Source of the DNA: Amphibalanus amphitrite
Lineage: Eukaryota; Arthropoda; Thecostraca; Balanomorpha; Balanidae
Assembly: GCF_019059575.1 (NCBI RefSeq)
Contig: NW_024882707.1
Location: forward strand, 147,660-211,659
Direction: 5' to 3'
DNA: 64,000 nt
The notes under the pieces were generated by a model, which saw nothing but the letters and a program-made list of their open reading frames with translations, ran no database searches and was not told the origin of the DNA. The stretch's first letter is position 1. Each line of letters starts with the position of its first letter. Positions 1 to 64,000 of the stretch are shown here, piece by piece. The translations under genes were made by a program, and so were the position numbers.

Positions 1-7
1 CATCTAG

Positions 8-1990
8 TCACTGCTGAGGGGTTGGGTCTGGGGCCGCAGTAGCCCCACCCTGTTCTGATTGTCTGGGCGCCCCAAGGCCATCATTCTCCCATTCGTTTGA
101 CCTATTGGGCCCAGCTTGTACGTTTGGGGTGACTGGCGTGCCAGCACTGCCATTTGTCAAAGCATTGATCTCCCGGCTTGCTGTGATAGTGATGTCCTGT
201 TGCTGGTGCTGAGTTTGAGCGTGCTGTGTTCTTTGGATTTGAGGCCTCTTAGGGACAGCGGCAGCGATAGGGACTATCTTGCCATGTCTTATTCCAATGT
301 TCACTTCGCCTGCTTCCTTCCGTCGAGCTAGCTCACTCCTCAACTGCCTGCCCTTCTCTCTCTCCTGCCAGGTAAGGTCAGGGGTGATGTACACCCTGTT
401 CCATGTGGTGTCCCGCAGGGATGCCGCTGACCTGAGGATCTCCATTTTGTCCTCCATATTGGTGAGAGTGACAACTAGAAGCCTCGGCTTGTTCTCCACT
501 TTCTTCCCAACTCGGAAGTTCTTTGTAGTTTTGACCATGAGCTTAAGACCCTCCTTGACCATGGTTCTAAACTTCATTCCATCCTCTTCTGCCCTGACTG
601 CATATGACTGGCCCTCTGATTCTGGCAGATTATGAATAACAAGGTTGAGCTTCCGTCTTTCCTTATCCTGGATCTCATCGATGAGACCTGCGACTTCTTC
701 ATGGGAGCGCTTCACTGGCAACATCACCGCTGGCAGCTTTTCAATCCTTTTTGCCACTTTCTCCACTACCTCATCCCCAACTCCCTTTACTGCTTCTGCA
801 TAGCTCAGCCTCTGTCCCTCATCAATGGTAGTGCTTGACAATTTGTCTATGAGCTTGCACTGTCCAGTGAACAGCTTTTCCTGGTTCTGGATTGAGTCAT
901 TGAGGACCTTGGCATTGTGACGAGCCACAGCTTTCAATTCGTTTATTGACTGAGCAAGTTCCGAGCAGTGACAGGGTTTCGGGGGTTCAGGTATAGCTTT
1001 CAGTGATTTGGTACACTGGTCGCAGAGCCAGACTAGAGTGCCGTGCCATTTGTTAAGCGCTCCCATAGCTGCTTTTGACACTGATTGACATTTGGAATGA
1101 AACCAGTTCATGCATCTCTCACACTCAATTGCATCCTCTCCTTCCTTAACTAGAGTGCCACACTTTGGTTTCCCTGGACCGCCTTTGCAAGTTGACCTGT
1201 CGTTCTTTGTCCCTCCTGCTGGTTTTGGTGCTCCCGGTTCTGGGCTTGTGTTTGTGGATCTGGATCCCCATGGTTTATAAACTTCGCTGTCAAGTCTACG
1301 CACCTCTGGGGGATCATTTTTCTCCATTTCATCAAGAATTTGGGTTGTATCCAGGCTTTCCTGCATAGGGATGATGGCTGACCCAGTGAGTGTGGGTTTT
1401 CCCAAGCCCTCCCTCTCACCGATTTTAGTGGCAGGAATAGTTTTCTCCCGCTCAGAGGGGTCTTCGCCTGACGCCTTGGTAGCACCGACATCGCAGTTAG
1501 CAATACCATCCTCTACAAGGGTTGCCCCCCTAGTGCGAGCAGTTTCTTTCCCTCCCACTTCCTGTCTATTATGCTGAATGTCTTTGCGTTCTGGTCTACT
1601 GTTCCTTCCCTTAGCTGTTTCCCCTGCATTTTCCTCTCTCTCATCTGAGGTTACGGTGGCCGTTTTGCCTGAGCGCTGCTTCTTACCTTCTCTTTCCGGA
1701 TTTAACTTCTCCTTTTCATGATCACTTTCATCAGTACTTACACTGGTTTTCTTGGTTTTTGCCAACGCGTTCACATTCTTCCCATTGTCCACGGGGACGC
1801 CCACAACGCCATCCTCACGAGTTTGAGGCGAAAGTGACGCTGGAAGATTTTCCACATTCGTCGAAATGCGTGTAGAATCGGATTTTGAAACTGTCCGGCG
1901 CGTTCTCCCGGTGGGTGGTGGTGACCTTGAAAGTGGCATCTTACTGGATTTGCGTAGGCATTTGAGTGTTCTTTGACCAGAAGTGCCCAA
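8..1990 (-). CDS. LINE (non-LTR retrotransposon) ORF1 protein with PHD-type zinc finger, intact 660 aa
   Basis: One uninterrupted 660-codon frame. The first ~265 residues are polar, charged and low complexity. A Cys/His cluster around residues 270-325 (spacing C..C, CERC, W-F-H-x2-C, W-L-C-D-Q-C) has the Cys4-His-Cys3 pattern of a PHD finger. It is followed by a short helical, probably coiled-coil stretch (~340-400) and a basic domain (~445-600) containing KLNLVIHNLPE and a later RVYITPDLTWQERE motif. This layout is known from ORF1 proteins of CR1/L2-type LINEs, where ORF1 binds element RNA as a chaperone. It ends in TGA only 7 bases from the window edge, so ORF2 (endonuclease and reverse transcriptase) would lie to the left, outside the window. 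The lack of stops or frameshifts suggests a recent insertion. The clade assignment is inference; the LINE ORF1 call is fairly sure. Confidence 0.8.
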   Translation of the reverse strand: MGTSGQRTLKCLRKSSKMPLSRSPPPTGRTRRTVSKSDSTRISTNVENLPASLSPQTREDGVVGVPVDNGKNVNALAKTKKTSVSTDESDHEKEKLNPEREGKKQRSGKTATVTSDEREENAGETAKGRNSRPERKDIQHNRQEVGGKETARTRGATLVEDGIANCDVGATKASGEDPSEREKTIPATKIGEREGLGKPTLTGSAIIPMQESLDTTQILDEMEKNDPPEVRRLDSEVYKPWGSRSTNTSPEPGAPKPAGGTKNDRSTCKGGPGKPKCGTLVKEGEDAIECERCMNWFHSKCQSVSKAAMGALNKWHGTLVWLCDQCTKSLKAIPEPPKPCHCSELAQSINELKAVARHNAKVLNDSIQNQEKLFTGQCKLIDKLSSTTIDEGQRLSYAEAVKGVGDEVVEKVAKRIEKLPAVMLPVKRSHEEVAGLIDEIQDKERRKLNLVIHNLPESEGQSYAVRAEEDGMKFRTMVKEGLKLMVKTTKNFRVGKKVENKPRLLVVTLTNMEDKMEILRSAASLRDTTWNRVYITPDLTWQEREKGRQLRSELARRKEAGEVNIGIRHGKIVPIAAAVPKRPQIQRTQHAQTQHQQQDITITASREINALTNGSAGTPVTPNVQAGPNRSNEWENDGLGAPRQSEQGGATAAPDPTPQQ

Positions 1991-2829
1991 AATGTATCAG
2001 TGATGAGTGATAAGTGTGCAAATAGTTTGTAATTGCAATGGAAGCTGGAGCTCGACTGGACACGTCCACACGCCACGACAGCTGCAAAGGAAGAAGAAGA
2101 AAAGAAGAAGACAGCCGCAACACACGCACAAGTTCCTCAAAGTGCCACTTGCCTCCATTTAGAAAAAATGTTAAGATGTTGCTTTTGGGTCATATATGAC
2201 CCAAGCAGCATTCATGGGTTAACAACTTAATCATTCAAATGCAGGTGGTAGTGACCTTGAAGTTCCCATACCCCTCATGTGCAGTATGCAGAAAGACCAA
2301 GCTTTGCATGCAATAAGAAAAAGCTGGCAGTTAAGCTTTTAACTGTTAAATGCTAATAATTCAATAGCACTTAAGCTGATTATATTACACATTTATTTGC
2401 GTATCAGGAACAACACAAAACACAACACGTGACAAAGGCAGTCAGCAATACGTAACAAGCAGCCACTTCCTAGATTGAATGAAAATTTACCTAGGAACTT
2501 AACAATAAAATTAAACAATAACACAATAAAAAGATACCTGACTGAGCTTAATTTGAACTTCTCACCCATACTGATGCATCATTTTCTTACAACCAAATCC
2601 GGCGTAATATGAATATGGCACCATGCTTTAATCCACCTGTTGAATGTCAAAAAGCACATGATACAAATTCATTTCACAATATCAGGTCATTAATTCGGCG
2701 AATTGTACTTACCTGAAAATAATTGAGCCAAAAATATCAAAGGAAACTAAGCATAAAATAGGAAAAATTATAGAAAACAGCGAGTCGCTTCTGCTGTTTC
2801 GGTTGTTGACAGGAAACTAGCATCTATGA
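1991..2829. other. 5' flank of the LINE and AT-rich intergenic sequence
   Basis: The first ~150 bases are the probable 5' UTR of the antisense LINE, with a pyrimidine-rich stretch when read on the minus strand. The rest is AT-rich without any coding signal. An 18-bp perfect palindrome (TGGGTCATATATGACCCA) sits near 2187. No gene seen. Confidence 0.4.
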
Positions 2830-2837
2830 CCGTGAAA

Positions 2838-3451
2838 CAGTGCTGCCAGATGGGGAAGGCTGTAATCCTCCATATCAGTTACAAAAATCCTCCAGATTCC
2901 TCCAAATCCTATTGGTAGATATAGAAAGGCGGTCTTGGACGCTGCGGGGGGCTATACCCCAAAAAAAGTTTCACCAAATTCTAAAAACTCATCGGATTTC
3001 GAATCCTTTCCCACTGCTGTGCAGTTTAAAAGATACTTTTTCTTATAAAAGTTGTTGAGTTTTCGTTTTATCTAAAAAAAAAAACGAAAATTTTCGTCGA
3101 TTTCGGGTGCTGCAGGGGGGGCCGGGGGCATTTGCCCCAAATGTCCCCTTAGATCCGCCAGTAGTTTGGTACCCTCGTAAATATAGCTACAGACTGAGAC
3201 ATTCTGCAGTCTCACGGTGATAAAGGATTAAGGACGTGATATATCCTAACGGGTAGGGTGACGCTGGGCAGGAAAATGCCTTTTTAGTCTTGAATGTGCT
3301 ATATTTTTCCATGAAATTGAATATAATAATCGGGCGACAAATCCTCCAGATTTTCCTCCAGAATCAAAAATCCTCCAAAAGCGAAATTTGTCCGCAAATA
3401 GAGTTCAAAATCCTCCAGATTTGCGGAAATCCTCCAAATCTGGCAGCACTG
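2838..3451. mobile_element. hAT-like MITE with perfect 8-bp target duplication
   Basis: The ends are inverted repeats starting CAGTGCTGCCAGAT on both sides. They are flanked by the perfect direct repeat CCGTGAAA (2830-2837 and 3452-3459), the 8-bp target-site duplication expected of hAT transposase. The motif ATCCTCCA recurs many times near both ends, like subterminal transposase-binding sites. No transposase frame is present, so the element is non-autonomous, about 614 bp long. Confidence 0.8.
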
Positions 3452-3459
3452 CCGTGAAA

Positions 3460-5197
3460 CTAGCAGAAGGGAGGGGAAGATAGAGAATGTATCTTATCAA
3501 AAGAAAGCTACAAAGCTGAGTAAAATGGAACAAATGTGTGAAATTATTTAATTCTTAAGTTTTGAACATCGAAAATAGTCGATATGCTAAAAAATTGTTT
3601 GTATTGAAAAGATTTAACACCGATAATTTCTTACCGATGATGCCCGCCTCAATTTCTTCATCTCTAAATTTGTGGCGCATGTGATTCAAAATGAAGCAGT
3701 TAAAGCGCTGCAAGATTATTGAGGGCCTTGTTATTGAGCACTACTTTACTGCTTTGCACGACCCGCCACAATAATTTCACAAATCAGTCCCAGTTGTTAC
3801 CTACCAAATTTCGAGCAATTCCAAAATTGCCTATGCGTCTTGTAACAGTGTTGAAACGTCTCTTCAAATCAAACATCTCAGCAAAATAAACTTTTATCAG
3901 TCTGAAATGCATCCTACGAGTACGACCTACATGAGCCTCGACTATTCTGATCTGATCTGATGAATTTTGATGAATGATGATTTTTGATGGCCGCAAATCA
4001 TATTATATTGTATCACATTACAGACGTTTTGTACACGCCCGGCATTACAGTCCGAGCCATGATCCTTACGTGTGCGTCTTGATTCCTTGATGTTTGATCT
4101 GACTTCACTCGTGACTCGGTAGTCGGTCCTCGAACCTGACTTGGAAGGCCACTTTATGACCCAAGCCCTTAAAATGAGATGAGATTTATCGATTTTGTCG
4201 TGTCTTCGTTGTTTCCACGAAACTCCAGCCCAACCAGGGGGCGAGTTGCTAGGGGCCATACAGAGCTCCCACGCAAAACTCATATTTCCGATAGTGCATA
4301 GAGGCTGGTCAGTCGGTCAATGTGGCAAATATATAATTGCAACTAATGGTCGACTTAGACGGTTTGCCAATGGGGGGAGGGGAGGGGGCTACAAGCCCCG
4401 AAAGGATTCGATGCGGTTTGCGGCGAAGCTCCATCATCCGAAAGGCACGAAAACATGGGACGACGAAAATGAAATAAACCCCGAGGCATACGAATACAAC
4501 AGCCAGGAATCACAAATTAATTTAGCACATAATTGTATATGTTTGAGGTTCAAAACGTGTCAGACAGGCCTTGATAAAAACATGTATTTTATACAATCAA
4601 CATATCTGTAAAAATAACTAGGCATATAACCAGCACCGCACGCATGGCAGAAACACCCAGTACGGTAACAACTAACGAACAACTGTATCGCTCAACACGA
4701 GCGAAACGTGACTGATTTCACGACGAGCGGTACCGGCGTTCCGGCACATTCAGGTCCTGAAACCATCACCAGTGCAGAGCCAATTACCCGTTCAATGACA
4801 TGGGTATACACATACACACTCGCTAGACAAATAGCGAGCAACGCGACAAGGGTACAACAGAGCGGATCAGGTGCTCAACACAGTTCATGATTCTCACTTG
4901 CAGGCAGTTTGTTCGGTACAAGATGAATATGCCGACTTCAGAACACTGCAAAGGACATTGTAGCAAACCGTTGTGATAACAATAATACTATGTATCCCGA
5001 TTTCGCTTGGTGAAATTCGGCAACGCTTCCGCAATACACGAAGCTGGAAGCTGCTAAGCATCGAAACCCTTTCGGTATACGACAGCCTGAATTCCTCTGA
5101 AGAAAAAAAAAAAACAAACACGATAGCCATTACACCACAAAGGCATACTACACCACCAGCCTGAACCCAGATATACTCGACCGCTAAAATCGTTACA
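3460..5197. other. Intergenic sequence without a recognised gene
   Basis: Mixed composition. The longest open frames (for example 4195-4611) show no recognisable motif or codon bias and look like chance. A purine-rich patch near 4370-4390 and AT-rich tracts are the only visible structure. Confidence 0.4.
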
Positions 5198-5863
<666 letters not shown>

Positions 5864-6784
5864 CTGTAATGGAAGAGCGATCTAGATCGGGCGGCACCAG
5901 ACGGCTGATGTGACGGAGTCACCTCGGTGTCTGGGGCGTTCACAGCCAGTATATCATACGCTGAGCTCTCGTGCTTGCTTTCACCATCTCTGCCACCTCT
6001 CGACTCAACCAGTGAGTGACTATTGAGGCAGCCCGTAAGGCGTGTGAATAAACTATAAAAATCCAGCATGCACAATTATAATAGGCCAGCCAGATAACCA
6101 TTGGCAGTAGCACTGAATGTGTTTTAGACCGATATGTTAATTAGTTACGGTATTTGAACTGCGTTATCCAATGAAGCTCAGCAATTAACACTTAATATCC
6201 TAGAGGCTTGGAAGCTCTACATGTAAATTATGCAATTTATTATGCTTTACTCCGCAATATTTCTTCTTCTACATTCTGATGTGCATAGTGGGGACTACCT
6301 GGCGGATCTCAATATGCATCAACGTTGAACCCAGTCACAACCGAGTCCCCGTACATGTCAATTGTCAACATAACAGGGGCAACGTATTAAAACTATTCGG
6401 AACAGGTATAGCAATTCTTTTCTGCGCGTCGAAGCATCGGTAAATCGAACTAAAGAACACAAGTGGCTACCGACTCTGAAGCATAACAGTAAAGCAGACC
6501 AGGCGGTATGATCGGAATACGGAGGGCTTCAAACTAAGCTCAAAGTCCGTCTCAGGGGCGGTAACCTACGAACCACACCCAACTTCTGACCCTAGATGAG
6601 CCGACAATAAATAGCATCTCACCCACGTGTTGACCTTTCAATATTCGTTATCCATCCGCGGGGCTCGCGTTTCATCTGTCTCTCGATCGGTCTCGTACTC
6701 ACGACCGACCGACATCCTGTGACCCGTCGCGCGGCGGCGCTCCTATCCACTCGTCGCCCTCCTTCACCTGTTGGCTCGGCGTTC
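5864..6784. other. 3' flank / probable 3' UTR of ABCB10
   Basis: No coding signal. Read on the minus strand it follows the ABCB10 stop codon. An AATAAA on that strand at 6241-6236, about 545 bases past the stop, is a candidate polyadenylation signal, seen only as a hexamer match. Confidence 0.35.
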
Positions 6785-9700
6785 TCAGCTCTCGATAGTC
6801 TGTCGCTCCACCAGCTTACGGAACAAGCCGTCCGGACGAGCCATCAGCTCCTCGTAGGAGCCCTGTTCGGCCACCGTGCCGCCGCTTAGCACCGCGATAC
6901 AGTCTGGGGAACGAGAAACGAGAAAAGGCGTAGGTATTACGGTATTACCTTACTGTGCAGTGTGCACGGTGTTTCAACCAAAACTTATCACATGCAGTGT
7001 GCACCACTGTGTGACCGCGTAATCTGTGCCTAAATGGGATTACTGGTGGACGATGAACATATAAAGCTCCACTACCAACTGGTCAATACACCTACAAAAT
7101 GACTCCAGCTGCGTACACACTACACAGTGACACGCTGGCCTACCGGTCCTGTCTTCTGAGACAGTATAACTCAGAGGCCCGCGCAGGCAGAGGGAGCGGC
7201 GTGACGTACCGGCCTGTCGGACGGTGCTGAGACGGTGGGCGATGGTGATGACCGTCCTCCCGTCCATCAGCCTCCGCAGCGCCTCCTGGACCAGACTCTC
7301 ACTCTCCGAGTCCAACGCGCTAGTGGCCTCGTCCAGCAGCAGCAACCGCGGGCTCTGCCGAGGAGTGAGGGAAACACGTCGTTATCGGCAATAGTTATAT
7401 ATGACAATGCTCGAGGAACGCGTTCATATTGAGAATTGAGATACGACTGTTAAGAGAGACCAAAAATAAAAAATCGAACTGCAACGGATAAAATAAGGCA
7501 CAGCCAAGAACAGTTGCTGGCTGCTCTCATCAACCATGGCATAAAATGACGCATCTTTCCCGCCAAAAGGGAAGCGAGCACACCTAAAAGCAAGATAAAA
7601 ACGAGTTATTGCAAGCGGCTGCTATGCTGCCCTCCGGTCTGACCTTGAGAATGGCGCGCGCTATGGCGATCCTCTGTTTCTGTCCGCCGGACAGCATCAC
7701 TCCCCGCTCTCCCACCACTGTGTCCATCCCGTGGCTCAGCCTGAAACCAGCGTCACAGCGCTTAGATCAGCGCCGCAGGCTGGATCATAGTCATTTATAT
7801 GCATCAACGTTGAACCCGGACGTCACAAAAAACGTACAAAATACATGAGTAAGAACCCAACATGAAAGGACACAACAAAGTCAAGTATCAAAGAAAAAAT
7901 ACATGATGAGAAATAGCGAAAATAGTTTACGTTCCCTCTCCTATGAATGAAAAAGTGCAGCATTTATGAATAAGCTGAATGCGGCACAGAATGAAAGTGT
8001 AAACTAGCGAAGGAACGAACGAGCGCCTAAACGAACAAAATGAACGCCCAGTCGAAAAAAATGAGAGAATTTCGCAATGAGCGAATATATCGTCAATACC
8101 GTCAGCTCGAAGTGTCTTGCCATTCCCCACAAAGCACACTCTCGGACCCCATCTCCCCATCCCGTGACCCGTGTCATAGTCCTGTGCACCTCTCTCGTTC
8201 TCCCCCCCCCCCCTCGTCCCCGCGGCGCCCCGCCCCACCTGTCGATGAACTCGGCGGCGTTGGCCTGCTGGACGGCAGAGCGGAGCTGCTGCTCGCTGAC
8301 AGCGGCCGGGTCCCGCGCGCCGTACAGGATGTTCTCACGGATAGTGGTCGAAAACAGCACCGGCTCCTGTGTGCGGGGAAGGTGGGTGAGTGGAGAAGTC
8401 AGCGGCTGTACGACTGTCCAGACTAAGCGGCTCACACAGATGTGTTCGAACTTACGTTTTTATTGCATAGCTTAGAAAAAAAAACTTATATAACAAGGCC
8501 ATAACAAAACTATTCAAAATCCTAAAGTACGGCTAGCATCACTATGTCAACAGGCACCGCTGTCATCCTTACATTTACCAGCCGACCTGACAAAGAAGAT
8601 ATTTACCGCACAATTATTCCTCACAGTCGCATCGCTACAAACCTGGCTGACGACACCGATCTGCTCCCGGAGCCACATGGGGTCCAGTTTCCGGACGTCT
8701 GTGCCGTCCAGTGTCACCGTGCCCGCCTGTGGGTCATACAGCCGCAGCAGCAGCCAGGCGATGGTGGATTTACCCGAGCCACTGGCGCCCACCACCGCCA
8801 TCACAGAGCCTGAGAGAGTAAAACGAAGGGTGGGTGCAGATGTTAATGAACAGTGCGAGTGGAGTGGTAACAGGGAAGAATAACGGCTAAAGCAAGCGTC
8901 GAGGCAAACAATAAAGACAAAAAAAAAAAACACAAATTCATCAGCGTCGAGGCTAGCAATAAAGACAAAAAAGCGCAAATTCATCAGAAAAAATATTACC
9001 AACATAATTGACTTCGCACTACTGAGTCAACCGGCCCGACTTGTGCCACTACTACCCCCGCCCGCCCTGTCCCTCACTATCCTCCCTCCCCACCCACTGA
9101 CCGTGCGGCACGGTGAGACTGAGGTCCTGGAGCACCGCGTCCTCCGGCCGGCTGGGGTAGGAGAACGTCACTCCACTGAACCCCAGGTCTCCGCGCACGC
9201 TCTCCGGCCGCAGTCCGCCCGTGAAGGGCAGCTCCGGCTGACGGTCCACCAGCTGCCACAGGCGCGTACTGGCGCCCAGGCCGCGCTGCAGCTCTGTGTA
9301 GAACGAGCTCAGACCGCCTGAGGGCGGAGCACACAGAGGGGGCTGTCATATTACCGCAACGGTGCACATCGCAAAGTAGCAAATTGCAATAACTCGGATA
9401 GCGATTAAAAAAAAGAAGATCGCAAAATTATGAAATATTTCAGTTTCATCTCAACAAGCGAAAATGGTATCTTGGATTAAATACTTAAAACAGTAAATGA
9501 TGTATTTCTACTGCACACTACGAAGAGAATAGACAACTCTCCCGTATCTCCATTCCCACCGTTCCCCTTCCCCCCGTACCGACGGCCACTCCGGCGTAGG
9601 CGGCGTACAGGAGGAAGGCGGACAGGTCTCCGACAGTGACCTCCCCGGCTCCGACCAGCGTGCTGGCGTAATACAGCACCGCCAGGATCACACTGTTGCC

Positions 9701-12700
9701 GCTGAGACCCGTCTGCCGATACACAGGGAACGAGTCGGTGTAAGGGTCACTCACAGGGACCGAACAGGACGTAATGGAGAGGGAATATGGGGAAGAGGGA
9801 CAATGCAGTTTAGCAGGGTAGTGAAATGGAACGCGTATTTGTTAGAAACTTCATAAAAAGGCATAATGAAATAGGAAAATTGGAAGGTCGGTCAGCTGTA
9901 ATTGCAGCCTACTGTAAACGTACATAATGCACAAGTTCAATGAAAATGGATTTAAAGTCACATAATGAGTAGACGAGATTTAATGAGTACATACGAGAAC
10001 GTGAAGAACGGTTCAGCACACTGTTCTCGAGCTGTGGAAGTTGGAATAGTCCACGCCGCGCCGATAGGGTTACCATTCCGAAGAAGCCGGCTCGTGCGAT
10101 GGCCTCGCGTCGGCTCAGCTCCAGCACGTGCAGTGTGCTGTTGGTATAGTTCTCCGTCTCCTGCTGTTCCCGGGCCAGGACCCGCACGGTGCGCATGTTG
10201 GCCAGCTTCTCCTCAGCGACCGCGTTCGCCTCAGCCAGACCGTCCTTTAGCGGAGGTTGTGGGTCACAGGGCGGGCGTCATAAGAGGGGCATCAGACGGC
10301 TATTGCCGTGGTGTTGTTGGGGGAGGGGAATCCTACGGGGAAGGGAAAAGGAATAATGAGTAAGAAAGCAGCAGAGCATGAAGCAGTGTTTGTTGAATGA
10401 TCATGAATGTAGAAAAAACGACAAGCATTAGGTACACAACGATGAGGTGTATATGTATGAACGCAGCACAGCATGCATCAATTCGTTCACATTAATCCAT
10501 TTCAATCACACAAATCATTCCAAACCGCCTAACTCAGGATAAATGAAAAAAAAATCGTTTACTGTTTTTTTTTTGCCACAGTATTCCTCTGTGACCTACC
10601 TGCACTTGTCTGGTGATTTTTCGGACGTATCTGCCGTATACGACGGCCACCATCGCCACAGGAGGCACGATGGCCAAACCCACCATCGCCAGCTTCGTCG
10701 ACACGTAAAACTGCCGCACAGATACACAACAGTTAGAGAGGTCACAGCGCTACGTACCGTAAGGCATACGTTATCTCTCAGCTAATATGAAAAATGTCAG
10801 AATATACAGCAAAAATTCGTATCACTCCTGCGCCAGTGATTCACACCTACACCCTATCAGCTCTGTTCTCTATACCATCATGTCTCCCTTACTTTTCACA
10901 TCTCCCTTCCCTTGCTATCCTTCTATCCTCCTGCCATCTTCCCTCCATCTCCCCACAATATTCTCCCAGATACCACCCCGATACTCCCACCCACCATCAT
11001 GGAGACGCTGGCGGCAGCCATGGCGGTGGCCCTCAGTCCGTCGGAGATGTTACTGGTCACAGTCTGACTGACCAGGGCCGTGTCAGCCGACAGCCGGTTC
11101 ACCAGCTCGCCGGTCCGACTCCGGTCGAAGAAGGCCACCTCCTGTCGCATCAGCGTGCCGAACACGGAGCCGCGCAGCGCCTGGGCGATCCGAGCGCCTG
11201 TGAGGAGAGAGAGGGGCTCATTTTTGCAAGGTGTGTCAGAGTGATATGTCTGGGCATGATCATATGTGCCCTACTATGACTGATCACAGCATTTATATTG
11301 CAAGGCAGAAAGCGGTGCTGTCATCATTGAAGCATTCTGGTTTTAAGTACGTCCTAGGAAAAAAAAAGGTTGGGGAAAAATGCGATAAATGTCCGACGTA
11401 CGACGATATTCTGTGATGAATGATGATGCAAATGCTTTTAGCAATATATTAACCGCCTTTCCCTATCAGTAAACGCCTTCTATCACGAGCACAGCAAAAG
11501 CTTAGAGTACGAAATATCCCCTCACTCACCCTCCACCCCCCCCCCCCCCCAACACTGTCACAGGGAGCATCTACCGTTTCCGCTTCCGTCTACACTCAGC
11601 TCACGGCGCCACTGACCTGACACAGTCATCAGGTAGACCCGCCCGCAGTTGGCCGCCGCACCGATCACAAACACCACTGCCAGGCCCAGACAGATGGTGA
11701 CAAGACGGTCGCGCGCCTGGCCGGCCTCCTCGCGGTAAATGATGTCCACCACTCGCCCGATGGCGAACGGAACTGCCATCGTCACGGCGCTGGACACCAG
11801 CAGCAGACACACAGCTCCTGGCGGGCACAGAGAGGGGACATGTGACAGACACACTGCCAGAGCAGGGGAGGGGAGGCAGGGAAGGGTAGAGAGGTGAACG
11901 ACAGTCATACTGTTAGAGTGTGGGGAGGGGAAGAAGGAGAGGCATAGGGGAGGGGCAGAGGGGAGGGATATAGGGGAGGGGCAGACAGGAGGCTGTAACA
12001 GTTATATTACTAGTGAAAGGTGCATGATGGGTAGCATGCTGTGTGATATTGGCATCAACAGGTGATTACTGCTGTTGAAATCAACATGTGAAAAATGGAG
12101 AAGACTTGTGGGACTGTGTCAGGAAAGTGGTTAAATTCTTTAATAACACAATTGATACTGTCAATGTGAATATTCTGATGAAAATAAATGCCAAGCTGTG
12201 CTTCTAGACCAGTTACTTGGGCTTGGGTGCACGCACATCAAGCACTAATTATTGGTAGATTTGATCAAAGCCTGGTTTTTCAAAACTTTCCAAGCTGAAA
12301 AACTCCAGATTTTACTTCTTTCTACTTCATAGCTGTGCAGTTTAAAGTTAAGTATCTACCTATTCTTAAAGCTGCCCAGAAAGCACTTCCATTAAATGTA
12401 GGACAAACAACAAAAAATATCAGTTTTAGATGCTCCAGGAAGGGTAAATGCAATACATGCCCCTTTTGAGTCTGCTAGTGTATTTCAGCCACTAGTCTTG
12501 TTGAGTCTGAGACTCTGCTAGTGTGTTCAAGGAAAATATGATGCCTACCTCCAAGCTTCCAGCGCTCTGGCTTAGCAAGAGCCAGCAAACGCCGCAGTTC
12601 TCGAGGTGCCACCTTAGTCTTAACAGCCTTGTCTGCTGCCTGTAGTAGTGGCCTTGCAGTGAAGAGGCTGCGCCACATTGGCCGCTGTGATGTTAACACT

Positions 12701-12792
12701 GAAGCCATTTGGAGGCGTTGACCAGGCGCACTGCCACCTGCCAGACGTGGCAGGGGGAAGACAGCCACCCTCAGCAGACGGACCAGCGTCAT
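6785..12792 (-). CDS. ABCB10: Mitochondrial ABC half-transporter, ABCB10 type, 12 exons, complete (644 aa)
   Basis: Exons, in coding order: 12792-12549, 11817-11617, 11197-10995, 10710-10600, 10244-10074, 9712-9580, 9317-9102, 8809-8643, 8366-8239, 7740-7644, 7354-7210, 6903-6785. Every intron is GT-AG and phases join without a break to a TGA stop. Residues 1-60 are Arg/Leu/Ser-rich with almost no acidic residues, as in a mitochondrial presequence. A six-helix membrane domain follows (landmarks [42 protein letters not shown]). The nucleotide-binding domain has Walker [10 protein letters not shown] (~434-442), Q-loop Gln482, signature LSGGQ (~541-545), Walker B LLLLDE (~561-566) and H-loop His597, so all catalytic residues are present. 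ABCB10 is a homodimeric inner-membrane exporter linked to haem synthesis and biliverdin export. The protein is somewhat shorter than the human one (738 aa), mainly at the N-terminus. ABCB8 is the nearest alternative; the membrane-domain motifs favour ABCB10. Confidence 0.95.
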
Positions 12793-13223
12793 GGTGGATC
12801 AGAATATCAGCCGAATCTGCAAGGAAAACGTTATTTCCATAGATATACAGACCTATGGTTATTTCGATCAAGAAATGCACCAAACACGCAACACATTACA
12901 CAACTTGGTAAGAATACAATTTGACCTGCTTTACCGGGCCTTGTATTGTCATTGACAATAGGTACGCATTTCAGTGATGAGTTCAGTTACTCTCATCTAC
13001 AAGCAGGAATCTCCTACAAAGCATTATTATTTATCAATTACCACTTTCTCAATAAAGTGCCTAGCGGAAACAAAAATGCACAGTACCTATATCCAAGGCC
13101 ATATAACCGCCTATATCCAAGGCCTTGATCCAAGGAGCATAGGGAGCATATCAAAAATGGAAAGTTTCTCAAAGTTCGATATTTTGTCTCTGACGCGCTA
13201 TAAGATGTCTACAAAGCTGAGCT
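12793..13223. other. ABCB10 upstream region
   Basis: Short AT-rich stretch between the ABCB10 start codon and the truncated LINE. It should hold the ABCB10 promoter, but no TATA box or other core element is clear. Confidence 0.35.
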
Positions 13224-14996
13224 TTGGCATTGTCCAGAGAGGTAAAACTGAATCCAAAGGCTTTCTACGCATATGCTCGAAATAAAACAACCATAAAGGA
13301 ACAAGTCACCACAGTCAAGGATGACCAAGGGTTTCTTTCAAACACACCTGAAGAGACCTGTGAAATAATGAATCAAAGTTTTGAGAAGGTTTTTGTTAAG
13401 ACTGACAATGTGCCTCCAGACTTACCAGCTTTCAATGGGGATAAACTCTCATCCATCAGCATCACCAAAGCCGAGGTGCAAAAGCTACTCTCCGAACTCA
13501 AACCATCTGCACCTGGCCCTGACAGAATCCACCCAGTTTTACTCAAGAATTGTGCAACCAATGTCAGCAAGCCTCTGACAATGATTTTCCAGGAATCACT
13601 GAGTACAGGAAGCATCCCAAGTGACTGGAAAAAGGCAAATGTAACTCCGATATATAAGAAGGGCTGCCGTTCGGATCCACTCAACTACAGACCGATCAGC
13701 CTTACATCAGTAGTTTGCAAGGTTTTGGAGAGACTTGTGAAAGGCCACCTAGTTTCCCACTTGGAAAGTTTCAATTTCTTCTGTAAGGAGCAACATGGAT
13801 TTCGGTCTGGCAAATCATGCACAACCCAGCTTCTGGAGTACTTGTATGAGGTTCAGAATGCTCTTGATGAAGGTGACGCAGTAGATGCCATCTACCTAGA
13901 CTGCTGCAAAGCTTTTGACACAGTTCCACATAATCACCTGATAACGAAACTCAAGGCTGCAGGAATCGATGGCCCACTACTTCTCTGGATAAAGTCATTC
14001 TTAACAGACCGAGAGCAGAGAGTGACCATAAGAGGAAGTTTCTCAAGCTGGAGAAAAGTCTGGAGTGGTGTTCCACAGGGCAGCGTATTGGGGCCAATCC
14101 TCTTCCTTGTCTACATTAATGACCTGCTTGATGAAGTTCACTCAGAGGGCAAGCTCTTCGCAGATGATGCCAAGATTTACAGGCGTATGAGAGGCAATGA
14201 GGATCAGCAGCAACTCCAAGCAGACCTGGATAAACTACAAGAGTGGAGCAACAGGTGGTTACTCAAGTTCAATCAGGATAAATGCAAGGTCATGAACTTC
14301 GGTACCAGAAATCCCAACTGCAGCTACAGCATGGGAGGAGTTCAACTGGCTCACTCTGAACAAGAAAAGGACCTTGGAGTTCTGATTTCAACAGATCTCA
14401 AGCCCTCAGCACAAGTTGCCAAAGCTGCGTCCTCAGCAAACTCCATGTTGGGCCGTATAAGGAGTACTTTCACATGCCTCAATGACAAGATCCTTCCACC
14501 ACTATACAAGGCGCTGGTTCGACCCAGGATGGAGTTTGCGATCCAGACATGGTCACCCTATCTCAAAAAAGACATTCAAAAGCTCGAAAAGGTGCAGAGG
14601 AGAGCGACAAAGCTGGTTCCCTCACTTAGAAATTTACCATATGAAGACCGACTGAGTGCTCTTGGGCTGACAACGTTAGAGCAGCGAAGAACGCGCGGAG
14701 ATATGCTTCAAACTTTCAAAATCCTGAAAGGTCTGGACAGAGTTGAGGTTGACAGCACATTCCTCAAGCTGGATGACAGGTACCTGGGAACTAGAGGACA
14801 CCAGATGAAGCTCGTCAAACCAAGACATCGAACACTAAAGCGCAACAAGTTCTTTTCAGCAAGAGTGGTCGACATGTGGAACGGTTTACCAGAACATGTG
14901 GTATCCAGCGACAACATCAACCAGTTCAAGAGAAGATATGACCAACATGTCGCAGAACAAATGACGAGAGGGGGTAGCCACTACGAGCATCCTTAG
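13224..14996 (+). CDS. Reverse transcriptase of a 5'-truncated CR1-like LINE (590 aa)
   Basis: One open frame of 590 codons with ordered RT motifs: NYRPISLTS, AIYLDCCKAFDTVPH (motif A, catalytic Asp near residue 225), VPQGSVLGPILFLVYINDL (motif B) and LFADDAKIY (motif C, FADD near 311-314). A thumb and C-terminal region follow (KDLGVLIS, LEKVQRRATKLV, RRTRGDML, WNGLPEHVV) typical of jockey/CR1-group LINEs. The apurinic-type endonuclease normally found before the RT is missing and nothing like it appears upstream, so the copy is 5'-truncated and cannot move on its own, although the RT frame is unbroken. The ATG used is simply the first in frame. It lies in the gap between the divergent ABCB10 and UNC79 genes. 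Clade is inferred from motifs only. Confidence 0.9.
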   Translation: MALSREVKLNPKAFYAYARNKTTIKEQVTTVKDDQGFLSNTPEETCEIMNQSFEKVFVKTDNVPPDLPAFNGDKLSSISITKAEVQKLLSELKPSAPGPDRIHPVLLKNCATNVSKPLTMIFQESLSTGSIPSDWKKANVTPIYKKGCRSDPLNYRPISLTSVVCKVLERLVKGHLVSHLESFNFFCKEQHGFRSGKSCTTQLLEYLYEVQNALDEGDAVDAIYLDCCKAFDTVPHNHLITKLKAAGIDGPLLLWIKSFLTDREQRVTIRGSFSSWRKVWSGVPQGSVLGPILFLVYINDLLDEVHSEGKLFADDAKIYRRMRGNEDQQQLQADLDKLQEWSNRWLLKFNQDKCKVMNFGTRNPNCSYSMGGVQLAHSEQEKDLGVLISTDLKPSAQVAKAASSANSMLGRIRSTFTCLNDKILPPLYKALVRPRMEFAIQTWSPYLKKDIQKLEKVQRRATKLVPSLRNLPYEDRLSALGLTTLEQRRTRGDMLQTFKILKGLDRVEVDSTFLKLDDRYLGTRGHQMKLVKPRHRTLKRNKFFSARVVDMWNGLPEHVVSSDNINQFKRRYDQHVAEQMTRGGSHYEHP

Positions 14997-15072
14997 TTTG
15001 CTCCCTTACCCCCGTATCCTATCTCTTCGGTAAGCATCTCTTCGGTAAGCTAATTTTGTGCAAAAAAAAAAA
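14997..15072 (+). mobile_element. 3' end of the CR1-like LINE
   Basis: After the stop codon a short tail has two adjacent copies of ATCTCTTCGGTAAGC followed by an A10 tract at 15061-15072. Short tandem 3' repeats are usual for CR1/L2-type LINEs and mark the probable 3' terminus. Confidence 0.55.
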
Positions 15073-15662
15073 CAGCGATAAATTTAGCAATCATTTATGA
15101 CAATTGCGTTCGTTGATTGTTGAACCCACGTTGAACCATAATTTTTCATGGAAATGTCAGAAATCTTCCTTACCTTTATTTTAATGCTCCTTATGAATAT
15201 AAAAATGGTAATAAGTGAAAAAAACAGATCACAAGGCGATTCGCGTCAAGGAAACTGTAGAAATCTTTGAACAAAACAAGGTTAAATATTGAAAACATTT
15301 TGAAATGAAGGCCTGAGATACATGTTAAATGATGAATATTTGAAAAATATATTTTGTAGCAATTAAAACGAGGCTTTCCCAAGAGTTGGTAGATTTGCAA
15401 TGATTGCAGTTATTTTGCAGGGCTGTAAGGTTTTGGGTGTTTTCTCTTAGTAAAAAGTTCCTCCAATGATAAATTACATTTATTTATTCCAAAAAACATA
15501 TCAAAACACTAAAATAACATCTAATAACGTTTAAACTTTTCAAATTACAATGAAATTTTTATTTATATATACTTGCAGTAGAATATGATGTTTTATCGAT
15601 TGTCTGCTAAAGAGACGTTCCTGGCTTGACGGTGACAAAATATGATTTCTCGTATGCGCGTA
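15073..15662. other. AT-rich intergenic sequence
   Basis: No open frame with coding character and no recognisable repeat boundary. Confidence 0.4.
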
Positions 15663-16164
15663 TGGGTCTGTTCCCGTCGCTCCTCCCAAAAAATCTCGGA
15701 TGAGGTTGGATGAGCATGGAGGAGAGCCGTTTCAGAGGAGCCACGGGAACATTTTCGCGAGGAAATCAGCTGTTTGCGGGCTGTAACGGTCGGCGATTTA
15801 TGGCGCGCAAACATAAATCAAGAGATAATAATCGCTTTCTAATAAAATAACCTTAGATTAATATCAAACATTACTATTTAAAGATATCCAATCGTCATCA
15901 ACCACTAAAATCATTTCCACTTCCCTCAAATCTCATTTATAAACAACTCACATTTGTATTACGTGCGCCAAATATGTCTACGCAAGAGCCTCCTCCGAAA
16001 AACCAACTTTCGTTTGGGATGAGGGAGGAGGCAAATAGTGGTGGTGAGATGTGAAATCAAGATGAGCTTGGAGGAGCTTGGAGGAGCGACGGGAACGATT
16101 TTTTGAAACGAGAGGAGGTTAGAGGAGCTTGGAGGAGGTTAGAGGAGCGACGGGACCAAACCCA
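15663..16164. mobile_element. TA-flanked MITE with imperfect inverted repeats
   Basis: The left end TGGGTCTGTTCCCGTCGCTC is matched in inverse at the right end (GAGCGACGGGACCAAACCCA). TA dinucleotides on both sides (15661-15662, 16165-16166) fit a Tc1/mariner-type target duplication. GGAGGAG/TTGGAGGAG motifs recur near both ends. About 500 bp with no transposase frame. It sits about 290 bp upstream of the UNC79 start codon, so it may lie in or near that promoter. Confidence 0.6.
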
Positions 16165-16455
16165 TATGTGTTGGGTTGCGTAAATGATACTTTGATTTTT
16201 TTAATCTCAATATCGTGATCATGATGCCCCGTAACCTATAGCCAGTAAATTAAATTGTGCGATTACATTTGCCTGTATTTCTAGCATTGGTTTCATATTG
16301 ATGCGAGGAAGACGCTGCTGTGAGATCTCAAGAACAGGAAGCACTGACATTTCGCTTATTGGTCCGGATAGTGACAATCAAAATGTATAACTGGAGGCCT
16401 TGATCAAGATGAGAATCTGAATTAGAGCAGTTACTCATCACTGAAAGAAGCAACG
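16165..16455 (+). promoter_or_regulatory. UNC79 5' flank, probable 5' UTR and promoter region
   Basis: The 290 bases between the MITE and the UNC79 start codon. The start context caacgATGG has A at -3 and G at +4, which fits an efficient eukaryotic start. No core promoter element is unambiguous. Confidence 0.35.
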
Positions 16456-16477
16456 ATGGGTACCAGAGCAGCTGCTT
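16456..16477 (+). CDS. UNC79: UNC79 exon 1: start exon with only 22 coding bases
   Basis: Encodes MGTRAAA plus one base, then a donor TTGTAAGT. Joined across a 4.1 kb intron to exon 2, which has a strong pyrimidine tract and TGCAG acceptor, it reads MGTRAAAFTAKIKNLQ. This aligns residue by residue with the vertebrate UNC79 N-terminus (pattern M-x-T-K/R-A-x-x-F-x-x-K-I-x-x-L-Q). That agreement and the phase match (1 base + 2 bases) identify the true start although the exon is far too short to be seen as an open frame. Confidence 0.85.
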
Positions 16478-19400
16478 GTAAGTTTGGGTTTTAAATTTTA
16501 ATCTGCTTTAAATTTGGCATGACATAGCTTGTCATTTATCTTCTGATATAAGGTGATTGTGTAAGCTTCTTCACAAAAATATCCATGAATATAAGGTGCT
16601 GCGTAAACCTTGTAAATTTATGAAAGAATATAGTCAAAAAGAATTTTTGCTGCACATGCCTGAATGTCATTTTGTGCATTTCTGAGATCAATTCTTTTGA
16701 GGCTTGAAATACAAAAGTGCTACCTACCTATCTACTTCAGTCTATCTTAAGTGAGCAGAATTTGTGAAATGATTCAAAGAATCTTTTGGCCAATCTTTTT
16801 TAAGTCATGTTTGCCAGATTCCTGCTAAGGTCATTCTCAAGTTATCACAGCATCTTTTGCTTCAGGCCGATATAGCTAATTGGCTTTTAGGGTCGATCGA
16901 GCTGTGGTTTGAATGTGTAGGTAATTCAAATAATGTTTATGCAGTACTGAAATTAAAATGAACAATCAATTGCTTAAATAATCTGTATAATCTTACATGT
17001 TGGAGTTACTAGAAAAACTGTTGATTAAAGCTGGTTCCTTTGTATTTTTTAATATGTGAGTTGATTATGATGTATAAGTCGAAAATGTGGAGTGTTATAC
17101 TTCATGACCTTTGAGCCATTTTTAAAATGTGTATTTACATTATTATTATCACGTTATTTGAAAATGAATGTAGTCAATAATTTTTTTCTTTGAATTGAAG
17201 TGATCATTGTTCCTTGTGCTTTATCAATACAACTCCATATTATTTTATCCCTCTTTATACTTTCAACTTTTTGTAGGTTCAGCTGGCAAGTTGACAAGCT
17301 AGTGCATCTGGTAATAGAATCACAGTATTAAAGGGACCCTCCCACCTTCAAAAAAGTTAATGAATTGGCATGAAAGTGATGTCGCTCGGTTCAGAAAGAG
17401 CGAAAACGAATATGTACCAAATTTCATCGAAAAATATTCACCGGTTTTCAAGATATTAGACTTTTACTTTTGTTTACTTTTTGGGTTCTCCGCTGTTCCT
17501 AGCGACTTTATTTGAAAGTGCGGCATTTGTTGCGCGCAAAGCAGCATATACCACCGCGTGCTACCAAACGTTTTAGTAAGAGATTTAAAAACTGTTAGAC
17601 CTCCGCTGACGTCACAAATTCTAAGGGGGCATACCAATGCATTAGCCCCTTAGAATCCGAAAACTGCAAGTTTGAAATTCCATATCTCCGAATTAAAGCA
17701 TTTTTCGATGTTGTGAGTGCCCAAACCGGTATTTTCAGGCCATGGCCACCAATTTGGCTATCTCAACTCAAAACTAATGTTAAGGTGGGATGGTCACTTT
17801 AATTTCTTATTTTGGTAATGTTAGCTTTCATTTTGCTATGTCAAAGTACTCATGGTTCCTACCTCTGACTAAGATTGTGTAGACTGGTGTGAGGTGGGAA
17901 TAGAAGATGATTTCGTGTCAAATAAATAGGAGTAAATGGTTTGTTTATATGGCCATAAGGGAGGATCCATCTACTAAGTTAAAGATGCATACTGGGGCTT
18001 TTTGGCAAAATTATTTAAGGACCTCATGATAATGGCCCATCCCATCCCTGTTTTTATGTCAAGCTAGCATTGAAGTCATATCCAATTTTTGCTTCTCAGA
18101 CCCAAATCACTCATAATGGGACACTTCTTTGCACATTGGTTCAGACAAGGCATAACAAGTTCAGCTAGTGATTTTTACAACTGACGCTACTTTTATGTTA
18201 CTCAGTGTTGGGCAGACAATTCCATATTGCTTATTTGCTTACCCCATATTCTTCTCCATTTGGTATATGAAGACCATGATTGATGATTTGAATATCTTCG
18301 ACGTTTTTCCGTTCCGGTTCCCGCCGAGTCAATCAGTTCGCGCCGGCCGCGCTCCTCGAATCCGCCAGCGCTGCTGCTGCCGGGGGAGCTCCGCCGCGGT
18401 GGGCTGGGCCACGCCTTCCAGCGCAAGGGCGCGCCCAGGGTACGGAATTATGGCGACCACGCATAGCTTGGTGCAGTTACACTTGATCCATTTCAATGAT
18501 CATAAATAGCACCCACAAAGAAGTCACACAACATGATCTGCCCCATGAAAAGGTTGCATTACTACGTGCAACGGAGCTACTGATAATTCGTCACCTTCCA
18601 CTGTTTGGAGCCTGGGGTCGCCCTTGTGACCTGTGACGTCATCCACTATTGGCCGCCCCTCGCCCGAGGCTGGGATTAACCATCGGTGTCGCGTGACTTG
18701 CTGCATGGCTGGAAGGGCCGCTTTCTTGCCAGCACTGTTCAGCGAGTCAGATCAAGATTAGATAAATCGACGCAACTATGAATCCTGACTGATGCGTCGC
18801 TAAGAAACGCTGTGCGGCTTAGCCCACGACTAAGACAAAGCCTATGGATGGATGTAGCAGAAATACAGTGGCGTCAAGTTCAACACTGACGTGAAACGGG
18901 AGTCACTGTTTTGGCACGGAGAGGGTCAAACCTTGATATCCACGGCCGGGGAGAAGATGCTCGAATGAGGGGTTCCGACCTAACATGCATCACTGTACAT
19001 TGGGTGGCATTGCAGAATTGAACTTATTTAGGGGGTCTGGACCCCCGTGCCCCCTCCCCCCGTGGCGAAGCCCCTCCGGCTCGTGCTACCGTTTTTTTTT
19101 GCGATGGCTCCGAATAGACGGCTAGCTGAAATTGGGCATACCTACCTACTGTTAACGCCAGACCCCTTGAGACCCTAATTTTTCGCGATTACTTTTAAAT
19201 GCGTGAAGGAATTTCAACCAAACTCAGGACATGGCCGTTTCAAGACAGGCCGAAACTTTTACAATTTAGATATTTTATCGCCATTTCAATATTTCAGGCA
19301 CTTGTCATTGACTCGTAATGTTAAATTTCGAGCAAGATTTTCATCCGGTGTGTAGAGGCTATCACCAGTCAGTCTGCGATACGTTATGACGTCACAGCTA

Positions 19401-22400
19401 AGCCCCGCCTCTGTGGTCTTGGCCTGCGGCGGTTTCGGGCCGGCGCGCGGTCACTCTCGCTGTGGCGGGGAGCGGGGACGGGCGACGGTCGAGCGGTGCC
19501 GAAAGCCGGCGGAGTTGTGCGTAGCGTCTTGGCTGACAGTGCCCAGAGAGCGACATGATGACTAAGGAGTCATAAATGCTCAATGCGCATTGCTTCTACA
19601 ATGCTGATATGTTCGCTGATATTTTTTTTTATATATATAAGCTGCATATGACGGGCAGATGGCATATAACTGACATAAGGTTAGGAAATATTCACCTGTA
19701 TTTAAAGCCTATGGCGTTGCAGATAATGCGATAATGGGATGTCGGATGTCACCAAGTAGCTGCCGATTTGTACATCGCTATGCAACCATCGAACAACGCA
19801 ATAATAAGTTAATTGCCTGAGCTTCACATCATACGGCTCGCTCGTATTTCAAACAGATACCCTACATCGAAAATCGTATTTGTTAGGAATCGTTAACGTT
19901 TGTTCGAAGCACGACTGAGTAGTAGGTTGAGGAGTGATGGTCCTCTTGGTCCTATATACAAGAGTCAACAAGAGCCTAACATTTACTTGACCGTCTGCTG
20001 CAATTGACTCATAGCACGTGAAGCGTCAGCGAAATTCATAGTCCTTCACAGATGGCAGGGGTGTCGTTTGTACAGAGGTCGCTGATGGGCACGGGTCAAT
20101 GCCGCAGTCGTGGGCGGAGCCTTATGTCATATGACGTAGAAAGCCTCTATCCAGGATGGAAAAAACAGTTAACATTACGAGTCAATGACAAGTGCCTGAA
20201 ATATTGAAATGGCGATAAAATATCTAAATTGTAAAAGTTTCGGCCTGTCTTGAAACGGCCATGTCCTGAGCTTGGTTGAAATTCCTCCACGCATTTAAAA
20301 ATAATCGCGAAAAATTAGGGTCTCAAGGGGTCTGGCGTTAACAGTAATACAGATTCAGCTGTTTTTGAGCCAGCCACATTTTCAGGCTAGGTCAGGTCAC
20401 TGACTAATACCTTAAACGTGAACCTCGGCTTCGTCCAAAATCGCAATGCTCTCAGTGTGGGGAGCTTTAAGTCTGGTAAACATTTTCAGGAAGTGACAAA
20501 CTTACATTGCCTCTCAGAAGTCAAACGTTTCAAAAGTGTCATTTAAGATTTTAAAGTCATCGATAACATAAAATTTTGAGCTGAGATATTGTTGTCTTAT
20601 TCGCTTTTTTTTTTCTTCTGCAGTCACGGCAAAGATAAAGAACCTGCAGGACTACTACCTTCGCCTGCTGCACGGCATACCGCTGCCGTCCGAGCTCGAC
20701 ATAGCATGCACGCTCAAGTACTTCTCCCTCACCCTCATGGGTAAGTGTCATGTGTGATGAAGCCGGTGTCGTGAGGTGTGCTGTGCTGGTGATGCGGGAC
20801 ATTCAGGAAACGGATATGAAGTAGGATAAAGGGCACCAAATCCCGTTCTACGGGGCCCGGTTCTAAATGTTCGGTGCTCGTGGCGGCCTATTCGGATAAG
20901 TTCGAGAGTTCAGTACCGCTGATGAACTCTCAGTTGCAGTTATTCAAGTGTTCCTCGATGATTGACTGTCAACGAAGTGTTTGCCCTGAACGTTACAATA
21001 CATGCGTAGGTACAGTCGTGTACAGGTTGATGGTCCCCTACTCTTTATCCACCGGGTTCCTATGGCTCAGCATTGGCAGCAGCCGCCTGGTACCGGTAGG
21101 CTGTGCCGCATGACCCGAGAGTGAAGCGGCACAGCCTACCCACACTGTATGACACCGGCTCGGGTCGCCTGGTAGAGCGATTTGACCGGACGCTGCGTTA
21201 CACCGGCTGGGGGGAGGGGGGTAAGGGTCAGGCCTGTCTAACCTGTCTAACCGGCCCGCGTCCCCGCCGGTTCGCTGACAGGTCGCGCCCCGGGGCGCTG
21301 AGGCTCGTTATTGCTCGGCTCGGTGGATGAGGCGGGCTGGAGTGTGGTGTGGGGCGGGGGTGATGTGGGGAGGGAGTGAGCGGACCTGGGGCTGGGTGTG
21401 TGTGGTCACTTGTCGCATAGAACCGATCGTAATCCACCCTCCAAAAATTCGCTTTAGAGATATTCACAAAACCCAGGGGGGTTCAAACACCCATCTCCCA
21501 AGTGGGGTGCGGAAGGACAGGTAAGGGTCCATACGGTCTTCTCATGAATTGCAGCAAAGAAAGAAAACAGACCCGTCTCCAAATAATCTTTCTTAAAAGT
21601 GGACTAATCGCATAGCCTCGGACACAGAAATAAACATCCAGCACGCGAAGCGTCTTGAACCGGGCCTCTCACAACCGGTCGGTTTGACAGTCTAGCACTC
21701 ATACGCTGAGCTACACCGGATGGTGGCCACGGCCGGGGCAAAGTCTGGCCGGACGGGCGGCGGGGCCGGGAGGTCGGCAGCAAAGTCAATGAATGTTTTT
21801 GTGGTTCCGGGTGCCGGTCGCTCTAGCTTGGTGGAATGATGATGGATCATTGGTAAAACTTTCAACGTGGAGTCCCGGTTCGAGCCTCATCGGGGCTCCG
21901 GCTACTTTTCCGAGTTAGGATCTGGTTTGATTTTAGTGGTTGCGAGCCATTTATACGGTTTTATATTTACATGTCGATTGTCGATTGATTGATTGATTCA
22001 TTCATTCGTTCATTTAATACATGTCGGCATTTAGCATACGAATTGACATCCAGGATCAATCCGATCAATCTACCATTTTCATAAGCGTATTGCCTAAAAT
22101 GCATATATGTGGCATAAGACCTATGGTTGCCTCGATACCGTGCCAAATCACGTTTTGCACAATGCACAAGTAAATTATATTCGCTGGGTCTTCCGTGCAT
22201 TGTGCTTAGCAAAAACAGGAATGCAATTGTTAAGCGACGCCAAATGTGCAATGCAGCAAGTGACCACACACACCCGCCCAGCCCCCATGGTCCACCAACA
22301 CGCCCCACACCACTCGCCAGCCCACGCCAACCACCGAGACGAGCCCCTCCCCCGCGCTGGTCTGACGCGACAGCTGGTCTACAAAGCGCTCCACTCGGCG

Positions 22401-25400
22401 ACCCGAGCCGATGTCAAACGGCGTGGGTAGACTGTGCCGCTTCACTCTCGGGTCATGCGGCACAGCCTACCGGTACCAGGCGGCTGCTGCCAATGCTGAG
22501 CCATAGGAACCCGGTGGATAAAGAGTAGGGGACCATCAACCTGTACACGACTGTACGAGACTTAGTCATACTGCCGTATGTGACTTGCAGAATAATCTGA
22601 GCTCATATATGGGACCCTACCCTGCCCTCCCCTGACGGTCCTCCTCTGGCCCATAACCCAGGTGTGCTGAAGGACGTTCCGGAGGCTCCACTGGAGATGC
22701 TCCGGCGTCCGGACCAGGACAGCACGCGGCTGGCGCTGTACCCCAGCCTGGACTACACGGGCCTGTACCGCGCCCTCGTCCAGCTGTTCGACATAGTGCC
22801 GCTGCTCCAGTACGGCGTGCATGGTGAGTGGGGGCGTGGAATCAACTCATGACGCTCCCCACCCCGTTCTGCTGGACAGTATTCGATTCATAACTCCCGA
22901 GTGGTTCTCATTATTACCGAGTGTGTGGCATTGTGTTTTGATATTACATTTACCGTTTATTACCGAGTGTGTCTTAATATTACAAAGTTTGTCAATATTT
23001 CCCTCGGACCGTGATAGGCATCGCTCGATTAGTTATTCCTCTGTTTGGTCGCTGGGATTCGGCCGGTAAACCCCCCCCCACCCCCCCGATTCGTGGGCGC
23101 CGGGCGGAGTTATGTTTTTCACGCCATGTCAGACATGGCTTGGCCGATAACACCCCGGTGGTTTCGGCATGGTTTAGTCGATTAACCCGCGCCCCGTAGG
23201 GCTACCGGCGGACCCTACCACCCGTAGGGGGGGGGGGCCGTATCGGCCCCCCCTAAGATCTCGGAAAGTTACCGGCCGATTTTCAAAATTCAAACGGCGT
23301 TCGATAGCCCCACCCGGGAACTACCTTGTGACCAAATTTCATTGACCTAGGTCAAACCGATGACGTCACAGGTCAGGTCAAAGGTCTAGATTTTCACCGT
23401 TCACAGGCAATTCAAGAAATGTGCTGTGAAAGCGAGTAAATTGGTAATTTATTGAAAACCATCGATGGTACATTGTTCGTCAAACACATACTTTGCTATC
23501 TGAGGTCACTGATACCAGGTCAGGTCACAGCGAGGTCAGGTCACCGGGGGTCACAATATGAATGTGTCGTGTGATACATGTTTTATGGTCCATTTTACAT
23601 GACAAATGCGATTATGTGGGTTAGGCAGCCTTTGGGGCCAGCCTAGGTCACGTTTTGGTGAAGGTCAGGTCAAGGTCAGGTCAAATTAGGTCAAATTTCA
23701 AAGTTGATATTTTTGCATAAAATGGGTATCGATTCGATGCAGCTCGTCACGGGGAGTCTAATGGTGGTCTTCGTTTTGCTCTACGAGTTCTAGAATTGCC
23801 AAAAATTGAGTTTGAAAATTTGACGTCATCATTTTTGAACAGTTTTTTCGCTATAACTTGGCCAAAAAACGAGGTATCGATCTGAAATTTGGTATGTAGA
23901 TAGAAGACGGTAGGCACTATCACATATATTCCGGTTTTTTCGAAACTCAAAAAACTTTTTGGATTTTTTGGCGAATATATCCAAAAAAATGCTTTTTTGA
24001 TTTTGGGGGGTCAAAACTCAAAAATTTCAAAAATTCGAGATAGCAGTTTTGTAGCCCTGTCAATTCTACACCTTTTATGTCTAGATCATTTTTCTGTATC
24101 TTCAAAGCTGTAGTCCTGACAGGTCTTCTCGCGAAGGTCTTTTTTCGGTCGAAAATGACAGAACATGACGTCACTCTGACGTCATTTGTGGCCAACCTAT
24201 CATAGCCTCTGGAAAAATTTTTGGTCACAATGTGCAAAATTGATGCCCGGAGGGGTCCTGAAAGTTTGGTGGCGATATCTCCAGCCGTTTAGGAGATATC
24301 GACCGAAAAGGACAGGGGGGGGGGCCGTTTCGGCCCCCCCCCCTACGGGGCGCGGGTTAATCCCCGGCGTTTATCGACAGGGTTCTGACAATCGGTGCTG
24401 CACACCATGGTTCCGCCGATAACTCCGCTGTCGGTTCAATAACTCCCCATTGTTAGTACTCGTATTGACAGGGTTTGGCCAGTCGCTGCTGCACACCATG
24501 TCGTGTTTGGCAGGGCTCGGCCGTTAACTCCCCGGTGTTGTCGGGTCTATGACTCCCCGGTATGTTACCGACAGGTTTCGGCCAGTCGCTGCCTCACACC
24601 GTGTTGTGTCTGGATAACCGGGGAGACGGCACCAGACTCTGGTGCCGTTCGATCGTTAACTCTCCGGTGTTTTCGGCAGGTTTCGGCCAGTCGCTGCTGC
24701 ACACCATGTCGTGTCTGGTGCCGTTCCTGGAGCACTCGCTGATCGACTCGCTGCCCTACCTGGTGGCCTCCAGCCTGGCCACCTTCCCCGTGTCGCTGCA
24801 CCGGGACATCGTCAACACCCTGTGTCACTACCTGCTGCCGTTCACACTCAGTAAGGAGTCCCTCTGTCAGTGCTGCCGTTCACACTCAGTAAGGAGACTC
24901 GCTAACGGTGCTGCCGTTCACACTCAGTAAGGAGCTGACTCTCTGCCACTACCTGCTGCCGTTCACACTCATTAAGGGGACTGTCACTACCTGTTGCCTT
25001 TCATACTCAGTAAGCAGACTCTGCCACTACCGGCTGCGATATTCCCTTTCATGGGCGATGTTTATTGGCATTAAAATTTTGAAATACGTATTGATTCCAT
25101 TAGTCGAAGATTGCTAACCATTGCGAAGGCTACCATCAGAAATGGGGAAATCGCTAATTTTCCGCGATACAAATTTTATCCGACGCTGATATTTGGAAAG
25201 GGAGCTTTGTAATTATAGCTCCTGAACCAATCTCTGCGATAGTCTCAATTAAACGACTGTGTGCTGCCCTGTCTGAGCACACTGAGGATAGGTATGTTGT
25301 CTGTCGCTCGCAGGCCCCGACGTGGAGAACTACACGTCCAGCTCAGTGACTGCCATCGTTATGGTGGTGTTCCAGTACACTGACCAAACCGGTGAGCAAC

Positions 25401-28400
25401 ACACAGGCGGCATCCTACTCTCGATATCGCGATAAATTCAGACTATAATTTAATAGTTTTTGCACGATATCTTTATGGACGTCGTTTTCAATCTTGCTCT
25501 CAGTATATGAGCCATAGAACGCCTGTAATTCGATCGGAACTGTCCACAAATGTCTGCTGGTTTCCTCTCCTTCCCGCCCGCCACACCCACAAATGACCCG
25601 GCTCTCCTGTGCCAGCTAATCTGTCACGCCGTTGTTTTCACCTCCCCCTGCCCTCCCCCTCCCCTACTCTCTCGCAGCGCTGCACTGTCAGCTGCTGGAG
25701 ACGGTGATGTCGCGCCGGCGGATGGTGATCCGTGACCTGTTCTGTATCATCGCGCACGGCACGGTAAGCGCCCGACTGCCGGCCGCCCACCTGCTGTTCC
25801 ACTACTGGCCAGCGCTGAACCCCACCTCGGCAGACCGACGCAACAACCTGCTGAAATTCACAGGTCAGCGCAGGGTGCTGGGAAGGGCGTGGAGGCAGCG
25901 GGGCATTCATTGTGAATGGGGCAAGGGCGGCACGACACTGCGGGAAAGGCAGCGGAACGCTTGTAAGGAAAGAGGGCTAATTGAGGAGACCAGTCGAAGC
26001 ATGCGGTAACGGCTCACTCGTACGGCTTAGCTGGGCTGCTAACGTTCCAGTGAGTTGACGATCTGTCGAACTCACATGAGTGCATGGCGCGCTATGGAAA
26101 TTAAAATGACAGCTAAATGCCAGCTTTAACCATGCTCCAATTTTGGTGTGCCTGAAAACTAATAGTGCAAAAGCGATTTAGAGCTGCGTTGATTGAATGT
26201 CATGATATTTTTCTCCAGGTCTCGATGTGGAGGATATCGGTGAGTCCTATTTGTTAATCATGACTGATTTTTCGTGCGTGGGTTCTGCTCTTGAAATGTT
26301 TCGCGTTGTTCTTTAAGGCTCAGTTGAGCACATTTGAAGCATCGAGTGCACATGTCGCAGAAAAATGGCGCAGTCGCAGTCACATGTGACAGTCTGATTG
26401 TTTTGCTTTCACTGAATGTATTGCCCGGAATTTCGCATGTGCTTCGTTCCTTTTTGACCGTGTGTACGCGTGTTACCACACAGGCTGGGAACCACATCAG
26501 TGTGAGAGAGACAACTGCCCCTCAAACGAGAATAACGAGGCGATTCAACTGTGCCTGGACCACAATGTGGCCGTGCTTCAGGGATCGGAGTATCCACCGC
26601 CGCTCTACCTCTGCCAGGTGAGGTAGATAGGCACTGAGCTGTAAGCTTTGAGCAGGGATCCGAGTACCCGCCGCCGCTCTACCTCTGCCAGGTGAGGTAG
26701 ATAGGCACTGAGCTGTAAGCGTTGAGCAGGGATCGGAGTACCCGCCGCCGCTCTACCTCTGCCAGGTGAGGTAGATGAGCTTAATTGTGCCATGGGTACA
26801 ATGTGAGCTTTTCGGGGTTCTTGGTCCTGACTTTGTCAGTCCAGATTGCTATCAAGACGAAAAATTGTAACGTAACGTAAACGCTATTTTGTTTGACTGT
26901 TGGTGATTGTCTGTGAATTTATCCATCAAAATATTAATGTCTTGTTACGATGGATATTTTTACATTAGGTATCCCATCATGTCCTGTAAGGAAAACGGTA
27001 TACTGATGGCCAGAAACATGTCCAGGACGGAATTCTGTGCTTATGTACTGACACTAGTTGGGATGTCACTTGTTACAGCACTGCTCCCAGGACATCCGCG
27101 CGTCCAACTCGCAAATCAGCATGTTCGAGATCCTGCTGCCCATGCAGCACATGTCCACCACGTGCGAGAATAAGGTAGGTACCGACGGCAGACGGAGACG
27201 GGTGGGTCCCGTCCCCGGTCTGTGCCCGATAGGGGGATTCTATCTGGGAATGTCGAAGGCTGAGATGGACGAAAAACACCCAATACCCGTCAGACATGCA
27301 CCGTGCACGGTAATATGCGCGTTGTGTAACGTTATGTAGCAGTACTTTTTCGGTATATGTGGTTCAGCGCATCGCTGTACTGATGTAGGTATCTGGCTCT
27401 GTCTGAGCTCATGGTTTTGCGGTCAAACAACGGCAATGAGCTTGCTAGCAGAATACTGTGACTTCATAAACACAGCCTTGTAGCGCCTTGTAGTCTCGGT
27501 CTGACGCATCAAACCCACTTCTGACCTCACTCTCACCGCTCTCACCCGTCCCCAGAACTGCCGCTCCAGCGACAAGCTGGCCATGTGCACGTGCTTCGCC
27601 ATCGAGTGCGCCTCCTACAACGGCAACCGGCCGATCCGCTACTGCGCCCAGTGTGACAGTATCCGGCACAACAACCGGCGCGGGGGCGACCACGTCGTGC
27701 AGTACCGGATCGGATCGCCGTGGAAAATGGCGCCCGACGTGTCCAGATATATGGTCGAGGCCGTGGTCAGGTGAGGTATCCCGTGACATATGGATTTGGT
27801 GGATTGCGGACACGCGAGATGAAGTCTTTACATCGCAGTCAGGCTAGGCCAAGCCCCGGTGCATACCGAAGCCTGTATATACTCATGTACATACGTGGGA
27901 ACGACGTTAAATTCAGAACATATCCCGTGAATGCACACATTAAGTCCGTCACAGTGCTGGTGGCTCTTGCGACCGGAGAGCTTCTCTCGCTAACGGGGAC
28001 TGTCGCCGTTCCCTGCCGCGCTCCCAAGCTGCTGTTCCCTTTCGCCGACGGTATTTCGTCCTCCCCTTCGACAGTCTGCTGAAGGAGGCCCAGCCGCTGG
28101 CCGACAGCCGCCGCAGCCGGGAGCAGGAGCGACACACCCGGGCAGGGCTACTGGACGACGCCCAGCAGGTGAGTACCGCCGTAGCCGTGCTGGCCACTGC
28201 ACTGCACCGCGGGGTTTATTCAGGTGCTCATAAAGTGCGCGGCCTTTTGAGTTCTGGGCGACGTTCAACATGCACCTCCCGCGCCTGCTGGTGTGAAGGG
28301 CTCGTCACCCTTGCTTGTCATGTTCTGAGTTGAGCTTTCTCAAACCAGAGTGGGTCTCTCTATCTCTGTTCCTCCATCTCTCTGTCTCTGTTTCTGTGGT

Positions 28401-31400
28401 TCACAGCCATCATGCTCCTCTTAAAAACTGCCTCTCACCCCCGTGCCTCTCCCCAGCAGGAGGGTCCCTCGCTCGAGGAGCGTCGCTCTCTCTCCCGTTA
28501 CGGCGTCTGGCTGCTGGTGAACCTCTGCACACCCGACCGGACCACCTCGGAGCAGACGCTGGCCAGACTGCTGGCGGCGCTCTTCAACTGGTTCGAGGCA
28601 ACTGCCTACCTCGGTGACGGTACGGTGGGGACTGGCGGCTCGGGGGCAGGCATAGCCGGCTAAATTGTTTCACTTTGCTCTTATTGAATTAAACGAACTT
28701 CAAGGGTAAAAGTTATCGAGAAAGGAGTACTGTCACCGTCTAAAACTACAGACAGTCTTTTGGCAACATTTCGCTGCATTTGCATTGCTTCTGTGTAGAA
28801 GAGTATCGTGAGGAATAAAACTCGCATTCGTACCAGAGAAGTTATGAAAAAACTGTTTTGTTGCGTGAGGATCCCGGTATTAAAAATATGCCCAGGGCAC
28901 TAAAGAGTCTTTGGAGGGGGCTGAACATGCCGACTCCTTATCTCGTTGTTCGGTCGGATCTTCTGTGAGAGCCGATACCGCTCTGAGGTACGCTTTGTTC
29001 CGCTGTCTAACGTGCCGTCCGCCCGTCCACAGACCAGACTGGCGGCGCGCTGGAGCTGCTCAAGTCCGAGTACATCCACAGCTGGCTGCAGGCCATCCTG
29101 GCCGACCACTTCAAGACGTTCGCCTCGTGTCTGCTGCCGCGGCCGCCAGAGTACGCCAGAGTCGGCGGCCACTGGTACGTTAAGGGGGCCGAGTCAAAGA
29201 ATTTGCGGACAGGAAATATTGGGTATTCTATTCGGCGTTTACTGTGCCTACGCTCTAGTCAAGTGCTCCAGGTACAACCGTTCTTGATGTCATATGTTGC
29301 CTATTTTTACTTCTTTCGTAGCCCCAGTTTTTTTCAATTAGCTGGAAGTGGCACTGGCTAATGATGACCTAAATCGGCTGGCTTAGATGGTAACAGTAAT
29401 TCTTTGATAGCTAACGTTTGATACTTTTTCAGGGACGGCCTGGTGTCGAAGACGCAGCACATCCAGGAGGGCTTCCACCGCCTGTTCTGCCTGGTTCCGT
29501 ACGACATCATCAGCGCCGAGCTGTGGAACCACATCATGCCCAACTGGATGGAGGCCATCCTGCAGGACGTACCCGAGGACGAGCTGCCAGAACTGAAAAT
29601 CATACTCAGGTGGGGAGCTAGTGTATAAAATACTCGTTATCTCTGACAGATCGCGCTTATATTGGAACACCCGTATAAATCAGGGAGGGAGAGAAAGTAC
29701 GCCATTACTAATAATCGGCTATGTTTCATGACCAGTTGTGCTGTTTGCGCCTCTGCAAAGTAATGAATGACGATATGATCAACTGTGGATCAATTAATCC
29801 GAATACAACTTTAGGCCATAAGGCTACTATCGTCGGTAGGATGATATGTTCAACACGCAGCTTTTCACCCAGTTTTCCTTTTAGCAAGGAACGCCGGCTA
29901 CGACTGCTTGCCTTTGAACGGCAGTTTGACACAGCCTAGTTCAGCACGATAACGCTGACGCTAACGCTGATAACGCTGATAACCGCTAACACTGACCGTC
30001 CTTGTGACTCGTTTTGCAGTAAGCTGCTGGACCCGGACATGTCTCCGCTGGGGTTTGACTCGGACCAGATGTACCAGTTCGTGTCGGTACGGTTTCACTC
30101 CACGGCTCCGCGAGTTCAGGAGCAGGCCCTCACCTGGCTGCAGGTGAGCAAATGCGCGAGACCACCGACCGTCGGTGGCTGATCTGATGAGGCTATGATG
30201 CAGATTGCAGACTGAATACACCGTGATAGTGAGCCATGCTCGGTGTTGTGAGGAATGCATCGCGAATTGTAACCGTTAACTGTTTTGAAGCTGTGACTGG
30301 TTTCTCATTCTTCTCTCATATCTGTGAAGCACTAGTGTGTCATCAGGTCTACATACAGCTGTAGTTGCCACCCAGGTGGGCATCTGGGCTCTGACTTCAC
30401 CCCTTCCCTTCTGCCCTACCCATGCCATCCCTTCCTTTTCGCCGCCTCCGACTGGTTCTGTTCTTGCTATGACCAGAATTCTCATCTCGCTACCCATAGG
30501 AACATCTCAATTTTCAACATCCCCATTCCTCTACCGGTAGGACGGCTCCCTCAATGTTCAACACCCCCACCCCGCTGCCTTCAGGTTCTCTCGATGGTGA
30601 ACATCGCCATCCCGCTGCCGATTCTGCACAAGATGCTGCGGACCGGCGTCCGGTGCCTGCAGGCCTCCAAAGACGGCGCCGGGTCCAGGAAAGTCAGCTC
30701 CATCAGGTCACAGGTCAACAGCGATCTAGGTGAGTTTACGGCGATCTATTACAAACTGCTGGGTGGCTATCTTTTTTTTTTTTTTTTTAAGCGCGTCCTG
30801 CCTGTTACTAGAGTGCAATGGCATTGACGCTTTTTTAACGAGTTATGTTTTGATTTAGGACTCTTTTAAATGTTTCATTATGCATTGTTTTGCTCTTTCA
30901 CATTGTGCGCTAGAGTACGCAACGTGAACCATCCCTCCCCAGAACCAAAGCCCGCTATAATTCTCCCCCCCCCCCCCTAACCACCCACCTCGCCTGCCGT
31001 CCATCTCCCCACACCACTGTGCCCGGCCGCCCGTCTGCTCACGCCACTGTTATGAGTGTATACGCTCGGCCGTATTCCAGGTCCGGTGGTGCAGAGCGAG
31101 TCTCGCGCGGCCTCGCCTCTCTCTGGTGAGGACTGTATGCCGGAGGAGGAGGTGCCGGTGAACACGGTGGATACTGCCGACCTCGTGGTGCCTTGCTACC
31201 TCCTCATGCTCGATGTGCTCCTCAAACAGGTCAGAGGACGGGCGGGACCGGCGGACTGTGGAGTGTGAACGACGGTCGCTTATGTTACAACGAAATATGG
31301 AATATAATTAGGATTAGTTCAGCAATGGAGTATTTTATGTAAAAACATGAAACTTTAATACGATTCATTACGAATTTAAAGCGATCGAAATGCTAAATTA

Positions 31401-34400
31401 TAAAACGTCTCCGTTTTGCGTGGTTAAGTTACTGTCCAGGGGGCGGTACGTATCTTCCGTGTCCGTGTGTGTGGTTAACTGTTCAGCGTATAACGAATAT
31501 TGTTTGTCAATTTTCAAACAACCTGCGGTTACGATACGTTTGGACAGATGGAGATCCAGGACGTGCCGCAGAGCCAGGGCCTGCTGGGCGGCCAGTCGCA
31601 GCAGGCCGTCATCCTGCTGAAGGCCATGCTGTCCTCGCCCACCGAGGGCAAACACACCTGCGACCCGGAGGATACACCCACACTGGAGGTGTGTTGCACA
31701 CGGGCGCAGGCGCTGAGGGCCGACCGGCTGCGGGCCGTGTTTAAAGGGACAAGGTCAGGCTGTCATTGGACCTGGTATTGTTCACATGCATATCGATACT
31801 GTTACTTGCATGCCTATATCGCGACTGCGTAGAGGTAAAAATTTCATCTGATTTTTAGTGCTGGATTATCTCGCGTCGTGCTACTTAGCGTGATCGCAAA
31901 ATAGTATCGCGCTATCGCGTCAGCGATTTACAGCTACAGTTCAGATAAATATATCGGTACATTGCAGGTGTGTGTTACTTTTCGTCGGCGGTCCTCACCC
32001 TCAGACATACCGGGAGAACAGTAAGGACGAGCCGATACGCGTGGAGCAGTGCGACGCCTGCGAGGCGCTCCTGGAGCTCTACCAGCTGGCCGGGGAGCTG
32101 CTCGGCTACATCTGTCCTCAGGAGACCGTCAAATCCGTGGAGGTGAGGGAGGGAGGTGGAATAGGAGGTATTCATTGAAGTGGAGATGATATTCAATAGG
32201 TGAACACAGCCTAGTTCTAGCACAGCACCCTTTTCTTCCTGGCTGTCGTATGTTGATATAACCGTGATGTTATCGTAGACGTCATGTCAATAACATGATT
32301 CGTCGTTTCATCGTTTTCCATCGTCGAAGGTCTTGTGCGGTGATGAATTAGGAATATCACTGTGAAAAGTGGTCGCTACCGTGATTGACTCAAGCAACCG
32401 TGCGTGACCCGCGTGACCCCTCTCCGTCTCTGAGACATTCATTCTCATCGAATCTCTATCGTCCCCCAGATCAGTGAGGAGGTGGTGGAGACGGGCCTGG
32501 ATTCCCCGGCGCCCGTCCACGCTGATGAGCCGCCCGCACACGGACAGGAGAAGCCGGTGGCGCCCGTCCAGGAGCACGTCATCTCGATGGACGGGCTGCA
32601 GCAACATGTCATACAGCCGTCACAGGTACCGTCAGTATAAAGAATACATGCTTTGCAGCACCTTACCATCTTTGTGTACTGAACAGCTCATTGGTCTGTC
32701 ACGCTAGTCGTCATGGTGTGTCGTTTCGGGAACTAGCGACCCGCGGCCGGGCGCCGCGGAGAGGCGCCCGCCATAGGGTTTTGGGGCTATTTTTTCACGT
32801 TTCGGTCGGAATCGTGAGAAGTACTGGTCGTAGCAAATATGTTCCCTGGTTTCTGAATCTTCAGCTCACGTGGAATGCGATAGGACAAGAGTCATTTTCG
32901 TACAGACAAAACTGTGCCCGCGTTTTTTGGTCAAAGTAAAAATGTTCAGCAGCTTTTAACACGTGGGCCGCCGCAAAACAGGGTACACCGGAGGACTTAA
33001 GATGCAATATCTCCTAAGCCATCATAGATAGCAAATATGTTCCCTGGATCTATGTAGATAATACTTTAGAGAACACTTCAGGCCAAAAATTGTTTCTCGA
33101 CAACTTACACCCAGCCCGCGTTTTTGGCTTAAATGCAATGCAACACGGCAGCCGACCTTTAGGGCTCAGTTAGCGAGTTCATTTTTTAGCGAGCACTTCG
33201 AGCATTTCAGCGTTCGATGAAATGACATATTTTTTCAACGCAGTCGTTTCTTCATTTGCATCTAAACGCGACCTATATGATAATGTGATTGTATCGTCAC
33301 ACTAGAAGGTTTTTTGTTTGTTTTTTGTTTTGTTGGGTTAGGCCCTTTCGGTCGACAAGACCATTGCAGAGCCGGAAGGATGATAGGAATTAGGGGGAGA
33401 CATTGGTCTGGGCAGGCACCCTAGTGAGTCGCCGGGGCTGAGCCCGTCCAGAGGACAGGCCACCCAGCCCCAAGGCACTCACTGCACCCGGCTACGGGGT
33501 GCGCTCCCTCAGGAGCAGCGGTGCCGCTCCAAGGGAGCAGCCCGCATGAGATAAAGTTGCCTGTCCAGCCCGGAGGGGGGTTGCGGCGTGGAGGAGAAGG
33601 ATTTCAGTATCCTGAGGATAGAAGCACGGATAGGTGTCACTAGAAGGTGTAATTCATGGTAATTTATAGGGCGAATTCTCGGCGCACAGCAGCAGACGGA
33701 CACCGACTGACCCACCATCTAAAGGCAGTTTGGCGAAGCAGTATCGTGAATCACAGCCGCGAGATGTCCCTAGCGTAGAACACCGTCTGTTTGCCCAGTT
33801 TAAATACGTGATGTTTGCCCTCTGTCAACCCCTCAGTCATGGGGTTGGGGTCGCGGATGAATGGGCGACCGCCCGCCGCGCGGGGAGGGGGCTGCTCCCC
33901 TAACCCGGACCGCCACGGCATGGGGACGGTCCCGCACTCGCGTGCCTCACGTCGCCGCCTCACACCGGTCAATTACGCTGGTTTTGAGGAACCGCCCATT
34001 GCGGTGGTGGGTGATCCAACGCAGGCCATGCCAGAACCCCACTGAGGGGGTATCACCCGTGTCAGCTGGCTCAGACCCATGATATCCCCATACCGAAAGC
34101 GACGTTCCAAAGAGCAATATGCCTTTAGTGGGTATTATTGATGTTTAATTCGAGAATGTGTGCATGGATGTAAGCAAATACCTACATGATATGTTGAAGT
34201 ACCTACTCCAACTGTACAACTCTGGCCTCTCAGCTCGAGGAATAAACTGTTTTTACTTTAAAGACAGATTTTTAGTGACTTAACACTCGCACTTACATAC
34301 AGGGGTGGGCAGATAAATTGGGACAAATTTCAACTTCCTCTAAAACGACTATTTTTTGAGTGATAAAGATAATTTTTGAACATAAATAGGTATAGGCTAA

Positions 34401-37400
34401 TGAATACTTTTCCATGTTATGCAGGTTGCGTTGTAATTTTGAGTCGGCTGGTCACAGAACGTAGGCTTAAGCAAGCCACTATCAACTTAGTCCGCGCGCA
34501 CATGCATGCCAATACTCTAATTATGCTCCATCAAATGGCTGAAAGTAGTGTGTATCGAACTGACGTAAACGTTGGAGGAAGAGCTAATATTGAGTCATCC
34601 TTACATGCCTATTGCATTGACACCGGCCGCTCCCCCGGTTTTCCAGGGGGGCTAAAAGGCAAAATTCAGTTAAATCAGAGGATCCTAGCAAAAACAGTGG
34701 CGCGAGCTTACAACGAAGGTAGCCCAGCCATGAGAAAGCGATATACCAGCACCTCAACCATGTACTCTTATGCATTGATGCATATTAACCTGTGAACATA
34801 GATGTTGAAGCAGCTGTGACGTTAAAAAGATTGTTTCCTCTTGAAGGGCTTGGAGAAGCGAGCAAGCACGTGCAGGTCTTTTTCGACGATGGTATCCCCA
34901 TAACCGAACATATGAACAACTGCAAACACCATGTAACATCGCAACCAGCCCAGAAGACGTGATCTTAGTTCCAAAAAGCATGCAGCAGACATCGGTGATG
35001 GCATTCCACTCGGTGACTTCTGACGGTCACGTGGGGCCCCCTTATTTTACGGAATCGGGAGGGGGTTCACCATTACAGGGTACCTAATCATTATTCCGGC
35101 AGTTCGAATCAACAAGATGGAAGAAGGCAACATCCTACATGGAGTGATGCTCTTCGAGGAGTCAGCTCCCCGGCATACAGTAAATTAACCCTCGCCCGCA
35201 CATGGGGGGGGGGGTGGTTGCCACCCCCCCCAGGTAGTCTTTCTGCTCTGCACTCAACATTTTTAGAGCTAGAAGGCTGATTTTTCGTATAGCTGCTCCT
35301 CTATCCTTTCTTGATGTCCACTGAAAATTTCAAGTTTCTGTGATTTTTGGTTTCGGAGATATGACCTTGTTTGTCAGGTCATGTCATGACCCAAATGGCC
35401 AATTCTCAACATATTGCGTTTGCCATGGGCCTTATGAGCTTTTGACACCCTGATTTCGGCCTTTTTTGCCAGTCTTACCTCCCACCTAACATGGAACATG
35501 TTGTTCGACGATGTACAGGGGTCAAGGTCAGGGTCAAGGTCAACCTAGGTCATCCAAGATAATTGCGTTTTAGGCAAGCTGAATTTACTTTTTTGAAGTT
35601 TTTTTGACTGCATTTTTGGTAAAAGCTTCTCAGATCATGATTTCATGTAATATGGACCCAAAAACAATCGGTGCACACATCAGTATACACACAGACACAC
35701 ACAGACATACAAACACATATAATTGACCTTGACCTAACTTGACCTGAAATGACCTCAGCAGCAAAATTCTGGTCGGGTAGTGTGACAAAGAGGTTCTAGC
35801 TGGCTTGGCACCAGAAAACAGCATCGTCATCGGTATTTGATAAGCAGCACACTTGATATCCAACGGTGACCCAAAACAGCAACATTTTTTAGTTTGACCT
35901 GACCTGGAAGGTCAATGACTGACCTGAGAAGGTAAAACTGGGTATCATTGGATTCGTCTCTTCCCAAAGAATCTTTTTGGTCTTTACCGCTAAGCTCTAT
36001 CTCCAACAGGAACGAAATGGCGCGGGGGGGGGGGTGGCAACCACCCCCCCCCCCCATGTGCGTTCTAGGATGGGAAAATGGCATGTGCGGGCGAGGGTTA
36101 AATACAAAATCTCCTGAAACGAAGGATCCCGCAAACTGTACCCAAGGGAAAATGCCCCCTTCCTCATTAAACCTCAGCCCACACAAGTTTTGGTTCCTGG
36201 GGCGTTTTTGCGGGTTAGTCTAACGGACGTCCTCATGTGACTGTGGTGAGCCTCAGCAGTGTCAGTTGGCTACAATTACGAGTCATTTCAGACGGGAGAT
36301 CTCGCCGTGCGTGCGGCCAGTCCAGGCACCGATAAGGACTGATGCAGGCGGACCACGGTGACCATATTTGGTGATAAATGTGTAAAATTGGTGAGACAAT
36401 ATGTGATCCAAATTTGAAATGCCTATGTTAACAAATTTCTAAGCTACGGCGTTCTAAATGCAAATATGTATTTTGTCCCAATTTATCTGCCCAACCCTGT
36501 ATAGCGGGGTCGAACGGACCCCCTCCCGGTTTTTCGCGAATAATTCGCGCAAAAAGCGGCCGATCGCAACGAAACTTTCAGCACCCTCGAGTTAATCAAT
36601 TTTACACTTACTCTTAAACTTTAATGACCCTCACCCCAATGACCTTTGACCTGATTCATGGTCTGATTCTCGAGACCATGTTTGACCGGAATCGCGAATT
36701 GGCGTATGGCGGCTGAGGCTCACATTATCCGCGCAATTTCCAATCTTTTTTTGGTGTGGGTTTCAAGGTCCTGTGAAGGTCAGGTCAAAGTCATTGACCT
36801 TTGATGATCTTGCTTCACTATTTCGAGTTTTACATGTTTCTATGGTAGTTTCTGGGGCTGATTTCGAATTCCCATTTGGAGATTTATGAAATAGTTTTGG
36901 TGCCCTCGTATGCTACGAAGCTGTCAATAGTGGTCAACACCTGCTATGGATGGCCGGCAGGTCACCTTATGGTTGACCTGACCTGACCTGACCCGACCTG
37001 GCCTAAATACATTAAGACATCAAAGATATGTGATCAAAGCTAACATGAACTACGTGTTCAGCACCCCACAAAATCCCTTTTTCAACCTCACTTTACGAAC
37101 TTCCAGCAAGTCCCGATTTTCCCGATTTTTGGGTCATTGACCTGACCTGGAAGGTCAACCAGTGACATAAATAAGACCATAAAATTGGGTATCATCGGCT
37201 TACTTTCGTTGCGGGCAACGCGCTCGTTTTTTCTGCGAAGCTCTAGCTCCATCAGAGGCCAAACGGCAAGGAGAGTCTAACGGACCCCCCCCCCCCCCCA
37301 TATGCGTTAGACGCTGGCAAACACGAATACGGGCGAGGGTTACAACGAAGGAGAAATATACGAGCGAACGGACCGCGCAAGCGAAGCGAAATCTTTTTAA

Positions 37401-40400
37401 CCCTCGCCGGCACAGGCCATTTTGCGTCCATCGACGGCACAAGGGGGGGGGGAGGTACGACCCCCCCCCCCTCGCGTTTGCCCCTGATCGAGCTACAGCT
37501 TCGCGGAAAAAAAACGAGCGTGTTGCCCGTCACGAGAGGAAGCCGGTGATATCCAATTTCAAGGTCCTAGGTCATCGGGAGACCTTCCAGGTCAGGTCAA
37601 TGACCCGAAAATCGGGAAAATCGGGACCTGTTAGAAAGTCGTAAAGTGTGGCTGCTAAGGGGTTTTCCGGGGTGCTGATCACGAATATCGTGTTAGTTTT
37701 GATCAGATATTTTGTTTCTAAGCATTTAAACCAGGTCGGGTCAGGTCAGGTCAGGTCAGGTCAACTGGTAGGGGTCGTGACGGGCATTCGTAATGCGTGT
37801 CAACCGCCTCTGACAGCTTCGTAACATGTTACGAAGGCAACAAAACAACTTCGTAAATGTATAAATGGTTGCTAAATTCGAAATCAGCTCCAAAAACTAG
37901 CCTAGAAACATGTAAAACTCCAAAAAGTGAACCGATGTCACCAAAGGTCAATGACCTGACCTGACCTGACCTTCAGGTGACCTTGACAACCACCCTAATG
38001 CATGGGAGGAACATCAACTCACATGTTGGAACGTTTAAAACCACGAAAAGCTTGCAAACGCGCGGCTAAAGCGAGCCGACATACGACGAATCGCGATTCC
38101 GGTCAAGCATGGTCTCGGAAAAGAGGTCATAGGTCAAAGGTCACTTGGGTCAGGGCTATGAAATTTTCAGGGTAGGTGTAATATTAATCATTACGAGGGT
38201 ATCGAAAGTTTCGTCGCGATCGGCCGCTTTTTACGCGAGTTATTCGCGACAAACCTTGGGGGGGGGGGGGGTGCATCAACCCCCACCCCTTGTGCCGGCG
38301 AGGGTTAAGATAACGGAAAGATATCAGCATTTACATATAACGGCCCGGCCCAGCCTGTAACGCTTTTGAGAGGCATATATTTCATGCCTCAGTAACCGTT
38401 GCAGTGGTTGGGCTGATCGACCTGCCGCCCTTTTTGTTGGGAAGCCTATTTCTTCTACCCCGTAATTAATTGCTCTTAATACATCTACATATAACATACA
38501 TAGGTGATCGTCGTGGCAACTGGCACGTGTCACGCGAAAGCTGTTTTGTTGAAGTAGCACTTTTGAAAGACCTAAACCTTTCTAGTAGAGGTTTTAGCCA
38601 ATGGGTCTACAGACAGTACAGGGATATTTCTATCTTCCACTCCTCTGAGAGCTAGAGCTTCGCGGAAAAAAATGAGCGTGTTGCCCGTCACGAGAGGAAG
38701 CCGATGATACCCAATTTTAACCCTCGCCGGCCCTATTGGTTTTCTACATATCGACACCTTTTTTTAAACCCCACATCTGTTCTCCGGTGAATTTCCGGGA
38801 AGCACGAAAGATCTCTTTTTAGAAGTGTCAATCGTCCGATCCTGATCAAATTTGTGTGTTCGTAAGCTTGCTCTGGCATTGCTTGATTTGCCAAGACAGA
38901 CAAACTTAAGAAAAATCGAGTGACTGTACCTTTTTTAAAGGTTTCTAAACAACTTGTCTGAGCTTCACGGGAGAACAAATGTGGGGTTTAAAAAAGGTGT
39001 CGATATGCGCCGGCCGAGGGGGGGGGGGGGACGAGTACGACCCCCCTCGCCGTTTCGCCCCTGGTGGAGCTAGCGCGTCGCGGAAAAAAAAACGAGCGTG
39101 TGCGCCGTTACGAGACGCAGAGATTGGTACCCGATTGTAAGGTCCTAGGTCAACCGGTGACCTCTGAGGTCAGGTCAAGTGCCCCAAGGCACGGTTCAGT
39201 TTTTGGTGAATAACTTCGCAAAAAACGGCCGCAGAGCCGCGATTTTGGCAGCATCGTGTTCGCCTCGCTCAGGCGCGTCGAATGATATATTTTTGTTCGG
39301 GTCAGGTCAGCTTAGGGTGTTGACCTCAGGTCAAGGTCAGGTCAGCACCCCCAGGTCACGAAGTTGGTCGAAAGAGATCATGTCGCATATCATTCGATTC
39401 GGCAGGTCTTTCTGAGTCCATTGGTGGCTTTCCCGACTCGCTAGCTCAATTTGATCAAGAGTTATTGACGAAAAAATAATATGACCTTGATGACGTCATA
39501 AATGACGTCACGCAAGGTCAACATTGCAAAAGTACGCATCTAACCTTGCAAGGAGTGCATTAAATCACGATTCTGTGTGCTTGAGATAGTTGTAGATCGT
39601 TGCCGTCAACAGAATAGCAGTCTTTATTTTTCCCCATTGACTTATAAATGGTGAGGTCACGAAAATGGCCTGACCTCATATGACCTTTAGGAAAAATCCG
39701 AGATATACAAGATGTGAGACTCATAATGGATACTAGATCCTGCAAGTTTCATTTCCCTGTGACATCTCCTCTAGCAGTGAGGGCGTTGCGAAGTTGCGAC
39801 ATCTGAAGACCGTGCAGAGGTTCACTTATGACGTCATATGTCAGTGACCTGACCTGACCCAAAAATGCGGTTGGTGTCAAAAGATCCGGCTTGAATCAAA
39901 GGTCAGGTATGCCAAGTTTCAGCTCTCTATCGCCAGCGCGTTCGGAGCTATCGCGAAAAAAACCCTATGGGGGGCGGCACCCGCCCCCCCCCCCCTCGGC
40001 CGGCGAGGGTCAAGGTCCTAGGTCATCGATTGACCTTCTAGGTCAGGTCAATGACCCAGAAGTCGGGAAAATCGGGACCTATTAGAAAGTCGTTAAGTGT
40101 GGCTGCTATGGGGTTTTCCCGGGGTGCCGATCACGAATATCGTGTTAGTTTTGATCACAGATGATGTCATTGAGCATTTAGACCAGGTCGGGTCAGGTCA
40201 GGTCAGGTCAACCAGAAGGGGTCGTGACGGGTATTCGTAATACGTGTCAACCGCCTCTGACAGCTTTGTAACATGTTACGGAGGCACCAACACTACTTCG
40301 TAAATGTTCAAATGGTTGCTAAATTCGAATTCAGCTCCAAAAACTGGCCTAGAAACATGTAAAACTCGAAAAAGTGGACCGAGGTCACCAAAGGTCAATG

Positions 40401-43400
40401 GCTTGACCTTACCTTCAGGTGACCTTGACATCCACCCAAATGCATGGGAGCAACATCAAATCACATGTTTGAACAAATCACATGTTCGAAACCACAAAAA
40501 ACTTGCAAACGCGCGGCTAATGCGAGCCGGCATACGCCGAATCGCGATTCCGGCCAAACATGGTCTCGGAAAATAGGTCACAGGTCATTTGGGTCAAGGT
40601 CATGAAATTTTCAGGGTAGGTGTAAAATTGATCAATGCGAGGGACTGAAAGTTTCGTCGCGATCGGCCGCTTTTTACGCGAGTTATTCGCGAAAAACCTT
40701 AGTGGATAGTTGCATACCCCCCCCCCCCCCCTGTGGCGGCGTCCGGCGAGGGTTAAGCAGTCGAAAAAGCACTTTTGGACAATTTACATGTGAATGAGAC
40801 GTGGAAAGGCAGTAAAAACAGCTGCAATGGGCTCAGTTTTACAATAGGCAATCGATTGGGATGCCACATGAGTTTTTACCGGTCAGGTCATGAGCTCGAC
40901 CTTAAAAAATGTTCATCTTTGGAGGTCAAATTACACACCATTCTACACTATTGGACGAGAGAGACATGCTGCTAGCCGAGCGGATTGTTTTTAATGCCTA
41001 TGTAGTATGTACCCACAACAATGACAACAATGCACCGCTGGGCTACGCTTCGCTTGCGTTCCAGGACCGTAGTGACGTCACAGGAAGGGACACGGGCGGA
41101 CCGCTGATGACCCGCCCGCTGTCAAAGGGCGGGCTGGGTTTGACGGGCGCACAATAGCGGCCGCGCGCGTGTTCCTGAAAGCGATAGCGAAGGCACGGGC
41201 GCCGGAAGGGTTGGACGCTTTGACCCTCTCCCAGACCTCCTGCTGTTACTGCCAAGGTTACTGCTACTGAGAAGGAAAATAAGTGACGGTGGTATTCACA
41301 CAGGCTTTCCACTAATTTCTAACGTTTCGCACGTGTCGTCAACAATTCTCGTCCCCTAGAAATACTTGCACGATGCTTGCACGAACACTAAGGTAACCGG
41401 CCTGTTAGTTTGAAACGCCGCCAAAAACATAGGTTGCTCCATGGTTACGAGCGAGCGAGCGCAGCGAGCGAAGTGAGTCTTTTCAATATAACGGAAAAAT
41501 CTCAGTATGAGCGGCCCGGCCCGGCCCGGCCCGGCCCGGCCTGTAACGCTTTTGAGAGGCTTACATCTCAGCAACCGCTGGACCGATTGGCCTGCGGTCT
41601 TTTTTGCTGGGTAGCCCCATCCTGTCTACCCCGTAATTGACTACTTTTGATACATCTGAGTGACCGTCGTGGCACGTGCCACGTGAAATGTCAAGGGTGT
41701 TCAAGCAGTTTTGCAAAAGTAATGATTTTGAGAGGCCCATATCTCAGCAGCGGCTTGAGCGATTGTCTTGCGGTAATTTTTATAGTGTAGCTGCATCCCT
41801 TCTACCAAAGGTCGGATACTCTTGATCTATGTGAGTGCCCCCCACTGCACGTGCAAAATACAAAAAGAAGAGGTGCCAAATTTGTTCCCATTTCAGTAAC
41901 TCGGTAATTACTGGGGCGATTTCGTTGAAACTTGGCATACAGGTAGGCACCCACCAGGCGATGCATTCCCATGTGTTGCGGTTAGGGTGCTACTGCACGT
42001 GCGCACGTGCAGGGGGCGTTTCCGGATCTCGAGAACGGCTGGGCCGATTGCGCTCAAATTTGGTACACGGTTGGGGACCGGTTAGTAGGGTGCCGTGCAA
42101 AAGTCAGTTTGGACCCCATTTGCACGTGCGCACGTGCAGAATGCCGCTTCCAGATCTCAGGAACGGCTGGGCCGATTGCGTTCAAATTTGGCACACCGCT
42201 AGCGACCGGTTAGAAGGGTGCTTTGCGCAAGCCCGTTGGAAGTACCCTCTCGCCCTTCCGCACGTGCAGGGCTCACTATCTCGCTCGCTCGTTCTTCGCC
42301 CAAAAGGCGGTTTACTGGTATAATCTCTTCCATGCATGTGACCGGTCTGGAGCCTTTTCGCATTAGATCGATGCGCGTTTTTATCGATATAGGATCTCCA
42401 TCGATCTTAGAATTTGGCGAATTTGCGATCTGAATGATGGGGTGGAACAAAATTAGAATGGGTCTGAGCCAGGACAGTAGAATAGGAGTTGAACCCAGAG
42501 TCACCAAAATCTTACTAACTCCGACTCCGGAGCCGAATCGACATCGCTAACTGAATGGCTCAAAGTTATACCCGAAGCGGAAGCCAGTCTGCCGAAAAAT
42601 AGCCGTTTTCACGACAGGCTTTCTGGCGAGTGGACTTATATGGTAGTGTTCGCCATGGGCCGGACCAGCCAATGGGTCATGCGGCTGGGCTGGGTCACGG
42701 GCTGGGCTGGGCCCTCAAATATAAATAATCGATGGGCTGTGGTGAGTGTGGATGGGCTGGGACAAGGACTGTAAAGTGGACTCAGAGGTTCGCGACTGAG
42801 CTTAAAACAAAAACTATAGCTTATTACTGTGCAAGACTAAAAAAAAAAACGAATGAAAGCATATATGTGCAATGTGCATTGTGCATGCTGCTCCAAAAAG
42901 ATTGTTTCTTTGCGCCTATGGATGACATATGTACCTTATATATGACATATGTACCTTATACCTAGGTTTGGTGTCCATGATCCATTCATTGTTGACGGGC
43001 TGGTCCGGGCTGGACGGGCTAGACCGGGCTGGGCTTCAACAATTTTACTATGCATGGGTTCGCGCTGGGCCGGGCTGTCAACCCATGGGCCTGGGTCGGG
43101 CTGGACTGGGATTTTGCGGCCCGTGGCGAACACTGTTACATGGACTAAATCTACAAAAATCTCTTTAACAGCAAATAGTTATGTTCATACATATAAAAAA
43201 CGACAATGTATTCAAATACACATTCAAATTAAGCCAACGAAATATCACGAACTCTACAGAAGGGAGGTGTGAACGTGGCGATCAGTTCTGGAAAGAAGAT
43301 AGGCGAACTGATCGAACGACGTAAAACGAAACATGGTTCCGAAGCGAATGCGAAAAGTGTTGTGTATGAAATTCCATGTAAGGGGTGTGGACAAAGTTAC

Positions 43401-46400
43401 GTGGGGGAAACAGGGTAGATGTAAGGGTAAAGGAGCACAAGAATGACGTCAGGTTCCATCGCACATCGAATGCGATCGTACTTCACATTGAAAAGTGTAA
43501 CCATCTGCCTGACTGGGATGGGACGCAGATCTTAGGAAAGAACATGACAAAACGAAAACGCAAAATCATCGAAGCCGCTCATATTATCTCACGCGAAACA
43601 TTTAATACTAGGAGTGGGTTCATTCCTTTAGCGTCTGGTGCTGTTCGTCTAGTAATAGGTAGTCCCTGAACTGTATCCCGTGCGGTGAAGTCAATTTGCC
43701 TTTTGAAATATTTGAAAACATTCCTTCATTTTAGCAGACACACAGTGATCAAGGTATTTGTTACCGAAAGCTCTGTTTTTTAATTGTGTATTTGAATACA
43801 TTGTCGTTTTTTATATATATCTGTCATGGATAACACACATATGTTCATATCATGACTTTATTTTAGTATTTTAACCCTCGCATGTGTAGGGGTAGTTGGA
43901 TGGACCCGCGTCCCGCCCCCTCGGTTTTTCGCGAATAATCTCGCTCAAAAAGCGGACGATCGCGACGAAACTTTCAGTACCCCAGAGTTGATCAATTTTA
44001 CACATACTCTTTTTCTTTCATGAACTTGACCCAAATGACCTTTGACCCCTGGCCTTTTTCTCGAGACCATGTTTGACCGAAATCGCGATTCAGCGTATTT
44101 TCAGCGTATATTTTGATTCAGCGATCACATTATCCGCGCGTTTCCAGTCTTTTTTGTGTTGTAAACGTCCAAACATGTCAAATGATGTTCGTCCCATGCG
44201 GCATGCATTACGGTGGGTGCCAAGGTCACGTAAAGGTCAGGTCAGGGTCATTGATCTTTGAGGACCTTGATTCACTTTTTCGAGTTTAACATGTCGTTAG
44301 GCGGCACGGGCGGACATCGATAGCAGCGCCTCTATCGGTCACTAGGGAAAGCTGGGCTGTAGGCGACGAAATACCGGCTGAGTTGTCACAAGTTAAACAG
44401 GTTTATAGACATCCGTCTTGTGACAAAGTTGAACTTTTGCCTTCAATATTTCTACAGGCAATTTTAGAAGTGCCTTCACATAGACTACAAAACCGTTTAA
44501 ATTATTTTATTCACTTCAAGCCTTCCCTATTGTTCTTGATGATGCGGGAACTATTTCTAATTAGTGTTTCTAGCTTAGTAAAAGAACATATTGTGCAAAC
44601 GATGAAAAAAGCATAAATGGAAGATTTTAAATGCAATTTTATGTAACAAATAATGGTAAATTCTCTACACATCAAGGAAAAGGTGCATGCTAACTGATAA
44701 TTTAAAGTTCTTGGGGCCAGTTGGTTTCTTCTTTTCTTACGTCGCCCCAATGGCCGCGAATACACTTGTGATAACGCCTATCGTCCTGGCATCCGTTTGA
44801 ACATTTACTTAGTAGTTACGAGCGAGCGAGCGCAGCGAGCGAAGCGAGTCTTTGCAATATAACGGGAAAATATCAGTATGAGCGGCCCGGCCCGGCCCGA
44901 CCGGGCCTGTAACGCTTTTGAGAGGCTTATATCTCAGCAACCGCTAAACCGATTGGCCTGCGGTCTTTTTTGCTCGGTAGCCCCATCCCTTCTACCCCGT
45001 AATTGACTACTTTTGATACATCTCAGTGACCGTCGTGGCACGTGCCACGTGAGAAGTCAAGGGTGTTCAAGCTGTTTTGCAAAAGAAGTGATTTTGAAAG
45101 GCTCGTATCTCAGCAGCCGCTTGAGCGATTGTCTTGCGGTAATTTTTGTAGGGTAGCTGCATCCCTTCTACCAAATGTCGGATACTCTTGATCTATGTGA
45201 GTGACCCCCACTGCACGTGCAAACAGCAAAATACAAAAAGAAGAGGTGCCAAATTTGTTCCCATTTCAATAACTCGGTACCTAATTACTGGGCGATTTCG
45301 CTGAAACTTGCCACCAGGCTATGCATTCCCATGTGTTGCGTTTAAGGTGCTACTGCACGACGTGCAGTGCACGTGCGCACGTACAGGGGGCGCTTCCAGA
45401 TCTCGAGAACGGCTGGGCCGATTATTTCAACATTTTTTTTTTCTTCAAAAAGCGGCGCACAACTCGGGAACCAATAGAGCTACCCGACTCAAGAAACAAT
45501 AGACGCAGCAAAACGGACGAGAAGGCAAACGAGAGAACGCGACGAGACATTTACGATGAGCACCTGAAAGTTGAATTTCAAGGTCACAGGTCGGGTCAAG
45601 GTCAGATCAAACACATGAAATTGGGCTTTCAGTAGCATGGGTCCAAAACACCTCTGGTGACCTGACCTTTGACCTGACCGAAAAAGTGACTTAAGTATAA
45701 AGTTCGCCATTATTCCTTACGCTTTTTCGAACGTCGCTTTCCCCGTATCGCTACATGGCCCAGGAGCCGAGCTAAAAGGGGGGTGTTCAAACACCCCGCC
45801 CACCAGCAGGGCGTGTAATTCCAGGACCCCCAGCGGGGTGCGGGTTATGAAATGCATTCATCATGGTCGTGAAGTAGTCACAATAAATTGCCAAGATTCC
45901 ATTCAAGATTTTGGAAACCGTAGAACGATAGGTAATCAAAAATCGAAGATGGCAATTTGATTGTTCATGGTAGGTATAGGCAGTCCAATGACGTTTACGG
46001 CATGTCTGTATGTCTATTCTGTGCCTACCCATGATTTTTTTAAACATGTGTCGTTTTTTCGAAAGCTCAAATCATGACGTCAGTAAAACCTCGATATCTT
46101 AACCCTCGCATGTGTGCGGCGTTTGCCAGCTTCTAATGTGTAGGGGGGGGGGTCGGTTGGACCCCCCCCTTGCCGTTTGGCCCCTGATCGAGCTAGAGCT
46201 TCGCGGAAAAAACGAGCGTGTTGCCCGTGACGAGAGGAAGCCGATGATACCCAATTTTAAGGTCCTAGGTCATTGGTTGACCTTCCAGGTCAGGTCAATG
46301 ACCCAAGGTCGGGAAAATCGGGACCTGTTAGAAAGTCGTAAAGTGTGGCTGCTAAGGGGTTTTTCGGGTGCTGATCACGAATATCGTGTTAGTTTTGATC

Positions 46401-49400
46401 ACAGATGATGTCTTTAAGCATTTAGACTAGGTCGGGTCAGGTCAGGTCAGGTCAACCAGTAGGCGTCGTGACGGGTATTCGTATTACGTGTCAACCGCCT
46501 CTGACAGCTTCGTAACATGTTACGAAGTCACCAAAACTACTTCGTAAATGTTTAAATGGTTGCTAAATTCGAATTCAGCTCCAAAAACTAGCCTAGAAAC
46601 ATGTAAAACTCGAAAAAGTGAACCGAAGTCACCTGACCTGACCTGACCTGACCTTCAGGTGACCTTGACACCCACCCTAATGTATGGGAGCAACATCAAA
46701 TCACACGTTTGAACGTTTGAAACCACGAAAAGCTTGCAAACGCGCGGCTAATGCGAGCCGACATACGCGGAATCGCGATTCCGGCCAAACATGGTCTCGG
46801 AAAAGAGGTCACAGGTCAAAGGTCATGGGGGTCAGGGTCATGAAATTTTCAGGGTAGGTGTAAAATTGATCAATGTGAGGGTACTGAAAGTTTCGTCGCG
46901 ATCGGCCGCTTTTTACGCGAGTTATTTGCGAAAAACCATGGGGGGTCCATCCGACCCCCCCCCCCCCCTACACATGGGAGGGTTAAAAAATTGGACCGAT
47001 TTTTTGGGAAATTTTGTCACAATAAATTTCTATAGATTCCCTACATGTACCTACCTACACAAAATTTGGAACAAAAAAAAAAACATCGTCCCTATGCTAA
47101 AATTCTGCACCAGCAACATTCCAAGTGTTCGTGCTTACAAACGAGCCAATTGTTTATATGGACTCTCAGCTGCTCCCGGGTCATGCGCAGCGCCTCGCCG
47201 ACTGAGCGTATGCCAGGCTGAGGCGACAAGCCAGCCCGTCACCGCAAGAACGGCGCTGCCTCCCTCCCCCTCCTCCCGACCCCGTCCCCCGACCGGCGCG
47301 GCATTCCTCAGGCCACAATAGTGACTCTCCTCCCTCAGTTGACCCGTCCTCAGGTGCGGTGTACACTGGACAAATACCTCTGCCGGGGCTGACGGGGTCC
47401 ATGTTTGAACAAGGGATTAAGGGAAGCCTTCAAATATCTCAGACGGAGTTTTCGCCGAAACTACCAGCTAGCGCCATCCACCGGTGAACGGCGGTACTAA
47501 ACTTCATTCGCTAGTTCCCGAAACGACACACCATGCGTGTAGTCGAACAGTACTTGCGTCAAAACACGCCATATACCACTCAACACCGTACATACATGCA
47601 CTCAATACTGCCGGCATGCAGCCGTTACGAACATTCCCGCTGCCGTTTCAACTACCTTGCCCATAGTAGCGCCACTCCCAAATGTATCTTAACTCTTCCT
47701 TCTCAGTAAACTCACCTTCAACGCTCTCCTCACAGAGACATTCAAAACCTCGGGATTATTCGCCGTCGCTTCCCCACCGTATGCTAACCCTCCCGTTCCC
47801 CCGCGTCTCAGGTCATGATGGCCACAGAGGAAGTGACTGAAATGGACGTGGCCGCCAGCATCCCCGCCGAGCGCGTGGTGCGCGCCGTCGCCAAGGCCGT
47901 CACCATATCAGAGGATGACATCGGTGAGAGGCCTGGCTGTGAGGGCGTGATTCGGCGATTTGTTTCATTTCCTATCCCTACCGCCCTTATCTCCCCGTTA
48001 AATTCTTTCGTGATGAGTATTCTCACGTAACCCGTCCTTGATCCGTACGTGATGCGGCCGTGACTCGTCCGTGACTAATTCGTGACTCATCCGTTGTCCG
48101 TCTCCGTCCACAACCCTTTCATGACCTGACCTGTGACCTCCCGGCCGTGTGTCCGGCAGCGGTTGCCAAGGTAAAGGTGTGCGCCGCCCGGCTGGTGGGC
48201 GAAAACGACCAGCCCGTGCTGGTACCCACCATCGAGGAGGGCGACAACTTCTGGACCACCTCGCACGGCCGGTTCCGCTTCACCGTGGACGAGCTACCGC
48301 CCGAGCTGCAGCTGCTCTACGGACTCCTGAACGTTAGTGGAATAATCTCCTCGTGCTTTGCTTCCCTGCGAAGTGCGAACTGAAGAATATGGCTGTATAA
48401 ACGGTATTGTCTACAAATTGTTGGTTAGTCGATGCGTATATTCTTGCATCCCAAAATACTTGTAGCAAAATCATAAGCTATTGAGGGCTGTTCTCAATAA
48501 ATCGTTCGAGTCGGAGCTTTCGAATTGTATTCACAAAACTTCATCAGCGTGTCGTATACGGGTTCAGGCCTGCAGAGCCCGATACCGATTATGACACGCT
48601 GACAAAGTCGCCCTCCAGAGCTACCATATCCAGCCCTCCAGAGCTACCATATTCTGACCCCACCTCTGCGCAGCGTATGAAGGAGAGTGACGACCAGGAC
48701 GTCACCTCGCACCTGCTGGCCTGTCTGCGACTGCTGGTGCTGCACGCTGACTGTCTGCAGCGGGCGGCCAGGGACCACCGCGGCTTCCACATCTGGTGTC
48801 AGGAGAACCTCGTCATCAAACAGTAATTACGAGTCGCTGCGGGGCGATCCACCCGCCGCCTGCGCTCAGTGGTGTATTGATGTGTTCAGTTACAGTTTTG
48901 GAATGGCCGATTCTGGAGAAAAAGTTTTAAGTTCCGCGCTGTGTATCATAGGACGTGTCTGCAAACTCTGCTTGATACGCATGTGTTCTCTAAGTCTGCT
49001 CTCAGTCTTTGTCCGTCTTTATTGTTAATGTGAATTTTTGTTTCAATGTCTTACATTTTATTTATTTCTGCCTGAATGTTAGATAAACCATTTCTCTTTG
49101 CTTTCGTTTAATGTTTGTTGTCATTGTTATTTTCAAAATATCTATGGCGCATGATTTCACGTTTCTCTGACATCTGTTTTCAGTTTGTCTTGTTGCTGCA
49201 TCTGAGTCTGGTGAGTATCATCTGTCTGTCTGTTTCACTTCTCGATTCATCCCAAATTTCGTGTTATTATTACTTCCTCTATAATTTTCTTTGAATCGTT
49301 TTATTCATAGCAGATGATAGTCTGCTTTGTAGAAACGACATGGTTGATGGCGATGTATCATGACGTAACCATGATTGTTCATGGTGCGTTTATATTCCTA

Positions 49401-52400
49401 ATTTTAATCACGATGTTTTTCGCAACAATTACAATAATCAACGACAAATCACACCGTATCCAGCCGTATGACACTCTCGTTCCCTATCCCCCCCCCCCTT
49501 TCCCTAGACTGTGGGACCTGCTACTGGCCGAGTACTCCCAGATCCCGGAGATAGCCGTGCCCGTGCTGCTCCATGCCATCACACTGCCCTGCGGTGCAGA
49601 TGTGTTCTGGCAGATCGTCGGCAACGAGTTCCAGAGCGACGACTGGAAGGTCCGCTTCACCGCCGGTGAGTTAGACAGTGAGACAGTCGCTGAGACAGTC
49701 GCTGAGACAGTGAGAGACTTAGTCATTGAGACAGGCTGTCTCGGTGGCTATTTCTTAGTGATACAGGGAGGCGGACGGTGAATGAGGCACTGGTCATCCC
49801 TCGGCTGTGCAGTTCGCGCTGGAGTTGTGTTTTGGCTGGATAGCCGGTCGCGGTCGGAACTTGCCGAAAGTCGCTGAGAGTGGGCTGACATAAGCAGTGT
49901 TTGGAGATGTGTTGTCTGGTTGTGACGCTTTAATTGCGGTACCGGAACGCTGAAGCCTCCTCTACTTTCCTCTAACCACCCCGCCCCTCCCCCGTCCTCC
50001 AGTGGAGCGCGCCACGGTACTGGCCCGGTTTCTGGAGCCGTCCGTGGTACGCCGCAGCGGCCCGGCGCTGCAGCCGTCCCTGGCTCACGTCTTCTCGTAC
50101 CTTATACACGCCGTGGACGACCTGTCGGCGGCCGTGGCGCAGAAGGTGCAGCTCTACATGGAGACCATCCCCGACGGAGGCATACGGGTGGGTGCTGGGT
50201 TGTCAGTTCGAGGGGGAAGGGATGATATATGTATTGTAATGTAACGATGCGGGTAAATACCTATGTCGCGTCAAAGGCAGCATATTGGTTGGGCAGCAAA
50301 GTGAGTGGCACTAGAGGAAGGGAAGAACTCTGGCACTGAGTCTGACCAAGAAAACCATTAATGTGTCTGGAGGCGCAGCTAAACACGCTCTGGCGCCCCA
50401 CAGACGATCTGTATGTGCCTGGAGGCGCAGTTTGACACGGTGATCGTGGACCGGCCGCTGGTGCTGAAGACGGTGCTGCAGCTCTTCAACCTGCTGCCGA
50501 CGCGCGGCATTCTCTCCTGGGAGTTCTTCAACAGTCGCTTCGACTGTCTGGTGCTGGAGACACAGATACGGCTGGAGCGACACGGGGACATTCCCATCAC
50601 TAAAGGTGCGTCCGGCCGCCCGCCGCCAGCAGTGACAGTGCCATCTCAGTGTATCTGTCAGTAGCTATCTACCTGCTAAGGAACTGAGATGGGGGATCTA
50701 TAAATACTTCAGTCACTGCGATTGTTGGATCTTCCAGCTCAATGCGTAGAATGGTTTATATATCAGCCCAGTTGCTGGGATGCAGGTTCACATGCCTTTG
50801 CTTCGCGCCTCAATAATTATGCTTAACCTCGAACTATCAGTCACTCTACTAGTTCTCTTTGAAATCATTTCCCCAACAAATTATTTCCTACTATGTCGTG
50901 TCGCCATTTATCGGGTCTATTAGACCCACCGATGACGCCAATTCTCTTCTCCAGACCTGAAGGCGGACGGCGCCGCCAGCGAGGCGTACATCCGCCGGCT
51001 GACGCGGGCGCACGAGGCGCTCACCGCGGCCGCCTCAGGGCCCGGCCATCGGCGCACGCTCAACTCTAGCATCGGCGCCAAGTGGCCGTATAAGCGGGCC
51101 ATGTCTGCGCCGGCGGTCGTACCGCGGCCAGATAAAAACGGTACGACGGCACCCAGAGTCGTAGACGGTACGCAGGTGACACGGAGGCGCGGCAGCGGCA
51201 TGTCGGTGTGGATATGTACTGGCTCGGTGTGTTCGGCTGTTGTTGGATCACGAGCTGAATGTGTTGTTTTATTTACGTTGTGAGTAGTGACAGCTGCAGC
51301 AAAGGACATGAGTCAAAAGTCTTTAAGTACTTTCCTTCGCATTGTTTTTTTTGTGGATCAATGAACGGCCACCGAGTATGTGAGCCGTGCACCTCTTCGG
51401 GCTGACGTCGAAGGGACCGTTTCGATGCGGTGGGATCATGGATGAGTCTGCCATCAGGACGGCAGCCGATGAAACCACGGTGTTTACCCGACTGGCTTTA
51501 GTCCCGATATCTTTACTCTGGATTTTCGCAATGTCTCTCAATGGTCCTTACAAAAGAGCGGAAGGACTCCTTAGCTGGCGGAGATGATTGTCTTTCCTTT
51601 ACACTTATGCTGTATTTATGCTCTCAGGAATGAGGCTCTGTTTGATGTTGCACGATTGTAAAAAAGGAAATATCGTCGATAACTACGATGACTGCTATTG
51701 TTGTAAATATGCACCGTGCAGTGTATATCTTTTCATCTGTGTCGTGTTTTGTCCCTCTGTGTTGTGTTTGTACGAGTTATATTGTCACGTTTTCTTTATT
51801 GAAGTTTATAAGTATGTGATGAGCTAAAGATGAGCCTTAGGAAGAGCTAATCTAATCTTATCGATGGTAATTTAAGTATCCAGGCTGATATGTAGACAGG
51901 AAAAACTGTCTCTCCTTTTCGTATTTCTAAACTTTGCCACAGCTTGTCATTTCACCGATTTTAATGCTATTTCGTTGTATTGCAGACATTTTGAAGCACA
52001 CCTACCCGCGCCAGGCCTCGGCCCCGGCACTGAACAGAAAGGCGTCTCGTTTCGGTATTTCGCAGATGAATCATGCTCCGGGTGAGTGGTGTGAAAGCTA
52101 TTCATGCTTACAAACAGATGCCGGGCTAACCCCGCGTTCGCAGTCTCCCAGACGACAAACTTTCTACGCCGTCCGGCCAATTCCGTTCGAGGTCGGCGGG
52201 GGCTGGGCCGCGCTTATCGAAGGCTGTTGGCGGGACAACGTAGAATCTTCGTCGTCCGGGAGACTGCAAACGCGGGGTAAATGAGTGCATTAGTCAAAGT
52301 ATAACAGACCATTCAGTACTACAGGGTTTGTTACGCTCGTTTTTTTTTTAAGGGGTAACGTTCCAGGTATACCGTTATTTTTTGTTGCCTGAAATGTAAT

Positions 52401-55400
52401 TCATACGCCATTATCGAGTAAGCATCAGCTGCCCCACTACACTGTTTACGTCATTTCTCAATCCACGTTCATCCTGCCTTCATTCCCAACTGTATGCGTT
52501 TCTGCACCCGCAGAGAACAGCAAGTCGTCGGCGCCGGCGGCGGGCGCCTGGGACTCGCTGCCCCTCGTGTATCGCAACATGGACAGCGATCAGGGGGACC
52601 GGGAGACCACCCACCTGCTGGTCGACCTGCTGATGAAGTTTATGGCTCGGCCCGACCAGGTAGGACCGTCGTTGTTACCGCCAATTACCTGTGAATCGGC
52701 CGAGTTACGCGCGCTTTTTAAAGCCCCTGGTGTTTCAAGACTAAACCAGTGGCTTTGGTCAGCAAACTGACCAGGTAGAATTGACGGCGTGCCAGCGAAT
52801 CGACCGAGCTGTGCGTACTCTTTAGACCACTGGTGTTTTGTGACTAAAGCAGTAAATTTGGCTGACAAGCGACACCGCATGTTGAGTTGTGAGGTATTTG
52901 GGTCATACAAGGGTCACATACATCTACATCAAATGTTCCTTTTTCCATTATTTGTTCATCAAACCGCCACCGTCAGCGTTACGCTGACCGTCTCGGTTTT
53001 TATCCTCGCAGGCGCCACCCGGTGACGACAAGCAGCAGTGCCGCAGCCAACAGATGGCCCTCCGACACCTGGCCATGAGCCTCGGGTTCAACCAGACCGA
53101 CAAGACATTCTTCATGTCGCCGGCGCGGCTCAGGTGAGTCAGCGGACCTGTCGGAGAAGATGGGGAATACCTGGTGACGGTGGAATACCTGTTGACGGTG
53201 GAGTCGGATTTGATAGAACGTTTTGTGGTGTTCTCAGTTCTCTTGTCAAGGCTGACTCCGACTGACGGCGACTCCGACTCCGACTCCGACTCTGCAGCTC
53301 TGGCTGGATGATCCTGATCGGAGACACACCGCGGACTTGTAAGACCCCCTTCCACGCTGACCGTCACTCCATCACCGACAGGTCGAAGGCGTCATTCAAC
53401 GCGTTCCTGTCCCAGCTGACGCACGTGCTCGACTACAACTTCCCTCTGGGCGGCGCTCTGGTACCGCTCTGTCTGCCGATCCTCCTGTACGCGGCGGCAC
53501 CGTCCCGGCAGGCGGCCGTGGCGCCCGGCCGGCCCAGCTACAGCCTCTGGCATCTGGAGGAGCGCCAGAGACACGACTGGCTCGCCGCCCTGCTCACCAT
53601 TCTGTACAAGGTACGACTGGCTGGCCGCCCTGCTCACCATTCTGTACAAGGTACGACTGGCTGGCCGCCCTGCTCACTATTCTGTACAAGGTACGACTGG
53701 CTGGCCGCCCTACTCACCATTCTGTACAAGGTACGACTGGCTGGCCGCCCTGCTAACCATTCTGTACAAGGTACGACTGGCTGGCCGCCCTACTCACCAT
53801 TCTGTACAAGGTACGACTGGCTGGCCGCCCTGCTCACCATTCTGTACAAGGTGCGGCGGACAGTCGGGATGGGGTGCAGACTGCAGATCTCTCCGATTTT
53901 AGACTGCATGAGGAGGGCAGTGATTTGGGCTATAGTAAATGAGTGGAGGTAGGACTGATTTTGCGGGCTTTATAAAGAATATGTTGCAAAAGTAGACGAT
54001 GGTATGAAATAGTGTGGCATTGATTTTGCATTCTTGTGGAAGCCAAAATCATGGCTATGCCAGGGCGTTTAAGGTTTTTACACTCTAGTTTAAATCATTT
54101 GCCGCGTCGATCAAACTAAAATTTGCCCTCGAGTCCAATTAGTTAAATTTTATCATAAGGGGATGTTTGAAACCTGCCAGCCAGCTGGTTTGTTACTATC
54201 AGCGCTTGAAACAGAGACAGCTGTTGTTGCTGCATGTGACTCGTCTTTTTGTGAGATATTTGTATCGTTGTTGTTTATATCGGCCTGCCTGACTTGTTTG
54301 ACTTATTGTGTATGGCGTCGATTGTATGTTGTTGTTTTTTTTTACTCTATGTATTGTGACATGGCATTACTCTAAGCATTTATGTGAGCTATTTTCTCTC
54401 TAAGACCATTTTCTCTTGCGGTCTGTGCTTGTGCAGAATATTTTTGGCTTTATTCCTACCCGTCAATACGGAACGGGAGCAGCTTTGTTTTTGCCGAACG
54501 CTGAGCTCTGATAGAAGACGTCAGGTGCTACAGCCTCCGCGTCCGCTTTTGGTCGCCACGTTGTCGCCCGCCTGTGCTAATTACTTGTCGTTACATGTTG
54601 TTTTTCCGCTTGCGACCGCTACGACTGTCCACGTCGCCGCCGCTCCGGAATGCTCCGATCGCTGCTACTGCTACCGCTACCACGGCTGTGCTGCCGCTGC
54701 TGCAATTACTGCTTCCCCGACCGCTGCTACTGCTTCAACTGCTACTGCTTCCCCGGCTGCCGCTGGCCTACCAACCCCATCGTCTGCTGCCACCCCACCA
54801 TCGGACAATTGGTGTGCATCGCTTCTGCATCGCCACCATGATCGTCGCCTCCGCCATCTTTTCGGCGGTACGGCACACCAACAGAAGGCTCGCTGCTCGG
54901 ACTCGTTACAGTACCAGTACGGTGACCCGGGACTCAGCGTACCTCTGCTGGCGCTCTGTCAGATAGTGCTCAACACACTACACCTCTGCCGACCGCCGGC
55001 TGAGACGCCGGCCGCCGCCGCAGCCGCCGCCGCCCCGCTCAGCAGAATAGGTGGGTACGGTACGGGTGGAGTGGTTTGGATGGCTGTAATGTTGGGATTC
55101 CAAAAATCCTTTATCATAGAAATATACTGGGAGGGATACATTTTATCCGAATAAGTTGTTCATTTAAGATTTCTGCCTACGTAGTTTGCTAGGTTTTTAG
55201 ATATTGTCGTTAAATGACATATTTAGGAGTCTACATTTTACATACAAATATGAAGATATCAGTATTGATGTAGATACCCAAAATAAAAGCGGGAGTCGTC
55301 TAACGGCTACTCACTTTGTCGTCAGGCTCTCACGGCTGCTACCCGTTCCCATCTTTAACGCGGCCGCACGTATCCACAGGCTCGCTGCAGCCGAGTGGTG

Positions 55401-57689
55401 TGGGAGGCTCCCCTCCCGGCCCTGCGGAGCAAACCCCGCCGGTGACCCCTCGGCCGACCCTGGCTCCTGAGCTGGTGCCTCAGCCGCCGCCGCCTCCCCC
55501 GGCGCCAGGACCGCCGTCCTTCAGTGTCGGTGGGGAGGACTGGCGCCGCGGCCGACCCGACCCGACCGCCTGGTGAGCGGGGAAAGGGCAGTGGTAGACA
55601 GCCTGGGGGGCGGGAATGGGCAGCGTCGGACCAGCGAGCTACGTTCGGGGGGTGATGGAGACTTACCAGTGTTGTTGATGATCAGGATTGGACACACTAA
55701 TATCTCAGAAATATCACGGCTCATTTTGGATCACCACGACCACGTGTTCGTTAAATAGTATAGCTTTTGTAACCAATACTATCCTGGAGTCTGAATATTT
55801 GTGTCTCTTTTGCTGGTTTCCGAAAAAAATGAGTTTTTTAATAGATCGTGATGAAACATAGCAGGTTAATTTCAGTGCTTTTTGTTTTCAGTTACGGCAG
55901 TGAGGATAACGACATCGAGCCTGAACTAGAGGCTATCCCAGAGTCACCCAAGACACCGTCGTCACACCAGAGCTTCTGTGTAAGTGTGACTAGATCTAGT
56001 CACGGCTGCTGGTGGCTAGCTGAATCATGACTGCGCTATCTGATCACATGTCCCTAACCTATTCCAGTAGGAAGCTCTGTTGATATGATTTCGTGTACAA
56101 GTCTTCCTCTCCCTGACGTTCATGTGGGCCGGACAGGCTGTGACTGAGACTGAATGTCGCTTTACCTCAGTGCGTGCGCCAGCCCAGACTCGCGTTGGTC
56201 GTTTTCCGTGCGCCAGGATTCCCCGTTGATGGAGCTGGCCGTTACTTTACCTTGACCTGTGTCTGTCGTCCCCAGGACTCCTTAGTCGAGCTGGACGCGC
56301 TGGAGGAGATGACGCCCGTGCAGGCGGTCCAGCCCGTCCAGGTGGACAGCTGCCCCTTCACCGGACTCGGGGTGGCCGAGATGGCACAGTCGGTGTGTGT
56401 CACCAGCGAGGTGAGCTCGCGCTCCATCCGTCCCTCAGACTGTCTGCCGGTCTGTCTGTTTGTCGGGCACTGCGCGCTCCTCTCTGACAGGGGTGTCATA
56501 CCGACTTGCGGCGCCGGAAAGCTGATGAATTAAGTACAGTGTTTCTTCTGAATTTTATTGTATCTCTGAGACACCACGTTTATCTTAAAGTGAGCTCATC
56601 TCCGTAAATAATTTGACTAGCTGCTTGATTTAGCGTTTTTCTTTGTCCCGCCGCTGTCCCATCGCTGACCGTGCACCCGTATCGCACGGTGCCGTGCAGC
56701 TGACGTCTGGCTATGGTCCGACCCGTGTTTTACCGCTGTGCCCTGCAGCTGACGTCTCTGACGCCGGAGGTGGCCACTGTGAACTCGGACCTGGTCACCG
56801 CTTCTGTGGCCCCCTCGGAGATGGCCACGGTGGTTCAGCCGACTGAGGTGGTCTGCCATCAGGCACAGACGGCGGATTTCAGGTAAGCAACTCGCTGCGG
56901 CTCAGATATACCAACTGAACAGTACTGATCGGGGTAGTTATTCAAAAGTCGCCACAGCCATCTGTGGTATATGCGCTCCTTGCATGGTGCTTAAATGCAA
57001 TTATGGGATGCTGTGTTCCTGTCTTTTTTTCTTATTTTGCTATCGCCTGTATTCCTATTTATCTCCGTCGTTCTCCCAGACTTCCCCGTCGCCTAGTCTT
57101 ATATAATACTGAACGAGGCCGGTGTAAATAAATTTTCAAGACCGAGGTCCTTACTGGATTTTTGAACGAGGCCGAAGGCCGAGTTCAAAAATCAGTAAGG
57201 ACTGAGGTCTTGAAAATTTATCACCGGCCGAGTTTGGTATGTATTTTACTGTATGCCAACGATGCCAACGATAAATTTATTTTCTGGACCGAAGCTCTTA
57301 GCCGACTTAGGAACGAGAACATCCCAAAATGTTGGCTTAAGTGCATTCTGGTAATGCATTTTTGACCGTGGTCAATTTGCTTACACCAGTTATTACCACA
57401 CCCCTCTGGCTAATGTATTTGAATAGACCAGGCATACAGTAATTCCTTATTCCAATAACTGCTAACAGTGCTTTGCTCTCTGATGCCCAGGAACTGACCT
57501 CCGCTCCGTGCCGTTACAGTGTGATGGAGGAGACTGCCGAGCTGGAGATGTTTCAGCCGACTGTGGTGTCCGCTGCGACCCATCCGCCGGCCACCGCGTG
57601 TCATCCACCGGTCGCCGCGCCTCACCCGCCGGCAGCCACCGCCGCCGCTCCTGCCGCCGGGAGACAGGCTGCGCCGCCGTTCTTACACA
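16456..57689 (+). CDS. UNC79: UNC79, NALCN channel-complex scaffold; 37 exons placed, 3' end beyond window
   Basis: Exons: 16456-16477, 20624-20740, 22662-22823, 24680-24850, 25314-25391, 25678-25863, 26219-26239, 26484-26617, 27079-27174, 27556-27770, 28075-28168, 28457-28619, 29033-29174, 29433-29609, 30020-30143, 30585-30729, 31081-31229, 31548-31688, 32005-32142, 32470-32625, 47812-47923, 48160-48332, 48674-48822, 49508-49665, 50003-50187, 50404-50605, 50955-51140, 51986-52081, 52514-52659, 53012-53133, 53382-53610, 54912-55050, 55326-55572, 55892-55979, 56276-56410, 56749-56882, 57520-57689. All have GT-AG borders and matching phases (about 1,767 codons). UNC79 is a large, mostly helical cytoplasmic protein that with UNC80 forms an extended scaffold on the NALCN sodium-leak channel and sets neuronal excitability. 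Homology is clear along the length (ALYPSLDYTGLY, HYWPALNP, PPPLYLCQ, NRPIRYC, SLLKEAQ, VQEQALTWL, VPVLLHAITLPCGADVFW, FDTVIVDRP, LSWEFFNSRF, VLDYNFPLG). Human UNC79 is about 2,600 aa, so roughly the last third is missing here. Confidence 0.95.
17329..17803. mobile_element. MITE-like element in UNC79 intron 1
   Basis: Imperfect inverted ends: TAAAGGGACCCTCCCACCTT at the left pairs with the inverse of AAGGTGGGATGGTCACTTTA at the right. About 475 bp with no coding frame. TTA/TAA next to the ends could be a 3-bp target duplication as in PIF/Harbinger elements; the superfamily is a guess. Confidence 0.5.
17804..19148. other. UNC79 intron 1, non-repeat part
   Basis: Mostly AT-rich. A GC-rich patch near 18300-18450 gives a short Arg/Ser/Ala-rich open frame without homology and is not called a gene. 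Confidence 0.4.
19149..20344. mobile_element. TA-flanked element with ~172-bp terminal inverted repeats (intron 1)
   Basis: The first ~175 bases (from CTGTTAACGCCAGACCCC) reappear almost perfectly as the reverse complement in the last 172 bases (20173-20344). TA flanks both ends (19147-19148, 20345-20346). Such long inverted repeats with a TA target suggest a non-autonomous Tc1/mariner-like or foldback element. The GC-rich centre encodes nothing recognisable. It ends about 280 bp before the exon 2 acceptor. Confidence 0.75.
20624..32625 (+). CDS. UNC79: UNC79 exons 2-20, N-terminal helical-repeat portion
   Basis: Exons of 21-215 bases separated by mostly short introns, ending just before the 15 kb intron 20. 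The encoded region contains the conserved N-terminal UNC79 blocks, including a Cys-rich segment over exons 8-10 (GWEPHQC..NC, LYLCQ, CENKNC, CTCFAIEC, IRYCAQC, with His residues). It resembles the Cys/His-rich stretch in vertebrate UNC79 and could bind zinc, which is inference. Exon 12 has an NAG-NAG acceptor (CAGCAG at 28454-28459), so one Gln may be variably included. Exons 19-20 pass into an acidic, Pro-rich linker. Confidence 0.93.
21645..21722 (-). repeat. tRNA-like segment with pol III A and B boxes (SINE-like)
   Basis: Read on the minus strand it begins GGTGTAGCTCAGCGTATGAG (A-box-like) and about 45 bases later has GGTTCAAGACG (B-box-like). The D-arm pairs but I cannot draw a proper anticodon arm, so this is more likely a decayed tRNA-derived SINE head than a working tRNA. 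It lies inside the intron 2 inverted-repeat element. Confidence 0.3.
21803..21905 (+). repeat. Second tRNA-like segment (SINE-like)
   Basis: Contains TAGCTTGGTGG (A-box-like) and GGTTCGAGCC (exact B-box core) followed by a short GC hairpin. The box spacing is larger than in a plain tRNA. Orientation is opposite to its neighbour. Tentative. Confidence 0.3.
23186..24356. mobile_element. TTAA-flanked piggyBac-like non-autonomous element (intron 3)
   Basis: Terminal inverted repeat CCCGCGCCCCGTAGGG at the left and its perfect inverse at the right, with TTAA directly outside both ends (23182-23185, 24357-24360). TTAA targets and CCC-starting ends are hallmarks of piggyBac. Just inside each end is a G-run/C-run palindrome. 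The interior has several AGGTCA motifs and no transposase frame. It is inserted in the TTAA of one unit of the tandem repeat that precedes UNC79 exon 4. Confidence 0.85.
24361..24700 (+). repeat. Tandem copies of the 5' edge (acceptor side) of UNC79 exon 4
   Basis: Four diverged units of about 100-110 bp. Each carries an AACTCCCCGG-type intron piece, a CAG acceptor-like end and the first ~30 exon bases (GTTTCGGCCAGTCGCTGCTG, then CACACCATG). Units centre near 24385, 24475, 24580 and 24685. Only the last one continues as the exon. Confidence 0.8.
24829..25035 (+). repeat. Tandem copies of the 3' edge (donor side) of UNC79 exon 4
   Basis: The block CTGCTGCCGTTCACACTCA followed by a GTAAGGAG donor is repeated about four more times with decreasing fidelity, giving a run of donor-like sites in the first 190 bases of intron 4. 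Confidence 0.8.
26219..26239 (+). CDS. UNC79: UNC79 exon 7, a 21-base microexon
   Basis: Seven codons read as G-L-D-V-E-D-I with split glycine codons at both ends. It has a TTTTTCTCCAG acceptor and GTGAGT donor. Flanking exons are both in phase 1, so the exon can be skipped or included without changing the frame. Inclusion is inferred from splice-site strength; vertebrate UNC79 has a few residues here. Confidence 0.6.
26581..26773 (+). repeat. Three 74-bp tandem copies of the 3' end and donor of UNC79 exon 8
   Basis: Units start at 26581, 26655 and 26729. Each encodes GSEYPPPLYLCQ and ends in CAG|GTGAGG. The second and third are preceded by TTGAGCAG, a weak acceptor, so a 36-base in-frame repeat exon is conceivable. 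The first copy is the one joined to the upstream exon. Confidence 0.9.
30500..30625 (+). repeat. Degenerate tandem copies of the 5' edge of UNC79 exon 16
   Basis: Two diverged copies (near 30502 and 30548) of the exon start segment CTCGATGGTGAACATCGCC precede the real exon with a period of about 40-45 bases. They read CTCAATTTTCAACATCCCC and CTCAATGTTCAACACCCCC. Confidence 0.6.
32712..32738. repeat. Left arm of a 27-bp perfect inverted repeat spanning 14.8 kb
   Basis: Begins CATGGTGTGTCGTTTCGGGA. Its exact reverse complement lies at 47509-47535. The sequences next to the arms differ and no clear target duplication is seen, so these may be ends of one composite element or two unrelated inverted copies. 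Confidence 0.7.
33330..34080. other. GC-rich unclassified intron sequence
   Basis: Contains a segment rich in CCCGG/GGGCTG motifs (33400-33600) and a second GC-rich block (33840-34080). Both look repeat-derived, possibly 3' ends of non-LTR elements, but no end structure or coding frame supports a specific call. Confidence 0.3.
34300..36499 (+). mobile_element. Mariner-like element with TA target duplication and transposase remnant
   Basis: Near-perfect 28-bp inverted ends (CAGGGGTGGGCAGATAAATT at left; one mismatch at right) with TA outside both. A decayed plus-strand frame around 34880-35065 reads PEDVILVPKSMQQTSVMAF and on to SDGHVGPPYF. This matches the central part of mariner/Tc1 (IS630-like) transposases, where a VMVFG..SSDG.VMPP motif follows the first catalytic Asp region. 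Stops and frameshifts elsewhere show it is dead. A TTAA element is inserted in its middle. Confidence 0.75.
35189..36097. mobile_element. TTAA-flanked piggyBac-like element B (909 bp)
   Basis: Ends CCCTCGCCCGCACATG and its inverse CATGTGCGGGCGAGGG, with perfect TTAA duplications (35185-35188, 36098-36101). Next to the ends are G-run/C-run palindromes. The interior has many AGGTCA/TGACCT hexamers. It lies inside the mariner-like element. Confidence 0.88.
37343..38600. repeat. Dispersed repeat family R, copy 1, split by element C
   Basis: Sequence up to 37400 (gaagcgaaatcttttTTAA) and from 38305 (TTAAgataacggaaagatatcag) join to give the same order as the uninterrupted copies near 41460 and 44840. 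After the join come CGGCCCGGCC, TAACGCTTTTGAGAGGC and CTACCCCGTAATTAA blocks. The phrases 'ATATCTCAGCAACCGCT..CCGATT' in this family resemble wording common in non-autonomous Helitrons, but ends were not identified. Confidence 0.6.
37401..38304. mobile_element. TTAA-flanked piggyBac-like element C (904 bp)
   Basis: Ends CCCTCGCCGGCACA and inverse TGTGCCGGCGAGGG with perfect TTAA on both sides (37397-37400, 38305-38308). The interior has an A/C-rich start, tandem AGGTCAGGTCAGGTCA near 37740, and an exact DR1 AGGTCAAAGGTCA at 38131. Inserted in repeat family R. Confidence 0.88.
38721..40009. mobile_element. TTAA-type element E, inserted in D and itself carrying a small MITE
   Basis: Ends CCCTCGCCGGCC and GGCCGGCGAGGG; TTAA at the left (38717-38720) and a one-base-changed TCAA at the right (40010-40013). 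The insertion falls exactly in the TTAA of the phrase CCAATTTTAAGGTCCTAGG, which is intact in the copy at 46250. Confidence 0.8.
38745..39008. mobile_element. Small MITE (~260 bp) nested in element E
   Basis: Inverted ends about 45 bp long: CATATCGACACCTTTTTTTA at the left and its inverse TAAAAAAGGTGTCGATATG at the right, extending through an ACCCCACAT..GTTCTCC block. No coding frame. Superfamily unknown. Confidence 0.75.
40757..41440. other. Intron 20 sequence without assigned repeat
   Basis: Moderate GC content, a GCCCGC-rich patch near 41090-41220 and no recognisable frame or repeat ends. Confidence 0.3.
41441..42345. repeat. Dispersed repeat family R, copy 2
   Basis: Starts with GAGCGAGCGAGCGCAGCGAG and a five-fold CGGCC array, then three successive 'CTCAG..CCGATT..' modules. 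It contains several perfect palindromes around CACGTG (GTGGCACGTGCCAC at ~41667; two copies of GCACGTGCGCACGTGC near 41995 and 42122). More than 80% similar by eye to copy 3. Confidence 0.7.
42644..43135. mobile_element. hAT-like MITE with 8-bp target duplication
   Basis: Left end TAGTGTTCGCCATGGGCC, right end inverse of CAGTGTTCGCCACGGGCC. Flanks TTATATGG (42636-42643) and TTACATGG (43136-43143) form an 8-bp duplication with one mismatch, as expected of hAT. Both subterminal regions are built of GGGCTGG/GGCCGGG repeats. No transposase. Confidence 0.8.
43187..43825. mobile_element. Penelope-like element fragment bounded by ~40-bp inverted repeats
   Basis: The ends share AAAAAACGACAATGTATTCA in opposite orientation (43187-43234 against 43781-43825). 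The enclosed DNA encodes the tail of a Penelope-type protein, annotated separately. Penelope-like elements often carry inverted or direct terminal repeats, so the repeat may belong to the element. Confidence 0.6.
43271..43669 (+). pseudogene. GIY-YIG endonuclease domain of a Penelope-like retroelement, frameshifted
   Basis: Frame one reads VVYEIPCKGCGQSYVGETG, the start of the GIY-YIG-type nuclease fold of Penelope-like elements. A one-base shift near 43413 continues as VRVKEHKNDVRFH, then NHLPDWDGTQIL and RKRKIIEAAHII, in the usual order. The reverse-transcriptase part upstream is absent. This is a dead 3' fragment; in active elements this domain nicks target DNA. Confidence 0.8.
43875..44300. 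mobile_element. TTAA-type element F, left part only
   Basis: TTAA at 43871-43874, then CCCTCGCATGTGTAGGGG and the family interior (TTTTTCGCGAATAATC, GACGAAACTTTCAG, AGGTCAGGTCAGGGTCA) until about 44300, where similarity stops. The right half is lost. Confidence 0.7.
44301..44813. other. AT-rich intron 20 sequence
   Basis: No repeat ends or coding motif recognised. Confidence 0.3.
44814..45430. repeat. Dispersed repeat family R, copy 3
   Basis: Same order of blocks as copy 2 (GAGCGAGCG start, CGGCC array, TAACGCTTTTGAGAGGC, GTGGCACGTGCCACGTG, GTGCGCACGT). Shorter CGGCC array, and the right end is cut off earlier. Confidence 0.7.
45431..46098. other. Intron 20 sequence with AGGTCA clusters
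   Basis: Holds several AGGTCA/TGACCT hexamers (an exact TGACCTTTGACCT at 45663-45675) and a short GGGGTGTTCAAACACCCC hairpin near 45780. Probably the remnant of another element; no ends seen. Confidence 0.35.
46103..46982. mobile_element. TTAA-flanked piggyBac-like element G, complete (880 bp)
   Basis: Ends CCCTCGCATGTGTG and the CACATGGGAGGG side, with TTAA on both sides (46099-46102, 46983-46986). It contains the uninterrupted family interior and is the best reference copy for the interrupted ones. An exact DR1 (AGGTCAAAGGTCA) lies at 46813-46825 and tandem AGGTC pentamers near 46435. Confidence 0.88.
46987..47811. other. Right end of intron 20
   Basis: Unremarkable sequence, with a GC-rich patch near 47160-47400 and the right arm of the 27-bp inverted repeat at 47509-47535. 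A pyrimidine-rich tract before 47812 serves the exon 21 acceptor. Confidence 0.4.
47812..53610 (+). CDS. UNC79: UNC79 exons 21-31, central portion
   Basis: Eleven exons in short introns encode the best conserved central blocks: FTVDELPPELQLLY, SHLLACLRLLVLHADCL, VPVLLHAITLPCGADVFW, the W-K-V-R-F motif, CLEAQFDTVIVDRP, LSWEFFNSRF, THLLVDLLMKFMA and FNAFLSQLTHVLDYNFPLG. Exon 27 has two donors 27 bases apart in the same phase (after 51140 and after 51167), so nine residues may be optional. Exon 28 encodes a Ser/Arg-rich stretch (RQASAPALNRKASRFG) suggestive of a phosphorylated loop, which is inference. Codon use is strongly G/C at third positions, unlike the surrounding introns. Confidence 0.93.
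53571..53850 (+). repeat. Seven 40-bp copies of the 3' end of UNC79 exon 31 including its donor
   Basis: The original exon end is at 53610. Six further copies of the unit GTACGACTGGCTGGCCGCCC.. ending in CTGTACAAG follow with no gap and almost no divergence. Each ends AAG|GTACGA, the last AAG|GTGCGG, giving seven possible donors. No stop codon appears in the frame read through from exon 31. Because 40 is not a multiple of 3, only use of the original, fourth or seventh donor (53610, 53730, 53850) keeps the frame into exon 32. Confidence 0.95.
53851..54911. other. UNC79 intron 31
   Basis: Contains a CTGCTACTGCTACC-type low-complexity tract (54640-54780). Long open frames over it (Leu/Pro/Ala/Thr-rich) are composition artefacts. 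Confidence 0.5.
54912..57689 (+). CDS. UNC79: UNC79 exons 32-37, start of the disordered middle region
   Basis: Exon 32 continues the conserved helix (YQYGDPGLSVPLL, IVLNTLHLC). The rest is low-complexity: an Ala run, a Pro-rich segment (PQPPPPPPAPGPP), then an acidic DNDIEPELEAIPESPKTP motif that resembles an acidic-to-Pro segment of other UNC79 proteins, and Val/Thr/Pro-rich sequence in exons 35-37. Phases are consistent. Exon 37 needs the acceptor CCGTTACAG at 57511-57519; the earlier acceptor-like CAG at 57488-57490 would bring a stop codon. The last donor is CACA|GTGAGT at 57690. The following exon lies beyond the window. Confidence 0.75.
56685..56760 (+). repeat. Duplicated acceptor edge of UNC79 exon 36
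   Basis: The junction GTGCCGTGCAGCTGACGTCT occurs at about 56690-56709 and again as TGTGCCCTGCAGCTGACGTCT at the real exon start, 59 bases later. The first copy, if used as acceptor, would change the phase. Confidence 0.6.
57109..57237. mobile_element. 129-bp foldback MITE forming a near-perfect hairpin
   Basis: Two arms of about 63 bases (57113-57175 and 57178-57237) pair almost completely around a GAA loop. TA lies outside both ends (57107-57108, 57238-57239). In UNC79 intron 36, so any transcript would contain a long hairpin. Confidence 0.75.
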
Positions 57690-57790
57690 GTGAGTGAGAC
57701 AAACTGTGTAGTCATGCAATAGTGCAGTCAGGGAGGCGCCACTCGCACTGACTGATGGGAGCAGCTGGCAACATTCTGAGGGTATCTATA

Positions 57791-59407
57791 TCTACCTACT
57801 ATTATATAAATCTTAAAAAGTTCGCCGCCGCCGTCGGGGTTACTCCCTAAAAGGCTTATTACGGCGCCGTCGATTGACGCAGGAGGGTGAAATTTTCACG
57901 ACTCGTGGGTCCCGTCATTCAACAGGTCGTATTAAATTTTGGGCACGATGCGGCCGGGGGTGCGCCCGTGGCGCGTGCTCATGTGCGCCATAGGGTTAGC
58001 ATTAGAATCGGCATAAACACTTATTAAACAGGCTATTGCTCGGAAACGGTGAGGGCTACGGGGGTGAAATTTTCATGCCAAGTCGAGCGCGTGCACTCAT
58101 TTGTCGTATTAAATTTTCGACGGTGTGGGTTCAGCGGTGTGCACGTGGTGGGGCCGCGACCGGTGCAGAGCAGAAGGCACGTGCTTTAGGCTCAGTTGTT
58201 CGCTTAGAAAACTGAGTATGGTGAAAAGCATCAGAGCCAACGAAGGCCGACACAAGGCACCGCTCGCCAAGGGGATTCGCCAGTAAAAACAATTAATTTG
58301 TTTTTGCAATATCTCAGCCGTTTCTGGGCCGATTTAGCTGAAACTTGGACTGTCGGTGGTAGTATAGTGTAGGGTAGGGTAGGGTAGGGTAGGGTAGGGT
58401 AGGGTAGGGGATTGTAGGGTAGGGTTGGGTAGGGGATTGTAGGGTAGGGTAGGGTAGGGTAGGGGATTGTAGGGGATTGTAGGGTAGGGTAGGGTAGGGT
58501 AGGGTAGAGTTAGGTAGGGTAGAGTTAGGTAGGGTAGGGTAGGGTAGGGTAGGGTAGGGTAAGGTAGGGTAGGGTAGGGTAGTGTAAGGGTAGGGTAGGG
58601 TAGGGTAGGGTAGGGTAGGGTAGGGTAGGGTAGTATAGGGTAGGGTAGTGTAGGGTAGTGTAAGGGTAGGGTAGGGTATGGTAGGGTAGGGTAGGGTAGG
58701 TTAGTGTAGGAGTAGGGTAGGGTAGGAGTAGGGTGGAGTAGGGTAGGGTAGGGTAGGGTAGGGTAGGGTAGGGTAGGGTAGTGTAAGGGTAGGGTATGGT
58801 AGGGTAGGGTAGTGTAAGGGTAGGGTAGGGTAGTGTAAGGTAGGGTAGGGTAGGGTATGGTAGGGTAGGGTAGGGTAGGGTAGGGTAGGAGTAGGGTAGG
58901 GTAGGGTAAGGGTAGGGTAAGGTAGGGTGGGGTAGGGTAGGGTAGGGTAGGAGTACGGTAGGGTAGGGTAGGGTAGGTAGGGTAGGGTAGGGTAGGGTAG
59001 GGTAGGGTAGGGTAGGGTAGTGGTAAGGTAGGGTAGGGTAGGGTAGTGTAGTGTAGGGGTAGGGTAGGGTATGGTAGGGTAGGGTAGGGTAGGGTAGGGT
59101 AGGGTATGGTAGGGTAGGGTAGGGCAGGGTAGGGTAGGGTAGTGTAGGGGTATGGTAGGGTAGGGTAGGGTAGGGTAGGGTAGGGTAGGGTAGGGTAGGG
59201 TAGGGTTGCGTTCAGTAACATCTTAACTTACAAAGGGCTCGAAGAACTCGCATGCATCACCATCATACTTTACAGTTCAATTAAAAGCAGTTACCCACTT
59301 CTACAAAAATCATACCAATAAAAATGCAAGTTTCTACACCCAAACTAATGCATCCGTTAATCATACATATCAAAACATACAGTTATCGCGTAAACCTGTA
59401 CCTCTAG
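57791..59407 (+). mobile_element. Helitron-like unit 1 (1617 bp)
   Basis: Starts TCTACCTACTATTATATAAATC after an A and ends CTAG, directly followed by the TC of the next unit. Just before CTAG lies a small hairpin (TACAG..CTGTA), the expected order for a Helitron 3' terminus. The core carries phrases typical of non-autonomous Helitrons ('GACGCAGGAGGGTGAAATTTTCACG', 'GGGCACCGCTCGCCAAGGGG'), then an ~840-bp GGGTA array (58370-59207) and a 195-bp tail. No Rep/helicase gene. It keeps a ~140-bp core segment (around 58010-58160) that units 2-4 lack. Confidence 0.7.
58370..59207 (+). repeat. (GGGTA)n pentamer array, first and longest
   Basis: Over 160 imperfect GGGTA units with recurring variants (GGGGTA, GTGTA, GGAGTA, GGGATTGTA). 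Similar arrays lie at 59848-60450, 61113-61811, 62484-63140 and from 63884. Runs of GGG separated by two bases give high G-quadruplex potential on the plus strand. Long Thr-Leu-Pro-Tyr open frames on the other strand are artefacts. Confidence 0.95.
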
Positions 59408-60649
59408 TCTACTATTATAAATCTTAAAAAGTCCGCCGTCGGGGTTACGCTGACGGCGTGACGCCCAAAAACGGCTATTGCGGCGCCGTCAATTGACGCA
59501 GGATGGTGAAATTTTTACCACTCGTGGGTCACGTAATTCATCAGGTCGTATTAAATTTTGGGCACGATTCGGCCGGGGGTGCGCCCGTGGCGCGTGCTCA
59601 TCTGCGCCATATGGTTAGCATTAGAATCGCGACCGGCGCCGAGTAGAGGGCACGTGCTTTAGGCTCAGTTGTTCGCTTAAGAAACTGAGTGGAAATAATG
59701 AGCCGGCAGGTCATTGACCTTTGACAACGAATGCCGACACAAGGTACCGCTCGCCAAGGGGATTCGCCAGTAAATACAATTAATTTGTTTTTGCAATATC
59801 TCAGCCGTTTCTGGGCCGATTTAGCTGAAACTTGGACTGTCCTTGGTAGTGTAGGCCAGGGTAGGGTAGGGTAGGGTAGGGGTAGGGTAGGGTAGGGTAG
59901 GGTAGGGTAGGGTAGTCTAGGGTAGGGTAGGGTACAGTAGGGTAGGGTAGGGTAAGGTAGGGTAGGGTAGGGTAGGGTAGGGGTAGGGGTAGGGTAGGGT
60001 ATGTTAGGTTAGGTTAGGGTAGAGTAGGGTAGGGTAGGGTAGGGTAGGTTAGGTTAGGGTAGTGTAGGGTAGGGTAGGATTGGGTAGGGTAGGGTAGGGT
60101 AAGGTAGGGTAGGGTAAGGTAGGGTAGGGTAGGGTAGGGTAGGGTAAGGTAGGGTAGGGTAGGGTAGGGTATAGTAGGGTAGGGTAGGGACTAGGGTAAG
60201 GTAGGGTAGGGTAGGGTAGAGTAGGGTAGGGTAGGGTAGGGTAGGGTGGGGTAGGGTAGGGTAGGGTAGGGTAGGGTAGGGTAGGGTAGGGTAGGGTAGG
60301 GGATTGTAGGGTAGGGTAGGGTAGGGTAGGGGATTGTAGGGTAGGGTAGGGTAGGGTAGGGTAGGGGATTGTAGGGTAGGGTAGGGTAGAGTAGGGTAGG
60401 GTAGGGGTAGGGTAGGGTAGTGTAGGGGTAGGGTAGGGTAGGGTAGGGTTGCATTGAGTAACATCCTAACTTACAAAGGGCTCGAACAACTCGCATGCAT
60501 CACCATCATACTTTATAGTTCAATTAAAGCAGTTACCCAGTTCTACACAAATAATACCAATAAAATTGCAAGTTTCTACACCCAAACTAATGCATCCGTT
60601 AATCATACATATCAAAACATACAGTTATCGCGTAAATCTGTACCTCTAG
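59408..60649 (+). mobile_element. Helitron-like unit 2 (1242 bp)
   Basis: TCTACTATTATAAATC start, CTAG end, same core with the internal deletion, a GGGTA array of ~600 bp (59848-60450), and the same tail type as unit 1 (AACTTACAAAGGGCTCGA). Confidence 0.7.
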
Positions 60650-62014
60650 TCTACTATTATAAATCTTAAAAAGTCCGCCGCCGCCGCCCACGCCGCCGTC
60701 GGGGTTACGCAGTCGGTGTTACTCCCAAAAACGCTTATTGCGGCGCCGTCGATTGACGCAGGAGGGTGAAATTTTCACGACTCGTGGGTCACGTAATTCA
60801 ACAGGTCGTATTAAATTTTGGGCACGATGCGGCCAGGGGTGCACCCGTGGCGCGTGCTCATGTGCGACATAGGGTTAGCATTAGAATCGCGACCGGCGCC
60901 GAGCAGAGGGCACGTGCTTTAGGCTCAGTTGTTCGCTTAAAAAACTGAGTGAAAGCATCAGAGCCGGCAGGTCATTGACCTTTGACAACGAATACCGGCG
61001 CCGGGCACCGCTCGCCAAGGGGATTCGCCAGTAAATACAATTAATTTGCTTTTGCAATATCTCAGCCGTTTCTGGGATGATTTAGCTGAAACTTGGACTG
61101 TCGGTGGTAGTGTAGTTTAGGGTAGGGTAGGGTAGGTAGGGTAGTTGTAGGGTAGGGTGGGGTAGGGTAGGGTAGGGTAGGGTAGGGGTAGGGTAGGGTA
61201 GGGTAGGGTAGGGTAGGGTAGGGGATTGTAGGGTAGGGTAGGGTAGGGTAGGGTAGGGTAGGGTAGGGGATTGTAGGGTAGAGTAGGGTAGGATAGGGTA
61301 GGGTAGGGGATTGTAGGGTAGCGTAGGGTAGGGTAGAGTAGGGTAGGGTAGGGGTAGGGTAGGGTAGTGTAGGGGTAGGGTAGGGTAGTGTAGGGGTAGG
61401 GTAGGGTAGTGTAGGGGTAGGGTAGGGTAGTGTAGGGGTAGGGTAGGGTAGGGTAGGGTAGGGTAGGGGATTGTAGGGTAGGGTAGGGTAGGGTAGGGGA
61501 TTGTAGGGTAGGGTAGGGTAGGGTAGGGTAGGGTAGTGTAGGGGTAGGGGTAGGGTAGGGTAGTGTAGGGTAGGTTAGGGTAGGGTAGGGGTAGGGTAGG
61601 GTAGGGTAGGGTAGGGTAGTGTAGGGGTAGAGTAGGGTAGGGTAGTGTAGGGTAGGTTAGGGTAGGGTAGGGTAGTGTAGAGGTAGGGTAGGGTAGGGTA
61701 TGGTAGGGTAGGGTAGAGTAGAGTAGGGTAGGGTAGGGTATAGGTAGGGTAGGGTAGGGTAGTGTAGGGTATGGTAGGGTAGGGTAGGGTAGGGTAGGGT
61801 AGGGGTAGGGTTAAGTTCAAAAAGGGCCTAACATACAAAACACTTGAACACCCCGCACCGCACCTATCACCAACCCTTACAGTTTAATTAAAAACAGCTA
61901 CCCAAATCTATCCAAATAATACATCTAAAAATACAAGTCAATCACCCAAACTAATGCACCCGTAACATAACATAACTCAAAACATACAGTTATCGCGTAA
62001 ACCTGTACCTCTAG
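60650..62014 (+). mobile_element. Helitron-like unit 3 (1365 bp)
   Basis: Same terminal signals. Core with a CCGCCGCCGCC insertion near the head and the internal deletion. GGGTA array of ~700 bp (61113-61811) and a different tail (AAAAAGGGCCTAACATACAA). Confidence 0.7.
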
Positions 62015-63344
62015 TCTACTATTATAAATCTTAAAAAGTCCGCCGCCGCCGCCCACGCCGCCGTCGGGGTTACGCAGTCGGTGTTACTCCCAAAAACGCT
62101 TATTGCGGCGCCGTCGATTGACGCAGGAGGGTGAAATTTGCACGACTCGTGGGTCACGTAATTCAACAGGTCGTATTAAATTTTGGGCACGATGCGGCCA
62201 GGGGTGCACCCGTGGCGCGTGCTCATGTGCGCCATAGGGTTAGCATTAGAATCGCGACCGGCGCCGAGCAGAGGGCACGTGCTTTAGGCTCAGTTGTTCG
62301 CTTAAAAAACTGAGTGAAAGCATCAGAGCCGGCAGGTCGTTGACCTTTGACAACGAAGGCCGACACAGGGCACCGCTCGCCAAGGGGATTCGCCAGTAAA
62401 TACAATTAATTTGCTTTTGCAATATCTCAGCCGTTTCTGGGATGATTTAGCTGAAACTTGGACTGTCGGTGGTAGTGTAGTTTAGGGTAGGGTAGGGTAG
62501 GTAGGGTAGTTGTAGGGTAGGGTAGGGTAGGGTAGGGTAGGGTAGGGTAGGGGTAGGGTAGGGTAGGGTAGGGTAGGGTAGGGGATTGTAGGGTAGGGTA
62601 GGGTAGGGTAGGGTAGGGTAGGGTAGGGTAGGGTAGGGGATTGTAGGGTAGAGTAGGGTAGGATAGGGTAGGGTAGGGGATTGTAGGGTAGCGTAGGGTA
62701 GGGTAGAGTAGGGTAGGGTAGGGGTAGGGTAGGGTAGTGTAGGGGTAGTGTAGGGGTAGGGTAGTGTAGGGGTAGGTTAGGGTAGTGTAGGGGTAGGGTA
62801 GGGTAGGGTAGGGTAGGGTAGGGGATTGTAGGGTAGGGTAAGGTAGGGTAGGGTAGGGGATTGTAGGGTAGGGTAGGGTAGGGTAGGGTAGTGTAGGGGT
62901 AGGGGTAGGGTAGGGTAGTGTAGGGTAGGGTAGGGGTAGGGTAGGGTAGGGTATGGTAGGGTAGTGTAGGGGTAGAGTAGGGTAGGGTAGTGTAGGGTAG
63001 GTTAGGGTAGGGTAGGGTAGTGTAGGGGTAGGGTAGGGTAGGGTATGGTAGGGTAGGGTAGAGTAGAGTAGGGTAGGGTATAGGTAGGGTAGGGTAGGGT
63101 AGTGTAGGGTAGGGTAGGGTAGGGTAGGGTAGGGGTAGGGTTAAGTTCAAAAAGGGCCTAACATACAAAACACTTGAACACCCCGCACCGCACCTATCAC
63201 CAACCCTTACAGTTTAATTAAAAACAGCTACCCAAATCTATCCAAATAATACATCTAAAAATACAAGTCAATCACCCAAACTAATGCACCCGTAACATAA
63301 CATAACTCAAAACATACAGTTATCGCGTAAACCTGTACCTCTAG
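62015..63344 (+). mobile_element. Helitron-like unit 4 (1330 bp)
   Basis: Almost identical to unit 3 in core, tail and even the order of GGGTA variants (for example the GGGATTGTAGGG interruptions). Array 62484-63140. Clearly a recent duplicate of unit 3. Confidence 0.7.
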
Positions 63345-64000
63345 TCTACTATTTATAAATCTTAAAAAGTCCGCCGCCTGTTACTCCCAAAAAGGCTTAT
63401 TGCGGCGCCGTCGATTCATGCAGGAGGGTGAAATTTTCACGACTCGTGGGTCACGTCATTCAACAGGTCGTATTAAATTTTGGGCACGATGCGGCCGGGG
63501 GTGCGCCCGTGGCGCGTGCTCATGTGCGCCATAGGGTTAGCATTAGAATCGGCAAAAACAGGCTATTGCTCGGGAACGGTAAGGGCTACAGGGGTGAAAT
63601 TTTCACGCCAAGTCGATCGCGTGCACTCATTTGTCGTATTAAATTTTCGACGGTGTGGGTTCAGCGGTGTGCACGTGGTGGGGCCGCGGTCGGCGCCGAG
63701 CAAAACGCTCGTGCTTTAGGCTCAGTTGTTCGCTTAAAAACCTGAGTGAAAATAATCAGACAACGAAGGCCTACACAAGGCACCGCTCGCCAAGGGGATT
63801 CGCCAGTAAATACAATAAATTTGTTTTTGCAATATCTCAGCCGTTTCTGGGTCGATTTAGCTGAAACTTGGACTGTCGGTGGTAGTTTAGGGTAGTGTAG
63901 TGTAGGGTAGTGTAGGGGTAGGGTAGGGTAGGGGTAGGGTAGGGTAGGGGTAGGGTAGTGCATGGTAGGTTAGGTAGGTAGGGTAGGGTAGGGTAGATAG
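63345..64000 (+). mobile_element. Helitron-like unit 5, cut by the window edge
   Basis: TCTACTATTTATAAATC head. The core has the longer form shared with unit 1 and lacks the CCGCCG insertion. The GGGTA array starts near 63884 and runs out of the window. Confidence 0.65.

Follow-up and report, generated by a model that had tools for sequence, protein, structure and literature searches.

A seven-copy repeat of a UNC79 exon end and donor site in Amphibalanus amphitrite, present once on a second contig

The UNC79 locus and the seven-copy array

The window, a stretch of 64,000 nucleotides of Amphibalanus amphitrite DNA, is the end of contig C1210 in an assembly of 807.55 Mb and 2644 contigs. It carries a portion of UNC79, a conserved gene whose product is the partner of an ion channel, and the gene continues on a second contig, C286, down to approximately 450.6 kb. 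The initial annotation had named this gene, and the name was borne out by the homology of several exon groups along the protein. For three larger exon groups, taken from the window and from C286, the UNC79 matches have E-values of 5.7e-128, 2.2e-97 and 3.7e-149. In addition, the exon with the array (SKASFNAF...LLTILYK) and the following exon (YQYGDPG...) match the UNC79 chains (7w7g_A) with an E-value of 1.8e-16. Splice sites were assigned by simple scoring against a donor matrix; for exon 3 of the model the start at 24575 was picked by score, and the alignment fits 24680 equally well or better. The features of the gene and of the array are as follows.

20624..57689, + strand: portion of UNC79 inside the window, 31 exons listed (homology and splice-site model)
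53382..53610, + strand: UNC79 exon (exon 31 in the initial annotation), number 27 among the 31 listed here, terminating at copy 1 of the array, with a conserved product
53571..53850, + strand: 40-bp unit (exon end with donor) x 7 (inspection and TRF; single copy on C286)
After 53610, 53650, 53690, 53730, 53770, 53810 and 53850, + strand: donors of the seven-copy array
54912..55050, + strand: following UNC79 exon, in frame with donors 1, 4 and 7

The array has a period of exactly 40 bases from 53571 to 53850 and consists of seven in-register copies. TRF reported it at 53573-53852 with a period of 40, 7.0 copies, 96% matches, zero indels and a score of 525. Chance cannot account for seven copies in register at 96%. 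As had been noted from the letters, every one of these near-identical copies carries a donor GT: copies 1-7 all end in TACAAG, followed by GT (AAG|GT, 7/7). Copy 1 differs from the unit consensus at unit positions 1, 2 and 13; it starts with AC and has C at position 13, where copies 2-7 start with GT and have G at position 13. Copies 2 and 7 equal the consensus, and copies 3, 4, 5 and 6 have one change each, which is identical in 4 and 6. The donor reads AAG|GTACGA in copies 1-6 and AAG|GTGCGG in copy 7.

The second haplotype and arrays at other UNC79 exon edges

One other contig in the assembly, C286, matches the array region. Across UNC79 it aligns to the window in collinear blocks that are 76 to 98% identical. 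The exon end is found there once, between matching flanks; it has the C of copy 1 at unit position 13 and the donor of copy 7, AAG|GTGCGG. Because C286 shares position 13 with copy 1 and the donor with copy 7, one copy looks like the ancestral state. The change from C to G at unit position 13 would then have arisen in an early duplicate, the ancestor of copies 2-7. DNA queries from three UNC79 sites found two unique places each (one query also matches a dispersed repeat), and the ion-channel matches were mostly equal-score pairs on two contigs, among the matches listed. On account of these pairs of unique places and of equal scores, we read C1210 and C286 as two assembled haplotypes. The copy number of the array therefore varies within one assembly, with seven copies on C1210 and one on C286. 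This agrees with the earlier proposal of a recent expansion with length variation: the array is young, with seven copies against one on the other haplotype.

Divergence between the two haplotypes is uneven, with a maximum of 141 differences per 500-base bin. Zero differences were counted in seven successive 500-base bins over 47536-51035 and in two over 31550-32549; these difference-free stretches, in a gene with strong divergence elsewhere, may reflect recent common ancestry, gene conversion or an assembly phase switch. The window haplotype contains a segment of approximately 14.8 kb (32711-47536) that C286 lacks. It has inverted-repeat ends and a 3-base target-site duplication, its flanks are identical on both haplotypes, and it resembles a transposon that recently inserted into an intron of UNC79. 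Between 58365 and 63996 there are five long arrays of TAGGG/GGTAG pentamers, which start at 58365, 59845, 61106, 62471 and 63888 and extend to the end of the contig, at which the window haplotype stops.

Arrays were also found at other UNC79 exon edges, on which the initial annotation had been silent. All three TRF arrays with a unit of at least 30 in the window lie on UNC79 donors, and further arrays lie at donors and acceptors.

26579..26776, + strand: 74 bp x 2.7, covering the end of exon 5 (model) and its donor; donor sites follow 26617, 26691 and 26765
24826..25037, + strand: approximately 38 bp x 5.3, end of exon 3 (model) plus donor, degenerate (TRF, 71% matches)
24469..24718, + strand: degenerate copies of the exon-3 acceptor plus exon start
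C286 472593-472530: 31 bp x 2, at the end of the exon whose last residues are SKQESH
C286 451663-451352: 88 bp x 3.6, acceptor plus exon start; the exon matches UNC79 residues 2551-2583 of 7w7g_A
C286 452484-452361: acceptor region of exon TCQPVPLDASCH, partly duplicated

The exon-5 array is a single copy on C286 (3/1), and its donors 2 and 3 are met by an immediate TAG. The exon-3 donor array is common to both haplotypes. When four of its donors were tested in the window sequence, the first, exon-adjacent one alone kept the frame into exon 4 and the other three led to a stop; one copy of this array is without its GT. Two acceptor-like sites, one before 24575 and the other before 24680, are separated by 105 bases, and each is in frame. 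The duplication at the SKQESH exon is also present on contig C1053, which is taken to continue the window's haplotype, and the second donor there has TT for GT. The array at C286 451663-451352 holds four exon-start copies and C1053 holds two, read by eye (4/2; an exact-word count on C1053 gives one, as the other copy differs by a base). Copy number thus differs between the haplotypes at three UNC79 arrays, 7/1, 3/1 and 4/2. Beside the SKQESH exon, C286:472365-472465 is a 98-base dispersed repeat with 93% identity and at least 38 further places in the genome.

Two rival explanations concern the haplotype difference at the seven-copy array. Assemblies readily miscount the copies of a tandem array, so that the count on C1210 could be wrong or the single copy on C286 a collapse. 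We consider such an artefact very unlikely, since the copies carry substitutions at four unit positions, the flanks on C286 match around its single copy, and similar haplotype differences are seen at the two further UNC79 arrays. It is just as improbable that C286 is a paralogue and not the other allele, with the difference lying between gene copies. The collinear blocks, with identities down to 76%, would fit such a paralogue, but the three UNC79 queries each hit two unique places, the listed ion-channel matches mostly pair up at equal scores, and identical and divergent stretches alternate, as in recombining haplotypes.

Donor use and origin of the array

When joined to 54912, donors 1, 4 and 7 gave an open frame with 0, 40 and 80 added codons, and donors 2, 3, 5 and 6 reached a stop. 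The modulo-3 rule of the initial annotation, with copies 1, 4 and 7 in frame, was thus recovered, although its list of outcomes had left out the 40 codons added from copy 4. The coding frame also passes through all seven copies stop-free, as had been claimed. This is weak evidence, because 27% of 20,000 unit shuffles were likewise stop-free in all frames and 12 of the 30 other exon-end 40-mers of UNC79 share the property. The claim that all seven donors are usable held as far as the GT, and use itself is plausible. With a matrix built from the 30 other UNC79 donors, copies 1-6 scored 7.15 (17th percentile of these 30) and copy 7 scored 8.86 (47th percentile). U1 pairing of all seven (-5.6 and -5.7) was weaker than the median of the 30 others (-9.95).

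Taken together, the array is probably a polymorphic exon-edge minisatellite in which mostly the exon-adjacent donor would be used and the remaining copies would be hidden in the intron. We propose that the last 38 exon bases and the donor GT were duplicated in tandem on one UNC79 haplotype, and that slippage or unequal exchange probably then expanded the array to seven copies. The spliceosome would act mostly on copy 1, after 53610, and copies 2-7 would be removed with the intron, leaving the protein unchanged. Minor use of copy 4 or 7 may add 40 or 80 codons, and minor use of copies 2, 3, 5 or 6 may give truncated products. The duplication itself would be a chance event followed by selection: duplications within an exon would mostly break the protein, and those at its edge would become intron. 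Exon-edge duplications could persist because splicing hides them.

Use of the exon-adjacent donor is supported by the exon-3 array, which is present on both haplotypes and in which none of the further donors tested preserves the frame, and by the SKQESH exon, whose second donor is dead on C1053. Moreover, the PDB UNC79 chains align gap-free across the LYK|Y junction, the product of copy 1, and the conserved product therefore fits this copy. Against it count the higher donor score of copy 7 (8.86 vs 7.15) and the copy number of seven, which also preserves the frame (a chance of 1 in 3). In splicing experiments with two equal donors, the intron-proximal one has reportedly won. This preference would favour the in-frame copy 7, against the exon-adjacent reading.

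Donor choice may possibly decide between protein forms. In an isoform switch, several donors would be used in quantity to give normal, +40, +80 and truncated UNC79, or copy 7 would be the main donor and only copy numbers of 1, 4 and 7 would be tolerated. The AAG|GT kept at 7/7 sites, the best score at copy 7 and the frame of copies 1, 4 and 7 would all suit such a switch. We nevertheless regard it as unlikely, as the non-adjacent donors of the sister arrays break the frame or are without GT, and as the extra 40 or 80 residues would fall in a part of the protein to which the UNC79 chains align with no gap at the junction. The array might also be the start of an intron gain, as units 2-7 each begin with GT and end with AG, are joined throughout by AAG|GT and could, according to the AGGT tandem-duplication model, be removed singly or stepwise. 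This is the least credible of the alternatives: the array extends an existing donor, so a new intron is not needed, and 40 bases are short for an animal intron.

The minisatellite reading has partial precedents. In human genes in segmental duplications, variable internal tandem repeats have been described at exon-intron boundaries and are able to alter splicing (PMC2812944). The UNC79 array is of the same kind in that it is a tandem repeat that overlaps an exon-intron boundary and varies in number. The human repeats concern recently duplicated paralogues with transcript evidence, whereas UNC79 is a conserved gene with two allele-like copies whose donor was multiplied seven times, as seen in the genomic sequence. 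The human sample was drawn from recent segmental duplications, and each UNC79 query found two unique places, which we read as alleles. For this reason we suggest that the array works like the human repeats and do not assign it to that set. It further shares with intron gain by AGGT tandem duplication (PMC3443670) a duplicated segment with AG|GT, here AAG|GT at the joints. It differs in that it multiplies the donor of an existing intron; no intron was created where none had been, as the donor is already present on the one-copy haplotype. A duplication across an intron-exon boundary is described for potato in PMC4974935, which also cites multiple 24-bp AGGT duplications in fission yeast. Exon-boundary tandem repeats are thus already known from humans (PMC2812944); compared with the repeats described there, the multiplication of an existing donor, the haplotype difference in a conserved gene and the sister arrays are distinct here.

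Alternative donors in series are a familiar arrangement, in which several donors compete for one acceptor and their spacing sets the frame. The UNC79 array likewise places its donors before one acceptor with the frame given by spacing, but it differs in being a regular 40-base ladder of near-identical donors, made by a minisatellite and variable between haplotypes. The serial arrangement is a natural competition test between seven near-identical donors, for which the one-copy allele of the same genome serves as a control. The locus also illustrates a way in which duplications of exon edges may be maintained in a conserved gene. Should other genes follow the pattern, early splice-site duplication and intron lengthening would be visible as polymorphism.

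Distribution of tandem repeats relative to splice junctions

Placement of local repeats was analysed for window positions 20-58k and C286 450-473.4k, which together contain 21 local repeats. Seven of these were dropped, six as dispersed (17-22 places) and one as simple sequence (7 places). Among the 14 unique local repeats that were left, 7 contain a splice junction versus 2.19 expected (p 0.00145, 20,000 draws, post hoc), and the seven-copy array itself is counted among these 7. The junction in the repeat at 48610-48652 is an uncertain acceptor, the row 24943-25020 belongs to the exon-3 array, and the rows at 472361, 459474 and 459380 look by eye like one related 30/31-bp repeat. The acceptor array at C286 451663-451407 was left out, as it stops 11 bases before the last acceptor is reached.

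In a broader sample of 54 arrays with a unit of at least 30 over 352 kb (C1210 whole and C286 410-550k, arrays on both contigs counted twice), donor motifs were not enriched, the mean p for the best motif being 0.45. Compared with composition-matched segments, the best donor motif had p < 0.05 in 1 of the 54 arrays and p < 0.1 in 7. Tandem arrays are common in the sampled region and in general not tied to donors. We therefore claim recurrence for UNC79 and not as a general rule.

It is a tentative idea, less probable than not, that tandem duplication recurs at exon edges, both donor and acceptor, in this species and that splicing acts as the screen, such that the adjacent copy works and the rest decays in the intron. 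If true, UNC79 would show every stage, from young polymorphic arrays (7/1, 3/1, 4/2) to older shared ones (exon 3 and the SKQESH exon). Exon-edge duplication would then keep supplying longer introns, spare splice sites and the raw material of new isoforms.

Other repeats were observed on the two contigs. At the other end of C1210, positions 1-2504 consist of an 81-bp unit x 32 with an AAG|GTGGGA motif in each unit, in sequence not known as an exon. A 64-bp x 2.4 array at C286:432095-432246 lies beside the end of an open reading frame, has donor-like motifs on the minus strand and is possibly an exon-edge array of another gene. In the window, 5197-5862 is an AG-rich simple repeat of 666 bases with 96% matches.
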